Assembly (NCBI GenBank): GCA_938034445.1
Contig: CALHLD010000005.1
Location: forward strand, 62,001 to 126,000
Direction: 5' to 3'
Source of the DNA: an uncultured archaeon
Lineage (GTDB): Archaea; Thermoproteota; Nitrososphaeria; JACIWG01
Length of the DNA stretch: 64,000 nt
The position numbers and the translations under genes were made by a program. Below, piece by piece: positions 1-64,000 of the stretch (position 1 is the stretch's first letter; the number at the start of each line of letters is the position of its first letter). The notes under the pieces are model-generated. The model saw nothing but the letters and a program-made list of their open reading frames with translations. It had not been told where the DNA came from and did not search any database.

Positions 1-546
1 GCTAAACAGCTCCTTGCTGAAGCAGGATATTCTAGCGGATTTAAGTTAACCCTTATGGTTCCAACTGGAAGATACATATTTGACCGACAGGTTGGTGAAG
101 CCCTACAATCTTATCTCTCAAAGGTTGGTATAACTGTAGAGCTTTACACTCCTGACTGGCCTACTTTTGTTCAAAGCCTAATAGGACAAAATTATACATC
201 CACACCATGGGATCTCTGTTATGTCGGATATGGTATGACTACACCAGACGCCGATGCAGTACTATATCCTGTATTCCATTCGTCTCAATGGGCTCCAGGC
301 AAATTTAACACGATGTTTTATAAGAACGAGCGGGTAGATAAGCTTTTAGATGATGCAAGAAGAGAGGTTGACGAAAGCAAACGCCTTCAAATGTATGCTG
401 AAGCCCAGAAGATAATATGGGAAGAGTGTCCGTGGATATTCCTATATTTCCAGAACTTTGTTCTTGCACATAGTGACAAAGTTCATGGTCTGGTTGTCTA
501 TCCATATGAAACATTTGACTTAAGATGGGTTTATGCTACACAGTAG
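1..546 (+). CDS. ABC importer solute-binding protein, family 5 (oligopeptide/nickel type), C-terminal part
   Basis: The frame is open from base 1, so the N-terminus (signal sequence and lobe I) lies outside the window and about 181 residues remain. The remnant matches the C-terminal part of family 5 extracellular solute-binding proteins: a lobe that binds extended ligands, then the usual end with repeated aromatic residues (a PWIFLYFQN stretch) and a helix of the type YAEAQKII. It would capture peptides or another extended solute outside the membrane and pass it to the permeases encoded next. The next gene overlaps its end by 22 bases in the annotated form, consistent with one operon of five genes. 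The substrate cannot be read from this fragment; peptides, nickel chelates and sugars are all known for the family. Confidence 0.85.
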   Translation, partial: AKQLLAEAGYSSGFKLTLMVPTGRYIFDRQVGEALQSYLSKVGITVELYTPDWPTFVQSLIGQNYTSTPWDLCYVGYGMTTPDADAVLYPVFHSSQWAPGKFNTMFYKNERVDKLLDDARREVDESKRLQMYAEAQKIIWEECPWIFLYFQNFVLAHSDKVHGLVVYPYETFDLRWVYATQ

Positions 547-1487
547 GGGGGAAGCCAGTACTGTCTGCCCTCAAATATTTTTTTTATCGTCTCCTAACGC
601 TTGCAATAACACTTATTGGACTTGTTACCCTAATTTTTATTTTAATAAGGTCTATTCCCGGTGACCCTGCCCGTGTTTTGGCGGGAATGATGGCAAGTGA
701 AGAAGATGTTAATCTTATTAGGGAACAGTTGGGTTTAAATCAGCCCATTTACATTCAATATTTTATTTATTTAAAAAATCTTTTTACACTAAATTTGGGT
801 ATATCTTTTAGAACCGATTCCCCTGTTATAAATGAAATTTTTGCAAGGCTTCCAAACACACTTTTACTTGCGGTCACGAGCACTTGTACTGCTGTTATCT
901 TCGGCATTCCTTTAGGTGTGATCGCTGCATCTAAAAAGGGAGGTAAACTCGATTTTCTATTATCAACATTTTCTATTGCCGGAATATCTTTGCCCATTTA
1001 CTGGCTCGGTCTGATTTTGATTTTAATATTTTCTGTTGAACTTAGAATTTTGCCTGCAGGCGGCTCAGGCACACCAATGCATCTCATTCTCCCTACACTC
1101 ACTATAGCATTATATCTTATGGCATTTATTGTAAAGATTACTAAGGCAAGCGTTATAGATTCTATGGAAAAAAATTATGTGATAACCGCAAAGTCTAAGG
1201 GCTTAAGCGAGAGGACAATACTCTATAAGCATGTGTTAAAGAATGCCCTAATACCTGTTGTAACTATAATTGGTTTACAGTTTGGCGCTCTTTTAGGGGG
1301 TGCAGTTATCACTGAAACTATATTTGCATGGCCTGGTCTTGGAAGGCTAATTGTTGACTCAATAAACTCAAGAGATTATCCAATGGTTCAAGGCTCAATA
1401 TTCATTTTCGCACTACTTTATGCTCTAGTAAATTTAGCAACAGACATCCTTTACACCTTCATAGACCCTAGAGTGAGACTTAAATGA
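525..1487 (+). CDS. ABC importer permease, DppB/OppB type
   Basis: Inner-membrane subunit of a peptide-type importer, 320 residues. A signature N-terminus (hydrophobic helix followed by RSIPGDPA) and the permease coupling loop (about residues 210-245, with the EAA-type sequence containing AKSKGLSERTILYKHVLKNA) identify the DppB family; about six membrane helices are visible. The ATG at 525 lies inside the preceding gene. An alternative start is the CTG at 561, which follows a run of six G (546-551) that could serve as ribosome binding site; conservation really begins near there. The stop codon overlaps the next start as ATGA. Confidence 0.92.
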   Translation: MGLCYTVGGKPVLSALKYFFYRLLTLAITLIGLVTLIFILIRSIPGDPARVLAGMMASEEDVNLIREQLGLNQPIYIQYFIYLKNLFTLNLGISFRTDSPVINEIFARLPNTLLLAVTSTCTAVIFGIPLGVIAASKKGGKLDFLLSTFSIAGISLPIYWLGLILILIFSVELRILPAGGSGTPMHLILPTLTIALYLMAFIVKITKASVIDSMEKNYVITAKSKGLSERTILYKHVLKNALIPVVTIIGLQFGALLGGAVITETIFAWPGLGRLIVDSINSRDYPMVQGSIFIFALLYALVNLATDILYTFIDPRVRLK

Positions 1488-2305
1488 TGCAACAGTACAC
1501 TCGTCTATTTAAATCAAAGCGTGTTAAAATATGTCTATTTATAATACTGTCCTTTATTTTTATGGCACTTTTTGCAGACTTTATATCTCCATACAATCCA
1601 TTAGAAACTGACCTATCAAAAAGCTGTAGGCCTCCAAGTTTTGAGCATCTTCTTGGAACTGATGAACTTGGAAGAGATATTTTAAGTAGGATAATTCATG
1701 GTTCTAGACTTACTCTAACCATCTCCTTTGTTGCAACGGCTTTGGGTGCAGCTGCAGGCATATTTTTTGGAGTAATTTCTGGATACTTTGGTGGAATAGT
1801 TGACACAATAATTCAGAGGATTACTGAAATACTTCTTGCGCTTCCAGGTTTCCTGTTAGCGATCATGTTTGTTGCAATAATGGGTAGTAACTTGTGGACT
1901 GTAATAATATCCGTTGCCATTTCAATGACTCCTTCGTTTGTTAGGATGGTTAGGGGTCTAACTTTGCAGGTTAGAGAACTCGAGTATGTGTTGGCTGCAA
2001 AGCAGCTTGGTGTAAATGATATTAAAATTATGTTTAACCATATAATTCCAAACGTTTCTCCAACAATAATTGCACAAGTAACATTGAACTTGGGTACATC
2101 AATACTTTTTGCTTCAGGCTTAGGTTTCCTTGGTATTGGCGTACCTCCACCTGCTCCAGAATGGGGTACAATGCTTGGTACAGGTCGAGCCTACATATTT
2201 TATGCACCACATCTGATAATTTCTCCAGGCCTATCTGTGTTCCTCCTAGTTCTCTCTTTCAATATTATTGGAGATAGGTTGGGTGAGATAATTGCATCAA
2301 AATAA
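1484..2305 (+). CDS. ABC importer permease, DppC/OppC type
   Basis: Second membrane subunit of the importer, 273 residues. It has the DppC hallmark HLLGTDELGRDILSR near residue 55, which precedes the core permease domain, an EAA loop (VLAAKQLGVNDIKIMFNHIIPN) around residues 165-190, and the conserved C-terminal GFLGIGVPPPAPEWG segment. It pairs with the DppB-type subunit to form the channel. Start ATG overlaps the previous stop by four bases, so translation is likely coupled. Nothing unusual in length or motifs. Confidence 0.94.
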   Translation: MMQQYTRLFKSKRVKICLFIILSFIFMALFADFISPYNPLETDLSKSCRPPSFEHLLGTDELGRDILSRIIHGSRLTLTISFVATALGAAAGIFFGVISGYFGGIVDTIIQRITEILLALPGFLLAIMFVAIMGSNLWTVIISVAISMTPSFVRMVRGLTLQVRELEYVLAAKQLGVNDIKIMFNHIIPNVSPTIIAQVTLNLGTSILFASGLGFLGIGVPPPAPEWGTMLGTGRAYIFYAPHLIISPGLSVFLLVLSFNIIGDRLGEIIASK

Positions 2306-3248
2306 TATTGTATTGGATGTCAGGAATCTTAAAGTATATTATAGGATGGAATCCCGTATAATTAGAGCTGTTGATGGTATAGATTTTACTGTTAGAGAAG
2401 GCGACTGTTTCGCTATAGTTGGTGAAAGTGGTAGTGGTAAAAGTACTCTGGGCCTTTCTCTTATAAGACTATGTCCAGGGGATGTTTCTGGAGAAATTTT
2501 AATTGATGGAGTAAATTTGCTGAAGCTTAGTGAAGATGAGATTCGGAAATTTAGGGGCTCCAAGATTTCAATCATATTCCAAGAACCAAGTTCTGCATTA
2601 AATCCTGTAATGAAGGTTGGTGATCAGCTGATGGAAGTTTTTACAGTCCACGGATACAGTAAGTCTGAAGCATATCAAAAAAGTTTGCAGCTTTTAAAAA
2701 CTGTAGGTATTCCAGAAGCTGAAAAAAGGATGCAGACATATCCTCATCAGCTTAGTGGTGGTATGAAGCAGAGGGTAATTATTGCAATGGCTATCGCCCT
2801 TAACCCTAGACTTGTTATTGCTGATGAACCAACTTCCGCCTTAGATGTTACAATACAAGCTCAAATTTTGAACTTATTAAAAAATTTGTCACAATCGTAT
2901 GGTCTGTCAACGATTTTAATAACACATGATATGGGTGTTGCAGCAGAATTATGTAATAGGATCGGCATCATGTATGCTGGAAAAATGGTTGAAATCGGTC
3001 CATTAAATAGCATATTCGCTATCCCTCTGCATCCCTACACTCGAGCACTTATGTCATGTATTCCACGAAGTTTAAAAGAAAACCTTAAGCCTCTCCCAGG
3101 CCATGTTCCCGATCTTTCAAATCCTCCTAAAGGATGTAGATTCCATCCGAGATGCCCTTATGCAAAAGAAGTTTGCACACTTGAAGAACCTAATCTTGAA
3201 AAAATTGATGATAGGCTTGTATCATGTCATAGGGTGGGTGAGATTTAA
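2292..3248 (+). CDS. ABC importer ATPase, DppD/OppD type
   Basis: Cytoplasmic ATPase of 318 residues. Visible motifs: Walker A GESGSGKST near residue 49, Q-loop FQEPSSALNP, signature LSGGMKQR, Walker B LVIADEPTSALD, and the oligopeptide C-terminal domain with GCRFHPRCPYAKEVC, a cysteine-rich tail typical of the family (reported in some members to hold an iron-sulfur cluster). The start is a TTG at 2292, placed five bases after a GGTGAG ribosome binding site at 2282-2287, and overlaps the end of the permease gene by 14 bases. No ATG is available nearby. Confidence 0.93.
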   Translation: MHQNNIVLDVRNLKVYYRMESRIIRAVDGIDFTVREGDCFAIVGESGSGKSTLGLSLIRLCPGDVSGEILIDGVNLLKLSEDEIRKFRGSKISIIFQEPSSALNPVMKVGDQLMEVFTVHGYSKSEAYQKSLQLLKTVGIPEAEKRMQTYPHQLSGGMKQRVIIAMAIALNPRLVIADEPTSALDVTIQAQILNLLKNLSQSYGLSTILITHDMGVAAELCNRIGIMYAGKMVEIGPLNSIFAIPLHPYTRALMSCIPRSLKENLKPLPGHVPDLSNPPKGCRFHPRCPYAKEVCTLEEPNLEKIDDRLVSCHRVGEI

Positions 3249-4189
3249 TGGAGCTTATAAAGGGTGAAAACCTCTCAAAAACATATAACCTCAAGATTTC
3301 GTTAACAACATCTATAAAAGTGAAGGCTGTAGAAAATGTTAGTATTAGTATATCTGAAAAAGAGGTTTTTGGGCTTGTTGGTGAAAGTGGTAGTGGTAAG
3401 AGTACTCTGGGCCGCCTTATGCTGTTTATGGAAAAACCTGATAGTGGAAAGGTGATTTTTAAGGGTGTCGATTTATCTAGGGCAAAAAAAGATGAAGTTA
3501 AGGATGCTAGGAGGAGGATGCAGATTGTCTTCCAGAATCCTGACCTTTCACTTGACCCTAGAATGAAAATCTATAATACTTTAAAAGAGGCTCTCGTATG
3601 CTGTAAATATAAGGGGGATTTTGTAGAAAGGATTAAGTCTGTTTTAGAAGAAGTTGGTTTATCGTCTGAAACACTCAACATGTTTCCTCATCAGCTTAGT
3701 GGTGGTATGAAGCAGAGGGTTGCGCTTGCTAGAGCGATCCTTGCAGAACCAGATTTTATTGTATTGGATGAGCCGACTTCTGCTCTTGACGTTTCTGTTC
3801 AAGCACAAATTTTGAATCTTCTAATAGACTTGAGGAAAAAGTTGAACCTAACCTACCTTTTCATATCACATAATCTTTCTGTTGTAAGCTATGTTAGTGA
3901 TAGGGTTGGTGTAATGTACTTAGGTAAGCTTGTAGAATTGGGAAACTGCGATGAAGTTTTTAATGAACCTCTTCACCCATACACTAAACTCCTAATCTCT
4001 TCTGTTCCAGCCCTTTATATGACGAAAAAGTTTTTTACACAAAATCATACAGCTCTGGCTGAAAATGGTGAAGAAAATCCGTCGGGATGCAGATTTTTTA
4101 AACGTTGTCCTTACGCAAAAGAATTGTGTAGGGTAAAGGAACCTGAATTGGATGGAGACAAGCATAAGGTTGCCTGCCATTTCGCTTAA
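3248..4189 (+). CDS. ABC importer ATPase, DppF/OppF type
   Basis: Second ATPase of the importer, 313 residues, forming a heterodimer with the DppD-type subunit. Walker A GESGSGKST, Q-loop FQNPDLSLDP, signature LSGGMKQRVALARA, Walker B IVLDEPTSALD, and the C-terminal GCRFFKRCPYAKELC cysteine segment are all present. The stop of the preceding gene and this ATG share a base (TAATG), with GGTGAG upstream, so it is the last coupled gene of the operon. The gene after it runs on the opposite strand. Confidence 0.93.
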   Translation: MELIKGENLSKTYNLKISLTTSIKVKAVENVSISISEKEVFGLVGESGSGKSTLGRLMLFMEKPDSGKVIFKGVDLSRAKKDEVKDARRRMQIVFQNPDLSLDPRMKIYNTLKEALVCCKYKGDFVERIKSVLEEVGLSSETLNMFPHQLSGGMKQRVALARAILAEPDFIVLDEPTSALDVSVQAQILNLLIDLRKKLNLTYLFISHNLSVVSYVSDRVGVMYLGKLVELGNCDEVFNEPLHPYTKLLISSVPALYMTKKFFTQNHTALAENGEENPSGCRFFKRCPYAKELCRVKEPELDGDKHKVACHFA

Positions 4190-4268
4190 AACTCTTTCAT
4201 AAAAAATTATAAAAAATTTTAAGATTTTTTATTGCATCATTTATTTAGTATACTTGAATTTCTAGATA
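4190..4268 (+). terminator. Convergent intergenic gap, possible T-rich terminator
   Basis: A 79-base AT-rich gap between the end of the importer operon and the convergent LarA-like gene. It holds a run of six T at 4225-4230 and several A runs, as expected of archaeal transcription terminators, but no strong hairpin. Evidence is compositional only. Confidence 0.35.
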
Positions 4269-5501
4269 CTAGACGAGGTTGCCGAGTATATCGAACTGCA
4301 TTTCAACTCCTTCTCCTACTATCTCTAGTTTTTTGTTTGCTTTAATTTCATCTAATAGTGCCTCTGACGCCTGGAATGTAGCGAGCTCCAAGGTATTCTT
4401 AATTCTCATAACCTTAATCTCATCCACCTGCTTGTTAGAGAGTCTAAACAGAAGCTCTATTGCATCTCTGTCCGTCGGCATTATGACTGGAATCTTTGCT
4501 CCAATCAATCCTATTGCTCCAGCAGTTAATGCATTCATATAAGTGTCATGAAAGTTTATTTTATCAAATAATCTTTTTGTAATGACATCAGCTAAACCTA
4601 CTCCTATAGCGTTTCCTTCAGTTTCTTTTGTTAAATCTAGTGCTGCTATAAACCTAATGTTCGGCAACTCAGGAGGCTTCTCTTCTGGCCAAGCGAATCT
4701 TCCTGTCACGTTAGGATCCATTCCAGTACCACTAATATTCTTTCCAATCTTTTCAACAATGAGCACATCGAGTTCTTTGAATGGAATTTTCATTATCCAC
4801 TCTTTAGCCTTTACAAGAAGCTTTCTTTCCTCGTCTTCAATTTCCTCCGGTTTAAGCGCCCTTATAAGGCATGTTTCATGATATTGGTTTTCCACTATTG
4901 CTACACCAAGCTTTATTGGCGCCTTCTCCATTATCTTTCTTGCTGTCGGTACTAGGAGCCTATGGTATCCTTCTTTTGCGTAAGCATGTATCGTCTGTGC
5001 ACCCTTCTGTTTTCCAAGCCCTATCACCATCATTTTCATTAAACCACTTTCTATTTCATCCTTGAAGTCAGTATGTGGCTTAACTCTTCCAACAACTATT
5101 ACTGCGTCAGCCTCGAGCGCAGCACGTGAAACATAAACTGGCATTCCGTTCTCAAGTCTCCCAACTTCTTTAACTTCCATTGTAGCGTTTATTGGCGCTC
5201 CAACATACTCTTCAGTAATGCCAAGGTCATATAATACTCTTGTCTGCCCTTCAGGTGTTGCTCCACCATGGCTGCCCATTGAAGGTATTATGAATGGTTT
5301 TCCACCAACCTTTTTAACTTCTTCCACTATCGTCTTAATAATTAAGGGGATGTTTGTAACCCCTCTACTTCCTGCGGTTATAGCAACCTTTGACCCTGGT
5401 TTGATAATATCCTTGAACCCTACTCTCCCGAATTCTTCCATAATTGTTTTTACACAGTCTATTGGTGGTGGGGCATCAAAGTATTGCTTAACATTATACA
5501 T
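4269..5501 (-). CDS. LarA-like (DUF2088) protein
   Basis: About 410 residues from the ATG at 5501; a TTG four codons upstream (5513) is also in frame. The sequence looks like the family of the nickel-dependent lactate racemase LarA N-terminal domain (DUF2088). Candidate functional residues are the histidine in SMGSHGGATPEGQ (about residue 80), the KPHTDFKDEIESG segment (about residue 145) and the lysine-rich GLGKQKGAQTIH just after. In LarA such histidines and a lysine hold the nickel-pincer cofactor. Whether this protein racemises lactate or another 2-hydroxyacid cannot be told; no larB, larC or larE is in the window. An AT-rich TATA-like stretch at about 5570-5586 lies upstream, shared with no other gene. 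Confidence 0.7.
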   Translation of the reverse strand: MYNVKQYFDAPPPIDCVKTIMEEFGRVGFKDIIKPGSKVAITAGSRGVTNIPLIIKTIVEEVKKVGGKPFIIPSMGSHGGATPEGQTRVLYDLGITEEYVGAPINATMEVKEVGRLENGMPVYVSRAALEADAVIVVGRVKPHTDFKDEIESGLMKMMVIGLGKQKGAQTIHAYAKEGYHRLLVPTARKIMEKAPIKLGVAIVENQYHETCLIRALKPEEIEDEERKLLVKAKEWIMKIPFKELDVLIVEKIGKNISGTGMDPNVTGRFAWPEEKPPELPNIRFIAALDLTKETEGNAIGVGLADVITKRLFDKINFHDTYMNALTAGAIGLIGAKIPVIMPTDRDAIELLFRLSNKQVDEIKVMRIKNTLELATFQASEALLDEIKANKKLEIVGEGVEMQFDILGNLV

Positions 5502-5622
5502 TATGGGATACAATTTGCATCGACAATGTTATCGTATCTTATGCTAATAATGTTTTTGCAAAAGCTATATAATTTATATATTTTTTTATTTTGTGCCACT
5601 AGCCTAATCTAGTGAAGTTTGC

Positions 5623-6036
5623 TCATTTTTTCTTTGAATACAAAATCTTTTCCTCTATTATCTCACAATCTTTGCCTATTTCGTATCCCGCTCTCTCTTT
5701 TCCAGGTGAAACAAAGAATGCGATTACAAGCTGTTTTCTGCCAGTGTTTGTTACACCATGAGGTGTGTTAGCTGGAATATATAGTACATCACCTTCACCA
5801 ATTTTCACTTCCTCTTTCTCACTTCCAATAAAAACTGTTCCTCTACCACTTATAACATAATATATTTCCTCAGAGTTTGGGTGCTTGTGAAAGTATAGTC
5901 CCTGTTTTGGCCTAAATACTCCTAGAGCAAATTCTTGATTCATGCTAACATCCTTATTTGAGATTAGTGGCTTTATTGGCCCACCCAAAATCTTTTCCAC
6001 TTTAACTTTTTTTGAACTCAAAATTTTTGTTAGCAT
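5623..6036 (-). CDS. Small cupin-fold protein
   Basis: 137 residues, one conserved cupin barrel. The two cupin motifs are visible: motif 1 with H-x-H and a glutamate (GLYFHKHPNSEEIYYVISGRG, in part) around residues 48-68, and motif 2 with PANTPHGVTN near residue 92. These would bind a single divalent metal. No substrate can be assigned; such proteins include isomerases, dioxygenases and sugar-binding proteins. It is divergent from the UroD-fold gene at 6125 and a TATA-like element at 6061-6073 lies about 30 bases upstream of its ATG. Confidence 0.85.
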   Translation of the reverse strand: MLTKILSSKKVKVEKILGGPIKPLISNKDVSMNQEFALGVFRPKQGLYFHKHPNSEEIYYVISGRGTVFIGSEKEEVKIGEGDVLYIPANTPHGVTNTGRKQLVIAFFVSPGKERAGYEIGKDCEIIEEKILYSKKK

Positions 6037-6060
6037 ATCATTTTACTTAATTCTGTTTAT

Positions 6061-6097
6061 AGTATATAAAGTTTTCAAATAAAAAATTATATATTAT
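6061..6097. promoter_or_regulatory. Divergent TATA elements for the cupin and UroD-fold genes
   Basis: AGTATATAAAG at 6061-6071 is about 30 bases from the cupin ATG at 6036 (minus strand). TTATATATTAT at 6087-6097 is about 33 bases from the TTG at 6125 (plus strand). Both spacings suit archaeal TATA boxes with very short or absent leaders. No experimental evidence. Confidence 0.5.
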
Positions 6098-6124
6098 GTG
6101 AAGTTGTAGGTTGATTGACTTAGC

Positions 6125-7246
6125 TTGTATCCGAAGGAGAGGGTGTTAGCTGCATTAAATCATGAAGAAACAGACCGTGTGCCAATAGATTTGGGTGGTA
6201 CAGTCACTTCAATGCATTTTAAAGTATACGAAGATTTGCTCAAATATATGGGTTTGGATGAAAAAATCTATTTGATTAATAAGGTTGGTGGTACTGTTCG
6301 TCCAAGTGAAAATGTTCTGAAAAGGTTTAATGTTGACACAAGATACATTTATCCAAAGCTTGAGCCTTTACAAGAAACCTTTCCAGCTCTAAGTGTAGAC
6401 GCCTGGGGCATAAAGAGGAAGTTTACTGGCTACTACTATGATCTTATTGAAGGTGGTTCGCCTCTACTAAATGCTGAATCCGTATACGATGTTAACTCAT
6501 ATAGTTGGCCTAAACCTGAAGAGCTTGGATTTGACCTAGATTATATGGTGGAACAGGGTGAAAGGCTTTCCAGCGAAACTTATGCTATTGTTTTTCCCTA
6601 TGTTATTGTAGGCTCTTTTGCGCACGCTATGCTCTTAAGAGGTTTCAAACAGTTTCTCTCTGACCTAATATTGAGGCCTAAGGTTGCTGAAGCAATCCTA
6701 GATAATGTTACTAATATTATGGTTGAATGTATAAAAAAGTTTATTGCCCCGATTGGAAAATATTTGGACGTTGTTTTCTTTGGAGACGATTTAGGAACAC
6801 AAATTTCACCAATTATATCTCCCCAAATCTATAATAGGTTCGTTAAACCTAGGCATGCTAAAATTGTTGAAGCATTTAAAAGCATATCAAAGGCTAAGGT
6901 AATAATTCACAGTGATGGCTCAATTTTCCAATTACTTAGTGGCTTCATAGATGCAGGTATTGATGGAATTAATCCAGTTCAAGTTTCAGCGAAAAACATG
7001 GATAGCAGACTTTTAAAAGAAAATTTTGGTGAAAAACTAGTATTCTGGGGTGGAATAGATACACAGCATGTTCTTTCATTTGGAAAGCCTGAGGATGTGG
7101 TTAGAGAAGTTAGAAAGCGTGTTCATGATTTAGCTAGAGGCGGCGGCTACATTCTAGCTTCAGTACATAATATTCAACCCTTAACCCCTCCAGAAAATAT
7201 TATCACAATGTTTGATTGTGCTGCCTCGTTAAAAATAAGTTTATAA
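6125..7246 (+). CDS. UroD-fold corrinoid/methyl-transfer family protein (MtaA/MtbA-like fold)
   Basis: 373 residues of the uroporphyrinogen decarboxylase superfamily, in the branch used by methylcobamide methyltransferases rather than heme synthesis: the opening KERVLAALNHEETDRVPID is typical of that branch. In MtaA/MtbA a zinc is held by H-x-C and a distant C; here the matching places read IIHSDG (about residue 260) and ASVHNIQPLTPPEN (about residue 345), so both cysteines are missing and His/Asp/His would be the potential ligands. It is therefore not a standard coenzyme M methylase; transfer to or from another methyl carrier is possible. The TTG start is the only good one and sits 33 bases from a TATA element. 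MtaC-MtaB lie 0.8 kb downstream. Confidence 0.75.
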   Translation: MYPKERVLAALNHEETDRVPIDLGGTVTSMHFKVYEDLLKYMGLDEKIYLINKVGGTVRPSENVLKRFNVDTRYIYPKLEPLQETFPALSVDAWGIKRKFTGYYYDLIEGGSPLLNAESVYDVNSYSWPKPEELGFDLDYMVEQGERLSSETYAIVFPYVIVGSFAHAMLLRGFKQFLSDLILRPKVAEAILDNVTNIMVECIKKFIAPIGKYLDVVFFGDDLGTQISPIISPQIYNRFVKPRHAKIVEAFKSISKAKVIIHSDGSIFQLLSGFIDAGIDGINPVQVSAKNMDSRLLKENFGEKLVFWGGIDTQHVLSFGKPEDVVREVRKRVHDLARGGGYILASVHNIQPLTPPENIITMFDCAASLKISL

Positions 7247-7269
7247 TCTTTCACTTTTTCGGATATATT

Positions 7270-7795
7270 TCATGATTTCTCTATCGCTTTATTCACAATC
7301 TCTTTAGCTTCTTCAACATTTTTCCATTCCTTGAACTTAACCCATTTTAAAGGCTCAAGTCTCTTGTATGTTTCAAAAAATTCTTGGATTTCTTTAAGCT
7401 TATGTGGGTGAACATCACATATGTCCTTATATCCATCAAATCTTGCATCATTAACAGGTACAGAAAGCGTTTTAGCATCTAATCCTTTCTCATCTTCTAT
7501 AATTAGTGCGCTAATTAACCTAACTTTTACCAGACATCCCACTTCCAAAGGTTCATATGTCATGAGCATGATATCTAATGGGTCTCCATCCTCAGTCCAA
7601 GTCTGTGGAACAAAACCATAGTCTACAGGAAAAACTACTGACGATGGTACTACTCTGTCGAGAACGAATATTTCTAATTGTCTATCGTATTCAAACTTGT
7701 CTCTTTTTCCAGTTATAACTGGAAAAAACTTCTATAACCATGTTTAGGAATATTGGTGGTGCGTCTCCAGCGTGTATATTCTTTCAATAATTCAT
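7270..7795 (-). pseudogene. ppa: Inorganic pyrophosphatase (soluble, family I), broken by a stop codon and a frameshift
   Basis: The region encodes a recognisable family I pyrophosphatase in pieces. From ATG 7795 the frame reads M-N-Y-stop-K-N-I-H-A-G-D-A-P-P-I-F-L-N-M-V-I-E-V-F; a TGA at 7784-7786 stands where the family has tryptophan. After a run of six A on the plus strand (7723-7728) the frame shifts and continues with GKRDKFEYDRQ, VFPVDYGFVPQTW and EDGDPLDIML, then the intact C-terminal 99 codons with VPVNDARFDGYKDI and HKLKEIQEFFETYK. One base fewer in the homopolymer restores the frame as VIEVFPVITGKRDKFEYD. Conserved metal and substrate residues (EDGDPLD, the YDxGF-like segment) are still readable. 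Two separate lesions favour a real pseudogene over one sequencing error; another pyrophosphatase would then be expected elsewhere. Confidence 0.85.
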
Positions 7796-8010
7796 TCTAT
7801 CTCACACATTTTTTCAAAAGTGTCTATTTAATTTTATAAAAATTTTTTATAAAATTACGTCAACGTCTTAAAATTAGTATAACACTCATATAAAGTGTTA
7901 GTGTTGGATAATACTTTTTTGGTAAGCTCGTTGCTTTATAAGGATAAAATAAAAGTTTTTTTTTAAAAAATTTAAATATTTTATATAGGTAATGAGATGA
8001 GGATGGTGAA
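7796..8010. promoter_or_regulatory. Intergenic region between the pyrophosphatase remnant and mtaC, with inverted repeat and TATA element
   Basis: This 215-base AT-rich gap has no gene. For mtaC a TATA-like stretch TTTAAATATTTTATAT lies at 7971-7986, about 30 bases before the expected start site, and a GGTG ribosome binding site at 8005-8008. Further upstream, AACACT (7881-7886) faces AGTGTT (7894-7899) over seven bases, followed directly by a second AGTGTT (7900-7905); AGTAT and ATACT flank this outside. It could bind a regulator of mtaCB, but it is about 70 bases upstream of the TATA element and unproven. Confidence 0.45.
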
Positions 8011-8658
8011 ATGAGTAAAGAAGATCTGTTGGATGCGATAAGAGATAGCATTGTAAACCTTGATTTTGACAAGTCAAAGGAGTACACCATAAAAGCTCTC
8101 GAGGCGGGTGCAACCCCCCAGGAAATAATATTGAAGAGTATAGCTCAAGGTATGGAGATTGTTGGTAAAAAGTTTGAGGAGTCAGAATATTTTCTCTCAG
8201 AGCTTATAGTTGCTGGAGAAATTGGTAAGGAAATTACAAAAATCCTTGAACCTTATCTAAAAGGTGCTGAGATGAAAAAGATTGGTAAAGTTGTCATCGG
8301 TACTGTAAGAGGCGACCTTCATGATATTGGTAAAAATATTGTTGCAATGATGCTTGAGGCTGCGGAATTCAAGGTTATAGACTTGGGTGCAGATGTTCCA
8401 CCAGAAAAGTTTGTTGAAGCCGTAAAAAACGAGAGACCTGATATCGTTGGCATGTCCGCTCTTTTAACTGTAACGATGGTTGAAATGAAGAACGTGATAG
8501 AAGCCCTGAGGGAAGCTGGTCTAAGAGATAGTGTTAAGGTCATTATCGGAGGTGCGGCTGTAACAGAAGATTACGCGAAATCCATTGGTGCGGACGGATA
8601 TGGTGCAAACGCGGTAGAAGGCGTAAGGATATGTAAACAATGGGTTACGCAAAAGTAG
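8011..8658 (+). CDS. mtaC: Methanol-specific (or related) corrinoid protein MtaC
   Basis: 215 residues with the two-domain layout of MtaC/MtbC/MtmC: an N-terminal four-helix cap (about 1-88) and a C-terminal B12-binding Rossmann domain. The base-on-displacing motif DLHDIGKN holds the cobalt-ligating histidine (His104) in D-x-H-x-x-G; the later GADVP, SALLTVTM and GGAAV segments complete the corrinoid pocket. It receives the methyl group from MtaB on Co(I) and hands it to a second methyltransferase. Pairing with mtaB nine bases downstream makes methanol the likely substrate. A GGTG ribosome binding site stands three bases from the ATG. Confidence 0.92.
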   Translation: MSKEDLLDAIRDSIVNLDFDKSKEYTIKALEAGATPQEIILKSIAQGMEIVGKKFEESEYFLSELIVAGEIGKEITKILEPYLKGAEMKKIGKVVIGTVRGDLHDIGKNIVAMMLEAAEFKVIDLGADVPPEKFVEAVKNERPDIVGMSALLTVTMVEMKNVIEALREAGLRDSVKVIIGGAAVTEDYAKSIGADGYGANAVEGVRICKQWVTQK

Positions 8659-8667
8659 GAGCAAGTT

Positions 8668-10017
8668 ATGATGTTTTCACATTTAGAGTATACACCTAAA
8701 GATATTGTCTTCGGGTTTAGTAAGAAGCCTCTTAGGTATGGTGTAGGTCTTGAAGTCGGTAATGGTTTAGTTGTACCAGAAATAAAGTATTTTCCAAAAG
8801 TTGAAAAAAGTGTAATGGAAGAGTATAGGCATATTACGGAACAGGTGCTCAAAAAAGCTGTTGCACTCGGTACTGAATGTCTGCAGCTTGAAACAGAGTT
8901 GACTTACATGGAAATGGAGGATAAAAAACTTGTAGCCGACCTTATAAGTATGCAGAAGAGTATGATAGAAAGGTATGCAAAAGAGTACGGGTTACATGTT
9001 GGCTACAGGGTTACTGTAGCAGATATTAGAGACTTTGGAAAACCAAGACATGATGAGGAAAGCTTCAGTAGGATGATGGATGTTTTTGAGCTTGTATCAT
9101 CAAATGGTGCTGACGTGCTTTCCATTGAATCGGAGGGTGGAAAAGAGCTTTTCAACTATTCAATAATCCGCCAAGACCTTACTGGAATAGTAGCCTCTTT
9201 AGGTTATCTTGCAACCTTTGACATGAAAAGATTGTGGAAAAATATTGTCTCAATAGCTAGGAACAAGTCTGTTTTGGCTGGAGGAGATAGTGCGTGTGCT
9301 TTTGCAAACACTGCTATGAAGATTGCTGGCGGATTAAGGGACAACATGATACCACATTCTCTTGCATCAATTGTAAGGGTTATGTCCGCGTGCAGAAGCT
9401 TGGTCGCTTTCGAGGAGGGTGCGACTGGGCCTGGAAAAGATTGTGCCTATGAAAACGTGTACCTTAAAATAATAACGGGCTACCCTATGTCGATGGAAGG
9501 AAAGTCTTCTGCTGTAGCTCACTCAAGCCTTGTTGGAAATATAATTGCTGCTACATGCGATTTGTGGTCTAATGAGCAGGTTGAAAACATAAAACTTTTT
9601 GGAGGATATGGACCAGAAGTCTTTCTAGAAATATTACACTATGATACAAGGCTGATGAATATTGCTATAGCAAATGGCTTACATTACTGTTTAAGAGACC
9701 TTATGATAAATTCTGATAAGTTCTCTAACCCTCAGGCTTTTGTTTTATCTCCTGACATAGTGTTTGAGATTGCTGAAGTTATCGTTAAGGAAAAGGATAC
9801 GCTTTCGCGAACTGTTGCCTCAGGGATTAAGGCTTTAGAATTGATGCATGGAAATGAAAAACTTAATCTTAGCAAGGGTGAAAGACGTTTTATAGAAATG
9901 GCGAAAAGAAAACTTGAAGAAATTTACTCAAGTCCGGCTCAGAAAGTGGAGAATGCTCTTTACCAGTATGAGGGGAAAGTGGAAAAGTTAAGAGTAAAAG
10001 ACTACTTAGAAGCCTGA
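8668..10017 (+). CDS. mtaB: Methanol:corrinoid methyltransferase MtaB
   Basis: 449 residues, full length for MtaB. The three zinc ligands known from the Methanosarcina enzyme are in place: the glutamate of LSIESEGGKE (Glu154), the cysteine of GGDSACAFANTAM (Cys210) and that of GPGKDCAYEN (Cys259). Other family blocks include VGLEVGNGL, TGYPMSMEGKSSAVAHS and LFGGYGPEV. The enzyme activates methanol on zinc and methylates the corrinoid of MtaC in the cytoplasm. AGGAG at 8657-8661 serves as ribosome binding site for the ATG at 8668 or 8671. It ends convergently, overlapping the thymidylate synthase gene by 16 bases. Identification is strong; no MtaA with an intact zinc site is in the window. Confidence 0.95.
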   Translation: MMFSHLEYTPKDIVFGFSKKPLRYGVGLEVGNGLVVPEIKYFPKVEKSVMEEYRHITEQVLKKAVALGTECLQLETELTYMEMEDKKLVADLISMQKSMIERYAKEYGLHVGYRVTVADIRDFGKPRHDEESFSRMMDVFELVSSNGADVLSIESEGGKELFNYSIIRQDLTGIVASLGYLATFDMKRLWKNIVSIARNKSVLAGGDSACAFANTAMKIAGGLRDNMIPHSLASIVRVMSACRSLVAFEEGATGPGKDCAYENVYLKIITGYPMSMEGKSSAVAHSSLVGNIIAATCDLWSNEQVENIKLFGGYGPEVFLEILHYDTRLMNIAIANGLHYCLRDLMINSDKFSNPQAFVLSPDIVFEIAEVIVKEKDTLSRTVASGIKALELMHGNEKLNLSKGERRFIEMAKRKLEEIYSSPAQKVENALYQYEGKVEKLRVKDYLEA

Positions 10018-10841
10018 GCTTCTTTTTCAAGCTCTAGAATGGCTTCCTCTATCTCCTTTAAAACTATTGGATGTTTACTGTGTATGGTTCTAGACTTTCT
10101 AATGTTTTCAGAATAGAACTCCCTCTCATGCAATGCTTTGAGGAACCTTTTTTCGAAATCCGGAATATATGATCCATAAATGTGATATGAGTCAGAAATA
10201 TCCACATATTGGCCGACCTCAATTCTTCTACCACTTTTTTCCTCAATAAGTTCAGCTATCTTCTTCTGAAGTTCAGTTAATGCGAACATGTTCATGAAGG
10301 CAGCCTTGTAAGCGTCCCTTGACCTCCAGTGCGTGTTCATATTCAATTTTAAGACACTCTCTTCCTCTGTACATCTAAGCCATATCCTTTGAAGGCATGG
10401 TGGATCATTTGTTAGTGGATCAAGTTTCGGATCCCAAGTTATAGCCTGTGCCCTACGAGAATATGGTGTGTTAGACAGTTTGTTCACTATATATTCTATC
10501 TGGTTAACAGGCCCATTTGATGTTGGATATTTAAAGAGACGTTGATGGTACGTGTAGGTCCATTTTCCGCTTTTGGGGTCTATCCAATGGTCGTGTACGC
10601 CGTCGACTACCTCCCTCTTGTACTTTTCAAGGTCCTTAAATGTTGAAGGGATTGAAAGGTGTATTCTTGGTTCACTTAATGGTTCGTTTACAACCATTAT
10701 CATTGTTGCATCAATGCTTGGTGGATCATTCGGTTTATCGTACTCTGTCCTTATTCTTATACCATTATTCCATAGTAGCTCTAAAGATTTTTCCCAAACT
10801 TCTGAAATATTTTTTCCGCTAACGTAAAGGACTGGAATCAT
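10002..10841 (-). CDS. thyA: Thymidylate synthase, archaeal ThyA type
   Basis: 279 residues; converts dUMP to dTMP using a one-carbon folate or pterin donor. Catalytic cysteine: NDPPCLQRIW (Cys149). Phosphate-binding arginines: SRRAQAITWDP (Arg129, Arg130). Further family blocks are HWRSRDAYKA (matching the QRSxD motif), AFMNMFAL with the asparagine that selects uracil (about residue 184), and DSYHIYGSYI matching the DAHIYxNH motif. The sequence is divergent from bacterial ThyA and nearest in style to the methanogen type. The C-terminal extension of about 40 residues is charged and helical. It overlaps the end of mtaB by 16 bases on the opposite strand. Confidence 0.85.
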   Translation of the reverse strand: MIPVLYVSGKNISEVWEKSLELLWNNGIRIRTEYDKPNDPPSIDATMIMVVNEPLSEPRIHLSIPSTFKDLEKYKREVVDGVHDHWIDPKSGKWTYTYHQRLFKYPTSNGPVNQIEYIVNKLSNTPYSRRAQAITWDPKLDPLTNDPPCLQRIWLRCTEEESVLKLNMNTHWRSRDAYKAAFMNMFALTELQKKIAELIEEKSGRRIEVGQYVDISDSYHIYGSYIPDFEKRFLKALHEREFYSENIRKSRTIHSKHPIVLKEIEEAILELEKEAQASK

Positions 10842-10896
10842 TACCTAACATTTTCTAAGAAGAATATTAAAGTTTTGTTAACAGTCTTCCAGTACC

Positions 10897-12132
10897 TTAT
10901 TCACTAGCAAGTTCCTCATATATTCTTAAAAGTCTATTATATTTTGCTATTCTTTCTCCTCCACTAACGCTGCCTTTAAGATATTTTGCGCCTACTGCAA
11001 CTGCTATATCCGATTGTATCGTATCTTCTGTTTCCCCTGACCTCATTGAAGCCACTATAGTGTACCCGTTTCTTGCCGCGTACTCTGCTGTCTCTAGAGC
11101 TTCTGTCAATGTTCCTACTTGATTGACTTTGTAAAGGATTGTGTTTGCAGCCCTCCATATTATACCCTCTTTTAGTCTCCTAATATTTGTACTGAATATA
11201 TCGTCTCCTACAACCATTATGTCAAGTTTTTTCGTTATCTCCGAAAAATTCATGAAATCATCTTCATGGAATGGGTCTTCGATTGAAATTATGTTATATT
11301 CTTTTACGAGCCTAAAATAGTATTGGAGCAGTTCTTCACTTGTATATTCTTTGTCAAATATAATATACTTGTCCTTTTTTCTATCGTATAATTGGTCCGC
11401 TGCTACATCAACAGCTATTCTAAAATCATCTTTATACCCTGCCATCTTTAACGCTTTTTCGATAAGTTCGAACGCCTCCTCTTCACTCCTTAATGGTGGT
11501 GTATAGTTTCCTCCTGCCAATGCAAACTTACCATATTTTTCTTTGATTATTTCTCCAAGTTTATAGTATGTTTCTATAGAAGCTCTTAATGCTTCTGGGA
11601 AGGTAAATTTTTTTATTGGAACAATCATGTGGTCTTCGAAACTACTTTTCCCCAGATAGTTTACTCCACCCCAAATGACATTTAACATGATATAAGGTAC
11701 TTTGAGGCTATCTTTTTTTATCAACTTTGCAATATACAAGTATTCTGGCATTTTTAGAGACGAGGCTGCAGCTTTTACTGCTGCCAATGAAACAGCTAGT
11801 ATCGAATTTGCTCCAAGTCTAGACTTATTGTCTGTACCATCGGCCTCAATCATTACCCTATCTATCTCACCCTGTTTTCTCACATCCATGCCAACAACCT
11901 TTTCACGAATTATTGTGTTAACAGCTTGAACAGCCTTTAGAACACTTAATCCACAATAAGCACTTTCCCCATCTCTAAGCTCTACTGCCTCATATTTTCC
12001 TCTAGACGTTCCTGATGGCACTGAGGCCCTTCCAAGTGCACCATCTTCTGTAATAAGGTCAACTTCAATTGTAGGCTTTCCTCTACCATCAAGCACTTGT
12101 CTTGCCCTCACATCCTTTATTCTAAAGTTCAT
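10897..12132 (-). CDS. Enolase homologue with substituted catalytic residues
   Basis: 411 residues, collinear with enolase end to end. Kept: the mobile loop SGTSRGKYEAVELRDG, metal ligands in VDVAADQLYD (Asp242), SIEDPFHEDD (Glu285) and VVGDD (Asp310), base lysine in LYKVNQVGTLTEA (Lys335) and C-terminal lysine (Lys397). Changed: the glutamate of the usual GDEGG is Ala206 (in FALAGGNYTPP), the histidine of SHRSGET is Met363 (ASMRSGET), and the loop histidine of GGxHA is Asn158 (GGVNYLG). Those residues help proton transfer and phosphate binding in enolase, so normal dehydration of 2-phosphoglycerate is doubtful. The start codon overlaps the stop of glycerate 2-kinase by one base, which ties its job to glycerate phosphates. 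It may be a paralogue with a new reaction or a regulatory subunit. Confidence 0.85.
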   Translation of the reverse strand: MNFRIKDVRARQVLDGRGKPTIEVDLITEDGALGRASVPSGTSRGKYEAVELRDGESAYCGLSVLKAVQAVNTIIREKVVGMDVRKQGEIDRVMIEADGTDNKSRLGANSILAVSLAAVKAAASSLKMPEYLYIAKLIKKDSLKVPYIMLNVIWGGVNYLGKSSFEDHMIVPIKKFTFPEALRASIETYYKLGEIIKEKYGKFALAGGNYTPPLRSEEEAFELIEKALKMAGYKDDFRIAVDVAADQLYDRKKDKYIIFDKEYTSEELLQYYFRLVKEYNIISIEDPFHEDDFMNFSEITKKLDIMVVGDDIFSTNIRRLKEGIIWRAANTILYKVNQVGTLTEALETAEYAARNGYTIVASMRSGETEDTIQSDIAVAVGAKYLKGSVSGGERIAKYNRLLRIYEELASE

Positions 12133-13499
12133 TACCGACCAACAAGTATTATGTTTAAATCCATTATATTTGTTCCAGTAAAACCTGTTATTATAAGATC
12201 TTCTGAACTCTTAAGGGCAAAGTAACTGTTATGGCTACGTAATTCCTTACCGGCGTCCACACCCAATTTTTTTAATCTTCTTAAGGTGCTATAGTCAACT
12301 ATACCGCCTGCAGCGTCAGTTATACCATCATTTCCATCGGTATCGATTGATGCAACTACAGTCCTCCTACTTTTATTCTTGTCTAATTGTATTGCTGCAG
12401 CCAAAGCCAGTTCTTGGCTTGGTCCACCAATGCCAGCTTCATTATCTATTGTAACTGTTGTCTCCCCAGAAACTATTATGGCGCAGGGTGGTTTAAACGG
12501 TCTACCAAACTCCTCCATTTCAGAAGCTATTGACGCAAGAAATATTCCAGCATCTCTGCTTTCTCCCTCAATCTTTGTAGATAATATGAATGATTTAAAA
12601 CCTAATTTCCTCGCATACTCTGCAACTTTTTCACAAACCTTTACTCTGTCTACTACATAAAATGTATAAGCTTGCATATTATCAAAACTTTTTACTGTTT
12701 CCAAAGTTGGGTCTTTGGCTCCACGTAGTAAATGTTTTTTTACAGATTCAGGCACTTTGTCCATAATATTATACTTTCTTAATATTGATATTGCGTCATT
12801 AAAAGTTGTTGGATCAGGGAGTGTTGGATCTGGCCAAGGCATGTCATCATAGGTTGTTTTTAAAGAGAGTGTAATACACGTCGCTGGATGTACATATTGT
12901 GCCAGTCTCCCTCCCTTAATCATTGAAATATGTCTTCTTACCACATTTATATCCTTGATAGGTGCTCCAGAGTTTAAAAGAAGTTTTGAGACTGTTCTCT
13001 TATCTTCCAAACTAATATCGTTTGCAGGTAAAACAAGAAGTGAAGAGCATCCTCCTGTCAAAGGACAGAATACGATATCATTTTCTTTAGCTTTCTTGGC
13101 GATTTCAACTATCTGCCTTGTAGCATTGAGTCCATCTTCGTCTGGAATAGGATGCCCTGCCTCAAAAACCTGTATCCTTTTAAGATTTTCTTTCTGCCCT
13201 CTTTTAACGATAACGATACCGTCAGCAATTTTGTCCCCTAACACATCTTCTATGGCCTTTGCTATTGGATAGGATGCTTTACCGGCGCCCAAAACATAAA
13301 CTTTACCTAAACTTGATAGGTCAAATGAAATATTATTTATTTTAATCTTGTTTCCGACAACCTTTAATATTCTTTTAGTGGATTTGTAAGGGTCTGCAAT
13401 GTTTAAAGCGCATTCGAGTATTGAAATAATAGCATTTCTCAATTTTCTGTTTCCATGTGATATCAGTTTCTTTTTATTTTTTATAAAACTGGTCTTCAC
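12132..13499 (-). CDS. Glycerate 2-kinase (MOFRL/GckA family)
   Basis: 455 residues. Makes 2-phosphoglycerate from glycerate and ATP. Features: GAGKASYPIAKAIE (about residue 75), EAGHPIPDEDG, the glycine-rich CPLTGGCSSLLVLP segment, VVRRHISMIKGGRLAQ, and the C-terminal MOFRL domain with SGETTVTI and ASIDTDGNDGITDAAGG. The start is a GTG (13499) about 28 bases after a TATA element (CTTATATAAT, near 13522-13533), so it is likely leaderless; no ATG is available upstream. It forms a two-gene operon with the enolase homologue (TAATG-type overlap). A second kinase of this family begins at 63245. Confidence 0.9.
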   Translation of the reverse strand: MKTSFIKNKKKLISHGNRKLRNAIISILECALNIADPYKSTKRILKVVGNKIKINNISFDLSSLGKVYVLGAGKASYPIAKAIEDVLGDKIADGIVIVKRGQKENLKRIQVFEAGHPIPDEDGLNATRQIVEIAKKAKENDIVFCPLTGGCSSLLVLPANDISLEDKRTVSKLLLNSGAPIKDINVVRRHISMIKGGRLAQYVHPATCITLSLKTTYDDMPWPDPTLPDPTTFNDAISILRKYNIMDKVPESVKKHLLRGAKDPTLETVKSFDNMQAYTFYVVDRVKVCEKVAEYARKLGFKSFILSTKIEGESRDAGIFLASIASEMEEFGRPFKPPCAIIVSGETTVTIDNEAGIGGPSQELALAAAIQLDKNKSRRTVVASIDTDGNDGITDAAGGIVDYSTLRRLKKLGVDAGKELRSHNSYFALKSSEDLIITGFTGTNIMDLNIILVGR

Positions 13500-13564
13500 T
13501 TCGGGTTTCCCTTTCCCGTAATATTATATAAGGTTTTAAATTTTTAGTTGAAAGTTTTCCTTTT

Positions 13565-15436
13565 TTAAAGGTGTTTAATTTTTTCTAAGCTATTTTTGAA
13601 TAGGTTTTCATTTTTATGTGGAAAATATGTTGCGTTAATGAACTCGTCCTTAAAGAATTTCACTAGATTCAATTCGACTACCTTAACCTTTTTCACAATA
13701 TCTGCTGCCTCCTCCCACTTTTTCTTAGAAAGAAGTAGCATACCCGCACCGGCACCTGATCCATTCCCTATCTGAATAAATCTTTCTCTTGGAATGTCTG
13801 GTAAGAGGCCTATTATTATGGCATAAAAGGGATCAACGTATGTTCCGAAAGCTCCTGCAACAAAAAGTTTACGTAAATCTAAAACTTCTACACCTACAAG
13901 TTTTAAGAGGGTAATTAGGCTTGAGAATATTGCTGCTTTAGCCAGCTGTATTTTTCTAATGTCCGTTTGTGCTATAACAATCTTTTTACCATTCGCTGTC
14001 TCATTCTCTTTTGCCAGAAGAAATTGGAGTTCACCATTTTCCCTAAATATTCTTTTGCTCGAGCCCTCCACAATCTTTCCTGTTTTATTAATTATTCCCC
14101 TTATCTTCATCCATGCAATTGTTTCAATTATTCCAGAACCGCAGACTCCAACAGGTTTGCCCCCTCCAATCGTCCTATAATATACCTCATTACAATCTTC
14201 GCTTATGGTAACGGATTCTATTGCCCCCTCAACAGCCCTCATACCACTTCTTATACTGTATCCTTCTAATGCTGGGCCTGCAGCACATGATGTTGCCAAG
14301 AATTTTTCTCCTACTTTAACAACGACTTCACCGTTTGTTCCCAAGTCTATCAACGTCACTGGTCCATTTTCTTTATATATTTCTGAGATTAGAATGTCTG
14401 CTACTACATCTCCACCCACGTACGCGCTTATAGATGGTAACGTTCTAAGGTATGCTGTCTGATTCACCCTTACCCCCAAATCTCTTGCTTTACACTTTAT
14501 TGGTAAGGTAAATGATGGTATATATGGTGCCTTAGAAGAATAGTAGCAATCGTTTCCTAATAGGAATGATGTCATAACTGTGTTGCCTGAGCATACTATA
14601 TCGTATATTTGATTATGTGAAATATTAACTGCTTTCTCCAGTTCTTCTATTATATTGTTAACTGTTGAAATTATAGCTTCTTGAATTAGCCTCATATTTT
14701 CTCCACTTTTTCCCGCGAACTCGATTCTGCTTATCACATCTTCTCCGAACTTTATTTGATCATTGTACCTTGCTTTAACAGACAATAGGGTACCTTCATC
14801 TAAGCTGTAAAGGTATCCTACAACAGTAGTTGTTCCTATATCGAAAGCGATACCATATATTTTTTTGTCTAGATCTTGTGGAAGGATGTCCAAAAGTTCT
14901 CCATCATAAACTATCACATTTACTCTAAAATTTGAATTCCAAAGAATGTGAGAAATTTTTCCTAATATTTTTGGATCAAATACGTGTACTTTTGATTCTT
15001 CCAAAATCTTGTTTAAATCAGCCTCTTGATATTCAAGAGAAGGTTTCCTAATATTCAAGCTCAATTTCTTAACCGATGGTTCTAGTTCAAACTTTTTTTC
15101 AACGATCCAACTTAATATCTGCATTTTTGAGCCAACAAAGGTTTCTAACACTTCTATCATTGCATCAGATAATATTCTTGTTTGGCATGCGAGTCTAAAT
15201 TGGAACCCACTTGCTTCTTGCCATTTTTTCTCTTGAACAGTTGTTGCTGAGGTCTCACCTTCCACAACTTTTATCAAACATTTTCCACAAAGGCCCTTTC
15301 CTCCACATACACCGCCCAAATCTATTCCATGTCTTAAAAGTGCGGACATTAGATTCTCGTCTTCTTTTACTTCTATAACAATTTTGTTTGGTAAAACTTT
15401 CAGTTTATGCTTTCTATTGTTCAACTTTACCCACAT
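13565..15436 (-). CDS. Corrinoid-protein reductive activase (RACo/RamA-like)
   Basis: About 623 residues. N-terminal 2Fe-2S ferredoxin-type domain: DLGGVCGGKGLCGKCLIKV with a fourth cysteine in LACQT. Then a linker and the ASKHA-type ATPase fold (DUF4445): AFDIGTTTVVGYLYS, the IKFGEDVISRI segment, CSGNTVMTSFLLG, IDLGTNGEVVVK, SCAAGPALEGYSIRSGMRA and GNGSGAGAGMLLLS. Such enzymes reduce inactive Co(II) corrinoid proteins to Co(I) with ATP. It would repair MtaC and partners of the UroD-fold proteins. An upstream in-frame ATG at 15475 exists, but the TATA element (15455-15464) lies between it and the ATG at 15436, about 24 bases from the latter, so 15436 is chosen. The gene is divergent from the second UroD-fold gene. 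Confidence 0.88.
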   Translation of the reverse strand: MWVKLNNRKHKLKVLPNKIVIEVKEDENLMSALLRHGIDLGGVCGGKGLCGKCLIKVVEGETSATTVQEKKWQEASGFQFRLACQTRILSDAMIEVLETFVGSKMQILSWIVEKKFELEPSVKKLSLNIRKPSLEYQEADLNKILEESKVHVFDPKILGKISHILWNSNFRVNVIVYDGELLDILPQDLDKKIYGIAFDIGTTTVVGYLYSLDEGTLLSVKARYNDQIKFGEDVISRIEFAGKSGENMRLIQEAIISTVNNIIEELEKAVNISHNQIYDIVCSGNTVMTSFLLGNDCYYSSKAPYIPSFTLPIKCKARDLGVRVNQTAYLRTLPSISAYVGGDVVADILISEIYKENGPVTLIDLGTNGEVVVKVGEKFLATSCAAGPALEGYSIRSGMRAVEGAIESVTISEDCNEVYYRTIGGGKPVGVCGSGIIETIAWMKIRGIINKTGKIVEGSSKRIFRENGELQFLLAKENETANGKKIVIAQTDIRKIQLAKAAIFSSLITLLKLVGVEVLDLRKLFVAGAFGTYVDPFYAIIIGLLPDIPRERFIQIGNGSGAGAGMLLLSKKKWEEAADIVKKVKVVELNLVKFFKDEFINATYFPHKNENLFKNSLEKIKHL

Positions 15437-15454
15437 TCTGATAAAATTTTTCTG

Positions 15455-15489
15455 TTTATAAATATGGTACATCAAAAAGATTATAAATT
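15455..15489. promoter_or_regulatory. Divergent TATA elements between the activase and the UroD-fold gene
   Basis: TTTATAAATA at 15455-15464 is the candidate TATA box for the minus-strand activase (ATG 15436). TTATAAATT at 15481-15489 is about 32 bases from the plus-strand ATG at 15517. The spacing implies leaderless or nearly leaderless messages for both genes and allows shared control. Confidence 0.55.
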
Positions 15490-15516
15490 AGTAAATTTTA
15501 TTCTTTAAAGAGAATA

Positions 15517-16641
15517 ATGAATCATCGGGAAAGATTTTTTAAGGCTTTAGAGTTAAAGGAGCCTGATTTTGTCCCTGTAACAGACCTTGCTCTCGATCCA
15601 CCAATTGTCGACGCTGTCTTAGGTCGTAAGGTTTCCAGTTCTGTTTTAACAATGGCTGGTGGCAGTGCCAGCTGGATTTCGTCAATAAACTATAGACTTT
15701 CACTTATAGAAGCATGTAAGAAGCTGGACTTTGATGCGACAGCAGCCCTTTCAGACTATTCATTAACAACTAAAGATTACACGCCAAAGTATATTGATGA
15801 TAAAAGGTATATTGACCATTGGGGTAGGATTATGCAAACAAGTGAGGAGGCGAAGTCGACATACTTTGTCGGCGGAACTGTTAACACAATGGAGGATTTA
15901 GAAAAGTATGAACCTCCAAACCCCTATCATCAAGATATAATTGAAATGGTAGACAAGATTATGAAGTCTGTTAAGGGACAAGATATTGTGACGATGGGCC
16001 AAGTTCATAGTGGCTGGCATATGGCTTTCCAAGTCAGAGGTGGTATAGACAAGATTTCAATAGACTTTTACCGCAACCCTAACTTTGCAAGAAAACTTAT
16101 AGAAAAGGTTGCTAAGGCCTGCCAAGGGTTTGCTAAGGTCATGGCTGAAAGTGGAATAGATGTTCTATTTGTAACTGATGATTATGCTGACAATAAAGGT
16201 CCTATGATAAATCCTAAACTTTTCAGGGAATATGAATTACAAAATTTGAAGGAGATTGTTAATATTGGGAAAAAATATGGTGTCCCAGTTTTAAAGCATT
16301 CTGACGGAAACCTCTATCCAATCTTAGATGATATAGTCAATACAGGTATTGCCGGCTTGCATCCAATTGAACCTGGAGCCATGGACTTGAAGGATGTTAA
16401 GGAAAGGTATGGGGATAAGATATGTTTGGCTGGAAATGTTGACTGCAGATACGTGTTACCGTTCGGAAGCGAAGAGGATGTTAGAAAGGATGTTCGCAGA
16501 TGTATTGATGCAGCAGCGAAAGGAGGCGGATTTATTCTTACATCAAGCAACTCACTACATGCTAATGTTAAAGTGGAAAACATTTTCGTAATGGTTGACG
16601 AAGCTAGAAGATATGGAAAATATCCTTTAACTCCGAAATAG
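15517..16641 (+). CDS. UroD-fold methyltransferase-like protein
   Basis: 374 residues of the uroporphyrinogen decarboxylase superfamily (COG0407-like). It begins NHRERFFKALELKEPDFVPV, and carries VLKHSDGNLYPILDDI (about residue 265), GLHPIEP, LAGNVDCRYVLPFGS and TSSNSLHANVKVEN. The HSDGN and NSLH motifs mark a branch found beside corrinoid proteins in methyl-transfer and O-demethylation gene sets; the heme-type residues are lacking. Divergent placement from a corrinoid activase supports a role in moving a methyl group between a substrate and a corrinoid protein. The substrate is unknown. It is distinct from the protein at 6125. Confidence 0.75.
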   Translation: MNHRERFFKALELKEPDFVPVTDLALDPPIVDAVLGRKVSSSVLTMAGGSASWISSINYRLSLIEACKKLDFDATAALSDYSLTTKDYTPKYIDDKRYIDHWGRIMQTSEEAKSTYFVGGTVNTMEDLEKYEPPNPYHQDIIEMVDKIMKSVKGQDIVTMGQVHSGWHMAFQVRGGIDKISIDFYRNPNFARKLIEKVAKACQGFAKVMAESGIDVLFVTDDYADNKGPMINPKLFREYELQNLKEIVNIGKKYGVPVLKHSDGNLYPILDDIVNTGIAGLHPIEPGAMDLKDVKERYGDKICLAGNVDCRYVLPFGSEEDVRKDVRRCIDAAAKGGGFILTSSNSLHANVKVENIFVMVDEARRYGKYPLTPK

Positions 16642-16655
16642 TCCAATTACAAAAT

Positions 16656-17423
16656 TCATCCTAAAACTGTGTCTAGTAAGAGCATTATTATAAGTCCAAG
16701 TATAAGTCCATAGGATGAAAGCTTCTCATGGCCGATTCTATGGGTTTCAGGTATAATCTCATCGCTTATCACAAAAATCATGGCCCCCGCCCCGAATCCC
16801 ATGGCATAGGGAACAAGATTTTGTGAAAAAGTCAAGCTTAGCCCTCCTATTACTGCTAAAGGCAATTCGACCAGTCCTGAAAGCGTTGAAAGTATAAAGG
16901 CTTTCCCTCTACTATATTCTTTTGTGGAAAGAAAAGAAAATGCAACAGATAATCCTTCGGGAACATTTTGTAACCCAATAGCCCACATTAGCGCATAGGC
17001 TGCATCAAGGTTTCCAGTTCCAAACCCTATACCAACAACTAATCCCTCTGGTACATTATGTAGCATTATAGCAATTAGAAACAACCAAACTGCCCTAATC
17101 CTACTACTTTTTCCCTCCTTGCCAATTAAAAAATGAAGATGTGGTACAAACTTGTCTGTCATAGCTACAATTAACGAACCAATCAATATTCCAACAATTA
17201 CTGGAAAGACTCCACCATACTCTATCCCAGGCACTATTAGACTTGTAAAACTTGCTCCCAACATAACCCCTGCCGCAAACCCTAGTCCAATATCAAGAAG
17301 TTTTTGTGAAATCTTGTTTAAAAATAGTACTGGAACTGCTCCTAAAAGATTTAGGATAAAAAGGGTTATTCCACCAACTAAACTTAAGTAGAATATTGTA
17401 ACCTGATCTATCATCAACATCAT
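16656..17423 (-). CDS. ZIP family divalent metal transporter
   Basis: 255 residues with about eight hydrophobic helices. The metal-binding helices are seen as IAIMLHNVPEGLVVGIGFG (about residue 120) and a second copy with glutamine replacing histidine (IGLQNVPEGLSVAF, about residue 150), as usual for ZupT/GufA-type transporters. It probably imports or balances Zn, Fe or Mn. The first residues contain several methionines, so the start could be up to four codons later. Convergent with the UroD-fold gene. Confidence 0.9.
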   Translation of the reverse strand: MMLMIDQVTIFYLSLVGGITLFILNLLGAVPVLFLNKISQKLLDIGLGFAAGVMLGASFTSLIVPGIEYGGVFPVIVGILIGSLIVAMTDKFVPHLHFLIGKEGKSSRIRAVWLFLIAIMLHNVPEGLVVGIGFGTGNLDAAYALMWAIGLQNVPEGLSVAFSFLSTKEYSRGKAFILSTLSGLVELPLAVIGGLSLTFSQNLVPYAMGFGAGAMIFVISDEIIPETHRIGHEKLSSYGLILGLIIMLLLDTVLG

Positions 17424-17500
17424 TAGCTGGTAAAGGTTGGAATATAATCTTATTTTCTGTCTTAGAAAAGTTTATACCATTCATATTGTTAGCGTTGAAC

Positions 17501-17857
17501 ATGTCAATTAATTTCCTTAAAAATCCTGAAAATGAAATAGAATTGCTTATGAGTGATGTAGTAAGAGTTTTGGGGCTTCTATTAGGACGACTTTGGCTAA
17601 GTGAACTTTATGCCGAAGTTTCTTCTTTTAGGGCAAGTGTTGGTCGCCCACTAGAATTTTCTGATAAAGATCTGCAGCTAGCTATTAAAAGGCTTAAAGA
17701 ACTCCATATAGTTAATACAGAAGAGGGTCTTAGAGCAACATTCGGAAAGCCTGAACCAGATACTCTAGTTGGTCTTAATGTTGTTGCACCTATTATTGAA
17801 TTTCTTTCCAAGGATGATGACATTAAAAAGTATAGAATGTTGCTAAGGGGTAGTTAA
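17501..17857 (+). CDS. Unknown small protein, possible winged helix
   Basis: 118 residues from the ATG at 17501; a TTG at 17486 is also in frame, but a TATA element TTTATACC at 17471-17478 sits 27 bases before the ATG, which supports leaderless initiation there. I do not recognise the family. The predicted helix pattern, with a central basic AIKRLKELHIVNTEEGLRATF, would suit a winged-helix DNA- or RNA-binding domain, but there is no clear motif. It precedes another unknown gene on the same strand (17906) by 48 bases, so the two may be co-transcribed. Confidence 0.6.
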   Translation: MSINFLKNPENEIELLMSDVVRVLGLLLGRLWLSELYAEVSSFRASVGRPLEFSDKDLQLAIKRLKELHIVNTEEGLRATFGKPEPDTLVGLNVVAPIIEFLSKDDDIKKYRMLLRGS

Positions 17858-17905
17858 AAACAGTTATAAACATGATTTTTCTGTTTGCTTGGCGATAATA
17901 GTATA

Positions 17906-18892
17906 ATGCAGTACCAATTAAATAGGGTAATCAGAAGATGTGAGTTTTGGAGGGGTCGTCTACTACATTATCTGATGCTTAAACCATCACAATATAATAT
18001 TGAAATGGTCTGTCATTCTTCCTCATACCTTATATCGTGGCTTAACGAGCTTCAAAACTATGATGAAGATGTTTATGAAAAGTATTTGTTGAATGTAAAT
18101 GGCTTATTAAAAAGGGCTGCTGAAGCAATTTTCAACTACTATTATATTAGATGCAAAAAGTTTTCTGTAAACCAAAAATTTTCTAGAAAGTACGTAAGAA
18201 ATGTTAAAATGCTTTTAGACCACATTTATCATGTACTATGGTGCAGCTATTATGCAGAAAATGACTCGTTTATAGAAAATGTGTACAACATCATTGTATG
18301 GGATATAGCGAAAAACCTTCCACCAACCATTTCAATGAAAGATAGAAGGGATAAGCTTGTTGGAAGAAGCCTTTGGGAGCTCCTAATCTATTTCGAAAAA
18401 TTCCTTGATTATGAAATTCCAGATTGGGCGATACAAAAGTTTCAAACAGAAAGTTTGATAAAACCTAAAGTTGCTGAAGAAGAAACCTATAATATCATGG
18501 CTGTCTTAGATGAAATTGAAGAATCTAATCCGAGCATATCCAGTGACCTAGAATATAGAATGTTAAGAAATGAACTTCTCTGGTCAACCGAATTCGGTTC
18601 TAAAGAAAGAAGAAAAATTTTAAAAAAGGTTTTGAGACAAAAGTGTGAATGTGGTCACACATTTAGAATTGTAGAATCTGACCTACTTTTTAACATAAAA
18701 AGTAATAATATAATAATATACGCTAAGTCAGTTTGTAGGAATTGTGGGAAAACAGTTGTTGTAAAAAAGCCTGTTGAAAAAACTAGAATGGAGTTTGAAG
18801 CATTAGATAAGCTTGACGAATACTTGTACAATGTGTACCAGATTTCCTTAATCGATAAGGTTAAAGCAATGATGGAAAAGCAAAGATATTAA
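17906..18892 (+). CDS. Unknown helical protein with C-terminal zinc ribbon
   Basis: About 328 residues from the ATG at 17906 (a TTG at 17885 is in frame). The first 200 residues are helical and rich in Tyr, Trp and Cys with no recognised domain. Near residue 250 there is a zinc-ribbon-like set: KCECGHTF followed some 35 residues later by CRNCGKTVVV, so two CxxC/CxC pairs. The end is charged and helical. I cannot assign a function; a nucleic-acid-associated role is only a guess from the ribbon. Its stop overlaps the convergent metal permease by four bases. Confidence 0.6.
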   Translation: MQYQLNRVIRRCEFWRGRLLHYLMLKPSQYNIEMVCHSSSYLISWLNELQNYDEDVYEKYLLNVNGLLKRAAEAIFNYYYIRCKKFSVNQKFSRKYVRNVKMLLDHIYHVLWCSYYAENDSFIENVYNIIVWDIAKNLPPTISMKDRRDKLVGRSLWELLIYFEKFLDYEIPDWAIQKFQTESLIKPKVAEEETYNIMAVLDEIEESNPSISSDLEYRMLRNELLWSTEFGSKERRKILKKVLRQKCECGHTFRIVESDLLFNIKSNNIIIYAKSVCRNCGKTVVVKKPVEKTRMEFEALDKLDEYLYNVYQISLIDKVKAMMEKQRY

Positions 18893-19716
18893 ACCTTCTT
18901 CCTACTCCTACTATATATTATGGAAACAATATATGAAAAGCTTGCGACTGCAGCAATACTCCCACTACTTGGTAGTCCTGAAATGATTGAAGCCAAAATT
19001 CCGCTGTACCCAAACACTAATGTAATAATAACGGTGTTCAAAAAATATTTCCGAATATTTCTAGAATATTCCTTAGCAATCACAGAAGGCAGCATTATAA
19101 GTGCAAAAACCATTAGGCTTCCAATTGTTTTTGCTGCAAGCCCTCCAGCTAAGCCCATGAAAAAGAATAGGACGTAGTCGTAGAAGGGGACATTAAGGCC
19201 AAGGGCTTCAGCACCCTCTTGATCAAAACATACATAAAGTATTTCACTCTTAAAAATAAAAAGTATTATAGTCCCAAAAAGTATTATTGTGGCTAAACGT
19301 ATCAAATCATCATTGGTCAAAAGTAGAATATCTCCAACCAAGTATCCGTCAACAATAACCTTCAACTCCGCTGGAACGAGAGCCCTAAAAAGTGCATAAA
19401 ATGAAACGCTTATAGCCAACATTCCACCAAGTGCCGCATTTAAAATTTCAGCACCACCATGTCTTCCAGCATAGGCTACAAGCATCGCAGTAAATGAGCT
19501 GAAAAGTATTGCAAAATAAAATGGTTCTACTCCTATATTGAACACATATCCTACAAATACTCCTATTGCTGCTCCTCCAAGAGCAGAATGTGATGCCTCC
19601 GCCGGCAAATATGATACTCCACGTAAAAGTGCAAAACCGCTTGCCAAGCTCATAAAACTTGTTAAAACTATTGCAATATATGCTCTCACAAGAAATGGTG
19701 AAAGAGGGTCAAGCAT
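18889..19716 (-). CDS. Metal ABC importer permease (ZnuB/MntB type)
   Basis: About 275 residues of the ABC-3 permease family, eight or nine membrane helices. Recognised by SLASGFALLRGVSYLPAEASHSALGGAA near the N-terminus, the coupling segment around LGLNVPFYDYVLF, and LMVFALIMLPSVIAKEYS. The ATG at 19716 has AGGTGAT about eight bases upstream and is preferred over the GTG at 19725. It overlaps the end of the ATPase gene by eight bases, and is the last gene of the regulator-binding protein-ATPase-permease operon. Confidence 0.9.
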   Translation of the reverse strand: MLDPLSPFLVRAYIAIVLTSFMSLASGFALLRGVSYLPAEASHSALGGAAIGVFVGYVFNIGVEPFYFAILFSSFTAMLVAYAGRHGGAEILNAALGGMLAISVSFYALFRALVPAELKVIVDGYLVGDILLLTNDDLIRLATIILFGTIILFIFKSEILYVCFDQEGAEALGLNVPFYDYVLFFFMGLAGGLAAKTIGSLMVFALIMLPSVIAKEYSRNIRKYFLNTVIITLVFGYSGILASIISGLPSSGSIAAVASFSYIVSIIYSRSRKKV

Positions 19717-20485
19717 GTGTATCACCTGTGATAACAGTTGGACAAGCTTTTCCTGTTATAACTTGTACAGAAGGTCCATAAATTTGGCATAAGCGCACAT
19801 GGTCTAAAGCTTCTGCTGGTCTTCCAAAGGAAATAATTTTCCTATTTAAAAGCATCACATAATCTGTAAGTTCAGCTAAAGGGTTAATGTCGTGTGTGAC
19901 AACAGCTACTGTAACCTTCTCTGACTTCATTTTACCCAAAAATTCTAGGATCTTTCTCTGATTATTTGCATCGACTCCGTTAAAGGGTTCATCCAATAAA
20001 AGCAGTTTTGGCCTATGCACTATTGCCCTCGCAATTAGAACTCTCTGCTGCTGTCCACCACTCAAATTCGCAAACTTTTCATTTCTGTAATCCCACATGT
20101 CGACAAGCTTTAGGGCGTCCTCAACTCGCCCTCTATCTGTGTTAGTAAAAAATCTTGGAGCCTGCTTTTTTGAAGCAAGCCCCATTCCCACAACATCAAA
20201 TACAGTTAAAGGCACTTCCAAATTTATCTTCTCCTTTTGGGGAACATAGCCTGCCATCCTTCTAACCTCGAAGGGATCTTTTATTGGGTCAACGCCAAAA
20301 ACTCTAACAGTACCAGAATCTGGAACAATTATGCCTAAAAGAACCTTTATCAAAGTAGTTTTCCCGGAACCATTGGGTCCCATTATTGAAAGGAATGATG
20401 ATTCCTCAACTTTGAAGCCTATATCCTCCAGAACTTCCTTGCCGTTTAAACGAACTTTAACATTCTCCAACTCTATCGCGTTCAT
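19709..20485 (-). CDS. Metal ABC importer ATPase (ZnuC/MntA type)
   Basis: 258 residues. Walker A GPNGSGKTT (about residue 36), Q-loop GYVPQKEKI, signature LSGGQQQRVLIARA, Walker B LLLDEPFNGVD and the switch histidine in VVTHDINPL. Drives uptake of Zn, Mn or Fe through the ABC-3 permease. The start overlaps the binding-protein gene stop by four bases (ATGA). Confidence 0.93.
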   Translation of the reverse strand: MNAIELENVKVRLNGKEVLEDIGFKVEESSFLSIMGPNGSGKTTLIKVLLGIIVPDSGTVRVFGVDPIKDPFEVRRMAGYVPQKEKINLEVPLTVFDVVGMGLASKKQAPRFFTNTDRGRVEDALKLVDMWDYRNEKFANLSGGQQQRVLIARAIVHRPKLLLLDEPFNGVDANNQRKILEFLGKMKSEKVTVAVVTHDINPLAELTDYVMLLNRKIISFGRPAEALDHVRLCQIYGPSVQVITGKACPTVITGDTHA

Positions 20486-21507
20486 CTTCCCATCCTCCTA
20501 AAAATCAGTATTAATAAAATGAAATTAAATATTATGGAAATGACTGTCGTTTCAAGAAAAATGTTCGATTGAGAGAGGTTACTGGCTTTTAAACCTGTTT
20601 CAAAAGCTCCAACCTTACCAATATTATATGAAAAAAGGCTTTTAAAATCGTATATTTCAGGCAAATCCAATACTCTAACTGAAATAATCTTTGTCCCTGT
20701 TTCAGAAGCAAGTTTTTCAACATAACTATATAATGGAAGTTCTCTGGCGACTTCGGAAACCATAATATATTTTATGTATCCTTCCATAAGCTGGTTTCTT
20801 AATGTCTCCAGCTTCTGAGGTGATAGCTCCAAATTTTCTTCGCTTCCAGCAAGAACATCTACAACATTTAACCCAAAAGAGTATGCCACATACTGTTCTT
20901 CATAAAATCCGATTAAGACATTTTTTCCAAAAAGCCCCATCTTCTTAGAAGTGTCTAAAGCAAAATCCTGTAACCTGACTACATCATTAACATATTTTAT
21001 AAGATTTTCATTATATTTTTGTGCTAATGAAGGTCTATATTCTGAAATCAATTTTGCAAACTCTTTAGCTATAACTTTAACATTTTCTGGCAGAAGCCAG
21101 TATCCATGAATATTTTTGCCTCCCCCTCCTGGAACATCTAGTAAAATAAGCTCGTTTCCAAGATCCTTTATTGGGTCAAAAACAATCTTACCCCTTTCAA
21201 ACGCGATTTCCTCAAGCTGTTTTTCCCAACCAATATGTCCAGAAGTGACAATAATATCAGCCTTTAAAGCTCTGTCTAATGTAAGGGGATCTAGAGTAAA
21301 GGAGTGAGGTTCAACGTAAGAAGGTAAGAGTACTGTCAAGTTATCCTGTGGCAAAAGAATTGGGCTAATCGCTGTAGCCATTGCAGAAATTGAGACAACA
21401 ACATTCACACCCTCTAAACTTGAAGCATTGGCGTCTGATAAACCAATCTTTGTATACTGAATTGAAAGTATTATAAACATTAAAAGTACACATAATACCT
21501 TCCTCAT
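20482..21507 (-). CDS. Metal-binding lipoprotein-like receptor of ABC importer (ZnuA/MntC type), membrane anchored
   Basis: 341 residues. A signal peptide covers about residues 1-25 and has no lipobox cysteine. Family features: SYVEPHSFTLDP with the first ligand histidine, GHIGWEKQLEE, KNIHGYWLLPENVKVIAKE with the second, and a KLASETGTKIISVRVLD segment near the C-terminal lobe. A C-terminal hydrophobic helix (about residues 315-336) followed by RRMGR would anchor it on the outer face of the membrane, unlike soluble bacterial ZnuA. The start overlaps the end of the regulator gene by four bases. Metal specificity is not fixed by sequence alone. Confidence 0.88.
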   Translation of the reverse strand: MRKVLCVLLMFIILSIQYTKIGLSDANASSLEGVNVVVSISAMATAISPILLPQDNLTVLLPSYVEPHSFTLDPLTLDRALKADIIVTSGHIGWEKQLEEIAFERGKIVFDPIKDLGNELILLDVPGGGGKNIHGYWLLPENVKVIAKEFAKLISEYRPSLAQKYNENLIKYVNDVVRLQDFALDTSKKMGLFGKNVLIGFYEEQYVAYSFGLNVVDVLAGSEENLELSPQKLETLRNQLMEGYIKYIMVSEVARELPLYSYVEKLASETGTKIISVRVLDLPEIYDFKSLFSYNIGKVGAFETGLKASNLSQSNIFLETTVISIIFNFILLILIFRRMGR

Positions 21508-21938
21508 ACTCTTCCACCCTCATGAGAAAAGTGCGGAATCCTTCTTCCATGAACACACTCACATGGATGTCCAAGTTTTGAGCACATGGCATAAACAACT
21601 GTGTCATCGATTTCCTCCATCAAAGACGCCTGGCAGCAAGCATTCTCATTATCTAGCTCAAGAAATTTAGAAAGGTATGTTTCAATAATCCTATGTCTAA
21701 AAACAATTCTTTCAGCCACCCTTATTCCTTTTTCAGTTAACTTAATTGGCCCCCAAGGTTTCCTGTAAACGAGCTCCATTTCCTCAAGCTTTTTTACAAC
21801 CTCGACAGCTGTAGGCATCTTAACTCCAGCCATCATTGCAAGCTCGCCACTAGTGACCTCACCCTGCTCTTCAACAGTTTTCATGTATATTCTTCTCAAA
21901 TATGTTCTCATTTGCTTCGAATACTTTAAATTAGGCAC
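21504..21938 (-). CDS. DtxR/MntR-type metal-dependent repressor
   Basis: 144 residues if started at the GTG at 21938, or 135 from ATG 21911. N-terminal winged helix (about 10-65: YLRRIYMKTVEEQGEVTSGE, then KMPTAVEVVKKLEEMELV), dimerisation domain with metal ligands (Cys/His/Glu in NENACCQASLMEEI and SKLGHPCECVHGRRIP). The C-terminal SH3-like domain of DtxR is lacking, as in MntR. First gene of the metal-importer operon; two palindromes in its promoter (21931-21961) look like its own operator, so it would autoregulate and shut off uptake when metal is plentiful. Confidence 0.88.
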   Translation of the reverse strand: MPNLKYSKQMRTYLRRIYMKTVEEQGEVTSGELAMMAGVKMPTAVEVVKKLEEMELVYRKPWGPIKLTEKGIRVAERIVFRHRIIETYLSKFLELDNENACCQASLMEEIDDTVVYAMCSKLGHPCECVHGRRIPHFSHEGGRV

Positions 21939-21972
21939 ATCCTAACTTAGGGTAAACCTAATTTATAAGTTT
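21931..21972 (-). promoter_or_regulatory. Tandem DtxR-type operator and TATA box
   Basis: Two copies of TTAGG-N5-CCTAA stand side by side: 21931-21945 and 21947-21961, one base apart. TTAGG/CCTAA arms are those of bacterial DtxR/IdeR boxes. A TATA element (minus-strand ACTTATAAATT, about 21961-21972) directly adjoins the second palindrome and places the start site near 21938, inside the operator. Repressor binding would cover the start site. The flavin reductase gene diverges from here (ATG 22001) and may be co-regulated. Confidence 0.75.
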
Positions 21973-22000
21973 TTAATAATAAAATTTTAAACTCTATGCT

Positions 22001-22510
22001 ATGCCTGTGGATTTTAAAAAATTGTTCGCCTTAATTCCTGAAATCTATTCTTCTCTTAAGGAAGATGGTTTGCTTTTAGCGTCAACTGGTAGTGCATGCA
22101 CTGCAAACGTTATGACTATAGGATGGGGCCATATTGGAATATTATGGTATAGACCTTTCTTTATAGCATATATAAGGAAATCAAGGTACACTCACAACCT
22201 TATTGAAGAAACTGGAGATTTTACAGTCAACGTTCCACCGAAGAACTTTAGTCATGTAACAGAATTTTGTGGTACAAAATCTGGGCGATATGTGGATAAA
22301 GTTAAAGAACTGGGCTTAAAGATTGAAGAATCAAAGTTTGTGAAAAGTCCAAGCTTATCTGAGTGTCCCATAACGTTAGAATGTAAGGTTATATTTAAGA
22401 AGGAAGTTGAATCACATGATCTTCCATCGAATATAATGGATGCGTTTTATACGAGAAACGATTACCACACTTGCTACTTTGCTGAAATAGTAAATCTGGT
22501 TACGAGGTAA
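22001..22510 (+). CDS. Flavin reductase-like FMN-binding protein
   Basis: 169 residues of the FMN split-barrel flavoprotein family (flavin reductase-like, FlaRed). The motif ANVMTIGWGHIGILWYRPFF (part of residues 34-55) is characteristic, followed by SRYTHNLIEETGDFTVNVP and FCGTKSGRYVDK. Such proteins use bound FMN for small reductions or electron transfer. It diverges from the metal repressor operon across a shared promoter region holding the DtxR-type operator; regulation by metal is therefore plausible, but not shown. Confidence 0.85.
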   Translation: MPVDFKKLFALIPEIYSSLKEDGLLLASTGSACTANVMTIGWGHIGILWYRPFFIAYIRKSRYTHNLIEETGDFTVNVPPKNFSHVTEFCGTKSGRYVDKVKELGLKIEESKFVKSPSLSECPITLECKVIFKKEVESHDLPSNIMDAFYTRNDYHTCYFAEIVNLVTR

Positions 22511-22592
22511 ATGTACGCTTACATTATTTTTTAGGAAAAGTCTTTTATAAGTTTGTGTATTGAAAGAAAATGATGGATGCTGTTAAATAATG

Positions 22593-23891
22593 TTACTCAG
22601 TTAATTTTTTCCTTTTAAAAGATATTTTCGCTGTAAATATTTTTTCTGTTGTGAAAAGTTTTGCGGCAACGTAAAGTACTATTATTGTAAATAGTATAAG
22701 GTACCCTATGTTTATTAGGACCATCGAATACTCTCCTAACATTATACTTTTTGAAGCAACAATTGTGTGTGTGAATGGAATTAGGTAGATTAGGATTTGG
22801 CTAATCAAGGGTAAAGCGTTTACATCTACAAACATTAGGACAAGTGTAGGTATCAAAATTATGATAAAAATGTAGCTCATTGAAGCCTGTGCACTTCTAA
22901 CATCTTCTGAAAACACAGAAAAGGATACGGCAAGCGCTAATGCTGAAACTATAGACACAAAAAACACTATTCCCATTAATATGTAGCCTAATGGTGTAAT
23001 GTTAATACCTAACGCTGAAAGGTCTATATTCTGCTGTTCACCGAAACCACCCATTAAAGAGCTCATGTAGTAATTGAATCCTAATAAGTATGCTACTGTT
23101 CCTAGAACTGCTACAAAAAGTGAACCGGAAAGCTTTCCAATCAAAATCGTGATCCTATTTACTGGTAATGTCAATAATGTTTCTAAAGTCTTTGTCTCCT
23201 TCTCTAGTGCTATGGAAGTTGAAGCCATGGTCATTACAGAAAACAGCATTATCATAATAACAATCGGCATCATCATTATTTGAAGATAAAGTGTGCCTGT
23301 TACAATTTGTGGAGGAATATTAAGGACACTTCCTCTAAAATATGTATAGTATCCCCCAGCTATTGGATTACTTACAAAGCTTGGGTCCATCGAAGGTATT
23401 TGGCTGGAAATAATTTGAAGGGATAGTACTTTGTTAAAGGATTCAACTATGGACTGAAAGATTGAAGCTTTACCCTGTTCTGTCATAGATAAACTACTTA
23501 ATAGAATGTAAGAAACTATTTCTCCCCTTATTCCTTTAGTAATATTTTGTGATAGTCCTTTTGGTAGCAAGATTATTCCTGACGCGTTTGTTTTCTTAAG
23601 TTCATCGAATGCTAAATTTATGTTCTGAACATATAATGCGGTAATTTTTGCCGCTGGATAATTTTCTATAAAATTTTTGAACGCGCTTGAAACAGGTCCA
23701 TTGTCTTCATTAACAACTATAATTGAAATGTTTTCTAAGCTTTCGCGAGCTGAACCGATTGAAAAATTGAATATTGACCCAAGTATTCCAAACATTATTA
23801 TAGGCATTAATACTGTTCCAACAAGTATCTTAGGATCTCTAAGTAGTTCTTTAACCTCTTTAACTATTAATGTTGTTAACGCATTAACCAT
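22593..23891 (-). CDS. ABC-2 type exporter permease
   Basis: 432 residues. One N-terminal helix (about 20-45), a long extracytoplasmic loop (about 50-200), then five to six membrane helices: the arrangement of ABC-2 type permeases of the NatB/YhaP kind. The sequence VNRITILIGKLSGSLF lies in the cytoplasmic coupling region. It overlaps the ATPase gene by eight bases. The exported substrate (drug, sodium ion, lipid or peptide) cannot be deduced. Confidence 0.88.
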   Translation of the reverse strand: MVNALTTLIVKEVKELLRDPKILVGTVLMPIIMFGILGSIFNFSIGSARESLENISIIVVNEDNGPVSSAFKNFIENYPAAKITALYVQNINLAFDELKKTNASGIILLPKGLSQNITKGIRGEIVSYILLSSLSMTEQGKASIFQSIVESFNKVLSLQIISSQIPSMDPSFVSNPIAGGYYTYFRGSVLNIPPQIVTGTLYLQIMMMPIVIMIMLFSVMTMASTSIALEKETKTLETLLTLPVNRITILIGKLSGSLFVAVLGTVAYLLGFNYYMSSLMGGFGEQQNIDLSALGINITPLGYILMGIVFFVSIVSALALAVSFSVFSEDVRSAQASMSYIFIIILIPTLVLMFVDVNALPLISQILIYLIPFTHTIVASKSIMLGEYSMVLINIGYLILFTIIVLYVAAKLFTTEKIFTAKISFKRKKLTE

Positions 23892-24633
23892 ATTTACTCA
23901 CCTTGATAAAAACGTCTTCAAGATTATTGGAATCATATTTTCTAAATAATTCTTCAGGTGAACCTTCTTCAACAATTACTCCATTATTTATTAAAGCCAC
24001 TCTACTACACAAATATTGTACCTCAAGCATGTTATGGCTTGAAAGTAGGACAGTAACACCATAACTTCTAGCATATTCTTTAATCTCATCCCTAACATAA
24101 CGTGCATAGAACACGTCTAAACCACTTGTTGGTTCATCTAATATAGCAACCTTAGGCCTTATCATTAATGTTCTCGCGACAAGCAGTCTCCTCTTCATAC
24201 CTTTACTATAAGTCTTAATTTTGTCACTTAACCTTTCTTTAAGTCCAGAAATCTTTGCTCCCTCCATAACAAATGATTCAACTTCTTCTCTGTTTCTGGC
24301 ATAAAATGACGCCATAAACCTAAGATATTCTAGGCCACTTAAATTATTGTATGCTCCAGATTCTTCAGGCAAGTAGCTAATAAGTTTTCTAACATTTTCG
24401 GCTTCTGATATAACATCATATCCAAAAACTTTAACATTACCTGAAGTTGGTTTAAGTAATGTTGCAATAATCCTTAATGTGGTCGTTTTACCTGCACCAT
24501 TAGGCCCTATTAGACCAAAAATTTCTCCCTCATTTACCTTTAGATTAAGTCCATTAACCGCCCTTTTTGTTCCAAAAACTCTTATAAGATTAGAAACTTC
24601 AACAGCGGCAACCATTTCCCTTAATCCCCCCAT
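23884..24633 (-). CDS. ABC exporter ATPase (NatA-like)
   Basis: About 249 residues from ATG 24633 (MGGLREM...); ATG 24615 is an alternative and ATG 24702 lies upstream of the promoter. The minus-strand TATA element (24652-24661) is about 25 bases before 24633. Motifs: Walker A GPNGAGKTTTLRI, signature YSKGMKRRLLVAR, Walker B VAILDEPTSGLD, switch histidine LLSSHNML. It pairs with the ABC-2 permease encoded downstream. Confidence 0.9.
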   Translation of the reverse strand: MGGLREMVAAVEVSNLIRVFGTKRAVNGLNLKVNEGEIFGLIGPNGAGKTTTLRIIATLLKPTSGNVKVFGYDVISEAENVRKLISYLPEESGAYNNLSGLEYLRFMASFYARNREEVESFVMEGAKISGLKERLSDKIKTYSKGMKRRLLVARTLMIRPKVAILDEPTSGLDVFYARYVRDEIKEYARSYGVTVLLSSHNMLEVQYLCSRVALINNGVIVEEGSPEELFRKYDSNNLEDVFIKVSKYG

Positions 24634-24707
24634 GAATGTGTTAGCTAACATGCTATAAAAATTGTTTATAAAAAATGGCTTGACAACAGTTATATTCCTC
24701 ATAAAGG

Positions 24708-25766
24708 TTGCTATCTGATGTGAAAGCTCTTTCTATTATAATTCCAACGTATAATGAGCGTGAAAATATCGGCCAGTTGATAGAAAAAATTATTGAATCG
24801 TTAACTGGGATCGATTTTGAAGTAATAGTTGTTGATGATAATAGTCCAGATGGTACTGGCGAGTTTGTTGAACAGTTGTCACATAAACTTAATAATGTTA
24901 AAGTCATCCATAGGCCTGGCAAGCTTGGCTTAAGTAGTGCTATACTTGATGGAGCAAGTGTGGCACAAGGTTATGCCGTTGGCGTCATTGATGCCGACTT
25001 GCAGCATCCTCCACAGCTTTTGAAAGAAATGTTTTCTAAAATTGGAGAAGGCTATGACGTTGTAGTTGCATCAAGGTATGTTGAAGGGGGTGGAATAGAA
25101 GGCTGGAGTTTCACAAGAAAGATCGTTTCAAAGACTGCCTCATTTTTGGCTCATTTGCTACTAAAAAGGTGTAGGCCTGTTAGTGACCCACTATCAGGCT
25201 ATTTCATGTTTAGAAAGGATGTTATTGATGGTGTTAAATTTGAGGCTAAAGGTTATAAGATATTATTAGAAATCTTGGAAAAAGGAAATTATGATAAAGT
25301 TATAGAAGTTCCATACACTTTTAGATCAAGGAGGGCGGGAAAAAGTAAAATGAGATTTAATGAAATATTAAATTATGTTAAGCTTTTGATGAAACTTTCA
25401 GAATATAGGGTTCTAAAGTTTGTAACCGTGGGCCTATCTGGTGTTTTAGTAAATCTCGGCTCTCTCTGGATTTTGGTAACCTTTTTTAGCTTTCCCAAAC
25501 TTTATTCAGCAATTTTCGCCATAGAGTTTTCAATAATCAACAATTTTATTTTAAACGATTTTTGGACTTTCAAGGATAGAAGGTCGGGTAACTTTTTCTA
25601 TCGCCTAATAAAGTTTCATGGCTCGGCATTGGGGCCACTTATAAATTATATAGTTTATGTGCTTCTCCTACTTTTTGGAGTAAACTATTTAATCGCTGAT
25701 GCTATAGGTATTTTATGCGGGTTTGTAGCAAACTATCTTTTCAGTGAATTTATCGTATGGAGGTAG
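24708..25766 (+). CDS. GT2 glycosyltransferase with GtrA-like membrane domain (dolichyl-phosphate sugar synthase type)
   Basis: 352 residues. N-terminal GT-A fold (about 5-230): SIIIPTYNERENIGQLI, VIVVDDNSPDGTG, IDADLQHPP with the metal-binding DxD, SGYFMFRKDVID, and YTFRSRRAGKSKM. The C-terminal third has four membrane helices of the GtrA/DPMS type. It likely transfers a sugar from a nucleotide donor to a polyprenyl phosphate, feeding the PMT-like transferase downstream. Start assigned as TTG 24708; GTG 24720 is equally possible. Confidence 0.9.
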   Translation: MLSDVKALSIIIPTYNERENIGQLIEKIIESLTGIDFEVIVVDDNSPDGTGEFVEQLSHKLNNVKVIHRPGKLGLSSAILDGASVAQGYAVGVIDADLQHPPQLLKEMFSKIGEGYDVVVASRYVEGGGIEGWSFTRKIVSKTASFLAHLLLKRCRPVSDPLSGYFMFRKDVIDGVKFEAKGYKILLEILEKGNYDKVIEVPYTFRSRRAGKSKMRFNEILNYVKLLMKLSEYRVLKFVTVGLSGVLVNLGSLWILVTFFSFPKLYSAIFAIEFSIINNFILNDFWTFKDRRSGNFFYRLIKFHGSALGPLINYIVYVLLLLFGVNYLIADAIGILCGFVANYLFSEFIVWR

Positions 25767-25769
25767 CCT

Positions 25770-27158
25770 GTGTTGTCGAAAAATTTTTTGTTAAAAATCC
25801 GGCAAAATGTTAAAAAAATATCATTTATTGTAATCTTAATTGGAATAATATCGTTTTCGCTCTACACTTATCATATTGCAAGTAGTTTGACTGGAACCAT
25901 AGGCTACACTTCAGACGAATGCTGGTATGTCAGCTCATCAAGAAATATTTTGAGAGAAATATTTCATGTTGAACCTTATTACGTTGACGGTAAGGGCATG
26001 CATCATTACACGATATTTTTTCAATCATTCTATTGGCAAGAAGTTTATGAAACTAGCCTTCAAAATTTTCTTGAACAAGAATATGGTGGAAAAATAATTA
26101 TAAAATATAATAAAACTCCAGCCTTCTCTATCGTAACCGACAAAGTTTTAGATAGAAAACAGTTTTTGAACGAATTTAGGTATGTTAGTATAATTCAAAG
26201 TGGATACAACTATCCTGACAATCAAAACATCGAACATTACATGAATGCTGAGCATCCCCCACTTGTAAAATATCTTATAGGCCTTTCTATGCTAATTTTT
26301 GGAGATAACCCTTTAAGCTGGAAAATACCTGGAATAGCATTAAGTTCACTAACTCTAGCAATATTGTGTCTGATTGTTTACAAAATTTCAAACAATCTAC
26401 TTCTCCCCATATTGGTTATTATATGTGCATTTGCTGACGCAGTATTTGTTGCTATGTCATCTATTGCCATGCTAGACATATATGTCACATTTTTTATTAC
26501 ACTATCCATGTGGTTTGCAGTAAAAGAAAAACATCTATTCTCTTCAATCTCTATTGGACTTGCTGCTTCTGCAAAATTAACTGGCGTGTTTCCTATCTTA
26601 GCCCTATTAACAGTTTTTATTTTATGGAAAATAGACTATATTAAAACTATTGTATACACTTTTATCATCCCCCCTCTTGTTTGGCTTATATCAAACATTC
26701 CATTAATATTGAGTTGGGGGTTTACTAAATGGTATAAGGAACTTGAAAATGGTCTTAAATGGCACATCACATCCCGTCCAGAAGGTCCTCCAACTTCTTC
26801 ACCTTGGGGATGGTTCTATAACGAAAATCCCTTCGCACTACACTTTAACCCTGACCTAGCTGCTAAAGTCAATCCAGTAATCTATATTATGGCCATTATA
26901 TTACTCTTCTTTATACCATACTTATATCTCAAGGTGAATAAAAAGTATGCTATACCATCCCTCTGGTTCATATTCACTTTCTTGGGCTATGTAGGTGTGT
27001 ATGTTTTAGGTAATAGAACATTATACAGCTTCTATGTTATAACATTATCTCCAATGGCATACTTGCTTACTTCGCTGCTTATCCTACATTTAGGAGATTT
27101 TCCAATCTTCTTAGATGCTTTAAAATATTACTTTCAAAGATTGAAGGATTATTTTTAA
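25770..27158 (+). CDS. Membrane glycosyltransferase, PMT/GT39-like
   Basis: 462 residues with about ten membrane helices. N-terminal TM followed by an extracytoplasmic segment with TSDECWYV (the acidic pair used by GT-C enzymes), and NAEHPPLVKYLIGLSMLIFGD, the hallmark EHPPL region of protein mannosyltransferase-like proteins, then the usual run of helices ending cytoplasmically. It would take a polyprenyl-linked sugar and glycosylate protein or lipid outside. GTG start at 25770 has GGAGGTAG at 25759-25766 just upstream, overlapping the stop of the GT2 gene; the two form an operon. Confidence 0.85.
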   Translation: MLSKNFLLKIRQNVKKISFIVILIGIISFSLYTYHIASSLTGTIGYTSDECWYVSSSRNILREIFHVEPYYVDGKGMHHYTIFFQSFYWQEVYETSLQNFLEQEYGGKIIIKYNKTPAFSIVTDKVLDRKQFLNEFRYVSIIQSGYNYPDNQNIEHYMNAEHPPLVKYLIGLSMLIFGDNPLSWKIPGIALSSLTLAILCLIVYKISNNLLLPILVIICAFADAVFVAMSSIAMLDIYVTFFITLSMWFAVKEKHLFSSISIGLAASAKLTGVFPILALLTVFILWKIDYIKTIVYTFIIPPLVWLISNIPLILSWGFTKWYKELENGLKWHITSRPEGPPTSSPWGWFYNENPFALHFNPDLAAKVNPVIYIMAIILLFFIPYLYLKVNKKYAIPSLWFIFTFLGYVGVYVLGNRTLYSFYVITLSPMAYLLTSLLILHLGDFPIFLDALKYYFQRLKDYF

Positions 27159-27186
27159 AAAATAGGTTAGGGTACTGGAACCAGCT

Positions 27187-28224
27187 TTAGGGAATAAATA
27201 ATACTTTTCCCGCCTCCCCCTTATCAAGTAATTCGAAGGCTTCTGGAGCATTATCTAAGGAGAATTTGTGGGTTATCACTTTGGTTAAGTCCACTATCTT
27301 ATTTCTGACAAGCATAATGCTTCTGTACCATGTATCAAACATTATCCTACCCGTTATCCCTGAAACTTTCAATTCCTTATAGAGTATCTGGTTTGTTGTA
27401 TCAATTTCTGTAGGCTTCTGTGTTGTCCCAACAAACACAACCTTTCCATTAAGAGCTGCCATATCCAAAGCCTGCTTAACTGCAACATTTGCTCCAGAAA
27501 GTTCTATAACAACATCCGCGCCCTTACCCTCAGTCAACTCCTTAACCCTACTCACTGGATCAACATTTAACACATTTATTGCCTCATCGACTCCAACCTT
27601 TTTTGAAAGATTAAGCCTATATTCCCTAGTATCTGTTGAAATAACCATTGAAGCTCCAGAAATCTTCGCCAACTGTTGGGCGAATAACCCTATAGGCCCG
27701 CATCCTGTGATTACAACAACATCTCCTGGGACAATATTTGCTTCACAAATTGCATGCAATGCTACACCAAACGGTTCAAGTAACGCTCCTTCATCATAGC
27801 TAATTCCATCAGGTATCTTGACTGCTGTGATTTCAGGTAAAACCGTATATGGTGCAAAAGAACCATATAATGTGTCAACACCAAATATCTTCATATTCTT
27901 GCATATGTGCATTCTACCTGTATTACATAGGTAGCATGTTTTACAAGGTATGTGTGTTTCTCCAGCAACCCTATCACCGACCTTCAGTGTCTTCACATTA
28001 TCTCCAACTTTTACAACATCTCCAGAAAATTCGTGCCCTAAAACTCTAGGGAATCCAGGGTTATGTCTTTCTGCATACCCATCCCAATGGTAGTAGTGTA
28101 GGTCCGTACCACATATTGCTGAAGCTCTAACCCTAACAAGCACATCTTCCGGCCCAACTTCAGGTTCCATTATGTCAAAAACTTCTATTCCCGGCCCCTT
28201 TTTGGTTTTACCCACAGCTTTCAT
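27187..28224 (-). CDS. tdh: L-threonine 3-dehydrogenase (zinc MDR family)
   Basis: 345 residues. Catalytic zinc site: AICGTDLHYYHWD and GHEFSG; structural zinc site with four cysteines in CKTCYLCNTGRMHIC; LLEPFGVALHA; and the nucleotide-binding GCGPIGLFAQQLAK. The spacing GETHIPC and ICKN-MKIFGVDT is close to archaeal threonine dehydrogenase. It oxidises threonine to 2-amino-3-oxobutyrate, which yields glycine. Other polyol dehydrogenases of the MDR superfamily cannot be excluded. It is divergent from the NDP-sugar pyrophosphorylase gene; minus-strand TATA at 28256-28267 is about 38 bases upstream. Confidence 0.82.
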   Translation of the reverse strand: MKAVGKTKKGPGIEVFDIMEPEVGPEDVLVRVRASAICGTDLHYYHWDGYAERHNPGFPRVLGHEFSGDVVKVGDNVKTLKVGDRVAGETHIPCKTCYLCNTGRMHICKNMKIFGVDTLYGSFAPYTVLPEITAVKIPDGISYDEGALLEPFGVALHAICEANIVPGDVVVITGCGPIGLFAQQLAKISGASMVISTDTREYRLNLSKKVGVDEAINVLNVDPVSRVKELTEGKGADVVIELSGANVAVKQALDMAALNGKVVFVGTTQKPTEIDTTNQILYKELKVSGITGRIMFDTWYRSIMLVRNKIVDLTKVITHKFSLDNAPEAFELLDKGEAGKVLFIP

Positions 28225-28318
28225 AAGCTATACACCCAAGCTAATGCACGGTAAGCTCATATATAAACTAGTTTCTAAAAAAAGGTTATATATTTTATAT
28301 TTAAACTTAAGTCCTAAT

Positions 28319-29617
28319 ATGAAGCTTGTCTTTTTATGTGGCGGTATTGGGAAAAGAATGTTTCCAATTATGAAGGACAAGTTTTTGTTAAAGTTTCTTG
28401 GAAAAACGTTATTAGAGCATCATATTATACAGGCTTTGAATGCTGGTTTCAGAGATTTTGTTATAATTGGAAACCAAAGTAATGTTGAGCAAATAAGAAA
28501 AATTTGTGATAATATGGATTTGAATGTAGCACTTTTTGTTCAAAAGTCTCCTAAAGGTATGGCTGACGCACTATTGACGGCAAAAGATTATCTTTTAAAT
28601 GATGAAATTTTGGTGGTTAATCCGAACGATATCTTTGACCAAAGTCTATACAATAAGATTTTGGAGGAAAGTAGAAAAGAAAACTATGCTTCTTTTATAA
28701 CGGGATATAGGGTTTCAAAATATTTTCCTGGAGGCTATCTGGTGGTAAATGATGAACTTGAACTTTTAAGCATTCATGAGAAACCTGGTGAAGGGAATGA
28801 GCCCAGTGACCTTGTAAATATTGTTGTACACATGCATAAGGATGTTGAAAGACTTTTCCATTATATTGAGAAAACGAGCAGTGCTAAAGATGATGTATAT
28901 GAATGTGCTTTAACGAGGATGATTGGTGATGGTATCAAGGTTAAGGTTGTAGAGTATTCTGGAAATTGGGTTGCAATCAAATACCCTTGGCATGTTCATG
29001 AAGCTGTAAAATATTTTTTAGACTCTATAAAGGCTCCACTTATTAAAGATTCTGTTAAAGTTTCGGAAAATGTGCTAATCAAAGGTAAGGTGGTTATAGA
29101 GGATGATGTAAAAATTCTTGAGGGAGCAATAGTTAAGGGTCCATGTTATATTGGAAAAAATACTACAGTAGGAAATAATGTTTTGATTAGGGATTATACT
29201 CATGTTGGAGAAAATTGTAGCATAGGATATTCAACTGAAATAGCACGGTCCTATGTTGGAGATAATTGCTTTTTCCATTCAAACTTTATAGGAGATAGTA
29301 TTATATGTGATAATTGCTTTTTTGGCTATGGAACAATAACCGCAAACTATAGACTGGACCAACATACAATAAAGGTTAAAGTTAATGAGAACAAGATTGA
29401 TTCTGGTAGATCTAAGCTTGGTGCGATAGTCGGTGAAGGAACTAGGATAGGAGTGGGTTGTATGATAATGCCTGGCGTAAGGTTGGGGCCGCACTCTTTA
29501 ATTGGGCCTGGAATTATAGTGTATGATGATGTGGGGCCAAATAAAAAGGTTTTATTAAAACAAGAATATTATACAATAGATAGTGTGGGTGGCACAAATG
29601 ATGCAAAAAAGGTATGA
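28319..29617 (+). CDS. Nucleotidyltransferase with left-handed beta-helix (GlmU/ManC-like)
   Basis: 432 residues from ATG 28319. N-terminal sugar-nucleotide pyrophosphorylase domain: VFLCGGIGKRMFPIMKD, VVNPNDIFDQS. C-terminal hexapeptide beta-helix from about residue 250 (IKGKVVIEDDVKILEG..., GTRIGVGCMIMPGVRLGP). It probably makes a UDP- or dTDP-sugar, perhaps UDP-GlcNAc, and fits the amino-sugar cluster. The conserved KP of the motif is altered (KFLLKFL). An ORF opening further upstream at 28172 overlaps tdh and is not a true start: the TATA element at 28286-28302 lies 29 bases before the chosen ATG. Confidence 0.82.
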   Translation: MKLVFLCGGIGKRMFPIMKDKFLLKFLGKTLLEHHIIQALNAGFRDFVIIGNQSNVEQIRKICDNMDLNVALFVQKSPKGMADALLTAKDYLLNDEILVVNPNDIFDQSLYNKILEESRKENYASFITGYRVSKYFPGGYLVVNDELELLSIHEKPGEGNEPSDLVNIVVHMHKDVERLFHYIEKTSSAKDDVYECALTRMIGDGIKVKVVEYSGNWVAIKYPWHVHEAVKYFLDSIKAPLIKDSVKVSENVLIKGKVVIEDDVKILEGAIVKGPCYIGKNTTVGNNVLIRDYTHVGENCSIGYSTEIARSYVGDNCFFHSNFIGDSIICDNCFFGYGTITANYRLDQHTIKVKVNENKIDSGRSKLGAIVGEGTRIGVGCMIMPGVRLGPHSLIGPGIIVYDDVGPNKKVLLKQEYYTIDSVGGTNDAKKV

Positions 29618-30665
29618 ACATAATATGATAAAAGAAATACTTGAAGAGCCTACAGTACTATATAGGACATTTGAGAAAAATAGGAAGGAAGTGGAAAGAG
29701 TGTCTAACAATATTCTGAGAAGGTTTAAGGGAACAATATATTTAACTGGTTCTGGAACGAGTTTTCATGCACTATTATCTTTTCAATACCTGTTTTTTCA
29801 ATTATCTGGAACATATGCTACTGCCATATATGCTTCAGAATTCCCGCTATGGATTCCGGAAACTTCTTCACCGTCAATAGTTTTAGCTGTAAGCCAGTCT
29901 GGTGAAAGTTCAGATGTGCTTAATGCGATAAAATGGGCTGATAAACTAAAGTTCTATAAAATCGGTATAACAAACAGGGTGGGTAGTCAACTTTCGCTCC
30001 TATCTAATGATGTTCTATACACGTACGCTGGGGAAGAGAAAGCGTTGGCTGCAACCAAAACCTATGTTGCACAGTTAATTGTGTTATTTTCTTTGGCCTC
30101 AAATCTTGCTTATTTGCTGGGGAAGGTTCAGAATAGTCAGTATTATAACCTTATTAGTGATTTAGAAAATGCCCACTCTAAAGTTAAGCTTACAATAGAC
30201 AAGAATATAGATAGGATAGAAAATTTTGCAAAAGACGTCTCGTATGTTGATAGAGTGTTTGTTTTAGGTGCTGGTTTTCTGTACCCTTCAGCAATTGAGG
30301 GCTCACTTAAGTTAAAAGAAACATGTACACTACCTTCTGAAGGTTTTGCGTTAAGAGAGTTTCTTCATGGTCCAATACAGTTGGTAAATGAAAAAAGTTT
30401 GACAATAATCTTGGGCCACAGTAATATTGGTGAAAGGTTATATTCTGATTTGATAAATAGGATTAAAAATTTTGGAGGGAAAATATTGTTTATTAACGAC
30501 AGTTTAACAGGATATAATGTTGATGAGCAGCTTGTTTTAGACGCATCTTATACAATTTCACCAATAGTATATGCTCCAATGATTCAAATTCTCGCATACT
30601 ATCTTGCGATAGCAAAAGGTTTAAACCCTGACTCTCCAGAAAAATTGAGTAAGGTGGTAAAGTGA
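29598..30665 (+). CDS. SIS-domain aldose/ketose isomerase (glucosamine-6-phosphate isomerase/deaminase type)
   Basis: 355 residues with two SIS subdomains and no glutaminase domain. The N-terminal KRYEHNMIKEILEEP matches the start of the GlmS isomerase domain. GSGTSFHALLSFQ, SQSGESSDVLN, LKLKETCTLPSEG and the REFLHGP segment match sugar-phosphate sites, and the end NPDSPEKLSKVV carries the lysine seen in GlmS. It would interconvert fructose-6-phosphate and glucosamine-6-phosphate using free ammonia. ATG 29598 has GGTGG (29588-29592) as binding site and overlaps the end of the nucleotidyltransferase gene by 20 bases; GTG 29583 is less likely. Confidence 0.82.
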   Translation: MMQKRYEHNMIKEILEEPTVLYRTFEKNRKEVERVSNNILRRFKGTIYLTGSGTSFHALLSFQYLFFQLSGTYATAIYASEFPLWIPETSSPSIVLAVSQSGESSDVLNAIKWADKLKFYKIGITNRVGSQLSLLSNDVLYTYAGEEKALAATKTYVAQLIVLFSLASNLAYLLGKVQNSQYYNLISDLENAHSKVKLTIDKNIDRIENFAKDVSYVDRVFVLGAGFLYPSAIEGSLKLKETCTLPSEGFALREFLHGPIQLVNEKSLTIILGHSNIGERLYSDLINRIKNFGGKILFINDSLTGYNVDEQLVLDASYTISPIVYAPMIQILAYYLAIAKGLNPDSPEKLSKVVK

Positions 30666-31339
30666 CATACACACATATCATGTTTGGATTAGAAAACACA
30701 TTATATGATACTGACCTACAGCTTTCAATGGCAAGAATGAATGCAGTAAAGGCTATGATTGCTGAAGGTCTCCCTTTAAACCATGAATCATTATATATGA
30801 TGCTTGAACAGATTGTTAAAGAATATGGTGTACACTTTCCAAAACATTTTGATATTTTGGTTGAAAGGATCGGTGTAAAATATTCTCCTAGAATAATTGC
30901 AGCTGGTGTGTTAGCGTATAGGGAAACAAGCCACGTATATCTTAAACCTTATCCTGATGTGCAATCCACTCTCCTAGCATTAAGGGATAAGGGTGTAAAG
31001 CTTTACCTAATAACTTCCGGCCCTCCAGTAAAGCAATGGCAAAAGATTCTATCACTAAACCTTGGGCACCTATTCCACGAAGTTTTTATCGAAGAAAGGT
31101 CGGAAATAATGGGTGGGCTTTCAAAAGATTTTCTAAAAAATGTATTAGACCAGCTTCCTGTTGATAAAAATAGTATACTAGCTGTATCCGGTCTGGAAAA
31201 TGAAATAAGTGTTTTTAAGGAATTCGATATCCCTTCTGCACTTGTGGTAAGAGGTGCAAGCAAATATAGTGCTGAAAAAGCAAAGTATTTGGCAACTTAT
31301 GTTATAGAATCTCTTGAAAAGATTCTAAAAATAGTGTAG
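30662..31339 (+). CDS. HAD-like protein with lost catalytic aspartates (pseudo-phosphatase)
   Basis: 225 residues, HAD superfamily subfamily I cap (archaeal CTE7-like, TIGR02253-like pattern). The first motif, normally F-D-L-D-x-T, reads FGLENTLYDTD: Gly9 and Glu11 replace the nucleophile and acid Asp. Motif IV, normally GD-x3-ND, reads SGLENEISVF, so both metal aspartates are missing. Motif II (ITSGPP) is kept. Ordinary phosphatase activity is not expected. GTG start at 30662 shares bases with the TGA of the isomerase gene, so it is coupled to amino-sugar enzymes; a scaffold or allosteric role is possible. Confidence 0.82.
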   Translation: MTYTHIMFGLENTLYDTDLQLSMARMNAVKAMIAEGLPLNHESLYMMLEQIVKEYGVHFPKHFDILVERIGVKYSPRIIAAGVLAYRETSHVYLKPYPDVQSTLLALRDKGVKLYLITSGPPVKQWQKILSLNLGHLFHEVFIEERSEIMGGLSKDFLKNVLDQLPVDKNSILAVSGLENEISVFKEFDIPSALVVRGASKYSAEKAKYLATYVIESLEKILKIV

Positions 31340-31390
31340 GTGCTACGGAATATTGAATTTAAATTTTAGCTCATGAGTGTGTAAAAAGTA

Positions 31391-32527
31391 ATGTTTGCTT
31401 TAGAAGCTAGTACGGTGATTACTCCAACTAAAATTTTGAAAGACACCTATATCATAGTTAGTAATGGAAAAATTGTTAGATTAGCTAAAACTTTACCAAA
31501 AAATTTTGAGAAAGTTGATTCCTACGAAAAATGTATAATTGCTCCTGGCTTCGTAGATATTCACACACATGGCGGTTTCGGTTTTGATATTATGTGCTCT
31601 AATGTAAACGATATAAGAAAGTTTATTGGAAGGCTTCCTGAAACTGGTGTAACTTCCTTTGTCCCATCCACTGTCACAGACAGTTTCGAAAACTTGAAGC
31701 TGTTTTCAGAAAAGTTTTCTAGTATAGGATATGTAAAAGGTTCTGAAGTTGTTGGAATACATTTTGAAGGTCCATACATTAATATTAATATGGCTGGAGC
31801 GCAATCTAGAGCATATATTAGAGCTCCATCTGTTGAAGAAGTTAAAGTGTTAACTGGTTTCTTTAATAGTGTCAGGAAAAGAGTTACAGTGGCTCCTGAA
31901 GTGGAAGGTGGCATAGACTTTATTAAAACATTAAGGGGTTTGAACATTATCGTATCAATAGGCCATACAGAAGCATCTTATCATCAGGCTCTTCAAGCCT
32001 TTTCCGCTGGAGCTAGAATTGTAACGCACATTTTTAATAGAATGAAATCTTTTCATCATAGGGAACCTGGTGCTGTCTGTGCAGCATTAAATTGTAAAAA
32101 TGTTTATGCTGAAACAATTTTAGACATGGTTCATCTACATCCTGCTACAGTAGAATTAGTGTATAGATGTAAGGGTTCAAAAAAGATGGTGCTTGTAACG
32201 GATTCGGTTGCGGGGGCTGGTTTAGGTGACGGCACATTTAAGCTAGGTCCAACAGAAATTAATGTGGTAGCTGGGGTGCCTAGGCTTCCTGATGGTACGC
32301 TTGCAGGTAGCACTTTAACGATGGATAAGGCTGTTAAGAATGCTGTTAAAATCGGTATTCCATTTATAAAAGCTCTAGAGATGGCTACTTTGACTCCATG
32401 CAAAGCTATGATGGTAAGGGGAAAGGGGTGTATAGTGGAAGGTAATGACGCTGACCTTATAGTTTTAGACAAGGACTTGAATGTTGTTGCAACATACTTA
32501 AAAGGAGAAAAATTTTTCCTTCTCTAA
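31391..32527 (+). CDS. nagA: N-acetylglucosamine-6-phosphate deacetylase
   Basis: 378 residues, amidohydrolase fold. Visible metal and substrate residues: VDIHTHGGFGFDI, HFEGPYIN, SIGHTEASY, THIFNRM and TDSVAGAGLGDG, with the conserved FHHREPGAV. It removes the acetyl group from GlcNAc-6-phosphate, linking to the isomerase upstream. A TATA-like ATTTAAATTTT at about 31352-31363 lies 28-39 bases before the ATG, so it may have its own promoter in addition to readthrough. An AT-rich self-complementary stretch overlaps its end (around 32502-32523) and may help termination. Confidence 0.92.
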   Translation: MFALEASTVITPTKILKDTYIIVSNGKIVRLAKTLPKNFEKVDSYEKCIIAPGFVDIHTHGGFGFDIMCSNVNDIRKFIGRLPETGVTSFVPSTVTDSFENLKLFSEKFSSIGYVKGSEVVGIHFEGPYININMAGAQSRAYIRAPSVEEVKVLTGFFNSVRKRVTVAPEVEGGIDFIKTLRGLNIIVSIGHTEASYHQALQAFSAGARIVTHIFNRMKSFHHREPGAVCAALNCKNVYAETILDMVHLHPATVELVYRCKGSKKMVLVTDSVAGAGLGDGTFKLGPTEINVVAGVPRLPDGTLAGSTLTMDKAVKNAVKIGIPFIKALEMATLTPCKAMMVRGKGCIVEGNDADLIVLDKDLNVVATYLKGEKFFLL

Positions 32528-32588
32528 ATTCTGTTTAATACTTGCACACAGCTCCATTTACCCCAGCCTATGATGAATTATATTGACG

Positions 32589-32680
32589 ACTAACCCATGG
32601 ATAATTTTCATGAATATTTCTTACAGTAAATCCATTTACGTGTACCTATCTCACTTGAAAATATTCATGTGTTGGCTAGT
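32589..32680. repeat. Imperfect inverted repeat in the gap between nagA and the AAA ATPase
   Basis: In the 191-base gap between convergent genes, ACTAACC plus CATGAATATTT (32589-32595, 32609-32619) faces AAATATTCATG plus GGCTAGT (32659-32669, 32674-32680). Inside it, GTAAA-tcca-TTTAC (32626-32639) is a second, perfect small palindrome. The arrangement could fold as a long stem with nested hairpin. It may be a bidirectional terminator, a small mobile-element remnant or a structured RNA; it has no recognised family. Confidence 0.45.
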
Positions 32681-32718
32681 ATGCTAAAGCAATAAGACTT
32701 CTGTACGAAAAGCTGGAT

Positions 32719-33969
32719 TCATGTTAGAAGCCAGTACCACAATGGTATAGCCTCTATATCATCTATTTTTCCTCTATAGTTCCAGGTTAATATTATAGTT
32801 TTTTTGGGTTTTAGCTCTCTTTGCGCCTTCTTCAAGGCTTTTATCTCTCTTTCTTTAATCATGTCTTCCGCATACGTTACCTGTATCAGCTCGTGTGCCT
32901 CGAAATTCTTGCTTACTACGAAATCCACTTCAGCTCCACCCCTTTTCCCATATTCTCTCCAGTAATATATTTCCCCTACTCCCCTTCTCAGAAGCTCTAG
33001 GTAGACGACGTTTTCCATGGCTCTCGATATCGAAAATTCATATCCTAATACTGTAGGATATCCAGTATCTATTATGTAAAGCTTCTTAGGATAAATCTTC
33101 CTCTTCCTTTCACTTTTTTGAAAGATCTCAACCGTGAACGCAAAATATGTGTCCCTTGCCCTATTAAATAGTTCTATAACTCTCTCCTTACCTATTGAAA
33201 AACCTATTGTTCTAAGGTAGCTGTACACTCTGTTCACGGTTGTGGGCTGCGCGTAGTTCGCTATAAGGTATAGTGCAAATGCATCTGCTAAAGAAGTTCC
33301 ACCAAGGTCTCTAACCAATACAGAGTCAAAGTATGCTTTTAGTAAACGTTCTTTGTTGTTTTCAAGCACCGTTGCTGGATAAGCTCCATAATAGAGGTAT
33401 TCTCTTAGTGAAGACAATATTTTCCCTCTTTCCTCACTATAGAGTAGGATTTCAGGTTTAGGCTTATAGCCTAGAAATAACAAATATTCCCTAAATGATA
33501 GAGGATAAATTTCGTAACCAACACATCTACCCCTCAATTCTTCAGCAATATTCTTTGAAGTTAAGAGAGAAGAAGATCCGGAGATGTATATTCTAGCATC
33601 TAATCGTTTCCTAAACCATCCCCCGTACCCTTTCACGACTTGCACTTCATCAAGGAATATGTATCTTGGCCTCTTGCCAGTAAGCTCATAGAAAGCCACA
33701 AGCATGTCATCCAAATCAGATGCAGTTACACCCTTTAATCTTATATGTTCAAAATCAATATAAAGAATTTCATCTAAACCAGCTTTACCACTTTCAACAA
33801 GTCTCTTAATAGTTAAGAATAGAAGGTAAGTTTTGCCAGACCTTCTACTGCCAGCAACAGCAATAATAAGATTTGAATCTAGTGGTAAAACAATTTCTCT
33901 ATCTCTAACCTCCGGAATGCCTTGACGAAGCCACTCTGCTATAACATACTTAAAATCTTCAGTTCTCAT
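32719..33969 (-). CDS. Archaeal AAA ATPase with C-terminal DUF4143 domain
   Basis: 416 residues. AAA_14 ATPase: Walker A AGSRRSGKTYLLF (about residue 39), Walker B RYIFLDEVQVV (about residue 120), sensor SGSSSLL, then winged-helix-like middle part and the C-terminal DUF4143 domain with a restriction-endonuclease-like end (EVDFVVSKNFEAHELIQVTY). Such ATPases are common in archaeal genomes, often in many variable copies, and their role is unknown, though mobile-element or nucleic-acid functions have been suggested. The upstream palindrome (33984-34028) encloses its TATA box, suggesting tight self-control. Confidence 0.85.
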   Translation of the reverse strand: MRTEDFKYVIAEWLRQGIPEVRDREIVLPLDSNLIIAVAGSRRSGKTYLLFLTIKRLVESGKAGLDEILYIDFEHIRLKGVTASDLDDMLVAFYELTGKRPRYIFLDEVQVVKGYGGWFRKRLDARIYISGSSSLLTSKNIAEELRGRCVGYEIYPLSFREYLLFLGYKPKPEILLYSEERGKILSSLREYLYYGAYPATVLENNKERLLKAYFDSVLVRDLGGTSLADAFALYLIANYAQPTTVNRVYSYLRTIGFSIGKERVIELFNRARDTYFAFTVEIFQKSERKRKIYPKKLYIIDTGYPTVLGYEFSISRAMENVVYLELLRRGVGEIYYWREYGKRGGAEVDFVVSKNFEAHELIQVTYAEDMIKEREIKALKKAQRELKPKKTIILTWNYRGKIDDIEAIPLWYWLLT

Positions 33970-33983
33970 AAATCACCATATTA

Positions 33984-34028
33984 GTCTATAATGGACCAAT
34001 TTATAAATAATACTGGTCCATATAAGAC
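33984..34028 (-). promoter_or_regulatory. Palindromic operator surrounding the TATA box of the AAA ATPase gene
   Basis: ATGGACCA (33991-33998) and TGGTCCAT (34014-34021) form an 8-base perfect inverted repeat spaced by 15 bases; with mismatches the arms extend to about 15 bases (33984-33998 and 34014-34028). The spacer contains the minus-strand TATA-like ATTTATAAAT (about 34000-34009), about 35 bases before the ATG at 33969. A bound dimeric protein would block TBP. The regulator is unknown. Confidence 0.6.
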
Positions 34029-34067
34029 CACTTTTATTATTCTTTCCATATGAATTCCCTCTCTTTT

Positions 34068-35945
34068 TTATTCGAACCAGTTGCTAAGCATTGCATGTTC
34101 GTTTTTATAGCCTTGCTTTTCTAGTCCCAAAGGTTCAAGAATCTGCGCCATCATAGTGTACATGTTAGAAATATAATCTTGTACATTTATCTCATCCTTT
34201 TTTACAATGTTGATGGGTTTTACCGTAAACTTGTTTCCCTTGTAATAGAATGGTTTAACTTTTGCAAATGTTATCATTTGACCCTTTTTCAGCTTATATC
34301 CTGAATCGATGAGCTGGATTGCACACTGGTAGGATTGTGCATTAACATTTGAACCCAATATCTCATCAGGATTTTTATGTAATATTACGGAAAATCCCAT
34401 ATCCTCTACTTTAAATCTTCTTTGTAAAATTTCTTTCCTCCTTTCCTCTAAAATTCTATTAATCTTTTCCTTTACTCTCGGTATATCCTCCAAAGTATCT
34501 ATTTTTGAAAGCTCTACTGCAGTCTCCTTCAAAATCTTTTTGACGAACGCTGGCGTATTAGACTTATAAGCTGCTAATCCCTTTGGGTCTATTCTTCCAT
34601 CATCGAAGATACCAAGATAGGCCTTTTTTGCAGTAGAAAATACACATACCTTATACTTCCTATCAACAGCTAAATCTAGTCCAAGCTCATTTTTAACTCG
34701 GTTAACCAAAGTTTGCACCTGTTTATATTCGGGATTTACTATAAAAAGGGAATCAGTGTCTCCGTAAACTGGCTTTAGTCCACTATCTAAAGCGATTTTC
34801 CAAGCAGCTTTTAAAGCATTTCTCGCGTATGCTGTTATTGATTCTGCTAGGGAAGGGCTTGCTAAGCCTCTAATCCTTATCGTGACACCATAGCATATTA
34901 CTAGTATAGTTTTTAGTATGTCGGAAACGATTTTTGCCCTATTATCGCCCTCTTTCCCCCTCCTCTTATAATATTTAATACGCAGGTCCTTTAACGCGCC
35001 TATTAAAACAGAATATTTTCCCCTTCTTAGCATACAGACATGATGCTTTTCTCCTGGAACCAAATTTTTTGCACATTCAGCATGTCCACAGTTTACAGTT
35101 TCGTGGGATAGGTTGTATACGTCAATGCAGCTTGGATAAAGTGACTCATAATCTAAAACATATGTATTTAAAAACACCCCCTTTTCAGGGGCTATAACTA
35201 GAGCTGCCTTACCATACACTCCCCTTGAACTCTCTCCTCTTGCAAACTCTTCTGCTGTAGGTATAATATAGCCTTCACTTTTTAAACATAAGTAATATAG
35301 TGCTTTAATAAAATAGCTTGGAGGCATTCTCTTAAAAGCTAAGGGTGTATTCGTTATCCTTGAAAGGTATATTGCCTGCAGCATTCTACCTTTATCGTAA
35401 CCAAATCTTTTTGCAATATCTTCTGTTATTTCAGGTAAAGGTTGTTCTATAACTTCAAAAAATTTTTTTGCATAATAATATTTTATTGGATCACCATCTA
35501 ATAGGCTGCTAAAATTTTCATTAAAATGGCGGTCTTCAACTTCTATTGGCGTATACTCTTTTCCAAGGACATCGTATTGTATTCCAAAGCGGATATTTTT
35601 TTCAAATACATATTTCTCTATGGGTGAAAGCTCGTCCTCCCAAACTCTTTTAACCCTATACCTTAAACTTTTAAGACTCTCTTCACTTCCAAAAATTTTA
35701 TAATATTCTTCTTCTTTATCTAAAAAAAGGTTTTTCCTTACCTCATATGATATATTGCAGCCCAAATTCGCTATATAATCAAAAACCTCTTTTCCTTCTT
35801 CGCCAGAAATGTAAATGTAGGGATAGAACCTTTTATCGTCAATCCACCTAACTATTCCACCATTCTCCAAAAGATAGTATAACTCAACCTTATCTTCCGT
35901 ATATTTGCAGTCAATTAAAAGTCCTCCAGAACCCAAAATTATCAC
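34068..35945 (-). CDS. Family B DNA polymerase lacking the 3'-5' exonuclease domain
   Basis: 625 residues, short for PolB (usually about 750-800). The N-terminal domain runs to NIRFGIQYDV (about 117-125). The exonuclease domain, normally the next 150-200 residues with D-x-E, N-x3-F/Y-D and Y-x3-D motifs, is reduced to a linker of roughly 25 residues before the DGDPIKYYYAKKF helix (150-162). The catalytic core is intact: motif A DYESLYPS (265-272), motif C YGDTDS (394-399), and a cysteine/histidine cluster CGHAECAKN with HHVC (286-304). Motif B is unusual: KTILVICYG (345-353), where NS-YG is typical. A polymerase without proofreading fits a damage-tolerance PolB2-like role. GTG start at 35945. 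Confidence 0.85.
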   Translation of the reverse strand: MIILGSGGLLIDCKYTEDKVELYYLLENGGIVRWIDDKRFYPYIYISGEEGKEVFDYIANLGCNISYEVRKNLFLDKEEEYYKIFGSEESLKSLRYRVKRVWEDELSPIEKYVFEKNIRFGIQYDVLGKEYTPIEVEDRHFNENFSSLLDGDPIKYYYAKKFFEVIEQPLPEITEDIAKRFGYDKGRMLQAIYLSRITNTPLAFKRMPPSYFIKALYYLCLKSEGYIIPTAEEFARGESSRGVYGKAALVIAPEKGVFLNTYVLDYESLYPSCIDVYNLSHETVNCGHAECAKNLVPGEKHHVCMLRRGKYSVLIGALKDLRIKYYKRRGKEGDNRAKIVSDILKTILVICYGVTIRIRGLASPSLAESITAYARNALKAAWKIALDSGLKPVYGDTDSLFIVNPEYKQVQTLVNRVKNELGLDLAVDRKYKVCVFSTAKKAYLGIFDDGRIDPKGLAAYKSNTPAFVKKILKETAVELSKIDTLEDIPRVKEKINRILEERRKEILQRRFKVEDMGFSVILHKNPDEILGSNVNAQSYQCAIQLIDSGYKLKKGQMITFAKVKPFYYKGNKFTVKPINIVKKDEINVQDYISNMYTMMAQILEPLGLEKQGYKNEHAMLSNWFE

Positions 35946-36014
35946 TAAACACTAATTGTTAGTAGACTTTTTGGATTATAAATTTTGTGGCCTAAAAATT
36001 ATGTTCAAATCCAT

Positions 36015-36434
36015 TTATTCTCCAATTATTTGTAAAATGATTTTCCTATGTCTCGGTCTAATATCAAGCTCTAGAAATACTACCTGCTGCCACGTTCCAA
36101 GTAAAGGCCTTTTTTCAACAAAAGGTATAGTGAGACTCGGCCCTATCAGAGAAGCTTTAACGTGAGAATGGCCGTTTCCATCATGCCAAGTTTCCTCATG
36201 CGCATAGTAAATGTTCTTCGGCACTATTCTTTCAAGAGTGGAAGGTAAGTCCTTAATCAGTCCAGGCTCATATTCTATTGTTGTTATAGCTCCAGTTGAA
36301 CCCGGAACAAATACTGTCACAATACCATTAGTAGCTTTAGTTTTCCCAAGCTCCCTTATAATATAGGGTGTAAGATCTATAATATGATTTTCCCCTTTTG
36401 AATTCAATTCCAAATATCTTGTTTCCACAACCAT
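36015..36434 (-). CDS. yjbQ: YjbQ family protein (UPF0047)
   Basis: 139 residues, full length for the YjbQ family: GIVTVFVPGSTGAITTIEYEPGLIKDL, then HEETWHDGNGHSHVKASLIGPS and the end LLGTWQQVVFLELDIRPRHRKI. Members from other archaea and bacteria have been linked to a secondary thiamine phosphate synthase activity in vitro; the true role is unsettled. Histidines of WHDGNGHSH probably bind metal. Divergent gap of 227 bases to the next plus-strand gene, AT-rich without a clear feature. Confidence 0.9.
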   Translation of the reverse strand: MVVETRYLELNSKGENHIIDLTPYIIRELGKTKATNGIVTVFVPGSTGAITTIEYEPGLIKDLPSTLERIVPKNIYYAHEETWHDGNGHSHVKASLIGPSLTIPFVEKRPLLGTWQQVVFLELDIRPRHRKIILQIIGE

Positions 36435-36661
36435 AAGCTAGAATGGTGTATGCTAGTTTAAAAAATTTTAATTTCGTTCTTAGGGTTAGTGCATATCAAT
36501 ATTTTAAGGTTACCGTAAACCTATTTCCTATTTTGAATTGACAATAAATTTTATACAATTTTAATAAATTTTCCAACACCTTTATTTAAAGCTTTATCGT
36601 AGGCGATTTTTTATTCACTTACAATAATACCTTAAATAACGGTTTAATCGATCGTAATTCG

Positions 36662-37258
36662 ATGATAGGCGACACTATAGAGGTGCTAAAAGCTCTTTCT
36701 ATATTTATAGCAGATACTAGAAAGTGTGTATTGGAAAAACGTTTTGCTGAAAAATATTCACCGCTACTTGAAGAACTTAATTTAAAACTTCAAGGTGCAG
36801 CAAAAGCTGTGGAAAAAATTTTTGATGCGATAAATAAATTCTATAACATAAATTCTTTAGATTCTCTACAGAAGGCTTCATCAACTTTTGAAATACTAAA
36901 ATTTGAAGATGAAATTATTTCTATGCTAAATTTTCTTTCTGCCACAAAAATAAGGTTACAAATTATCTTGGATGAGGTGATAAAGGATGCTCTTGAAAAG
37001 GTTGACATATTAGAAAGAATTGCAGTGATAGATGATGTTTTAAAATATTTTTCTAAAGAAAAGTTGAGTGAACAGATTTCTTTGCAGGTAAAGGCCGCTC
37101 TTGAAAATATCCTTTCAGACACTTCTTTAGAAGATGTTGATGTTCAAAAGATAATAGAGCAGTCTACAAAAATAAAGCCAGACTTCTCTTACAGAATCAG
37201 GTTCGTTTCAGAATATCCAAATCTCTCATCCTTAATTTTAAAAGTTTCTAAAAAATAG
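36662..37258 (+). CDS. Unknown helical protein
   Basis: 198 residues, all-helical and acidic, with no recognised domain. The region 100-150 (LDEVIKDALEKVDILERIAV) has heptad-like leucines, so a coiled-coil dimer is possible. The preceding 227 bases hold no gene; a small palindrome-like TTTAATC-GATCG stretch is directly before the ATG but is not interpretable. The gene ends four bases before the stop codon of the convergent MFS transporter. Codon use looks like the rest of the window. Function unknown. Confidence 0.55.
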   Translation: MIGDTIEVLKALSIFIADTRKCVLEKRFAEKYSPLLEELNLKLQGAAKAVEKIFDAINKFYNINSLDSLQKASSTFEILKFEDEIISMLNFLSATKIRLQIILDEVIKDALEKVDILERIAVIDDVLKYFSKEKLSEQISLQVKAALENILSDTSLEDVDVQKIIEQSTKIKPDFSYRIRFVSEYPNLSSLILKVSKK

Positions 37259-37262
37259 CATA

Positions 37263-38510
37263 TCACTTTATATGTAGTTCCTTTAATAGTGCTTTTGTGA
37301 TCGTCATCTGAGCCCTTCTTGTTTCGACAAGTTTTTGATGCATAAAAGCAAACGCCCCTCTCCCAAATATTGATATCAAATAAACATATTGCAGTGCTAT
37401 AGAAATACCGAATATAGGCTCAGCTAGCGAAAATAGTAGTCCTCCAATAATAGAGCCTGCAAAATAGGACATTCCTGCCACCATGTTATATAATGCTGTA
37501 TAAAATCCTCTTTGGCCACTGGGTGTGGTATCAAAAAGGTATGCTAGAATAGATGTGTCTCCTAATGCTGAAAATATACTTCCTATAAAACTTGCTACAT
37601 AGATGTAACCTATATTGGGTGAAAAAGCATAGGATAATGGGAATACTATGAGCCCAAACCTTGCTAGTACAAGCATTGGCACTCTACCAACCTTGTCAAA
37701 AATTCTTCGGAACAGGTTCTGTGCGAATATGTATCCTAGCATTGAAAACAGTTGCGCAAGACCGAACTCAAGTACTCCTGCATTATGAACTTTAGCTAGA
37801 GTTAGTCCTGCAAGAGGCCACATTAGTGACATAAAAAATCCATAAAAAAATGTAAGTAATACAAACATTGAAAAGGCTTTGTTTTCTTTAATGATTTTTG
37901 GTAAATACCTTATTGGATGTAATGTTTCCTTAACAATTTTAAGTCTCGGTTCTTGAATAAAATGTGTTGAAATTGTTGCAAGTATTCCGAAAAAGAATGA
38001 TGAAAGGAATATGAACTGGTACCCGATTATACTATCGCCAAAGTATATGTAAACAAAGAATGAAGTGAACGCTGTTGCTACAAGGTTTCCTACACCGTTT
38101 AAAAGATTCAATTTTGCCATTGTTGAAGCACGATCTTCTATTGTCGTCATCTCCCCTATTAGTGAAAGATAGGCTGGTGTTATCATAGCGGTTGCTGCAT
38201 ATTGTATTGAAAGTAGTAAAACATACTGTTTGGGTACTGTAACAAAAAGTATTGGAATAAAAATAACCGAATATATTATGCTACCAATATACAGAATCAA
38301 CTTTCTTTTACCAAATCTATCAATAAGCCTTCCAAAAGGCAACTGGAAAATGTTAGGTATCACATTTATTGCTGCCTGTAAAAGTCCTAGATCTATTGGG
38401 TCAGCGCCCAAGTTTATTGCATATAATGTTAGGAAGGGGCCTGACATTCCAGCTGCCAGAGCAAAAAGAGTTGTCCTAGCATATATTGGACGATAGTATC
38501 TCGTGCTCAT
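37263..38510 (-). CDS. MFS transporter
   Basis: 415 residues with 11-12 membrane helices, split in two halves around residue 200. The conserved intra-loop after TM2, LPFGRLIDRFGKRKLILY, is the MFS A-like motif G-x-x-x-D-R-x-G-R-R/K, and the N-half ends at the TALLSLIGEMTT-like segment. Substrate cannot be assigned; the fusion of drug-type and sugar-type signals is inconclusive. Convergent to the unknown helical gene. Confidence 0.85.
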   Translation of the reverse strand: MSTRYYRPIYARTTLFALAAGMSGPFLTLYAINLGADPIDLGLLQAAINVIPNIFQLPFGRLIDRFGKRKLILYIGSIIYSVIFIPILFVTVPKQYVLLLSIQYAATAMITPAYLSLIGEMTTIEDRASTMAKLNLLNGVGNLVATAFTSFFVYIYFGDSIIGYQFIFLSSFFFGILATISTHFIQEPRLKIVKETLHPIRYLPKIIKENKAFSMFVLLTFFYGFFMSLMWPLAGLTLAKVHNAGVLEFGLAQLFSMLGYIFAQNLFRRIFDKVGRVPMLVLARFGLIVFPLSYAFSPNIGYIYVASFIGSIFSALGDTSILAYLFDTTPSGQRGFYTALYNMVAGMSYFAGSIIGGLLFSLAEPIFGISIALQYVYLISIFGRGAFAFMHQKLVETRRAQMTITKALLKELHIK

Positions 38511-38536
38511 CAGGAAATCATCTCAAGATTATGTCC

Positions 38537-38953
38537 CTATTTCTTTATATCTAAAACATGGGAATCGAGCACAATACAAAGAAACTTGCCTATAAAAACA
38601 ACTTTATCATCTTTTGAAACTTGTACTTCAACAAAATGCTTGTTCTTTATTCGTCTGTACACTCTTGCTTTAGCCACTAAAGTGTCCCCAACTTTAACAG
38701 GCAACTGGAACTTTACATTCGCCTTATAAAGGACAACGTTAGGATGGTTGACTGCAACCATTGCAGCATAATCTGCTAAAGAGAATGTGAACCCACCATG
38801 TACAAGGCCTTTCTCGTCGACTTTCATGAAATCTTGGGTCTTTAAAACTATAATAGACCTTTTTCCGGGAATGAGGTCAACACATTTGCCGGAAATCGTT
38901 TCATCGATCTTTTGATGTGTTAGTATCATTTGCCTCTTCATTTGGCATAACAT
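38537..38953 (-). CDS. Hotdog-fold thioesterase (PaaI-like)
   Basis: 138 residues of hotdog fold. The active-site segment GLVHGGFTFSLADYAAMVAV (part of 57-76) carries the HGG and an aspartate typical of acyl-CoA thioesterases of the PaaI group. It probably hydrolyses short or aromatic acyl-CoA esters in the cytoplasm. The first methionines (residues 1, 5) leave the exact start open. Confidence 0.85.
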   Translation of the reverse strand: MLCQMKRQMILTHQKIDETISGKCVDLIPGKRSIIVLKTQDFMKVDEKGLVHGGFTFSLADYAAMVAVNHPNVVLYKANVKFQLPVKVGDTLVAKARVYRRIKNKHFVEVQVSKDDKVVFIGKFLCIVLDSHVLDIKK

Positions 38954-39001
38954 TATACCTTATAAAAAGATTTAATCATTAAGATTGTAACGGTATATGG
39001 G

Positions 39002-39928
39002 ATGTTTGAGGAACTTTACAGAAAATCTTTTTTATTAGATGAGGAAGAGTTCTTGGCTTTATTAAAAAAGGACATTTATTATAATGGTAAACTTTTTTCT
39101 ATAGAAGGTTCTCTTGTAAAAATCTTATCCAATGGCATGGCTCTGGTTATTGGGGATGTCCATGGTGACATAAAATCGTTAAAAGTGATATTTGAGCACA
39201 TGGATGTTGAAAAATTTTTGTCAAAGGATGAGAATATCATAATATTTTTGGGAGACTATGTAGATAGAGGACAATATCAATATGAGACTCTAGCATTTAT
39301 ACTACTTTTGAAGGAGAAGTTTAGGGAACAGGTCTTGCTTTTAAGGGGAAATCATGAACCACATATAGAATTAATTCCCTATCCCCATGATTTTCCACAT
39401 GTTTTAAGGAATCGTTTTCCTAGCAAATGGGATGTCCTTTATAGGGCTTCATTTAACCTTTTTCAAAAGCTTCCTTTAGCCTCTTTTAGCAGTAATGGCA
39501 TATTTTTTGTTCATGGTGGTCCGCCAATATCTGATCATAGGCTCTCTTCGCTAAAAAATCCGTCACTAAAGCTTATTGAAGAAGTTCTATGGAGTGATCC
39601 AAGGGAAGATGTACTTGAAAGTATGCCATCATTTAGGGGTGCCGGTCTATATTTTGGAAAGAATGTTACTGAAAGATTTCTTAAAATTAATGGTTTAACC
39701 GCTATAGTTAGGGGCCATGAACCTTGTGAAGGTTTTAAATTGAATCATAATGGGAAAGTTGTAACCATCTTTTCTAGAGCTGGACCCCCATATTGGAATC
39801 ATAGTATAGGGTATATGCTTCTACCACTTTCATCCAATCTCACTCTAGAGTATTTGAAAAACTGTTTAAAAAATATTGAAGTATCAAATGATGACAATTC
39901 TACATTATATGAGTCATATTTCCAATAG
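39002..39928 (+). CDS. PPP-family serine/threonine protein phosphatase
   Basis: 308 residues, full PPP catalytic core: GDVHGD (51), GDYVDRG (84), LLRGNHEP (110), FVHGGPP (near 165) and GHEPCEGF. These residues bind two metals in the PP1/PP2A-like active site, so it should dephosphorylate protein Ser/Thr. N-terminal 45 residues and the end of about 30 residues are outside the core. It converges with the DUF6282-like gene by 15 bases. Confidence 0.92.
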   Translation: MFEELYRKSFLLDEEEFLALLKKDIYYNGKLFSIEGSLVKILSNGMALVIGDVHGDIKSLKVIFEHMDVEKFLSKDENIIIFLGDYVDRGQYQYETLAFILLLKEKFREQVLLLRGNHEPHIELIPYPHDFPHVLRNRFPSKWDVLYRASFNLFQKLPLASFSSNGIFFVHGGPPISDHRLSSLKNPSLKLIEEVLWSDPREDVLESMPSFRGAGLYFGKNVTERFLKINGLTAIVRGHEPCEGFKLNHNGKVVTIFSRAGPPYWNHSIGYMLLPLSSNLTLEYLKNCLKNIEVSNDDNSTLYESYFQ

Positions 39929-40807
39929 TTTTGACGGATTATCCTTCAACATCTTCTCAATCATATTATCCTCTATTCCAGCATTTTTCAGCATTCTAAT
40001 ATATTCTATTAAGCCTGTGATCGGGTCAGGATTATTTATTTGTCCAAGGTCGCTTGAGATAATGCACTTGTCTGCACCAACTTTTTTTATTGCATCAGCT
40101 ACCTGTTTTGGGTCAAGTCTTTCAGAGCTGTCTATGCAAGAGAATGCACTATGCTCCAAGTATGCTCCCATTTCAGCCAGTTTTAATTGTTCTTCTTGGC
40201 TGAATCTGGTTACAGAGTAGTCTACATGCGTGACTATAATCTTTTTAACCCCTCTACCTCTTGCCTCTTTAACAAGTTTAAAAATCTCTTCTTTGGTAAG
40301 GTGCCCTGTTCCCAATATCATGTCGTTTTCTGAAACCAAATCTAGTATCTCATATATTTCGTTCTTTAATTTTCCTTTCTCGTCAACAATTTTTAACCCT
40401 TCTCTGATAGTTAAATCTATTGGCTTTAGGAATATCTTTGGATCATATTTAGTTTGTCCTGCTTTTTTTAAATGGTTTTCTGAATGAAAGGTCGGCATCC
40501 AAACCTGTTTTGCATCAAAACCTACTGCAACTTTGACAGCGTAGGGATTGAGTCCTCCTACGGAATAGTTTAATACAACTCCTCCAAAAAATTTTATTTC
40601 AGGTACTATACTTTTTACATGTTGAACTCTGTTATATGTTGGTGTGTAATTGCTTTTTGAAATTATTGCTTTATAGCCTGCGGCTCTACCCATTTTTGCA
40701 AGTTCTATTTCTGTAACTGATCTTCTAGTGATATCGGGTGCGCAGTGGACATGTAGGTCGCACGCTCCATTTAGGAGCCTTTTATACTCTTGATTAAGAT
40801 CTTTCAT
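39914..40807 (-). CDS. DUF6282-like metal-dependent hydrolase
   Basis: 297 residues of an amidohydrolase/PHP-like TIM barrel. Metal ligands visible: CDLHVHCAPD (H-x-H near residue 18), a later GTGHLTKEE, IVTHVDYS and SSDLGQ. It hydrolyses an unknown amide or phosphoester. Neighbours: convergent PPP phosphatase, and aspartate kinase starts 22 bases beyond it on the same strand, probably one operon. No substrate assignable. Confidence 0.75.
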   Translation of the reverse strand: MKDLNQEYKRLLNGACDLHVHCAPDITRRSVTEIELAKMGRAAGYKAIISKSNYTPTYNRVQHVKSIVPEIKFFGGVVLNYSVGGLNPYAVKVAVGFDAKQVWMPTFHSENHLKKAGQTKYDPKIFLKPIDLTIREGLKIVDEKGKLKNEIYEILDLVSENDMILGTGHLTKEEIFKLVKEARGRGVKKIIVTHVDYSVTRFSQEEQLKLAEMGAYLEHSAFSCIDSSERLDPKQVADAIKKVGADKCIISSDLGQINNPDPITGLIEYIRMLKNAGIEDNMIEKMLKDNPSKLLEI

Positions 40808-40828
40808 ACCATTTAATATGATATGTTT

Positions 40829-42238
40829 TTATTTAAAATTTTGTACCTGGCTTTGTCCTATTTTCTCGATGAACTCTTTATGAAGTGCTTTAAGCGCCCT
40901 TAAGCCGTCTGCCTCCTTTACTACAAAACTTATGTTCAATTCGCTTGAACCTTGAGCTATCATTCGAACATTTACTCCTGCATCTGCGACAGCCTTAAAC
41001 ATTCTTGCAGCAACTCCAGGTGTACCTTTCATACCTTCTCCAACACATGCTATTGCGCATATGTCATCCTCTAACTCTAACCTTTTTGCCCCATTACCAA
41101 ACTCTTCCATCAACATTTCATACACTTTTTTTGCATTCTCTTTTTTTATGACTATGCTAATATTCGACTCTGATATACTCTGAGATATCATCATCACATT
41201 AGATTTTGCTTCAGCTACCTTGTTAAAGAATCTTGCTGCCATACCAATTTCTCCCACCATCGAAGCACCTTTTATAGTGATCATGCAAATGTCCTTTATT
41301 AGCGAAATTACTTTAACAACAGAAGGATATGGTCTAGTGATTGACTTCATAATTTTTGTACCATCATGCTTTGGGTTGAACGTATTCTTTATTCTTACTG
41401 GAATATTCTTCTCAATTACAGGCTCTAATGCTCTTGGATGTAATGCTTTTGCACCCAAGATCGCCATCTCCATAGCTTCTTCGTAAGTTATTTCCGGCAA
41501 GGTTACTGCCTCAGAAACCAATTTTGGGTCAGCTGACATTATTCCGTTGACGTCGCTCCAAATAATAACTTCATCAGCATCTATAGCATTAGCTAATATT
41601 GTAGCACTATAATCGCTTCCACCTCTCCCTAAAGTTGTTATGATTCCATCTTCTGTAACTCCAGCAAACCCTCCAACAACTGGAATAACATTATCATCTA
41701 ATAGAGGTAAAATCGTTTCTGAAACCTTCTTCCTAACCAATTCCATTAGAGGTGTTGCTTGTCCAAATCTAGAGTTTGTGATAATGCCTGCTTCACCGCC
41801 GGTGAAGGACTTTGACTTGAAACCCCTAGAAGCTAGTGTTGCTGAAGCTATTTCTGCTGAATATCTTTCTCCAAAACTTGCTACATAATCCAAGCTTCTG
41901 GCTGTAACCTCTCTCAAGTAAAGTATTCCATAAAGAACATGTTTAAGCTCCTCGTCAGCTTTTTCTAGTCTCTCATCAAGCCAAGAAGGTAATGTTCCAA
42001 TAGAATTTTTTGCAACTTTCCTATGCAGTTCCTTTATCTCTTGTAAGAAGCCCTTTATCCACTTCTCGTCTCCCATTTCAGCTTTTCTAGTCGCCTCAAG
42101 TAACTTGTCTGTAATACCCTTTAATGCTGACACAACTACAACAACTTTATCACTTCTATAGTCTGATAGAATATCACATATCCTCAGATACCCTGCATCC
42201 TTAACAGATGTGCCGCCAAACTTCATTACATATTTCAT
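40829..42238 (-). CDS. Aspartate kinase
   Basis: About 469 residues from ATG 42238 (a TTG at 42250 is in frame). N-terminal kinase: KYVMKFGGTSVKDAGYL, the GGRGGSDYSA segment (GRGGSDYSATILANA) and WSDVNGIMSADP. Two C-terminal ACT domains (about 320-390 and 395-465) bind the allosteric amino acid, often lysine or threonine. It phosphorylates aspartate in the common pathway to threonine and methionine. Asd lies just upstream (gap of 14 bases to this ATG, with GGAT before it), so co-transcribed. Confidence 0.93.
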   Translation of the reverse strand: MKYVMKFGGTSVKDAGYLRICDILSDYRSDKVVVVVSALKGITDKLLEATRKAEMGDEKWIKGFLQEIKELHRKVAKNSIGTLPSWLDERLEKADEELKHVLYGILYLREVTARSLDYVASFGERYSAEIASATLASRGFKSKSFTGGEAGIITNSRFGQATPLMELVRKKVSETILPLLDDNVIPVVGGFAGVTEDGIITTLGRGGSDYSATILANAIDADEVIIWSDVNGIMSADPKLVSEAVTLPEITYEEAMEMAILGAKALHPRALEPVIEKNIPVRIKNTFNPKHDGTKIMKSITRPYPSVVKVISLIKDICMITIKGASMVGEIGMAARFFNKVAEAKSNVMMISQSISESNISIVIKKENAKKVYEMLMEEFGNGAKRLELEDDICAIACVGEGMKGTPGVAARMFKAVADAGVNVRMIAQGSSELNISFVVKEADGLRALKALHKEFIEKIGQSQVQNFK

Positions 42239-42252
42239 AGTTGCATCCAATT

Positions 42253-43308
42253 CTATTTAATATACCCCATTTTATAGAGGAGTTCCGCTGTAAGAATCGC
42301 GTTCCCCGCTGCACCCCTTATAGTATTGTGACTTAGCACAGTAAACTGGAGTGAATATTCGTCCAATCCTCTCCTCACTCTTCCAACAACAACGCTCATA
42401 CCTGGAACGGAACCTGAATCCCTATCCCTCCTAGGCTGTGGCCTATCATTTTCTTCTCTTACTATTATCGGATTTTCTGGTGCTGATGGAAGCTTAAGCT
42501 CCTGAGGTACGCCCTTGAATTCTCTTAAAACTCCTTTAGCCTCATCAACATTAACCTTCTTCTCAGTCTCTATATAAACGCACTCTAGATGTCCATCTAT
42601 TACGGGAACACGATTGCATGAAGCAGCAACCATCATATCGTTTTCCAAAATAACTCCATTCTGGAATCTACCTAAAATCTTTCTAGTTTCCCTAGCAACT
42701 TTTTCTTCCTCATCCTTAATATATGGTATAACGTTATCGATGATTAGAAGGCTGGGTACACCAGGATAACCTGCACCGCTTACAGCCTGCATTGTCGTAA
42801 CAAAAACTTTCTTAACATTATATGCTTCATCTAAAGGTTTTAAGGCTACAGCGAGGCCTGTTGTTGTACAGTTTGGGCCTGTTACAATAAAACCGTTCCA
42901 ACCACGTTCCCTTCTTTGCCTTTCAATAATCTTAATATGTTCAGAATTGAGTTCAGGTATTATTATGGGCACATCGCTTTCCATTCTATATGCACTAGTA
43001 TCGCTTACTACAGGATATTTTTGTGCAAATTTTCCTTCAACTTCTCTTGCAACTTCAGAGGGTAAGCAGCTAAAGAACAAGTCTGCACTCTGTCTTTCGG
43101 GTTCAATTTCGCTTACGATAACCTCTTTAACTTTTGATGGCGGATCATATGATCCAACCCACTCTACAGCTTCACCAAATTTTTTTCCAGCCGAACGTTT
43201 ACCCATTAAAAGAGAGATCTCAAACCAAGGATGTTTTTCAAGTAACCTAATATATTGTTGGCCTACCATTCCTGTAGCTCCCATTATGGCCACATTTAAC
43301 TTACCCAT
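42253..43308 (-). CDS. asd: Aspartate-semialdehyde dehydrogenase
   Basis: 351 residues, archaeal/fungal type ASADH. NADP-binding GATGMVGQQYIRLLE (8-24), nucleophile cysteine in GPNCTTTGLAVALKP (about 144), and VGRVRRGLDEYSLQF near the end. It reduces aspartyl phosphate to the semialdehyde, the branch point for threonine and methionine. It starts from a promoter with a TATA-like stretch near 43340-43352, 38 bases upstream; aspartate kinase follows in the same message. Confidence 0.93.
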   Translation of the reverse strand: MGKLNVAIMGATGMVGQQYIRLLEKHPWFEISLLMGKRSAGKKFGEAVEWVGSYDPPSKVKEVIVSEIEPERQSADLFFSCLPSEVAREVEGKFAQKYPVVSDTSAYRMESDVPIIIPELNSEHIKIIERQRRERGWNGFIVTGPNCTTTGLAVALKPLDEAYNVKKVFVTTMQAVSGAGYPGVPSLLIIDNVIPYIKDEEEKVARETRKILGRFQNGVILENDMMVAASCNRVPVIDGHLECVYIETEKKVNVDEAKGVLREFKGVPQELKLPSAPENPIIVREENDRPQPRRDRDSGSVPGMSVVVGRVRRGLDEYSLQFTVLSHNTIRGAAGNAILTAELLYKMGYIK

Positions 43309-43463
43309 TGCCTCACCATTGCCTCTTTTCTCCTAAAATAGTTTTTTATATACTTTTGCGTTCCTTAAAATGATCATAATATTAAAATTTTTTAAATTTT
43401 TTTGAAATTTTATGTCAAAAGATATTGCAGTAAAATGTTAAATATTCCCTCTAATTCTACTGG

Positions 43464-44807
43464 TTGGAGTTGAAAGTTAGAGCATATCTTAAATGTATAA
43501 TTCCAAGCTGTGGCAAACGTTATCCTATAGAAACTACAAGAACTTTTTGTGATTGTGGTAATCTTCTGGATGTAGTTTATGAAGGAAGTTTCACAAAGTC
43601 CCTAATCGAAGTTTTCTATGAAAGAAGGAATCATGAAAACAATATTTTTAATGAAAGTGGTGTATGGCGTTTTAGGGAGCTCATAAACTTTACTGGAACT
43701 GATTCTGAAGCTTACGATGAATATAGTAAAGTTTTTGTTTCATTTGATGGTGCTGAAGGAAGAACAAGACCATATGAGATGACCAAGGTTGCTGAATACG
43801 TTGGCATGCCAAAGGAGAACGTCCTTTTCCAGCCAGAGGGCCTTAATCCAAGTGGCTCATTCAAGGATAATGGTATCGCCACCGGTTTAACTCACGCGAA
43901 AATGCTTGGTGTAAAGGAAGTTATATGTGCTTCTACGGGGAATACTTCTGCTTCTGTAGCAATGTATGCTGCAAATGAGGGTATAAAGGCAAGCATTTAT
44001 GTTCCTAAGGATGAAATCGCATTGGGAAAGTTGGCTCAAGCTTTCCAGTTTAATGCATGCGTGTATCAGGTTATAGGTAATTTTGATGACGCGCTAAAAG
44101 TTGTTTTACAGAAGGGGCGGGAGGGTGCATATATTATGAATTCTGTTAACCCCTTTAGGCTTGAAGGCCAAAAGACCATGATATACAGGATGCTTGAATA
44201 CCTTAACTGGAATCCACCGGACTGGCTTGTTTTTCCAAGAGGCAATATGGGTAACTGTTCAGCCTTCGGAAAGGCAATAATGGAACTTTATGAATGGGGT
44301 TGGATAAAGAAGAAGCCAAGGTTTGTTGCAGTAGACGCTAAAGGCTCCAACACCTTCTACACTCTATACAATGGTCTCTATAATGGTGAACCATTAAGGT
44401 GGAATAATGGCAATGTTAATGAAGACCTAATTAAAGATTATTATTCCTACTTGGACAAGAATAATTTAAAGCCTAAGACTATTGCAACAGCAATACAAAT
44501 TGGTAGGCCGGTAAACATAAAGAAGGGGCTAAGGAGTCTCGAGTACACAAATGGTATAAGTGTACAAGTTGAGGATAAGGATATGGAGGACGGTATAGCT
44601 GTTGTTGGAAGTAATGGATTTGATTGTGAACACGCTTCAGCCTCATGTGTAGCTGCAATAAAAAAGCTAGTTGAAGAAGAGATAATAAAAAAGGATGATA
44701 AGGTTGTAGCAATATTGACTGGAAGGCTAAAGGATCCGGATGCAATGATAAAATATCATCTTGGAAATAACAGGTTTTCTAATCCTCCTAAAATAGTAAG
44801 GATATAA
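43464..44807 (+). CDS. thrC: Threonine synthase
   Basis: 447 residues, PLP fold II. N-terminal zinc-ribbon-like CIIPSCGKRYP and FCDCGNLLDVVY, then GLNPSGSFKDNG with the PLP lysine, the CASTGNTSAS phosphate/amino-acid loop and the FPRGNMGNCSAFGKA segment. It turns O-phosphohomoserine into threonine. Start is a TTG (43464) about 25 bases after a TATA element (TTAAATATT, 43438-43446), so leaderless; TTG 43470 is an alternative. Convergent with homoserine kinase (one-base gap), and the pair with asd and aspartate kinase covers the whole pathway from aspartate except homoserine dehydrogenase. Confidence 0.92.
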   Translation: MELKVRAYLKCIIPSCGKRYPIETTRTFCDCGNLLDVVYEGSFTKSLIEVFYERRNHENNIFNESGVWRFRELINFTGTDSEAYDEYSKVFVSFDGAEGRTRPYEMTKVAEYVGMPKENVLFQPEGLNPSGSFKDNGIATGLTHAKMLGVKEVICASTGNTSASVAMYAANEGIKASIYVPKDEIALGKLAQAFQFNACVYQVIGNFDDALKVVLQKGREGAYIMNSVNPFRLEGQKTMIYRMLEYLNWNPPDWLVFPRGNMGNCSAFGKAIMELYEWGWIKKKPRFVAVDAKGSNTFYTLYNGLYNGEPLRWNNGNVNEDLIKDYYSYLDKNNLKPKTIATAIQIGRPVNIKKGLRSLEYTNGISVQVEDKDMEDGIAVVGSNGFDCEHASASCVAAIKKLVEEEIIKKDDKVVAILTGRLKDPDAMIKYHLGNNRFSNPPKIVRI

Positions 44808-44808
44808 C

Positions 44809-45768
44809 TTAAAGATACTTAACTATTCTACAACCCTGTCCAGGTTTGGTGCAAATGTACGTAGCCTCATAGCCTTCTCTAGAAAATGCTGAACACATTT
44901 CTTCACCAATGTTATCTCCATCAACTTTGGTTAAATCGTAGAATGCAATCATACTTGGTCCAGCTCCACTAATTGTTACACCTAAAGCCCCTGCCATTAA
45001 AGCAGACTTTTTAACAGAATCGTATCCTGGAATAAGTTTTGACCTTGCTGGTTCAACAACTGCATCGCTTAGTGAACGTGCAAAAAGTTTTAGGTCCTTT
45101 GTTAAAATTGCTGCAACCAATGCTGAGGCATGGCCAACATTATGTACAAGCTTATCCAATTCTATAAGCTTAGGTATTACTGCACGAAACTGTTCAGTCT
45201 TTTTTTGGCCGTAAGAAATCTTCGGCGAAGCTACACATATTCCAAGATTTTCTGGAAGATCGAACCTTAGAACATCGATTGGATCATATGACCTTATAAG
45301 CGTAAACCCTCCTAAAAGTGATGCTGAAACATTATCTGCATGAGGCTTTCCAGCGGAAGCGACTTCTCCTTCAGCAGCATATTTTACAAGGCTATTCCTA
45401 TCTAAGTTCAATGAAAATAGTTCATTGATTCCATATGCCACAGCAGCGGCAGAAGCAGCGCTGCTACCTAGTCCCATTCCAACAGGCACACCCTTAACAA
45501 TCCTAATTTCAATATTATATGGTAGACTATAGTCTTTAACAAGCTTCTTTGCAACAACACCAGCAGTATTTCCGTCAACAATGTCTGGTATATTTCTGCT
45601 ATCTAATCCTTCAACAAAAACTTTTAGCCCCCCCTCCTCTTTCAAATAAATTGTGACCATATCTTTTGGAAACTCAACCGCTATTGCGAAAACGTCGAAT
45701 CCTGGTCCAACGTTTGCTGAAGAAGCCGGTGCCTCTACAACAATACCCCTACATTTTTTTAAACCCAT
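44809..45768 (-). CDS. thrB: Homoserine kinase (GHMP family)
   Basis: 319 residues. GHMP kinase motifs: VEAPASSANVGPGFDVFAIA, the ATP-binding VGMGLGSSAASAAAVAYG (near residue 95) and the C-terminal TISGAGPSMIAFYD. It phosphorylates homoserine for threonine synthase, whose gene converges on it with a one-base gap. Homoserine dehydrogenase is not in the window. Confidence 0.93.
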   Translation of the reverse strand: MGLKKCRGIVVEAPASSANVGPGFDVFAIAVEFPKDMVTIYLKEEGGLKVFVEGLDSRNIPDIVDGNTAGVVAKKLVKDYSLPYNIEIRIVKGVPVGMGLGSSAASAAAVAYGINELFSLNLDRNSLVKYAAEGEVASAGKPHADNVSASLLGGFTLIRSYDPIDVLRFDLPENLGICVASPKISYGQKKTEQFRAVIPKLIELDKLVHNVGHASALVAAILTKDLKLFARSLSDAVVEPARSKLIPGYDSVKKSALMAGALGVTISGAGPSMIAFYDLTKVDGDNIGEEMCSAFSREGYEATYICTKPGQGCRIVKYL

Positions 45769-45890
45769 ACTTTTCTCTTAAACCATCCCATTAATGGTCT
45801 ATTTAAAAATTTAATTCCCCAAACCATTTTTGAATACATGTTTAAGGAAAAATTATATTCTAGAATATAGACTATATTGTGGAGAAAGAA

Positions 45891-46346
45891 ATGGAAAAGA
45901 TTCTGGTTGCGTTTGATGGTTTAGAGGAAAGTAAGAAAGCGCTCTCAATTGCGCTAAAGCTAGCATCTTTCTTCGATAGTCATGTTACAATATTGAATGT
46001 TGCAGGCCAATCTGTTGTTCCAATAGTGCCGTCTTCACTATCATCCCATGTGGGTGAATCTCAGGGTGCAATTTATCCTTTACCTGAACATATAAGGGAT
46101 ATGATGGTTAAAGAGGCGATGAAAATACTTTCTGAAACAAAGGAGGATGTTGAAAAGGTGTGGAATAAACTGGATTTTGCAATAGTCTTCGGCGACCCAG
46201 CTTCAGAAATTATCAAGGAATCTCAAAAATCCTATGATCTAATAGTTATAGGCTACAGGAGTATACACTCTCCTATAATGTCGCTTGGAAATGTTGCTGA
46301 AAAGGTTGTGAAAAATGCTACATGCTCTGTTCTAGTAATAAGGTAA
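45891..46346 (+). CDS. Universal stress protein (UspA)
   Basis: 151 residues from ATG 45891, which has GGAG (45881-45884) at good distance; the GTG at 45879 lies over that site. UspA fold: ILVAFDGLEESKKALSIALKLA, and the nucleotide-binding end IVIGYRSIHSPIMSLGNVAEKVVKNATCSVLVI. The G-2x-G-9x-G(S/T) motif is only partly kept, so ATP binding is uncertain. Role: stress response of unknown type. Confidence 0.85.
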   Translation: MEKILVAFDGLEESKKALSIALKLASFFDSHVTILNVAGQSVVPIVPSSLSSHVGESQGAIYPLPEHIRDMMVKEAMKILSETKEDVEKVWNKLDFAIVFGDPASEIIKESQKSYDLIVIGYRSIHSPIMSLGNVAEKVVKNATCSVLVIR

Positions 46347-46350
46347 AAGT

Positions 46351-46794
46351 TTAGAAATTTTCCTTTATTGTCTGGAAAACTACACATGTTTGAGTCTTCT
46401 GTATTCCCCTCATCATCCTTAACCTGTCTATCACAAGTTTTCCTATTTCTTCAACAGACGCTGTTCTAACCTTCAAAATAATATCCCATTCACCAGAAAT
46501 AAGAGATACTTCATAAACTTCAGGTATTTTTGCTATTTCCTCAGCCAAATTCCTTTGAGAGAGGTTACTTTCTCCACTAAAGCTTACAAGGATAAATGCT
46601 GTAACACCCTTACCTATTTTCGAATAATCTGGTATTGCAGCAAACTTTCTTATAACCTTCTCCTTCATCAACTTTTTTATCCTCTCTTGAACTGTAGCCC
46701 TCGGAATGCCCAGCTCGTAGGCGATCTCAACTACAGACTTTCTTCCATTTTCTATCAGCTTCCACAAAATTTTCCAATCTTTTTCGTCCAACAT
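46351..46794 (-). CDS. Lrp/AsnC family transcriptional regulator
   Basis: 147 residues. N-terminal helix-turn-helix (5-50, with SVVEIAYELGIPRATVQERIKKL) and a C-terminal RAM/ACT-like domain (about 65-140) that binds an amino acid and forms octamers. It is divergent from the asparagine synthetase gene, and the shared interval holds an inverted repeat that is a good target for it. Confidence 0.9.
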   Translation of the reverse strand: MLDEKDWKILWKLIENGRKSVVEIAYELGIPRATVQERIKKLMKEKVIRKFAAIPDYSKIGKGVTAFILVSFSGESNLSQRNLAEEIAKIPEVYEVSLISGEWDIILKVRTASVEEIGKLVIDRLRMMRGIQKTQTCVVFQTIKENF

Positions 46795-46810
46795 TATGGC
46801 ATAATGCTAA

Positions 46811-46867
46811 ATTATAATAGTATATATAGTTTTTTATCAACTATATGCCAAAAACTATAGCATAATG
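46811..46867. promoter_or_regulatory. Lrp-type palindrome and TATA in the divergent lrp/asparagine synthetase interval
   Basis: ATATAGTT (46824-46831) and AACTATAT (46839-46846) form an 8-base inverted repeat over seven bases, and a further half-site AACTATAG (46853-46860) follows. The repeats sit between a TATA-like TATATATAG (46821-46829) and the ATG of asparagine synthetase at 46865. The nearby lrp gene (ATG 46794) would be the natural binder and would autoregulate as well. Confidence 0.55.
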
Positions 46868-47884
46868 TTTTTTAATAGTACTAAATCCGCATCCTCTTGC
46901 ATGCAGAAGAGGGAAATAGATTTGGAAATTGGCGAAGTAGATTTGCCTAAACCCCTAGAACAAATTTCTGGGAATGAAATTGAAAGAAAAATGTATATTG
47001 CTAAGGTTATGACAAAAACTTTAAGCTATCTTACCCAAACTTTCGTAGAAAATGGTTTTGAATGGCTACTTCCTGTAGTATTTTCTAAATCTACAGACCC
47101 TCTTTGGCCAGACCCTGGTGCCTCGATAGAAAAACGTATTGAAACAGAAGTTTATGGTGAGACGGTGAGGACAACTTTAAGCATGATTGTTCACAAGATT
47201 GTAGCCTCGTCTTTGGTTATGCCAAAACTTTTTACTCTCTCACCTAATGTTAGAGTTGAAAGGAGGGAGCGCCGTTTTACGGGGTGGCATCTTTATGAAT
47301 TCACTCAACTTGATTTTGAGATTCGGGGTGCAAGCTCTTCTGACGTTATATCTTTTGTAGACTCTATAATAAAGGGTTTAATATTCTATTTAAAGAAAAA
47401 TGCTAGGGAAGAATTGAAATATCTTAACGTTTATGATAATTTAAGAGTTCCAGAGCTGCCTTTGAAAGTTTATGATCGAATTTGGTTGGAGAAGAAGTAT
47501 GGACAAGAATGGGAGTCCATTTTCAAGCATGAAATTAGTGAGCCTTCATGGATCATAAACATTCCTAGAGAATTCTATGATTATGAAGACTTTTCTACAG
47601 GACAGTGGGATAACTATGACCTTATACTACCAAAATATGGTGAAGTACTCTCGGGGTCTAGAAGGGAATGGGAATACGATAAACTTTTAAAAAAGATGGA
47701 ACGTGATGGTGTTAGAAAAGAAAATTATCTACTTCTACTTAAACTTGCTAGAGAAGGCAAAATTAAGCCTTCAGCCGGAGCCGGTATTGGTGTTGAAAGG
47801 CTGGTGTGCTGGATTGTAGGCTCAAAGCATGTGGGAGAAGTTCAACTATTTCCAAAAATACCTGGAATTGTATACGACCTATAA
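46865..47884 (+). CDS. Archaeal asparagine synthetase A (asparaginyl-tRNA synthetase-related)
   Basis: 339 residues resembling the class II catalytic core of AsnRS/AspRS without the anticodon-binding domain, as in the archaeal asparagine synthetase described from Pyrococcus. Motif 2 segment FTGWHLYEFTQLDFEIRG, motif 3 region GAGIGVERLVCWIVG and SPNVRVERRERR are visible. It would make asparagine from aspartate, ATP and ammonia. The start ATG 46865 could instead be ATG 46901, 12 codons in. The lrp gene diverges just before it. Confidence 0.85.
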   Translation: MFFNSTKSASSCMQKREIDLEIGEVDLPKPLEQISGNEIERKMYIAKVMTKTLSYLTQTFVENGFEWLLPVVFSKSTDPLWPDPGASIEKRIETEVYGETVRTTLSMIVHKIVASSLVMPKLFTLSPNVRVERRERRFTGWHLYEFTQLDFEIRGASSSDVISFVDSIIKGLIFYLKKNAREELKYLNVYDNLRVPELPLKVYDRIWLEKKYGQEWESIFKHEISEPSWIINIPREFYDYEDFSTGQWDNYDLILPKYGEVLSGSRREWEYDKLLKKMERDGVRKENYLLLLKLAREGKIKPSAGAGIGVERLVCWIVGSKHVGEVQLFPKIPGIVYDL

Positions 47885-47933
47885 AAAAGGGTTTAGAAAA
47901 GCTTAAGAATACTATCTTGAATCAAATAATTTT

Positions 47934-48944
47934 ATGGTGTATAAGCCGAAGGCTATACTTCTATATTCTGGAGGACTTGACAGCACTCTAGCATTACATA
48001 TACTTGTATCCCAAAATATTGATGTTACCGCTTTAACGTTCATTACACCATTCTACAACTATAACCGTGAGTCAAAGATTTTCAAAAATATTATAGCTAC
48101 AGTTAACAAGTTTGGATGTAGGCTAAAGACCATTGATTTGCAGGAAGAATATTTACCTCTACTAAAGTCTCCGAAATATGGTTTCGGAAGTGCTGCAAAC
48201 CCATGTATTGATTGCAGAATATTGATGATGAAGTATGCAAAAAAGGTTATGGAAGAAGAAAAGGCAGATTTTATAGCAACCGGGGAAGTTTTAGGTCAAA
48301 GGCCATTCTCTCAAACAATAAGATGGCTAAAAAAGATTGATAGTGAAGCTGGAGTAGAGGGTCTTGTCCTTAGACCATTATCTGCAAAACTTCTTCCAAT
48401 AACAATTCCAGAAAAATTGGGTCTAGTTAATAGAGAAGCATTGTTTGGCATAAAGGGGAGATCTAGGAGGTTTCAACTAGATTTGGCTAAAAGATTTGAA
48501 ATAACTGGCTACCCCTCACCAGCAGGAGGCTGTATACTCACCGAACTAGCATTTAAAAGAAGGTTTGATGATTTAAAAAGGCATAATCCAAACTTTAGTT
48601 TCAAGGAAGTTATTCTATTAAAATTTGGAAGGCATTTTCGTTTAAATGATAGTGTAAAAGCTGTAATTGGAAGAAATAGAGATGAAAATGAAGAAATGCT
48701 TAAACATGCTGGTCCAGAAGATGTTATTTTTGAAGTCATAGACTATAAGGGTCCAGTTGGACTATATTTTGGAAATATAGAAGAAAGCTCACTTTTAAGA
48801 GCTGCCTCAATAATAGTCACCTACTCTAAGGCACCCAAAAATGTTCCGGTAAAGGTGCGATTTTATAACAGAATTGGTTTCGAAAAGATTATAGAATCTG
48901 AGGCAGCTTTACTCGAGTATGTGCACAATTTTTTGATAAAATAA
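47934..48944 (+). CDS. PP-loop ATPase, tRNA thiolation-like (MnmA/ThiI superfamily)
   Basis: 336 residues. The PP-loop YSGGLDSTLALHIL (10-24) binds ATP; paired cysteine motifs follow in GSAANPCIDCRILM and SPAGGCILTE, which suit sulfur handling. The remainder (from about 200) lacks a recognised RNA-binding domain. It resembles uncharacterised archaeal relatives of tRNA 2-thiouridylase. Which nucleotide or substrate is thiolated is unknown. Start is ATG at 47934, 49 bases after the asparagine synthetase. Confidence 0.72.
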   Translation: MVYKPKAILLYSGGLDSTLALHILVSQNIDVTALTFITPFYNYNRESKIFKNIIATVNKFGCRLKTIDLQEEYLPLLKSPKYGFGSAANPCIDCRILMMKYAKKVMEEEKADFIATGEVLGQRPFSQTIRWLKKIDSEAGVEGLVLRPLSAKLLPITIPEKLGLVNREALFGIKGRSRRFQLDLAKRFEITGYPSPAGGCILTELAFKRRFDDLKRHNPNFSFKEVILLKFGRHFRLNDSVKAVIGRNRDENEEMLKHAGPEDVIFEVIDYKGPVGLYFGNIEESSLLRAASIIVTYSKAPKNVPVKVRFYNRIGFEKIIESEAALLEYVHNFLIK

Positions 48945-48985
48945 CTTTATTCCCTCTATTGAATGGATGTTATCAAACTATTTCC

Positions 48986-49005
48986 TTTAATAGAATGTTA
49001 TTAAA
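48986..49005. terminator. Short hairpin upstream of the hydrogenase operon
   Basis: TTTAATA (48986-48992) and TATTAAA (48999-49005) pair over a six-base loop, flanked by TTTCC and GGAAA. It lies 41 bases after the PP-loop gene and may be a terminator for it. The 143-base gap otherwise holds only the hydrogenase promoter. Confidence 0.4.
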
Positions 49006-49036
49006 ATTGTAGGAAATTTTTAACAAAAATGTAGAT

Positions 49037-49080
49037 TTTATATACTGGTATCTAATATGGTTCTATCGGTGTACAGGGGA
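49037..49080 (+). promoter_or_regulatory. TATA element and ribosome binding site of the hydrogenase operon
   Basis: TTTATATA at 49037-49044 is 44-51 bases before the ATG at 49088, giving a start site near 49070. AGGGGA at 49075-49080 is seven bases before the ATG and serves as ribosome binding site. The following ten genes are all closely spaced or overlapping. Confidence 0.55.
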
Positions 49081-49087
49081 TTCAAGT

Positions 49088-49528
49088 ATGTTTTGCTCGT
49101 TAAAATGTTGGTCATTAAAACGTTCACTTTGGGCTTTCCACGTTAACACTGGTGGATGTAATGGCTGTGATATTGAAATACTAGACGCTTTCACTCCCCG
49201 CTATGATGTTGAACGTTTTGGTATACGGCTCGTGGGCACACCTAGACATGCTGATGTCTTAGTTGTTACAGGTCCTGTAAATTCGAAAACCGCCCAAAGG
49301 CTGCTAACAGTTTACGATCAAACACCTGACCCAAAGTTTGTAGTTGCTGTTGGAACTTGTGCTGCCACGGGAGGTATTTTCAAAGGTGCATATAATATAG
49401 TTGGTGGTGTAGACAATCTGGTGCCTGTTCATGCCTATGTAATAGGCTGTCCCGCAAGGCCTGAATCAATTATAGATGCTATAGCAGCCTTGATAGGGAA
49501 GATAGAAAAAGGTGATGTTAAAATATGA
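49088..49528 (+). CDS. Group 4 [NiFe]-hydrogenase small subunit (NuoB-like)
   Basis: 146 residues. The four cysteines of the proximal 4Fe-4S cluster are in NTGGCNGCDIEI (C24, C27), VGTCAATGG (C91) and IGCPARPE (C121). The stretch FTPRYDVERFGI and the run PRHADVLVVTGPV are typical of membrane-bound group 4 hydrogenase and NuoB/PSST subunits. It hands electrons between the NiFe site and the ferredoxin subunit. First gene of the eleven-gene operon; the stop overlaps the next start as ATGATG. Confidence 0.9.
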   Translation: MFCSLKCWSLKRSLWAFHVNTGGCNGCDIEILDAFTPRYDVERFGIRLVGTPRHADVLVVTGPVNSKTAQRLLTVYDQTPDPKFVVAVGTCAATGGIFKGAYNIVGGVDNLVPVHAYVIGCPARPESIIDAIAALIGKIEKGDVKI

Positions 49529-49995
49529 TGTCTGAGTCAATTAAAGAATTAATCCTATCATTGGATTCTAATGCGAAATTTAAGGACGGTAAAGATAATC
49601 GTTTATGGGTAGCTATAGAATCAGATAAATTGAAAATAGTACTAGAAAGATTAAAAGATAAGGGCTACAACTACATATCCGCTATCTCAGGTTTAGATCA
49701 AATCCAAAATGGAAAGATACTTCTCCTATATCATATAATGAATGATTCTCCAAGAGAATATCCATATATTACAATTAGAATCGAATTACCTCGAGAAGAC
49801 CCTAAAGTAAGCTCAATCCACGATATACTGCCAGGAGCATTGTTACATGAAAACGAAGTTTTTGACATGTTTGGTGTAAATTTTATAGGGCATCCTAACT
49901 TAGGTAGGTTACTCTTACCAGAAAACGTTAGAGGCGATGTCCACCCTCTTAAAAAAGACTTTAAGGATAGTGTTTATGAGGGGATGAAAAAATGA
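49525..49995 (+). CDS. Group 4 hydrogenase NuoC-like subunit
   Basis: 156 residues, homologous to NuoC/30-kDa subunit. Characteristic end: HENEVFDMFGVNFIGHPNLGRLLLPE and HPLKKDF. It supports the large subunit structurally on the cytoplasmic arm. Start overlaps the previous stop by four bases, and its own stop overlaps the next ATG by four. Confidence 0.88.
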   Translation: MMSESIKELILSLDSNAKFKDGKDNRLWVAIESDKLKIVLERLKDKGYNYISAISGLDQIQNGKILLLYHIMNDSPREYPYITIRIELPREDPKVSSIHDILPGALLHENEVFDMFGVNFIGHPNLGRLLLPENVRGDVHPLKKDFKDSVYEGMKK

Positions 49996-51191
49996 CATTT
50001 AACCTCTATTTTGGGCCATTTCATCCAGCCCTTAAGGAGCCTATAAACTTCACCTTTGAAGTAGAAGGGGAACAAATTGTTAACGTGAAACCTGCTCTCG
50101 GCTATAATCATAGAGGTCTTGAAAAGCTTCTTGAAACTAAAACATGGCTTCAGAGTGGTTTTGTAGCCGAACACATTTGCGGGATCTGTTCGGGTTCACA
50201 TAATGGATGTTGCTATCAGGGTGTTGAAAGAGTGTTTGGTATTGAGCCGCCAAAAAGAGGTTTGTATATTAGGACACTCGTTTGGGAGCTTGAAAGGATC
50301 CACAGCCACTTACTATGGCTTGGTGTAATGCTTCATGAAGCAGGATTTGACACACTATTTATGTATACTTGGAGGGACCGTGAACTAACTTTAGACCTAT
50401 TCGAGGAAATGAGTGGTAGAAGAGTTGTTTACAGTATGAATACTGTTGGTGGTGTAAGAAGGGATGTCACAGATTCATTTTTACAGAAGTTGAAAAAGTA
50501 TTGCGATTATTTGGAGGAAAGAACTAAATTTTATAAAAAGCTTGTATTGGAAGATTCAACAATATTAGCCCGTTTTCAGAATGTAGGTGTTTTATCAAAA
50601 AATGATGCCATAAGCCTTTCAGCTGTTGGTCCGGTTGCGAGGGCCTCTGGAGCTAAAAGGGATGTTAGATATGAAGAACCATATGCCGTCTATGACGAGT
50701 CACCTTACCAAATCGTGCTGGGCGAGGAAGGGGATGCTCTTGCTAAAACTATTGTTAGGATAGATGAAATGAAAGTGAGCCTTGACATTCTTAGATGGAT
50801 TGCTGACAACATTCCATCTGGAGATTATAGGATAAAATTTTCGCCTATGACAAAGGCACCTGAAAATGAGGCTATAAGTAGGATTGAAGCTCCAAGAGGA
50901 GAACTCTTCTATTATTTTAAATCAGAAGGCGGTACAACTCCAAGTCGGGTAAAGGTTAGGACACCTACCTTTGCTAATGTTCTTCCAGTTGTAAAAATGC
51001 TGGAAGGCCAGTATATTGCAGATATTCCTGTTATTGTTGCGTCAATTGATCCTTGTATAGCATGCTGTGAAAGAATTACCATTATTGATAAGGGTAAAGA
51101 GGGTGTTAAAATGATAACGGCGGACCAGCTAAGATCTTACGCGAAAAAATGGTATGAGGAAAAATATAAAGTTGAGAGGGGAAGAAAATGA
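49992..51191 (+). CDS. Group 4 [NiFe]-hydrogenase large subunit (NuoD homologue with intact NiFe cysteines)
   Basis: 399 residues. Both nickel-iron cysteine pairs are present: EHICGICSGSH (Cys63, Cys66) and IDPCIACCER (Cys355, Cys358), so the protein is predicted to bind the NiFe centre. Complex-I NuoD has lost these cysteines. Other family features: GPFHPALKEP at the N-terminus, RIHSHLLWLG, and GARG-like segments. There are about 38 residues after the second motif. The subunit evolves or consumes H2 with ferredoxin. Hyp maturation genes and a processing protease are not in the window. Confidence 0.92.
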   Translation: MTFNLYFGPFHPALKEPINFTFEVEGEQIVNVKPALGYNHRGLEKLLETKTWLQSGFVAEHICGICSGSHNGCCYQGVERVFGIEPPKRGLYIRTLVWELERIHSHLLWLGVMLHEAGFDTLFMYTWRDRELTLDLFEEMSGRRVVYSMNTVGGVRRDVTDSFLQKLKKYCDYLEERTKFYKKLVLEDSTILARFQNVGVLSKNDAISLSAVGPVARASGAKRDVRYEEPYAVYDESPYQIVLGEEGDALAKTIVRIDEMKVSLDILRWIADNIPSGDYRIKFSPMTKAPENEAISRIEAPRGELFYYFKSEGGTTPSRVKVRTPTFANVLPVVKMLEGQYIADIPVIVASIDPCIACCERITIIDKGKEGVKMITADQLRSYAKKWYEEKYKVERGRK

Positions 51192-51553
51192 AAAAGTGGG
51201 GGTATACGTATAAGGAGGCTCTTAAACGTTTATTTGGAAAACCTTATACAATCCATTATCCATTTACTGATATTAAAGCCTTTGAAGGATATCGAGGAAA
51301 AATATCCCTTAATGTAAACAAATGCACTGGCTGTAGTCTATGCTTTAGGGTATGTCCTGCAAGTGCAATTGAAATGGTTCCAGATGAAAGAGTTAAGCCG
51401 GCTAAGAGGAGACCTCATTTTAAACTTGCTGACTGCTGCTACTGTGCTTTATGTGCCGAATACTGTCCAACAGGCGCTATAAAATTAACTACAGACTACC
51501 ATTTATATGGTTTTGATAAAAGAGATGTCTCAGCTGAGGTGAAAAGTGAATGA
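51188..51553 (+). CDS. Ferredoxin-type subunit (NuoI-like)
   Basis: 121 residues with two 4Fe-4S motifs: CTGCSLCFRVCP (C46, C49, C52, C56) and CCYCALCAEYCP (C83, C86, C89, C93). It carries electrons from reduced ferredoxin to the small subunit. Overlaps the large-subunit stop by four bases; the same type of overlap with the next gene. Confidence 0.92.
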   Translation: MKKWGYTYKEALKRLFGKPYTIHYPFTDIKAFEGYRGKISLNVNKCTGCSLCFRVCPASAIEMVPDERVKPAKRRPHFKLADCCYCALCAEYCPTGAIKLTTDYHLYGFDKRDVSAEVKSE

Positions 51554-51852
51554 GCTCTATGGCTGAGCTCTTTTACACGCTAATAATACTATTTATATTC
51601 TCATCACTACTATACTTTTCTGGAAAATCGTTAAAGAGGGTGAATAAAAATCCTTTTGCTTCTGGGGAAATGGTTTTCCCTCAAAGAGTTCAATATCTAC
51701 TCCCTTGGCTCTTTTCACTAATTGCTTTCATAGCAGTTGATGCCACTGTGCTATTGATAGTAGTTTCGGCTTCTACAGTAAATATTGTAACAATAGCATG
51801 CCTAGCATTAGTCGTATTAAGCTTTTTATTAATTCCCTGGAGTGAGAGATGA
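51550..51852 (+). CDS. NuoA-like membrane subunit
   Basis: 100 residues with three hydrophobic segments. The layout (helix, then cytoplasmic KNPFASGEMVFPQRVQY, then two helices with an aspartate in IAVDATVLLIV) matches NuoA/ND3, where the acidic residue lies in the second helix, although the usual YECG and PWA motifs are weak. Position next to NuoH supports the call. Confidence 0.7.
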   Translation: MSSMAELFYTLIILFIFSSLLYFSGKSLKRVNKNPFASGEMVFPQRVQYLLPWLFSLIAFIAVDATVLLIVVSASTVNIVTIACLALVVLSFLLIPWSER

Positions 51853-51853
51853 T

Positions 51854-52816
51854 ATGATGGCGGCCTATATTATTTTAGCAGTCGTCCTTTTTATGATACT
51901 TTCATTGATACTGGAGTGGGTGGATAGAAAAGTGTATGCTCACGTTCAGCATAGGGTCGGCCCGTTTGTAGCAGGCTATCACGGAATCCTTCAACCAGTA
52001 GCAGACTTATTGAAATTGATGAATAAGGATGAAGTTGTAGTTGAGGGTAGTGATGAGCAGCTTTTACATCTTATGCCAATTTTGTCTTTAACTTTTGTTC
52101 TGTTTTCTCTACTTTTTGTTCCAGTAGCCTCTGTAGAGGGGTTACTTAGCTTCAAAGGCGACTTAATAATAATATTGGCGTTTTCCGTATTAATTCATCT
52201 GTTTTATATTGTAACAGGTCTTTCTCAGCGGAGTATTTTTGCGTCAGTCGGTGCAGCGAGGTGGGGTCAGCTTCTTATATCGTTCGAAATTCCACTCTTG
52301 ATATCTGTTGCTTCTGTAGCTCTCGTTGCAAATTCGGTAACCTTGTCAGAAATAGTGTCATTTCAATCAAATAGTTTTCCAATTATACTATTGAGTCCAC
52401 TATCATTCATTGCAGCAGTTTTTGCAAGTTTAGCGAAGATTGAAAAGACACCATTCAGTGTGCCTGATGCTGAAACGGAGATAGCGGGTGGATGGCTTTC
52501 GGAAATAAGTGGTAGAAGGCTAGCTATATTTAGAATAGTTACTGACTTAAAATATCTTTTACTATCGGCTTTAATAGTCACGCTTTTCTTAGGAGGGCCA
52601 TTGGGTCCAACAGTTAGTGGTATTGAACCATTATTATCCGTCTTCTGGTTTTTGGTGAAGTTAGTGTTTGTAGCGATTCTATTGAGTTATGTGAGGGGGA
52701 TTGTGGCCAGATACAGAATTGACCAGGTTATAAGGTTCTTTTGGTTCAAGATAACTCCTTTAGCTGCTGTTAACTTGATCGTCTTAATTTTTCTGCGTAT
52801 GGGTAAGGTGATCTAG
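51854..52816 (+). CDS. NuoH-like membrane subunit
   Basis: 320 residues from ATG 51854 (a GTG at 51842 is in frame, overlapping the previous gene further). Eight or so helices. NuoH hallmarks: LEWVDRKVYAHVQHRVGPFVAGYHGILQPVADLLKL (part of residues 14-50) and the cytoplasmic KTPFSVPDAETEIAGGWLSEISGRRLA loop. It links the hydrogenase arm to the ion-pumping arm. Stop and next start are adjacent. Confidence 0.92.
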   Translation: MMAAYIILAVVLFMILSLILEWVDRKVYAHVQHRVGPFVAGYHGILQPVADLLKLMNKDEVVVEGSDEQLLHLMPILSLTFVLFSLLFVPVASVEGLLSFKGDLIIILAFSVLIHLFYIVTGLSQRSIFASVGAARWGQLLISFEIPLLISVASVALVANSVTLSEIVSFQSNSFPIILLSPLSFIAAVFASLAKIEKTPFSVPDAETEIAGGWLSEISGRRLAIFRIVTDLKYLLLSALIVTLFLGGPLGPTVSGIEPLLSVFWFLVKLVFVAILLSYVRGIVARYRIDQVIRFFWFKITPLAAVNLIVLIFLRMGKVI

Positions 52817-53071
52817 ATGATGTTAGAAGTGGTTCAAATTATTGTCTCCCTTCTAATAATAGTTTCTGCATTAATGGTGACTGAAGTGAGAGGATTGGTT
52901 AGAATGGCGTTGTCTTTCTCTATAATGAGTGCTTTAATAGCAATCTTGTTCATAACACTTTCAGCAACATATGCTGGTGTCTTTCAATTAGCGATTTACG
53001 CTGGCTTTATTCCCATAATAATTTTAGTTACTGTAGCATTGACCAGAGGAGGTGAAGATGTTGGAGACTGA
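52817..53071 (+). CDS. NuoJ-like membrane subunit, N-terminal half
   Basis: 84 residues, three helices; matches the first part of NuoJ/ND6, including the LAIYAGFIPIIILVTVAL helix that is the conserved pi-bulge region. The rest of NuoJ is encoded by the next gene, so the subunit is split in two. Starts directly after NuoH without spacing; ends 14 bases past the next start. Confidence 0.78.
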   Translation: MMLEVVQIIVSLLIIVSALMVTEVRGLVRMALSFSIMSALIAILFITLSATYAGVFQLAIYAGFIPIIILVTVALTRGGEDVGD

Positions 53072-53324
53072 ACGGTTGGTTGGAAGTTTACTTGCCCTGA
53101 TCCTAATATTACTTTTGTTTTCTATACTCTCCAGATACGATTTTGCTGCAGGCATCACAGAAAGAGATGATTTAAAGACTAGATTAGGTTTTGGAGACCT
53201 AGACCTAAAATCGCTTGATATGATCTGGAATGAACGTGTAATAGACACACTAGTGCAGTCAATTCTGGTTTTCGCATCGGTTTCCGCGGTTTCTTTGGTG
53301 TTTAAGGGGTGGTTAAAGGAATGA
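53058..53324 (+). CDS. NuoJ-like C-terminal or MbhE-type membrane subunit
   Basis: 88 residues from ATG 53058, which has GGAGGTG at 53047-53053; an upstream in-frame GTG at 53052 lies over that site. One hydrophobic helix at each end with a charged middle (LKTRLGFGDLDLKSLD). It probably is the second part of the split J subunit, as in Mbh-type hydrogenases and antiporter complexes. The exact homologue is uncertain. Confidence 0.65.
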   Translation: MLETERLVGSLLALILILLLFSILSRYDFAAGITERDDLKTRLGFGDLDLKSLDMIWNERVIDTLVQSILVFASVSAVSLVFKGWLKE

Positions 53325-53641
53325 GTTCCATACCCATAACATTCCAATTGGGAGTCGCCTTCTCAATCTTTATCATAGGCTTGTACATTCTTCTAGCTAA
53401 AAAGAATATATTGAGGATAATATTAGGGATTGAGACTATGCTTTCTGGATGCAACATTGCCATAATCTCGATTGGAAGTAGGCTTGCTCAAAATGGAGTT
53501 GACCCTTTAGCGCAATCAATAGTTATAATATCTATTGCTATTGGCGCAGGAGTTGTTGCTCTGGCAGTGTCTCTTTCAGTTCTTGCATATAGGAGATTTG
53601 GTACGTTAGATATAACTAAATTAAGTGAGTTAAGGGGGTGA
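53321..53641 (+). CDS. NuoK/MnhC-like membrane subunit
   Basis: 106 residues from ATG 53321, which overlaps the previous stop (ATGA). Three helices with a LLAKKNILRIILGIETMLSGCNIAIISIG stretch (part) matching NuoK and MnhC, including the conserved glutamate in GIETML that is a proton-pathway residue. GTG 53309 is an alternative start. Confidence 0.88.
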   Translation: MSSIPITFQLGVAFSIFIIGLYILLAKKNILRIILGIETMLSGCNIAIISIGSRLAQNGVDPLAQSIVIISIAIGAGVVALAVSLSVLAYRRFGTLDITKLSELRG

Positions 53642-53647
53642 AATTGT

Positions 53648-55552
53648 ATGGGTCTAGTACTTGAAGGTTGGCTTGTTTGGATTTTGCCTCTGACACTCTC
53701 ATTTGCAGCCTTTTTTATCTCAAAAGTTAATAGAATTTCCTCACATATTGTGGCTATAGCTTCGCCATTTTCTTCTCTAGTCTGTGCTTTATTACTCTTA
53801 AATAATGTGCTTTCAGGAGCGTTTTCACTGCCTTTTGAACAAAGCATTGGATGGCTTGCTGGGCAAGGATTATACATTGAGATTGGAATTCTTCTGGACC
53901 AGTTAAGTCTGATAATGCTTTTGGTTGTAGCCTTTATATCAACTCTCATATTCATATTCAGTGTAGATTATATGAAGGAAGAACAGGATATTGGTAGATA
54001 CTGGTTTTGGATGTGCTTTTTTATAGGTTCGATGCAAATGCTTATCATATCCAACAACTTTATCCAAATGTTAATGGGCTGGGAAATGGTTGGACTTTGT
54101 AGCTGGGCTTTGATATCTTTCTGGTATAAGTCTAGGGCTCCTAGTCCTGAACCGGGATTCTTGACCGAAGGTGAATATAATGCTCACTGTGGCCTTAAAG
54201 CGCTTATAACCACAAGCTTTGCCGATCTCTTTTTCATTGCTGCAATAGCTATGGTCGCTTGGACCACCTACTTAGCTACAGGAAATGTAACGTTTAACTT
54301 TATTAAGCTTTCAGAAAACTTTTCATGGATCGGTGTGCTCAATACAGCTGGAATTCTACCAATATTTGCTCTTTTCCTTCTATCAGGTTCGCTTGGAAAA
54401 AGCGCTCAATTCCCCTTTAATGAATGGTTGCCGGAAGCGATGGCGGGTCCAACAACTGTTAGCGCACTAATACATGCTGCTACCATGGTTAAGGCTGGAT
54501 GCTATTTTGTAGCAAGATTCTTTACAATAGTATGGGAAGCTTTACCCGTTTACCCTGAAATCAAGATATTTTTCTGGCTAGCTTTAGGCTTAGGTGCTTT
54601 CACAGCTTTTTTAGCGGCTACACAAGGAATGGTTGCTAAAGAGCTTAAAAAAGTACTTGCCTTTTCCACGATCAGCCAGCTTGGTTACATTTTTGTTGCA
54701 CTAGGTGCCGCTGGCGTTCTGCTTTCGTGGGAAGCCTTCACCGCTGGCATACTGCATATAGTTTCTCATGCAATATTTAAGGCCCTATTATTCCTTTGTG
54801 CGGGAGCCATCTTACACGTAACTCACACAAAGTATATGAATGAAATGGGAGGCCTAAAGGGTGTCATGCCTATTACCTACTTGACAATGCTCATAGGCGC
54901 ATTCTCACTTTCCGGTATTCCACCATTTTCAGGTTTCTTCAGCAAAGACGAAATACTTTCGACTGTGGCCGGCCTTAACTGGATTGTATACGCTATTCTA
55001 GCTTTAACTGTAGCTTTAACAACTTTCTATACATTTAGAATGGTAGGAATTGTATTTTTTGGAAACAAAAGCCCACATGTAATAAAGCTTGAAGAAGAAG
55101 GTAAAAAACTTCACGAGGCAGGACCAATTATGATTATACCACTCACAATTTTAGCCTTTCTAACACTGTTTATTTGGCTTTTCTATCCTAACATAATAGG
55201 CTTCCTTGTCGGATACGATGAAGCATTACATATTGACCTTCTAAGTTTTCTCAACAAGACTTTTACCTCTATATCCTTCATGATATCAATTGCAATGGTC
55301 ATCGTAGGCCTATATCCGGCTTATAAAGTCTATATTACTAGAGCTATTATTCCAGAAAAAATAACAGTCCCCAAACTATATAACATAATATATAATAGAT
55401 GGTACTGGAACCACGTATACTACTGGTTGGCTGAAAAGATTAAACTGTTTGCTGAAAGAATTAGATATATTCAAACAGGTGTTTCAAATGTTAATGTTGC
55501 ATATGTGGTTACTGGTGCCATCGTGTTCCTTATAATATTGATAATATTATAG
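53648..55552 (+). CDS. NuoL/MnhA-like antiporter-type subunit
   Basis: 634 residues with about sixteen hydrophobic helices. Proton-antiporter motifs: LMGWEMVGLCSWALI, FPFNEWLPEAMAGPTTVSALIHAATMVKAG and GYIFVALGAAG, with lysines and glutamates in membrane helices. The C-terminal extension (about 490-634) contains a long amphipathic stretch like the lateral helix of NuoL. GGGGTGAA precedes the ATG by a few bases. It would pump H+ or Na+ using redox energy. Confidence 0.93.
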   Translation: MGLVLEGWLVWILPLTLSFAAFFISKVNRISSHIVAIASPFSSLVCALLLLNNVLSGAFSLPFEQSIGWLAGQGLYIEIGILLDQLSLIMLLVVAFISTLIFIFSVDYMKEEQDIGRYWFWMCFFIGSMQMLIISNNFIQMLMGWEMVGLCSWALISFWYKSRAPSPEPGFLTEGEYNAHCGLKALITTSFADLFFIAAIAMVAWTTYLATGNVTFNFIKLSENFSWIGVLNTAGILPIFALFLLSGSLGKSAQFPFNEWLPEAMAGPTTVSALIHAATMVKAGCYFVARFFTIVWEALPVYPEIKIFFWLALGLGAFTAFLAATQGMVAKELKKVLAFSTISQLGYIFVALGAAGVLLSWEAFTAGILHIVSHAIFKALLFLCAGAILHVTHTKYMNEMGGLKGVMPITYLTMLIGAFSLSGIPPFSGFFSKDEILSTVAGLNWIVYAILALTVALTTFYTFRMVGIVFFGNKSPHVIKLEEEGKKLHEAGPIMIIPLTILAFLTLFIWLFYPNIIGFLVGYDEALHIDLLSFLNKTFTSISFMISIAMVIVGLYPAYKVYITRAIIPEKITVPKLYNIIYNRWYWNHVYYWLAEKIKLFAERIRYIQTGVSNVNVAYVVTGAIVFLIILIIL

Positions 55553-55565
55553 GAGGTGCCATATC

Positions 55566-57134
55566 ATGCTATCAAATGATCTAATATTGGTGTGCGCGAT
55601 TTTCTTACCTTTAGTCGGTGCCGTTTCTGTCACTGTTGTTGGAAAAATTAGGGAAAACGTTAAAGTTATAGGCGCAATATCCTCTATCTTTCTCTTTACA
55701 ACCTTAAGTTTAGCATTTTATCTACTCTATTTTGTAATAGGCATTCAGGAAGGGAAACCTATTGTCTTATTCCCACTGAGAACTCCTAATGCTACTTGTT
55801 TCGTAGTTGATGGATTGTCTGCAGTTGTAGCGGTAGTCTTCTCTTTTATCTCCTCTACTGCCTCCCTATACAGTATCGGGTACTTAAAAGAAGTTCATGC
55901 TACAAGAATCACCCAATATTATATAGCACTACAAGTTTTAACCACCGCTTTAAACGGTATCGCGTACAGTGGAGACCTATTTACCCTATTCATATTCACT
56001 GAACTGTGTCTGTTGTCAGCTGTCACTTTAGTCGCATTTTACAGGAGCAAGGAATCTGTTGAAGCCTCAATTAAGTACCTTGTTATGGGTAGTGTAGGTG
56101 CTGCCTGCATATTAATGGCTGTTGCTCTTATATATGGCGTGACTGGAACACTTAACATAGCTTTAGCCGCCTCAATACTTAGAGAGCTTGCTAAAAACCC
56201 ACTAATGGCTCCAACCCTCACATTAATATTTTGCCTTCTACTGGTAGGATTCGGTGTTGAATCAGCGATGGTGCCATTGCATTCATGGCTTATTGATGCA
56301 CATCCCGCAGCCCCCTTCCCAATCCATGGTTTTCTTTCTGGAGCAGTTATTAAGAGTGGAATTTATGCTTTCATTAGAACCGGCTACTACTTTTTCACCT
56401 CAAGTTCGATGGAGTGGTCTCTTGATGTAAGTGTTATCCTCTTTTTAATTGCCATGGCAACAATAACTTTGCCAAATTTAATCGCTCTAAGACAGACAGA
56501 TGTTAAGAGGTTACTTGCATACTCAAGCATATACAATATGGGTGTAGTGGTTGCCGGTATAGCAGTAGGCACACCTTTCGGTTTAGCGGCGGCATTATTC
56601 CATATAATTAATCACGCTATTGTAAAAGCTGGTGCCATGATGACTGCTGGAGACTTTTATGTGACAACACATACAAGAAACTTATTAGAACTTAAGGGTA
56701 TTGCAAGAAAAATGCCAGTAAGTGGAGTCCTTTTCTCACTTAACAGTCTTTCTTTAGCAGGTTTGCCACCATTAAATACTTTCTACAGCAAACTACTTGT
56801 AATAATTGCATGCTTTTCTTTGCTAACTAAAAATGCGCCCGTTGCCGTAAAGGTGTTAGGTGCGATGACAGGATTAGTACTTGTAGTTAATGCCGTTATC
56901 TCAATAGGCTACTATATAGCAATACTTGTAAGATATACATGGATGTCTGAGGAAACGGAGAAGGTGAAAAATGTTATGAGAGAAGCTCCACCGACTATGA
57001 TTTTGGGTCTAATTTTATTGCTATCGGTAGCAATAGCAGTTTCTCTAGCACCTTTCCTATTCTTTGACTGGATATCAAAAATAATAGAATCTTTCATGGA
57101 CATAGAGTCATACAAGAGAGCCGTACTAGGCTAG
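55566..57134 (+). CDS. NuoM/NuoN-like antiporter-type subunit
   Basis: 522 residues, about fourteen helices. FTELCLLSAVTLVAFYRSKESVEASIKYLVMG, MVPLHSWLIDAHPAAPFPIHGFLSGAVIKSG and TDVKRLLAYSSIYNMG are the NuoM/N-type antiporter motifs, with the lysine in AVIKSG. AGGAGGTG precedes the ATG at 55566 by eight bases. It is the last gene of the operon; with the NuoL subunit there are two antiporter-like subunits, fewer than complex I (three). Confidence 0.92.
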   Translation: MLSNDLILVCAIFLPLVGAVSVTVVGKIRENVKVIGAISSIFLFTTLSLAFYLLYFVIGIQEGKPIVLFPLRTPNATCFVVDGLSAVVAVVFSFISSTASLYSIGYLKEVHATRITQYYIALQVLTTALNGIAYSGDLFTLFIFTELCLLSAVTLVAFYRSKESVEASIKYLVMGSVGAACILMAVALIYGVTGTLNIALAASILRELAKNPLMAPTLTLIFCLLLVGFGVESAMVPLHSWLIDAHPAAPFPIHGFLSGAVIKSGIYAFIRTGYYFFTSSSMEWSLDVSVILFLIAMATITLPNLIALRQTDVKRLLAYSSIYNMGVVVAGIAVGTPFGLAAALFHIINHAIVKAGAMMTAGDFYVTTHTRNLLELKGIARKMPVSGVLFSLNSLSLAGLPPLNTFYSKLLVIIACFSLLTKNAPVAVKVLGAMTGLVLVVNAVISIGYYIAILVRYTWMSEETEKVKNVMREAPPTMILGLILLLSVAIAVSLAPFLFFDWISKIIESFMDIESYKRAVLG

Positions 57135-57168
57135 CGGGAGCAAAAATATCTATAAAATAAAATTATTC

Positions 57169-57174
57169 TTTTTT
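57169..57174 (+). terminator. T-run after the hydrogenase operon
   Basis: A run of six T at 57169-57174 lies 35 bases after the last stop codon. It may terminate the operon. There is no hairpin. The rest of this 180-base gap is AT-rich; the TATA element AATTTATAAC for the next gene is at 57281-57290, about 29 bases upstream of its ATG. Confidence 0.35.
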
Positions 57175-57314
57175 ACATACTTTAGGTTAAAGTATACATC
57201 CACAACATTTTATTGCCATTATTATTAATTCACGATCTATTTTTGTGAATAATATCGACTGCCCTCTGCTCTGGACAAAAAATTTATAACCCATAGCTAT
57301 TCTCACCAAATGAT

Positions 57315-57725
57315 ATGTCAGAAGAATACTGTTTTGTAAAAGATTTAAATGAAACTACTGTCTATCGGTTGACGAAACCTGATGGCTGTAATAGGACTGT
57401 GACAATATTGCTCGATAAAGATGATGGTGTAAAAAATGTCTCTATGGGCATGTGTATTATAGATCCACAGAGTAAGATACCATTTCATACTCATGAAAAT
57501 GAGGAGGAAATAATGTATGTGTTGGATGGTGAAGGTGTTTTCAAAATTGGTGATTCAGAAAAAAGGATAAGTGAAGGCTCAATATTATTCGCTCCACCAA
57601 AGGTTGGTCATCAGATAATAAATACGAGCGATAAAAAGCTGCAATTTATTTTCGTGTATAGTCCGGCTGGCCCTGAACAGAATATTAAAAAGGTAGGTCA
57701 AGCTATAGGTACTATGAAAAAGTAA
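57315..57725 (+). CDS. Cupin-domain protein
   Basis: 136 residues, single cupin barrel. Motif 1 FHTHENEEEIMYVLDGEG and motif 2 FAPPKVGHQI carry the histidine/glutamate metal set. Function unknown; similar to the cupin at 5623 in length and motif, but not a close copy. TATA element 29 bases upstream suggests a leaderless mRNA. Converges with the TIM-barrel gene by 14 bases. Confidence 0.85.
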   Translation: MSEEYCFVKDLNETTVYRLTKPDGCNRTVTILLDKDDGVKNVSMGMCIIDPQSKIPFHTHENEEEIMYVLDGEGVFKIGDSEKRISEGSILFAPPKVGHQIINTSDKKLQFIFVYSPAGPEQNIKKVGQAIGTMKK

Positions 57726-58536
57726 GTATACGTTTTAAGTAATTTAAAGATGCCTTAGCTGCGTCCTCAGAGTTAGGGATAGGTAGGCATTCAACAATAT
57801 ACCAGTCATTGTATCCAATTTTTTTTAACCCTTTAACAATCTTACCAAAATTTATATGACCATAACCTAATGGCATCCTTTTCGTGTCAGAAAATTTTAC
57901 AGACCAAATTTTTTCCCTAACATTCTCTATTGTATTGTCTATTTTCAATTCTTCAATATCCATATTATAGGAATTTATTAGTATACCTGTACTTTCTAAA
58001 GATAGTCTTTTTATTAGAGAATAGACTTCTGAAAGGGTGTTTAAGAAGCTTGTTTCATAGCTGTTTAAAGGCTCTATCAGAACCTTCACGCTAAAATCCT
58101 TTGCCCTTTTATCTAATATCTTTAGCGAAGCCTGTAACCATACTTCAGACTTTTCATCCTTAACACCTTTTCCAACAATTTTTCCAATAATAAGAGGTGA
58201 TGAAAGCTCCCGTGCTACTAGTAAACCTGACATGATAACATCTAAGGTTCTTCCCCTAATAGCTGGATTAGGGCTTATAAAAGAATAGCCTAAATGTGTA
58301 CTGTAATGGTCTGTTGAAAGTCCAGCAACCTCTATCCCATGGCTTTTGAAGATTTCATTTATCTGCTTAACTAAGATACCGATACTAAACATTAAAGGTA
58401 TAACTGCCCCATCATACCCTATTTTTTTAAGAAACATTAATCCTTCCTCAAAATCTCTTCTATTATTAATATCTTTGAAAATGTTTTTGACAACATAACC
58501 AATATCTTCAGAAATTACAAAACCAAATTTTGGCAA
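57712..58536 (-). CDS. Sugar phosphate isomerase/epimerase-like TIM barrel
   Basis: 274 residues of the AP endonuclease 2/xylose isomerase-like superfamily. Metal ligands are suggested by LIEPLNSYETSFLN, INSYNMDIEEL, VKFSDTKRMPLGYGHINF and YIVECLPI. The substrate is unknown. Start is a TTG at 58536; a minus-strand TATA element (58562-58570) is about 28 bases upstream. It converges with the cupin gene. Confidence 0.8.
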   Translation of the reverse strand: MPKFGFVISEDIGYVVKNIFKDINNRRDFEEGLMFLKKIGYDGAVIPLMFSIGILVKQINEIFKSHGIEVAGLSTDHYSTHLGYSFISPNPAIRGRTLDVIMSGLLVARELSSPLIIGKIVGKGVKDEKSEVWLQASLKILDKRAKDFSVKVLIEPLNSYETSFLNTLSEVYSLIKRLSLESTGILINSYNMDIEELKIDNTIENVREKIWSVKFSDTKRMPLGYGHINFGKIVKGLKKIGYNDWYIVECLPIPNSEDAAKASLNYLKRILTFS

Positions 58537-58630
58537 TCCAAAGTAAGTGGTTACTCTTTTAATATAAATTTTTGGTTAGAAAACTTAAAATATCCAAACT
58601 CAGCTACCATTTTATAAGTGAAGTACGGAT

Positions 58631-59017
58631 ATGATGTCAAAGAAGATTATAATAGAATTTGAAAAGGTAGGTGCAATTGAGGGAGAAATTTCTGATCAAA
58701 TAAATCCTAAAACTTTTGAAGCTTTCGTAAAAAATATTCCATTCGAATCTGAAGCAAACACTTGGGGTAAAGAAATCTACTTCGACACACCAGTAAACGT
58801 TCCAATAGAGAATGGAAAAAGAAAGGTTGAAGTGGGCGACATTGCCTATTGGCCTCCAGGACGATCGATGTGCTTGTTCTTCGGTCCAACACCAGCAAGC
58901 TCAGGCCCAGAACCTGTCGCAGCAAGTCCAGTTAACGTTTTCGGAAAGATTACAAAGAACATTGAACTTCTTTCAAAGGTCCGGGATGGTACTAAGATAG
59001 TAGTAAAATTTGCATAA
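58631..59017 (+). CDS. Cyclophilin-like fold protein
   Basis: 128 residues, resembling the small archaeal/Thermotoga cyclophilin-like proteins (PF04126-like): a short all-beta protein with VGDIAYWPPGRSMCLFFGPTPAS in the core. No catalytic peptidyl-prolyl isomerase residues are identified. Function unknown. A second ATG lies one codon in. The following 164-base gap before the reductase has no clear feature. Confidence 0.75.
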   Translation: MMSKKIIIEFEKVGAIEGEISDQINPKTFEAFVKNIPFESEANTWGKEIYFDTPVNVPIENGKRKVEVGDIAYWPPGRSMCLFFGPTPASSGPEPVAASPVNVFGKITKNIELLSKVRDGTKIVVKFA

Positions 59018-59181
59018 TTATACAAAAGGTCTTCTAAAGGTATAGCAGAATAAAATGCAAAAAATCTAAGCCTTCCAATTAACTTATTTTCCATATTAAT
59101 GTTCTAATTATTTTCTAAAGTCCATTCTAATAACCATTTTCCAAAAAATATATTTACCATCATTACAAGAGAATTAAGAGG

Positions 59182-60201
59182 GTGATTAATATTTCCAAGC
59201 CTAAAGTTGTTTTAACAAGAAAGATACTTGAACCCGGTCTATCAATTCTAAAAGAAAATTGTGACGTAATAGTCAGAGACAAGATACAGCCTCCAACAAA
59301 ACAGGAAATCATCGAACTAGTAAAGGATGCCGATGCTCTCGTATGCCAGATTACGGAAAAAATAGATAAGGACATATACGATGCTGGCAAAAACTTGCGT
59401 GTTGTCAGCACAGTAAGTGTAGGCTACGATCATATAGATGTTCCTGAAGCGACAAAAAGAGGAATTTATGTCTGCTACACTCCTGGCGTGTTAACTAATG
59501 CTACCGCTGACTTTGCATGGACTCTAATTATGGCTGCATCTAGAAGAGTGGTTGAAGCAGACAAATATGTTAGAGATGGCAAGTGGGTTATACCATGGGC
59601 TCTTGACATGTTCCTTGGCTACGATGTATATGGTGCTACGCTTGGCGTTGTAGGTGTAGGTAGAATAGGGCAGGCTGTTATAGAAAGGGCTAGAGGCTTT
59701 AACATGAAAATCATATACTATGATATTGTAAGGAGACAGGATTTAGAGCAGCAGCTTGGTATAGAATATTGTGAACTGAACGAGCTTCTTAAAAGGGCTG
59801 ACATAGTTACAATACATGTTCCAAGAACTAAGGAGACCATAGGCTTAATTAACGAAAACAATCTCAAGTTAATGAAGAAGACGGCAGTACTTGTTAACAC
59901 ATCAAGAGGAGGCATTGTTGATGAGCGAGCCTTATATAAGGCATTAAAGGAAGGCTGGATATTTGCAGCCGGTCTAGATGTTTTCGAAAAGGAGCCAACA
60001 CCATTAGATAATCCACTACTAACCTTACCAAACGTTGTTGTAGCGCCTCATATAGCAAGTGCGACTGTACAGTCTAGAACAAAGATGTCGGAGCTTGCTG
60101 CATTAAATGTAGTAAAAGTTCTAAGCGGTGAAGAACCACCAGCACTTGTGAATCCTGATGTGAAAAAGATTAGACCCCCAGAGCAGGTGAAGATGATCTA
60201 A
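59182..60201 (+). CDS. Glyoxylate/hydroxypyruvate reductase (D-2-hydroxyacid dehydrogenase)
   Basis: 339 residues. The catalytic set is complete: Arg in NTSRGGIVDERAL, Glu in DVFEKEPT, His in APHIASAT. Nucleotide-binding GVVGVGRIGQAVIERA precedes it. The close match to archaeal glyoxylate reductase suggests glyoxylate or hydroxypyruvate as substrate, giving glycolate or glycerate. GTG start at 59182 follows AAGAGG. A TIM-barrel gene follows after one base, and a glycerate kinase begins 3 kb downstream. Confidence 0.88.
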   Translation: MINISKPKVVLTRKILEPGLSILKENCDVIVRDKIQPPTKQEIIELVKDADALVCQITEKIDKDIYDAGKNLRVVSTVSVGYDHIDVPEATKRGIYVCYTPGVLTNATADFAWTLIMAASRRVVEADKYVRDGKWVIPWALDMFLGYDVYGATLGVVGVGRIGQAVIERARGFNMKIIYYDIVRRQDLEQQLGIEYCELNELLKRADIVTIHVPRTKETIGLINENNLKLMKKTAVLVNTSRGGIVDERALYKALKEGWIFAAGLDVFEKEPTPLDNPLLTLPNVVVAPHIASATVQSRTKMSELAALNVVKVLSGEEPPALVNPDVKKIRPPEQVKMI

Positions 60202-60202
60202 A

Positions 60203-61117
60203 ATGGTCTTCACAGTACAAGTCAAAAAAGATGGTTTATGTCTTTCATCTGATTTTCCATGGAAACTTGGTATAGTACTTTTTATGGCATATCCTTCTCT
60301 ACAGAAAAGTGAAGAAGAACTTGAAAAGGCAATAAAGTTTCTAACATTAGATAATTTCTTTGACAGGCTAGAGGTTCAAAAAATAAGTGATGAAGGCTGG
60401 AACAAAATCAAAAAATATGTTGAGAGTGTTGAAGTTGCAAGAGCCTTCCAACCAGATGTATTGGCTGGAAAAAACTTAAGCGCCTTAGATGAATCAAAAA
60501 GGCAGGAAGCAGTCCAGTATGTTAAAAGTGAAATGGATGTCTGGCTTAAAAGAGGCGTTAACCAGTTCGCAGTATGCTCTGGGCATATAACTGCAACAAT
60601 GGAGGAAGGTAAAAAACAGTTTATCAAATCTATCAAGGAACTTGCAGAATATGCACTAAAGAACTGTGCGGTAATCTCAATTGAAACATTTGATATTGAT
60701 AAGGATAAGAAACAAGTTATAGGCCCAGTACATGATGCTGCAAAGCTTGTAAAGGAAATTAGAAAAGAATATCCTAACGTTTTCCTCATGTGGGATCAAA
60801 GTCATGCACCACTCTTAAACGAAAAGCCGGATGTCCTAAAAGAATATTCTGACATCCTTGGAGTCGTCCATGTAGGCTGTGGCTTAAAGGCAAAAGAGGG
60901 CCTACTAGACTGGCACCCAGTATACCATACACCAGGCGCAATAAACGACGAAAACGACCTTGCACAACTATTCAACATTCTTCTTGAAATCGGATACTGT
61001 GGTCCGGTAACAGTTGAAATTAGGCCACAGGAGGGGCAGACTTCCGAGGAAGTCGTTAATAGTGCTAAGGGTGCAATATATACAGCATACTCTCTTGCAA
61101 TAAAGAAACTACTCTAG
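60203..61117 (+). CDS. Sugar phosphate isomerase/epimerase-like TIM barrel
   Basis: 304 residues of the AP endonuclease 2 TIM-barrel superfamily. The candidate metal ligands are the glutamate of ISIETFDI, the aspartate and histidine of LMWDQSHAP, and VHVGCG/HPVYHTPG, with VTVEIRPQEG near the end. A hydroxypyruvate isomerase-like role would suit its neighbour, the hydroxypyruvate/glyoxylate reductase, one base upstream, but the sequence does not prove it. Distinct from the barrel at 57712. Confidence 0.78.
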   Translation: MVFTVQVKKDGLCLSSDFPWKLGIVLFMAYPSLQKSEEELEKAIKFLTLDNFFDRLEVQKISDEGWNKIKKYVESVEVARAFQPDVLAGKNLSALDESKRQEAVQYVKSEMDVWLKRGVNQFAVCSGHITATMEEGKKQFIKSIKELAEYALKNCAVISIETFDIDKDKKQVIGPVHDAAKLVKEIRKEYPNVFLMWDQSHAPLLNEKPDVLKEYSDILGVVHVGCGLKAKEGLLDWHPVYHTPGAINDENDLAQLFNILLEIGYCGPVTVEIRPQEGQTSEEVVNSAKGAIYTAYSLAIKKLL

Positions 61118-61190
61118 ACCTCCCCCACATATTTTTATTTAATTTCTTAATAGTAAAGTTAAATTAACCTCATATCTAAGCCTAATTTGT

Positions 61191-62225
61191 ATGACCGTAC
61201 ACTTTTCTCCAACAGAATTAGAAAGATTTGGGAAAGCGCTTTTGATCAAATTAGGCTTTCCAACACAACATTCTGAAATAATATCCCAAAGTCTTGTGCT
61301 CGCAAACTTAAGAGGTGTCGACTCACATGGTGTTGTTAGGCTAGCCTATTACTCTGATGGTGTTGAAAAGGGTTCAATAAATCCGAAGCCAAACATCAAA
61401 ATTGTAAAAGAAAATCAATACTTTACCTTGATAGACGGCGATAATACGTTAGGCTATGTTCCAGCAACACTTGCGACAGAAAAGGCGATTTTAAAGGCTA
61501 AAGAATATGGAATAGGCATTTCTGGAGTCAGGAACCTAAAACATTCTGGTATGTTGGCTAAATATGTTATGCAGGCTGTTGAAGAAAAAATGTTTGCTCT
61601 TGCGATAGCGAATGCTTCACCGAATATTGCTCTTCCCGGTTTCAAAAAACCTGTTGTAGGCACTAATCCTCTAGCGATAGGCTTTCCTGTTGACGGTTCA
61701 ACTCCTATAATACTTGATATGGCAATGAGTGTTGTCGCCAGAGGAAAGCTTCTTGTTGCATCAAAAAAGGGTGCGCCTATTCCAAAGGGTTGGGCTCTAA
61801 ATGAAAATGGAGAAGAAACTACAGACGCGAATGAGGCGATAAAGGGGATGCTTTTGCCGATAGGAGGCTACAAAGGCTTCGGTTTAGCAATAGTAATCGA
61901 CATCCTATGTGGAATAGTTTTAGGTGGAGGATATGGTTTAAAAATACAGCGTTCTTGGTTTTCCCAAGGTGGTTTTCTTATACTCGTATCCAAGCTGGAT
62001 ATAGCAAGACCCTATGAAGAATATTTGAACGACATAAAAGAGTATATTAGAGAAATGAAGTCGACTCCAGTTTCAGAGGGGACAAGAATATTGTTTCCAA
62101 ATGAAATAGAAGAAGAACTAACTTGCAAGAGGATGAAGGAAGGAATACCACTTGATGATGAAACAGTTTCGGAGCTTATAAAGTTAGCTAAAAAATATGA
62201 TGTAGCGGAGCCAAAATGTCTCTAA
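61191..62225 (+). CDS. Malate/L-sulfolactate/ureidoglycolate dehydrogenase family (Ldh2) oxidoreductase
   Basis: 344 residues. Family features: LRGVDSHGVVRLAYY, NLKHSGMLAKYV with the catalytic histidine (the usual HFG is HSG), GTNPLAIGFPVDG, MAMSVVARGKL and GGYKGFGLAIVIDILCG. NAD(P)-dependent oxidoreductase of a 2-hydroxyacid. The particular substrate is not fixed. Its end overlaps the HEPN gene by four bases. Confidence 0.88.
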   Translation: MTVHFSPTELERFGKALLIKLGFPTQHSEIISQSLVLANLRGVDSHGVVRLAYYSDGVEKGSINPKPNIKIVKENQYFTLIDGDNTLGYVPATLATEKAILKAKEYGIGISGVRNLKHSGMLAKYVMQAVEEKMFALAIANASPNIALPGFKKPVVGTNPLAIGFPVDGSTPIILDMAMSVVARGKLLVASKKGAPIPKGWALNENGEETTDANEAIKGMLLPIGGYKGFGLAIVIDILCGIVLGGGYGLKIQRSWFSQGGFLILVSKLDIARPYEEYLNDIKEYIREMKSTPVSEGTRILFPNEIEEELTCKRMKEGIPLDDETVSELIKLAKKYDVAEPKCL

Positions 62226-62662
62226 AAAATTTTATTCACCATTTCATCCAAAAGTTCATCAGTAGTAAGTAGTACAATTTCAGCTAACTTTATGGCATAT
62301 TCTGCATCAGACCTAATATACAATTCTTCAGGAGAAACTCCAGTCTCTTCATCTCCGTACATGGCTAATTCACGCTCTTTTCTTAGGCTTCTGGATATTG
62401 AAGCAAGTTCGTCAACTTTTTTCTGAAACCATATAGGAAATTTTTCTTTTTCTCTTTTTAATACTGGTCCAACGTCATGCCATTTTGGTGGTTCAACGCC
62501 AACAAGCCTTAATGATGCCTTTAAAGCTAATTCAACTGCCTCCTGACATTGTCTAACAACATAAGGAAAGTTTCCGTCTAAAAATGCTTCTTTAGCATGT
62601 TTGAATCTTTCTTTAGCCTGCTTAATATTTGATTTTGCTAAATCTAGGCTATTCAATAACAA
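62222..62662 (-). CDS. HEPN-domain protein (MNT-associated)
   Basis: 146 residues, helical. SNIKQAKERFKHAKEAFLDGNFPYVVRQCQEAVELALKA is the HEPN helix pair, followed by PPKWHDVGPVL. The typical RNase motif R-x4-6-H is not clearly formed here, so enzymatic activity is doubtful. It follows the nucleotidyltransferase gene with a 14-base overlap, the usual MNT/HEPN pair. Confidence 0.8.
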   Translation of the reverse strand: MLLNSLDLAKSNIKQAKERFKHAKEAFLDGNFPYVVRQCQEAVELALKASLRLVGVEPPKWHDVGPVLKREKEKFPIWFQKKVDELASISRSLRKERELAMYGDEETGVSPEELYIRSDAEYAIKLAEIVLLTTDELLDEMVNKIF

Positions 62663-63164
62663 TTACCTCTCCAAACTTGTAATCTTTTTTCAGTCTCCAG
62701 TACCACTTTCTACCTACCCAAACCCTTTCGGCTCCTAGTTCCTTTAGTCTTAACGAAAGTCTTTCTAAAATTTTTTCGAAAAAGTATTCTTTGTCATACA
62801 CTATTATACAGTCATCAACCATATCCAAGTATAATGGTTTTATTCTCTTTGCTTCTTCAGGAGTTTTGATTATGGGTGAAATTGAGACCATATATCCTTT
62901 TGTAAAAAGTTCATCCAAACTTTTTTCAAGAAGTTTTTCTGCCTCATTAAACATGGCTGTTCTCTCGAACCTCGAGGTAGGTAAATTGTTTACTATTATG
63001 AGAAGATCAAAATCGCTGTCTTTTCTCATCTGCCCTCTTGCTATACTCCCGTAAACAATCACTGACACAAGGTCGTCTTTAAAGACAAAAAAGAGTGCAT
63101 TAAGTAAATCTTTCATAAGACTTCTGTATGGTTCCACTAAGTATTCAAGACCCTTTCTAAACAT
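62649..63164 (-). CDS. MNT-type nucleotidyltransferase (HEPN partner)
   Basis: 171 residues. Nucleotidyltransferase fold: VIVYGSIARGQMRKDSDFDLLIIVNN with GS (39-40) and the two aspartates (Asp51, Asp53). In characterised pairs MNT proteins adenylylate the HEPN toxin and so neutralise it. The remainder is helical with basic residues. It is the first gene of the pair; AT-rich promoter upstream. Confidence 0.82.
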   Translation of the reverse strand: MFRKGLEYLVEPYRSLMKDLLNALFFVFKDDLVSVIVYGSIARGQMRKDSDFDLLIIVNNLPTSRFERTAMFNEAEKLLEKSLDELFTKGYMVSISPIIKTPEEAKRIKPLYLDMVDDCIIVYDKEYFFEKILERLSLRLKELGAERVWVGRKWYWRLKKDYKFGEVIVIE

Positions 63165-63244
63165 TACATCAATTCTAAACTTTTTCTTTTATATAAAGTT
63201 ACTTAAATAAAATATTTTTAAGACTTTCTTATGAAGACAATGTG

Positions 63245-64000
63245 ATGGGCGCTAAAAAAATTTTAAATGTTAATGAAATTTCAAGCACAAAAGAAAAAGC
63301 CATTGCCCTAGATATTATTGAAACAGGGTTGGAGGCTGCAAACCCATATTCTTCAGTCCTCAACACTCTTACAGCACTTTCAAAAGAAATTGAAAGTTTT
63401 AAAAAAATTGTTGTAATAGGCTTTGGTAAGGCTAGCTATAAAATGGCTCTGGCCTGCGAAAAAATTTTGGGTGAGAAAATTTTTGACGGCGCTATTATTG
63501 TTCCAAAGGGTTCAATAAAATTTCCAGAATTGAAAAAGATTAGAATTCTTGAAGGTACACATCCAGTACCCACAGAAATAAACGTGAATTCTGCAAAAAC
63601 TTTACTTGAAATCTCTAAGGGTCTTACATCTGAAGACCTTGTCATTTGCCTCATTTCTGGAGGTGGCTCCGCTCTCTTTACATATCCTGCTGAAGGTATA
63701 ACTTTAGAGGATAAGCAGGAAATGACAAGATTGCTTTTGGCTGCTGGTTCAACAATACAGGAAATAAATTGTATACGGAAGCATATTTCTGGTGTTAAGG
63801 GTGGACAGCTCGCAAGACACGTTTATCCCGCAAACCTCATAAGTTTAATATTGTCTGATGTTGTCGGAGACGATCTGAGCTCTATAGCTTCAGGTCCAAC
63901 GTCTCCTGATCCATACACATTTAAAGACGTATACATATTATTCGAAAAATATCATTTAATTGATAAGGTTCCCAAAAATATTATGAAAAGAGTAAGGGAC
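63245..64000 (+). CDS. Glycerate 2-kinase family (MOFRL), N-terminal part
   Basis: The ATG at 63245 opens a frame running without stop to the window end (252 codons). GFGKASYKMALACEKIL, LEGTHPVPTEIN, ISGGGSALFTYPAEG and CIRKHISGVKGGQLAR match the MOFRL glycerate kinase at 12132 (same motifs, different sequence), and SDVVGDDLSSIASGPTSPDP is the hallmark of the family. The C-terminal domain is cut off. A TATA-like region (about 63208-63220, AATAAAATATTTTTA) lies upstream. Confidence 0.88.
   Translation, partial: MGAKKILNVNEISSTKEKAIALDIIETGLEAANPYSSVLNTLTALSKEIESFKKIVVIGFGKASYKMALACEKILGEKIFDGAIIVPKGSIKFPELKKIRILEGTHPVPTEINVNSAKTLLEISKGLTSEDLVICLISGGGSALFTYPAEGITLEDKQEMTRLLLAAGSTIQEINCIRKHISGVKGGQLARHVYPANLISLILSDVVGDDLSSIASGPTSPDPYTFKDVYILFEKYHLIDKVPKNIMKRVRD

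Follow-up and report, generated by a model that had tools for sequence, protein, structure and literature searches.

A compact complex-I-like [NiFe] hydrogenase operon that has probably displaced a resident version at the same chromosomal site in an uncultured Nitrososphaeria archaeon

The stretch of DNA analysed here, referred to as the window, comprises 64,000 nucleotides from the genome of an uncultured archaeon (G000), which, like those of its family-mates, is a draft assembly, apparently derived from a metagenome. At 49088-57134, all eleven open reading frames that a sequence-only reading had listed are present at the coordinates it gave, near-overlapping and on one strand, in the order B-C-D-I-A-H-J-J-K-L-N. 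Ten subunit types account for the eleven genes, since NuoJ is spread over two frames and the antiporter subunits number only two:

49088..49528, + strand, small subunit of the NuoB/MbhJ type (PRK06411, 9e-46; PF01058; alignment with E. coli NuoB and relatives)
49525..49995, + strand, NuoC/MbhK-type subunit (PF00329, NuoC/Complex1_30kDa, 1.5e-28)
49992..51191, + strand, large (catalytic) subunit (NuoD/Complex1_49kDa, 1.1e-72; sequence, AlphaFold2, Foldseek)
51188..51553, + strand, NuoI-type 2x[4Fe-4S] ferredoxin subunit (TIGR01971, 1e-25; alignment)
51550..51852, + strand, divergent NuoA-type small membrane subunit (alignment with Njordarchaeal, Asgard and E. coli NuoA; operon position)
51842..52816, + strand, NuoH-type membrane subunit (PF00146, NADHdh, 2e-76)
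52817..53071, + strand, first piece of the split NuoJ, MbhD-like (PRK06638, 1e-08)
53052..53324, + strand, second piece of the split NuoJ, in MbhE-like position (LWxxRxIDxLxQ-type motif common to the C-terminal halves of relatives' NuoJ)
53309..53641, + strand, NuoK/MrpC-type subunit (PF00420, Oxidored_q2, 9e-22)
53648..55552, + strand, NuoL-type antiporter subunit (PRK06590, 2e-135)
55566..57134, + strand, NuoM/N/MrpD-type antiporter subunit (PF00361, Proton_antipo_M, 6e-61)

The homologues of NuoB, C, D, I, A, H, J (split), K, L and M/N named in that reading were for the most part recovered by library matches, and its split NuoJ and two antiporter subunits were found as described. Neither the NuoA-type frame nor the second NuoJ piece matched any Pfam/NCBIfam model, and a PDB sequence search with the latter was empty; both were recognised from their place in the operon and from alignments to homologues in the genus-mates and in Njordarchaeal/Asgard genomes. 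The small subunit carries the CNGC...GTC...GCP cluster ligands of the hydrogenase/Fpo type, and the NuoI-type subunit retains 8/8 cluster cysteines in alignment. In the membrane arm, the first membrane glutamate of the NuoK-type subunit is present and the second (E72 of E. coli NuoK) is absent, the ion-path residues E, K, H and K of the NuoL-type subunit are all in place, and the M/N-type subunit has a glutamate at the TM7 lysine position, a substitution that could impair one pump module. The cluster contains neither FpoF/O nor a NuoEFG module nor an Mrp Na+ module; moreover, no third antiporter subunit was found in the rest of the genome, so that the two in the operon are the only two.

The large subunit holds Cys63/Cys66 within EHICGICSGSH (L1) and Cys355/Cys358 within DPCIACCER (L2), and in phmmer alignments both pairs fall on the nickel-binding cysteines of Pyrococcus furiosus MbhL (6cfw, 1.5e-86) and E. 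coli HycE (7z0s), in agreement with the original claim that both had been kept. The two motifs fit the patterns C[GS][ILV]C[AGNS]xxH and [DE][PL]Cx[AGST]Cx[DE][RL] quoted in PMC7886697, with a histidine in L1 (EHICGIC) where relatives have Arg or Lys, and CCER in place of C-x-DR in L2. Beyond DPCIACCER extends a 38-residue C-terminal tail, which by its sequence appears to be of the kind that a maturation protease cuts off. Among the aligned homologues with an identifiable L2 motif, the cysteines co-occur with a tail of 23-47 residues, with the exception of one sequence (L064) that is contig-cut or trimmed; homologues without the NiFe cysteines have no tail, their sequences stopping at DR or at the corresponding position. 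The AlphaFold2 model of the subunit (pLDDT 87.4) finds HycE as its top Foldseek match and MbhL among its best. In the tree, the subunit lies among archaeal homologues, Bathyarchaeota included, within a cysteine-bearing clade (100/100) that excludes the cysteine-free relatives on a separate side, and thus with the hydrogenases rather than with FpoD/NuoD; a position within FpoD/NuoD without the NiFe ligands, or a genome devoid of Hyp genes, would have refuted the original proposal.

When Hyp genes and a maturation protease were sought genome-wide, HypA, HypC, HypD, HypE and HypF were found together with a HycI-type protease; no model match above cut-off was obtained for HypB in this genome, and a MinD-like ATPase gene adjoins hypA, after it. 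The same maturation machinery is shared by a second hydrogenase, of group 3 type. The large-subunit family described here occupies a single locus. The four NiFe cysteines, the tree position and the maturation genes together place the complex among the group 4 energy-converting [NiFe] hydrogenases. The genome also encodes three PF01558 2-oxoacid:ferredoxin oxidoreductase loci, which suggest a fermentative supply of ferredoxin. Methanol:corrinoid methyltransferase-type genes occur within the window as well, and the metabolism may therefore not be purely fermentative.

Among described systems, Hfo comes closest (Loh, Herve and Brune 2021, PMC7886697): this Fpo-like [NiFe] hydrogenase with 11 subunits is found in Bathyarchaeia, belongs to HydDB subgroup 4g and has related forms in Ca. 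Methanomethylicus and Pyrodictium. The basic find is therefore not new. Like Hfo, the operon in the window is a single cluster that combines complex-I/Fpo-like subunits with the NiFe cysteines and has no NADH or F420H2 input module, and from this relatedness it would probably belong to 4g. It differs in having two antiporters instead of three (L, M, N), a split NuoJ and its own gene order, and the published description of Hfo is a better fit to the operon of the genus-mates than to that of the window. The Mbh complex of P. furiosus (group 4d) supplies the best sequence match and a top fold match for the large subunit, and its chain D is the best, although weak, PDB match of the first NuoJ piece (6cfw_D, E=0.013), but the window operon has no Mrp-type Na+ module genes and carries NuoL-type and M/N-type antiporters and NuoA. 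E. coli HycI cuts off the C-terminal tail of HycE, the large subunit of FHL-1 (group 4a), which shares with the window subunit its fold and a homologous tail; however, the operon has no formate dehydrogenase and its membrane arm is different. Finally, Fpo and complex I share the membrane arm and the peripheral B, C, D and I subunits, yet FpoD/NuoD lack both the cysteines and the tail, which are present here.

What is new lies in the comparison of the same site in related genomes. In two genomes of the same genus (G001 and G003) and one of the same family (G004), the place of the window operon is taken by a different operon, A-B-C-D-H-I-J-J-K together with three antiporters, in which NuoA stands in front of NuoB, as seen in G003. 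The segment that differs from sister G003 (locus L119) extends slightly beyond the operon borders first noted, as determined by blastn and junction alignments:

46865..48944, + strand, upstream flank, asparagine synthetase A-like and ThiI-like genes, vertically inherited (87% and 80% protein identity to G003)
48949..57313, no strand assigned, interval replaced relative to G003
57315..57725, + strand, downstream flank, cupin gene, vertically inherited (83% identity to G003, 75% to G001)

DNA homology to G003 runs on for 4 bp beyond the upstream stop codon, as far as 48948, and restarts at 57314, at the start of the downstream cupin gene. Across this border the contrast is steep, with flanking genes 74-95% identical between the window and its genus-mates and operon proteins only 28-57% identical to those of the relatives' operon. 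The downstream flank DNA is 84% identical between the window and G003, 78% between the window and G001 and 79% between G003 and G001, and the operons of G001 and G003 are themselves 83% identical; the resident operon has therefore been inherited vertically, and the state of the window is the derived one. The junctions bear neither repeats nor mobile elements, and the two share no words of 10 or more bases.

The trees disagree with the species relationships in the same sense. The large subunit of the window groups with Njordarchaeota/Asgard sequences (100/99) and, when a Thermoproteota family (f25: G060, G081) is included, with both (99/96); a clade of the window with its genus- and family-mates is rejected in two large-subunit analyses (AU p = 0.0002 and 0.001). 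Trees of the B, H, K and L subunits give the same placement, and in those of C and I the placement of the window is without starred support. The gene order of the window recurs in G060 (L157) and in a Njordarchaeal locus (L006), as far as their contigs extend. That Njordarchaeota alone served as donor is made less likely by the place of f25 in this clade and by the gene order of G060, which matches that of the window; no candidate donor exceeded 57% identity in the large subunit, and Njordarchaeal/Asgard loci have no genes in common with the immediate flanks of the window. A mosaic origin of the J pieces was also considered, but BLAST scores were weak and favoured neither side clearly, and the adjoining H and K genes group with Njordarchaeota.

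The operon product is best read, with good though incomplete confidence, as a ferredoxin-linked, H2-forming ion pump that displaced a resident one in situ. Electrons from reduced ferredoxin would enter at the I subunit with its two clusters, continue through the B-subunit cluster and reach the NiFe site in the large subunit, where protons would be reduced to H2; the H-A-J-K-L-M/N arm would use its two antiporter modules to couple this reaction to the outward movement of ions. Such a pump, the standard inference for an operon of this kind and the function first proposed, fits the two 4Fe-4S clusters in the I subunit, the absence of NuoEFG/FpoF and the three PF01558 loci; its catalysis, its electron donor, its direction, the ion that it moves and its pumping ratio are predicted. 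This Hfo-like operon would have been gained by horizontal transfer from a lineage with the compact two-antiporter version, after the split from G003. The same flanks, non-sister content and tree conflict are those of xenologous gene displacement in situ (Omelchenko 2003, cited in PMC1274311), in which foreign homologues take the chromosomal place of native genes; the present case differs in involving a whole membrane-complex operon with another subunit number and gene order. In the literature collection searched, there was no account of displaced energy-converting hydrogenase operons, nor of Njordarchaeota with group 4 hydrogenases.

The occupancy of one site by two operons would be equally explained, without a late transfer, if both had stood side by side in the family ancestor and one had later been lost from each genome, the three-antiporter operon from G000 and the compact operon from G001, G003 and G004; the junctions indeed bear no visible transfer scar. 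This course of events is unlikely: both operons would have had to persist from a time before G004 diverged, with two or more parallel losses, whereas no family genome has both (each yields a single large-subunit match) and no remnant of the alternative operon adjoins either one. Misjoining of a foreign operon into the contig might be suspected in a draft assembly with 3.7% estimated contamination, but it would demand two false joins, each falling exactly on a gene border and at the site that corresponds to that of the native operon. Both flanks belong to the host, no separate native-type operon exists elsewhere in the assembly, and the GC content of the operon (38.8%, against 36.7% for the window) and its GC3, near the host range, give a chimera scarcely any credibility.

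Group 4 hydrogenases are reversible, and the complex may run the other way in vivo, with membrane potential driving H2-dependent ferredoxin reduction. Loh et al. (2021, PMC7886697) argued that Hfo works in this direction in Bathyarchaeia with an acetogenic metabolism, and the direction could accord with the methyltransferase-type genes noted above, but the three oxidoreductase loci point towards fermentation, and reversal is considered rather improbable, if a serious contender. That the NiFe site is kept in sequence while the complex serves another acceptor, as in Fpo-like complexes, might be argued from the altered L1 and L2 residues; against this stand the four intact cysteines with their cleavable tail, the HycI-type protease and the separate position of the cysteine-free relatives, which make it very improbable.

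Since the sister species keep a different, larger version at this exact site, the whole machine, read as a ferredoxin-linked pump, was apparently swapped where it stood. Hfo-like hydrogenases figure in discussion as connecting complex I with simple hydrogenases, and here the same locus is occupied by a two-module version in one of two close species and by a three-module version in the other. The pair amounts to a swap experiment made by nature, one that bears on coupling stoichiometry and on two versus three pump modules. The locus is also a warning that hydrogenase trees may depart from species trees despite a conserved gene neighbourhood. More tentatively, and somewhat short of an even chance, whole complex-I-like H2 pumps may pass from one archaeal lineage to another as a single cassette that occupies a fixed chromosomal site, in this instance cutting the pumping modules from three to two; if so, the exchange would have altered the energy that the cell conserves per H2.

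Eleven open reading frames, overlapping or nearly so, were found on the + strand at positions 49088-57134, in agreement with the eleven-gene operon proposed by the sequence-only reading. Nine of the Nuo homologues it named were matched to libraries (NuoB, NuoC, NuoD, NuoI, NuoH, the first piece of NuoJ, NuoK, NuoL and an M/N/MrpD-type antiporter subunit); the libraries gave no match for the NuoA-like gene or for the second NuoJ piece, both of which can be aligned with homologues from related operons.

49088-57134, + strand, compact group 4 [NiFe] hydrogenase operon
49992-51191, + strand, large subunit
55566-57134, + strand, M/N-type antiporter subunit

The two cysteine pairs previously described as intact, C63/C66 and C355/C358, are in register with the nickel cysteines of MbhL from P. 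furiosus and HycE from E. coli. For an AlphaFold2 model of the large subunit (pLDDT 87.4), the two PDB structures that match best are HycE and MbhL, and complex I subunits follow closely. Among about 80 homologues compared, the DPCxxC of the second cysteine motif co-occurs with a C-terminal tail of 23-47 residues (L064, one such locus, is cut or trimmed), and cysteine-free homologues terminate at DR or the equivalent place; by alignment, the tail of HycE is homologous to that of the large subunit, and the MbhL chain of 6cfw terminates at DPCLSCTDR. Tails of this kind are cleaved off by Ni-dependent proteases. Residue 61 is His (EHICGIC); at this position, all compared relatives that have the motif carry Arg or Lys.

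Hyp genes and a maturation protease, for which a genome-wide search had been suggested, were recovered from the window's own genome: a HycI-type protease gene, one locus with HypC, HypD, HypE and HypF (at least its C-terminal half), and on contig C2 a HypA gene followed by an adjacent MinD/Mrp-type ATPase; HypB gave no match above the cut-off in this genome. HypA-ATPase pairing is known from Thermococcales, and the arrangement here, HypB being absent from the matches, resembles it. Contig C3 encodes a second [NiFe] hydrogenase, which is sulfhydrogenase-like (group 3 type) and includes a flavoprotein subunit. Because it needs these genes too, their presence supports maturation of the complex encoded by the operon without proving it. 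At 18889-21938, 27 kb upstream of the operon, lie genes for a metal-type ABC transporter and a DtxR-like regulator; their homologues, in the same order, directly adjoin the hydrogenase operon in Njordarchaeal/Asgard loci. The transporter could supply nickel, zinc or manganese, or the association could be coincidental. A corrinoid methyltransferase set was also noticed.

6125-16641, whole set, including two MtaA/UroD-type proteins and an AcsV-type corrinoid activation protein
8011-8658, corrinoid protein
8668-10017, MtaB-like methanol:corrinoid methyltransferase (match 9e-141)

No antiporter subunits occur in the genome apart from the two of the operon. In the L-type subunit, the NuoL residues E, K, H and K are retained; in the M/N-type subunit, the TM7 lysine, almost universal among the homologues compared, is replaced by glutamate, as in G060 (Thermoproteota family f25) and two f4 genomes. 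The remaining exceptions are the resident operon found in the window's family, with serine, and one further protein (L042), with asparagine. NuoK keeps its first membrane glutamate and lacks the second, likewise in related hydrogenases. Three loci of 2-oxoacid:ferredoxin oxidoreductase type are present in the genome. The activity, direction and ion ratio of the complex, previously read as a ferredoxin-dependent, H2-forming ion pump, are what we infer.

Loh et al. 2021 (PMC7886697) described Hfo, a hydrogenase of 11 subunits that is Fpo-like and assigned to 4g; they listed relatives of it from Ca. Methanomethylicus and Pyrodictium and remarked that 4g enzymes were still uncharacterized. The Culexarchaeia paper (PMC9723716) likewise infers ferredoxin-dependent H2 production for 4g enzymes. 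Since the large subunit is matched at E <= 1e-115 in 57 of 300 genomes of the same phylum, Thermoproteota, and given this literature, the complex belongs to a widespread kind; being one antiporter short of the strict eleven-subunit definition of Hfo, it is classed as a two-antiporter variant.

Relatives of the same genus and family carry another operon at the corresponding chromosomal site, beside the same neighbouring genes, ordered A-B-C-D-H-I-J-J-K and then three antiporters in the congener G003. Nucleotide homology to G003 is continuous over 40908-48948 at 86%, ends 4 bp past a ThiI-like gene and restarts at 57314, the cupin start codon, at 83%; these junctions are known from one assembly of the species (1.8 Mb, 56 contigs, 95% complete), the family's genomes being drafts. 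Flanking proteins share 80-95% identity with G003 and 74-91% with G001, another congener, and operon proteins 28-57% with both; G001 is compared over the downstream flank only, as its contig ends just upstream of the operon. The downstream flank is inverted in the family member G004. G002, the third congener, has no large-subunit match, an absence that carries no information because its assembly also lacks the ThiI-like marker gene.

Large-subunit identity is 46-49% to genus and family relatives versus 57% to Njordarchaeotal/Asgard sequences, with which the window's large subunit groups in the tree (100/99). With more Thermoproteota included, family f25 (G060, G081) enters this clade (99/96). 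Trees constrained to unite this subunit with those of the same genus and family are rejected (p-AU 0.0002; 0.001 with the added Thermoproteota). The B, H, K and L subunits give the same grouping; the C and I sequences are too short or divergent for decisive placement. Rooting was at midpoint or on chosen outgroups, and the branching order of group 4 hydrogenases and complex I is beyond the resolution of these trees. The order B-C-D-I-A-H-J-(J)-K-L-N is common to the window and G060, and a Njordarchaeal locus agrees until its contig ends inside L. Trees and gene order together point to some carrier from the compact clade as the donor.

Downstream-flank DNA identity is 84% for window-G003, 78% for window-G001 and 79% for G003-G001, which makes G003 the closest relative, and the operon of G003 shares 83% identity with that of G001 and about 69-72% with that of G004. 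These identities argue that the three-antiporter operon is the inherited state, ancestral to the family, and that the compact operon is derived and new in the window's genome.
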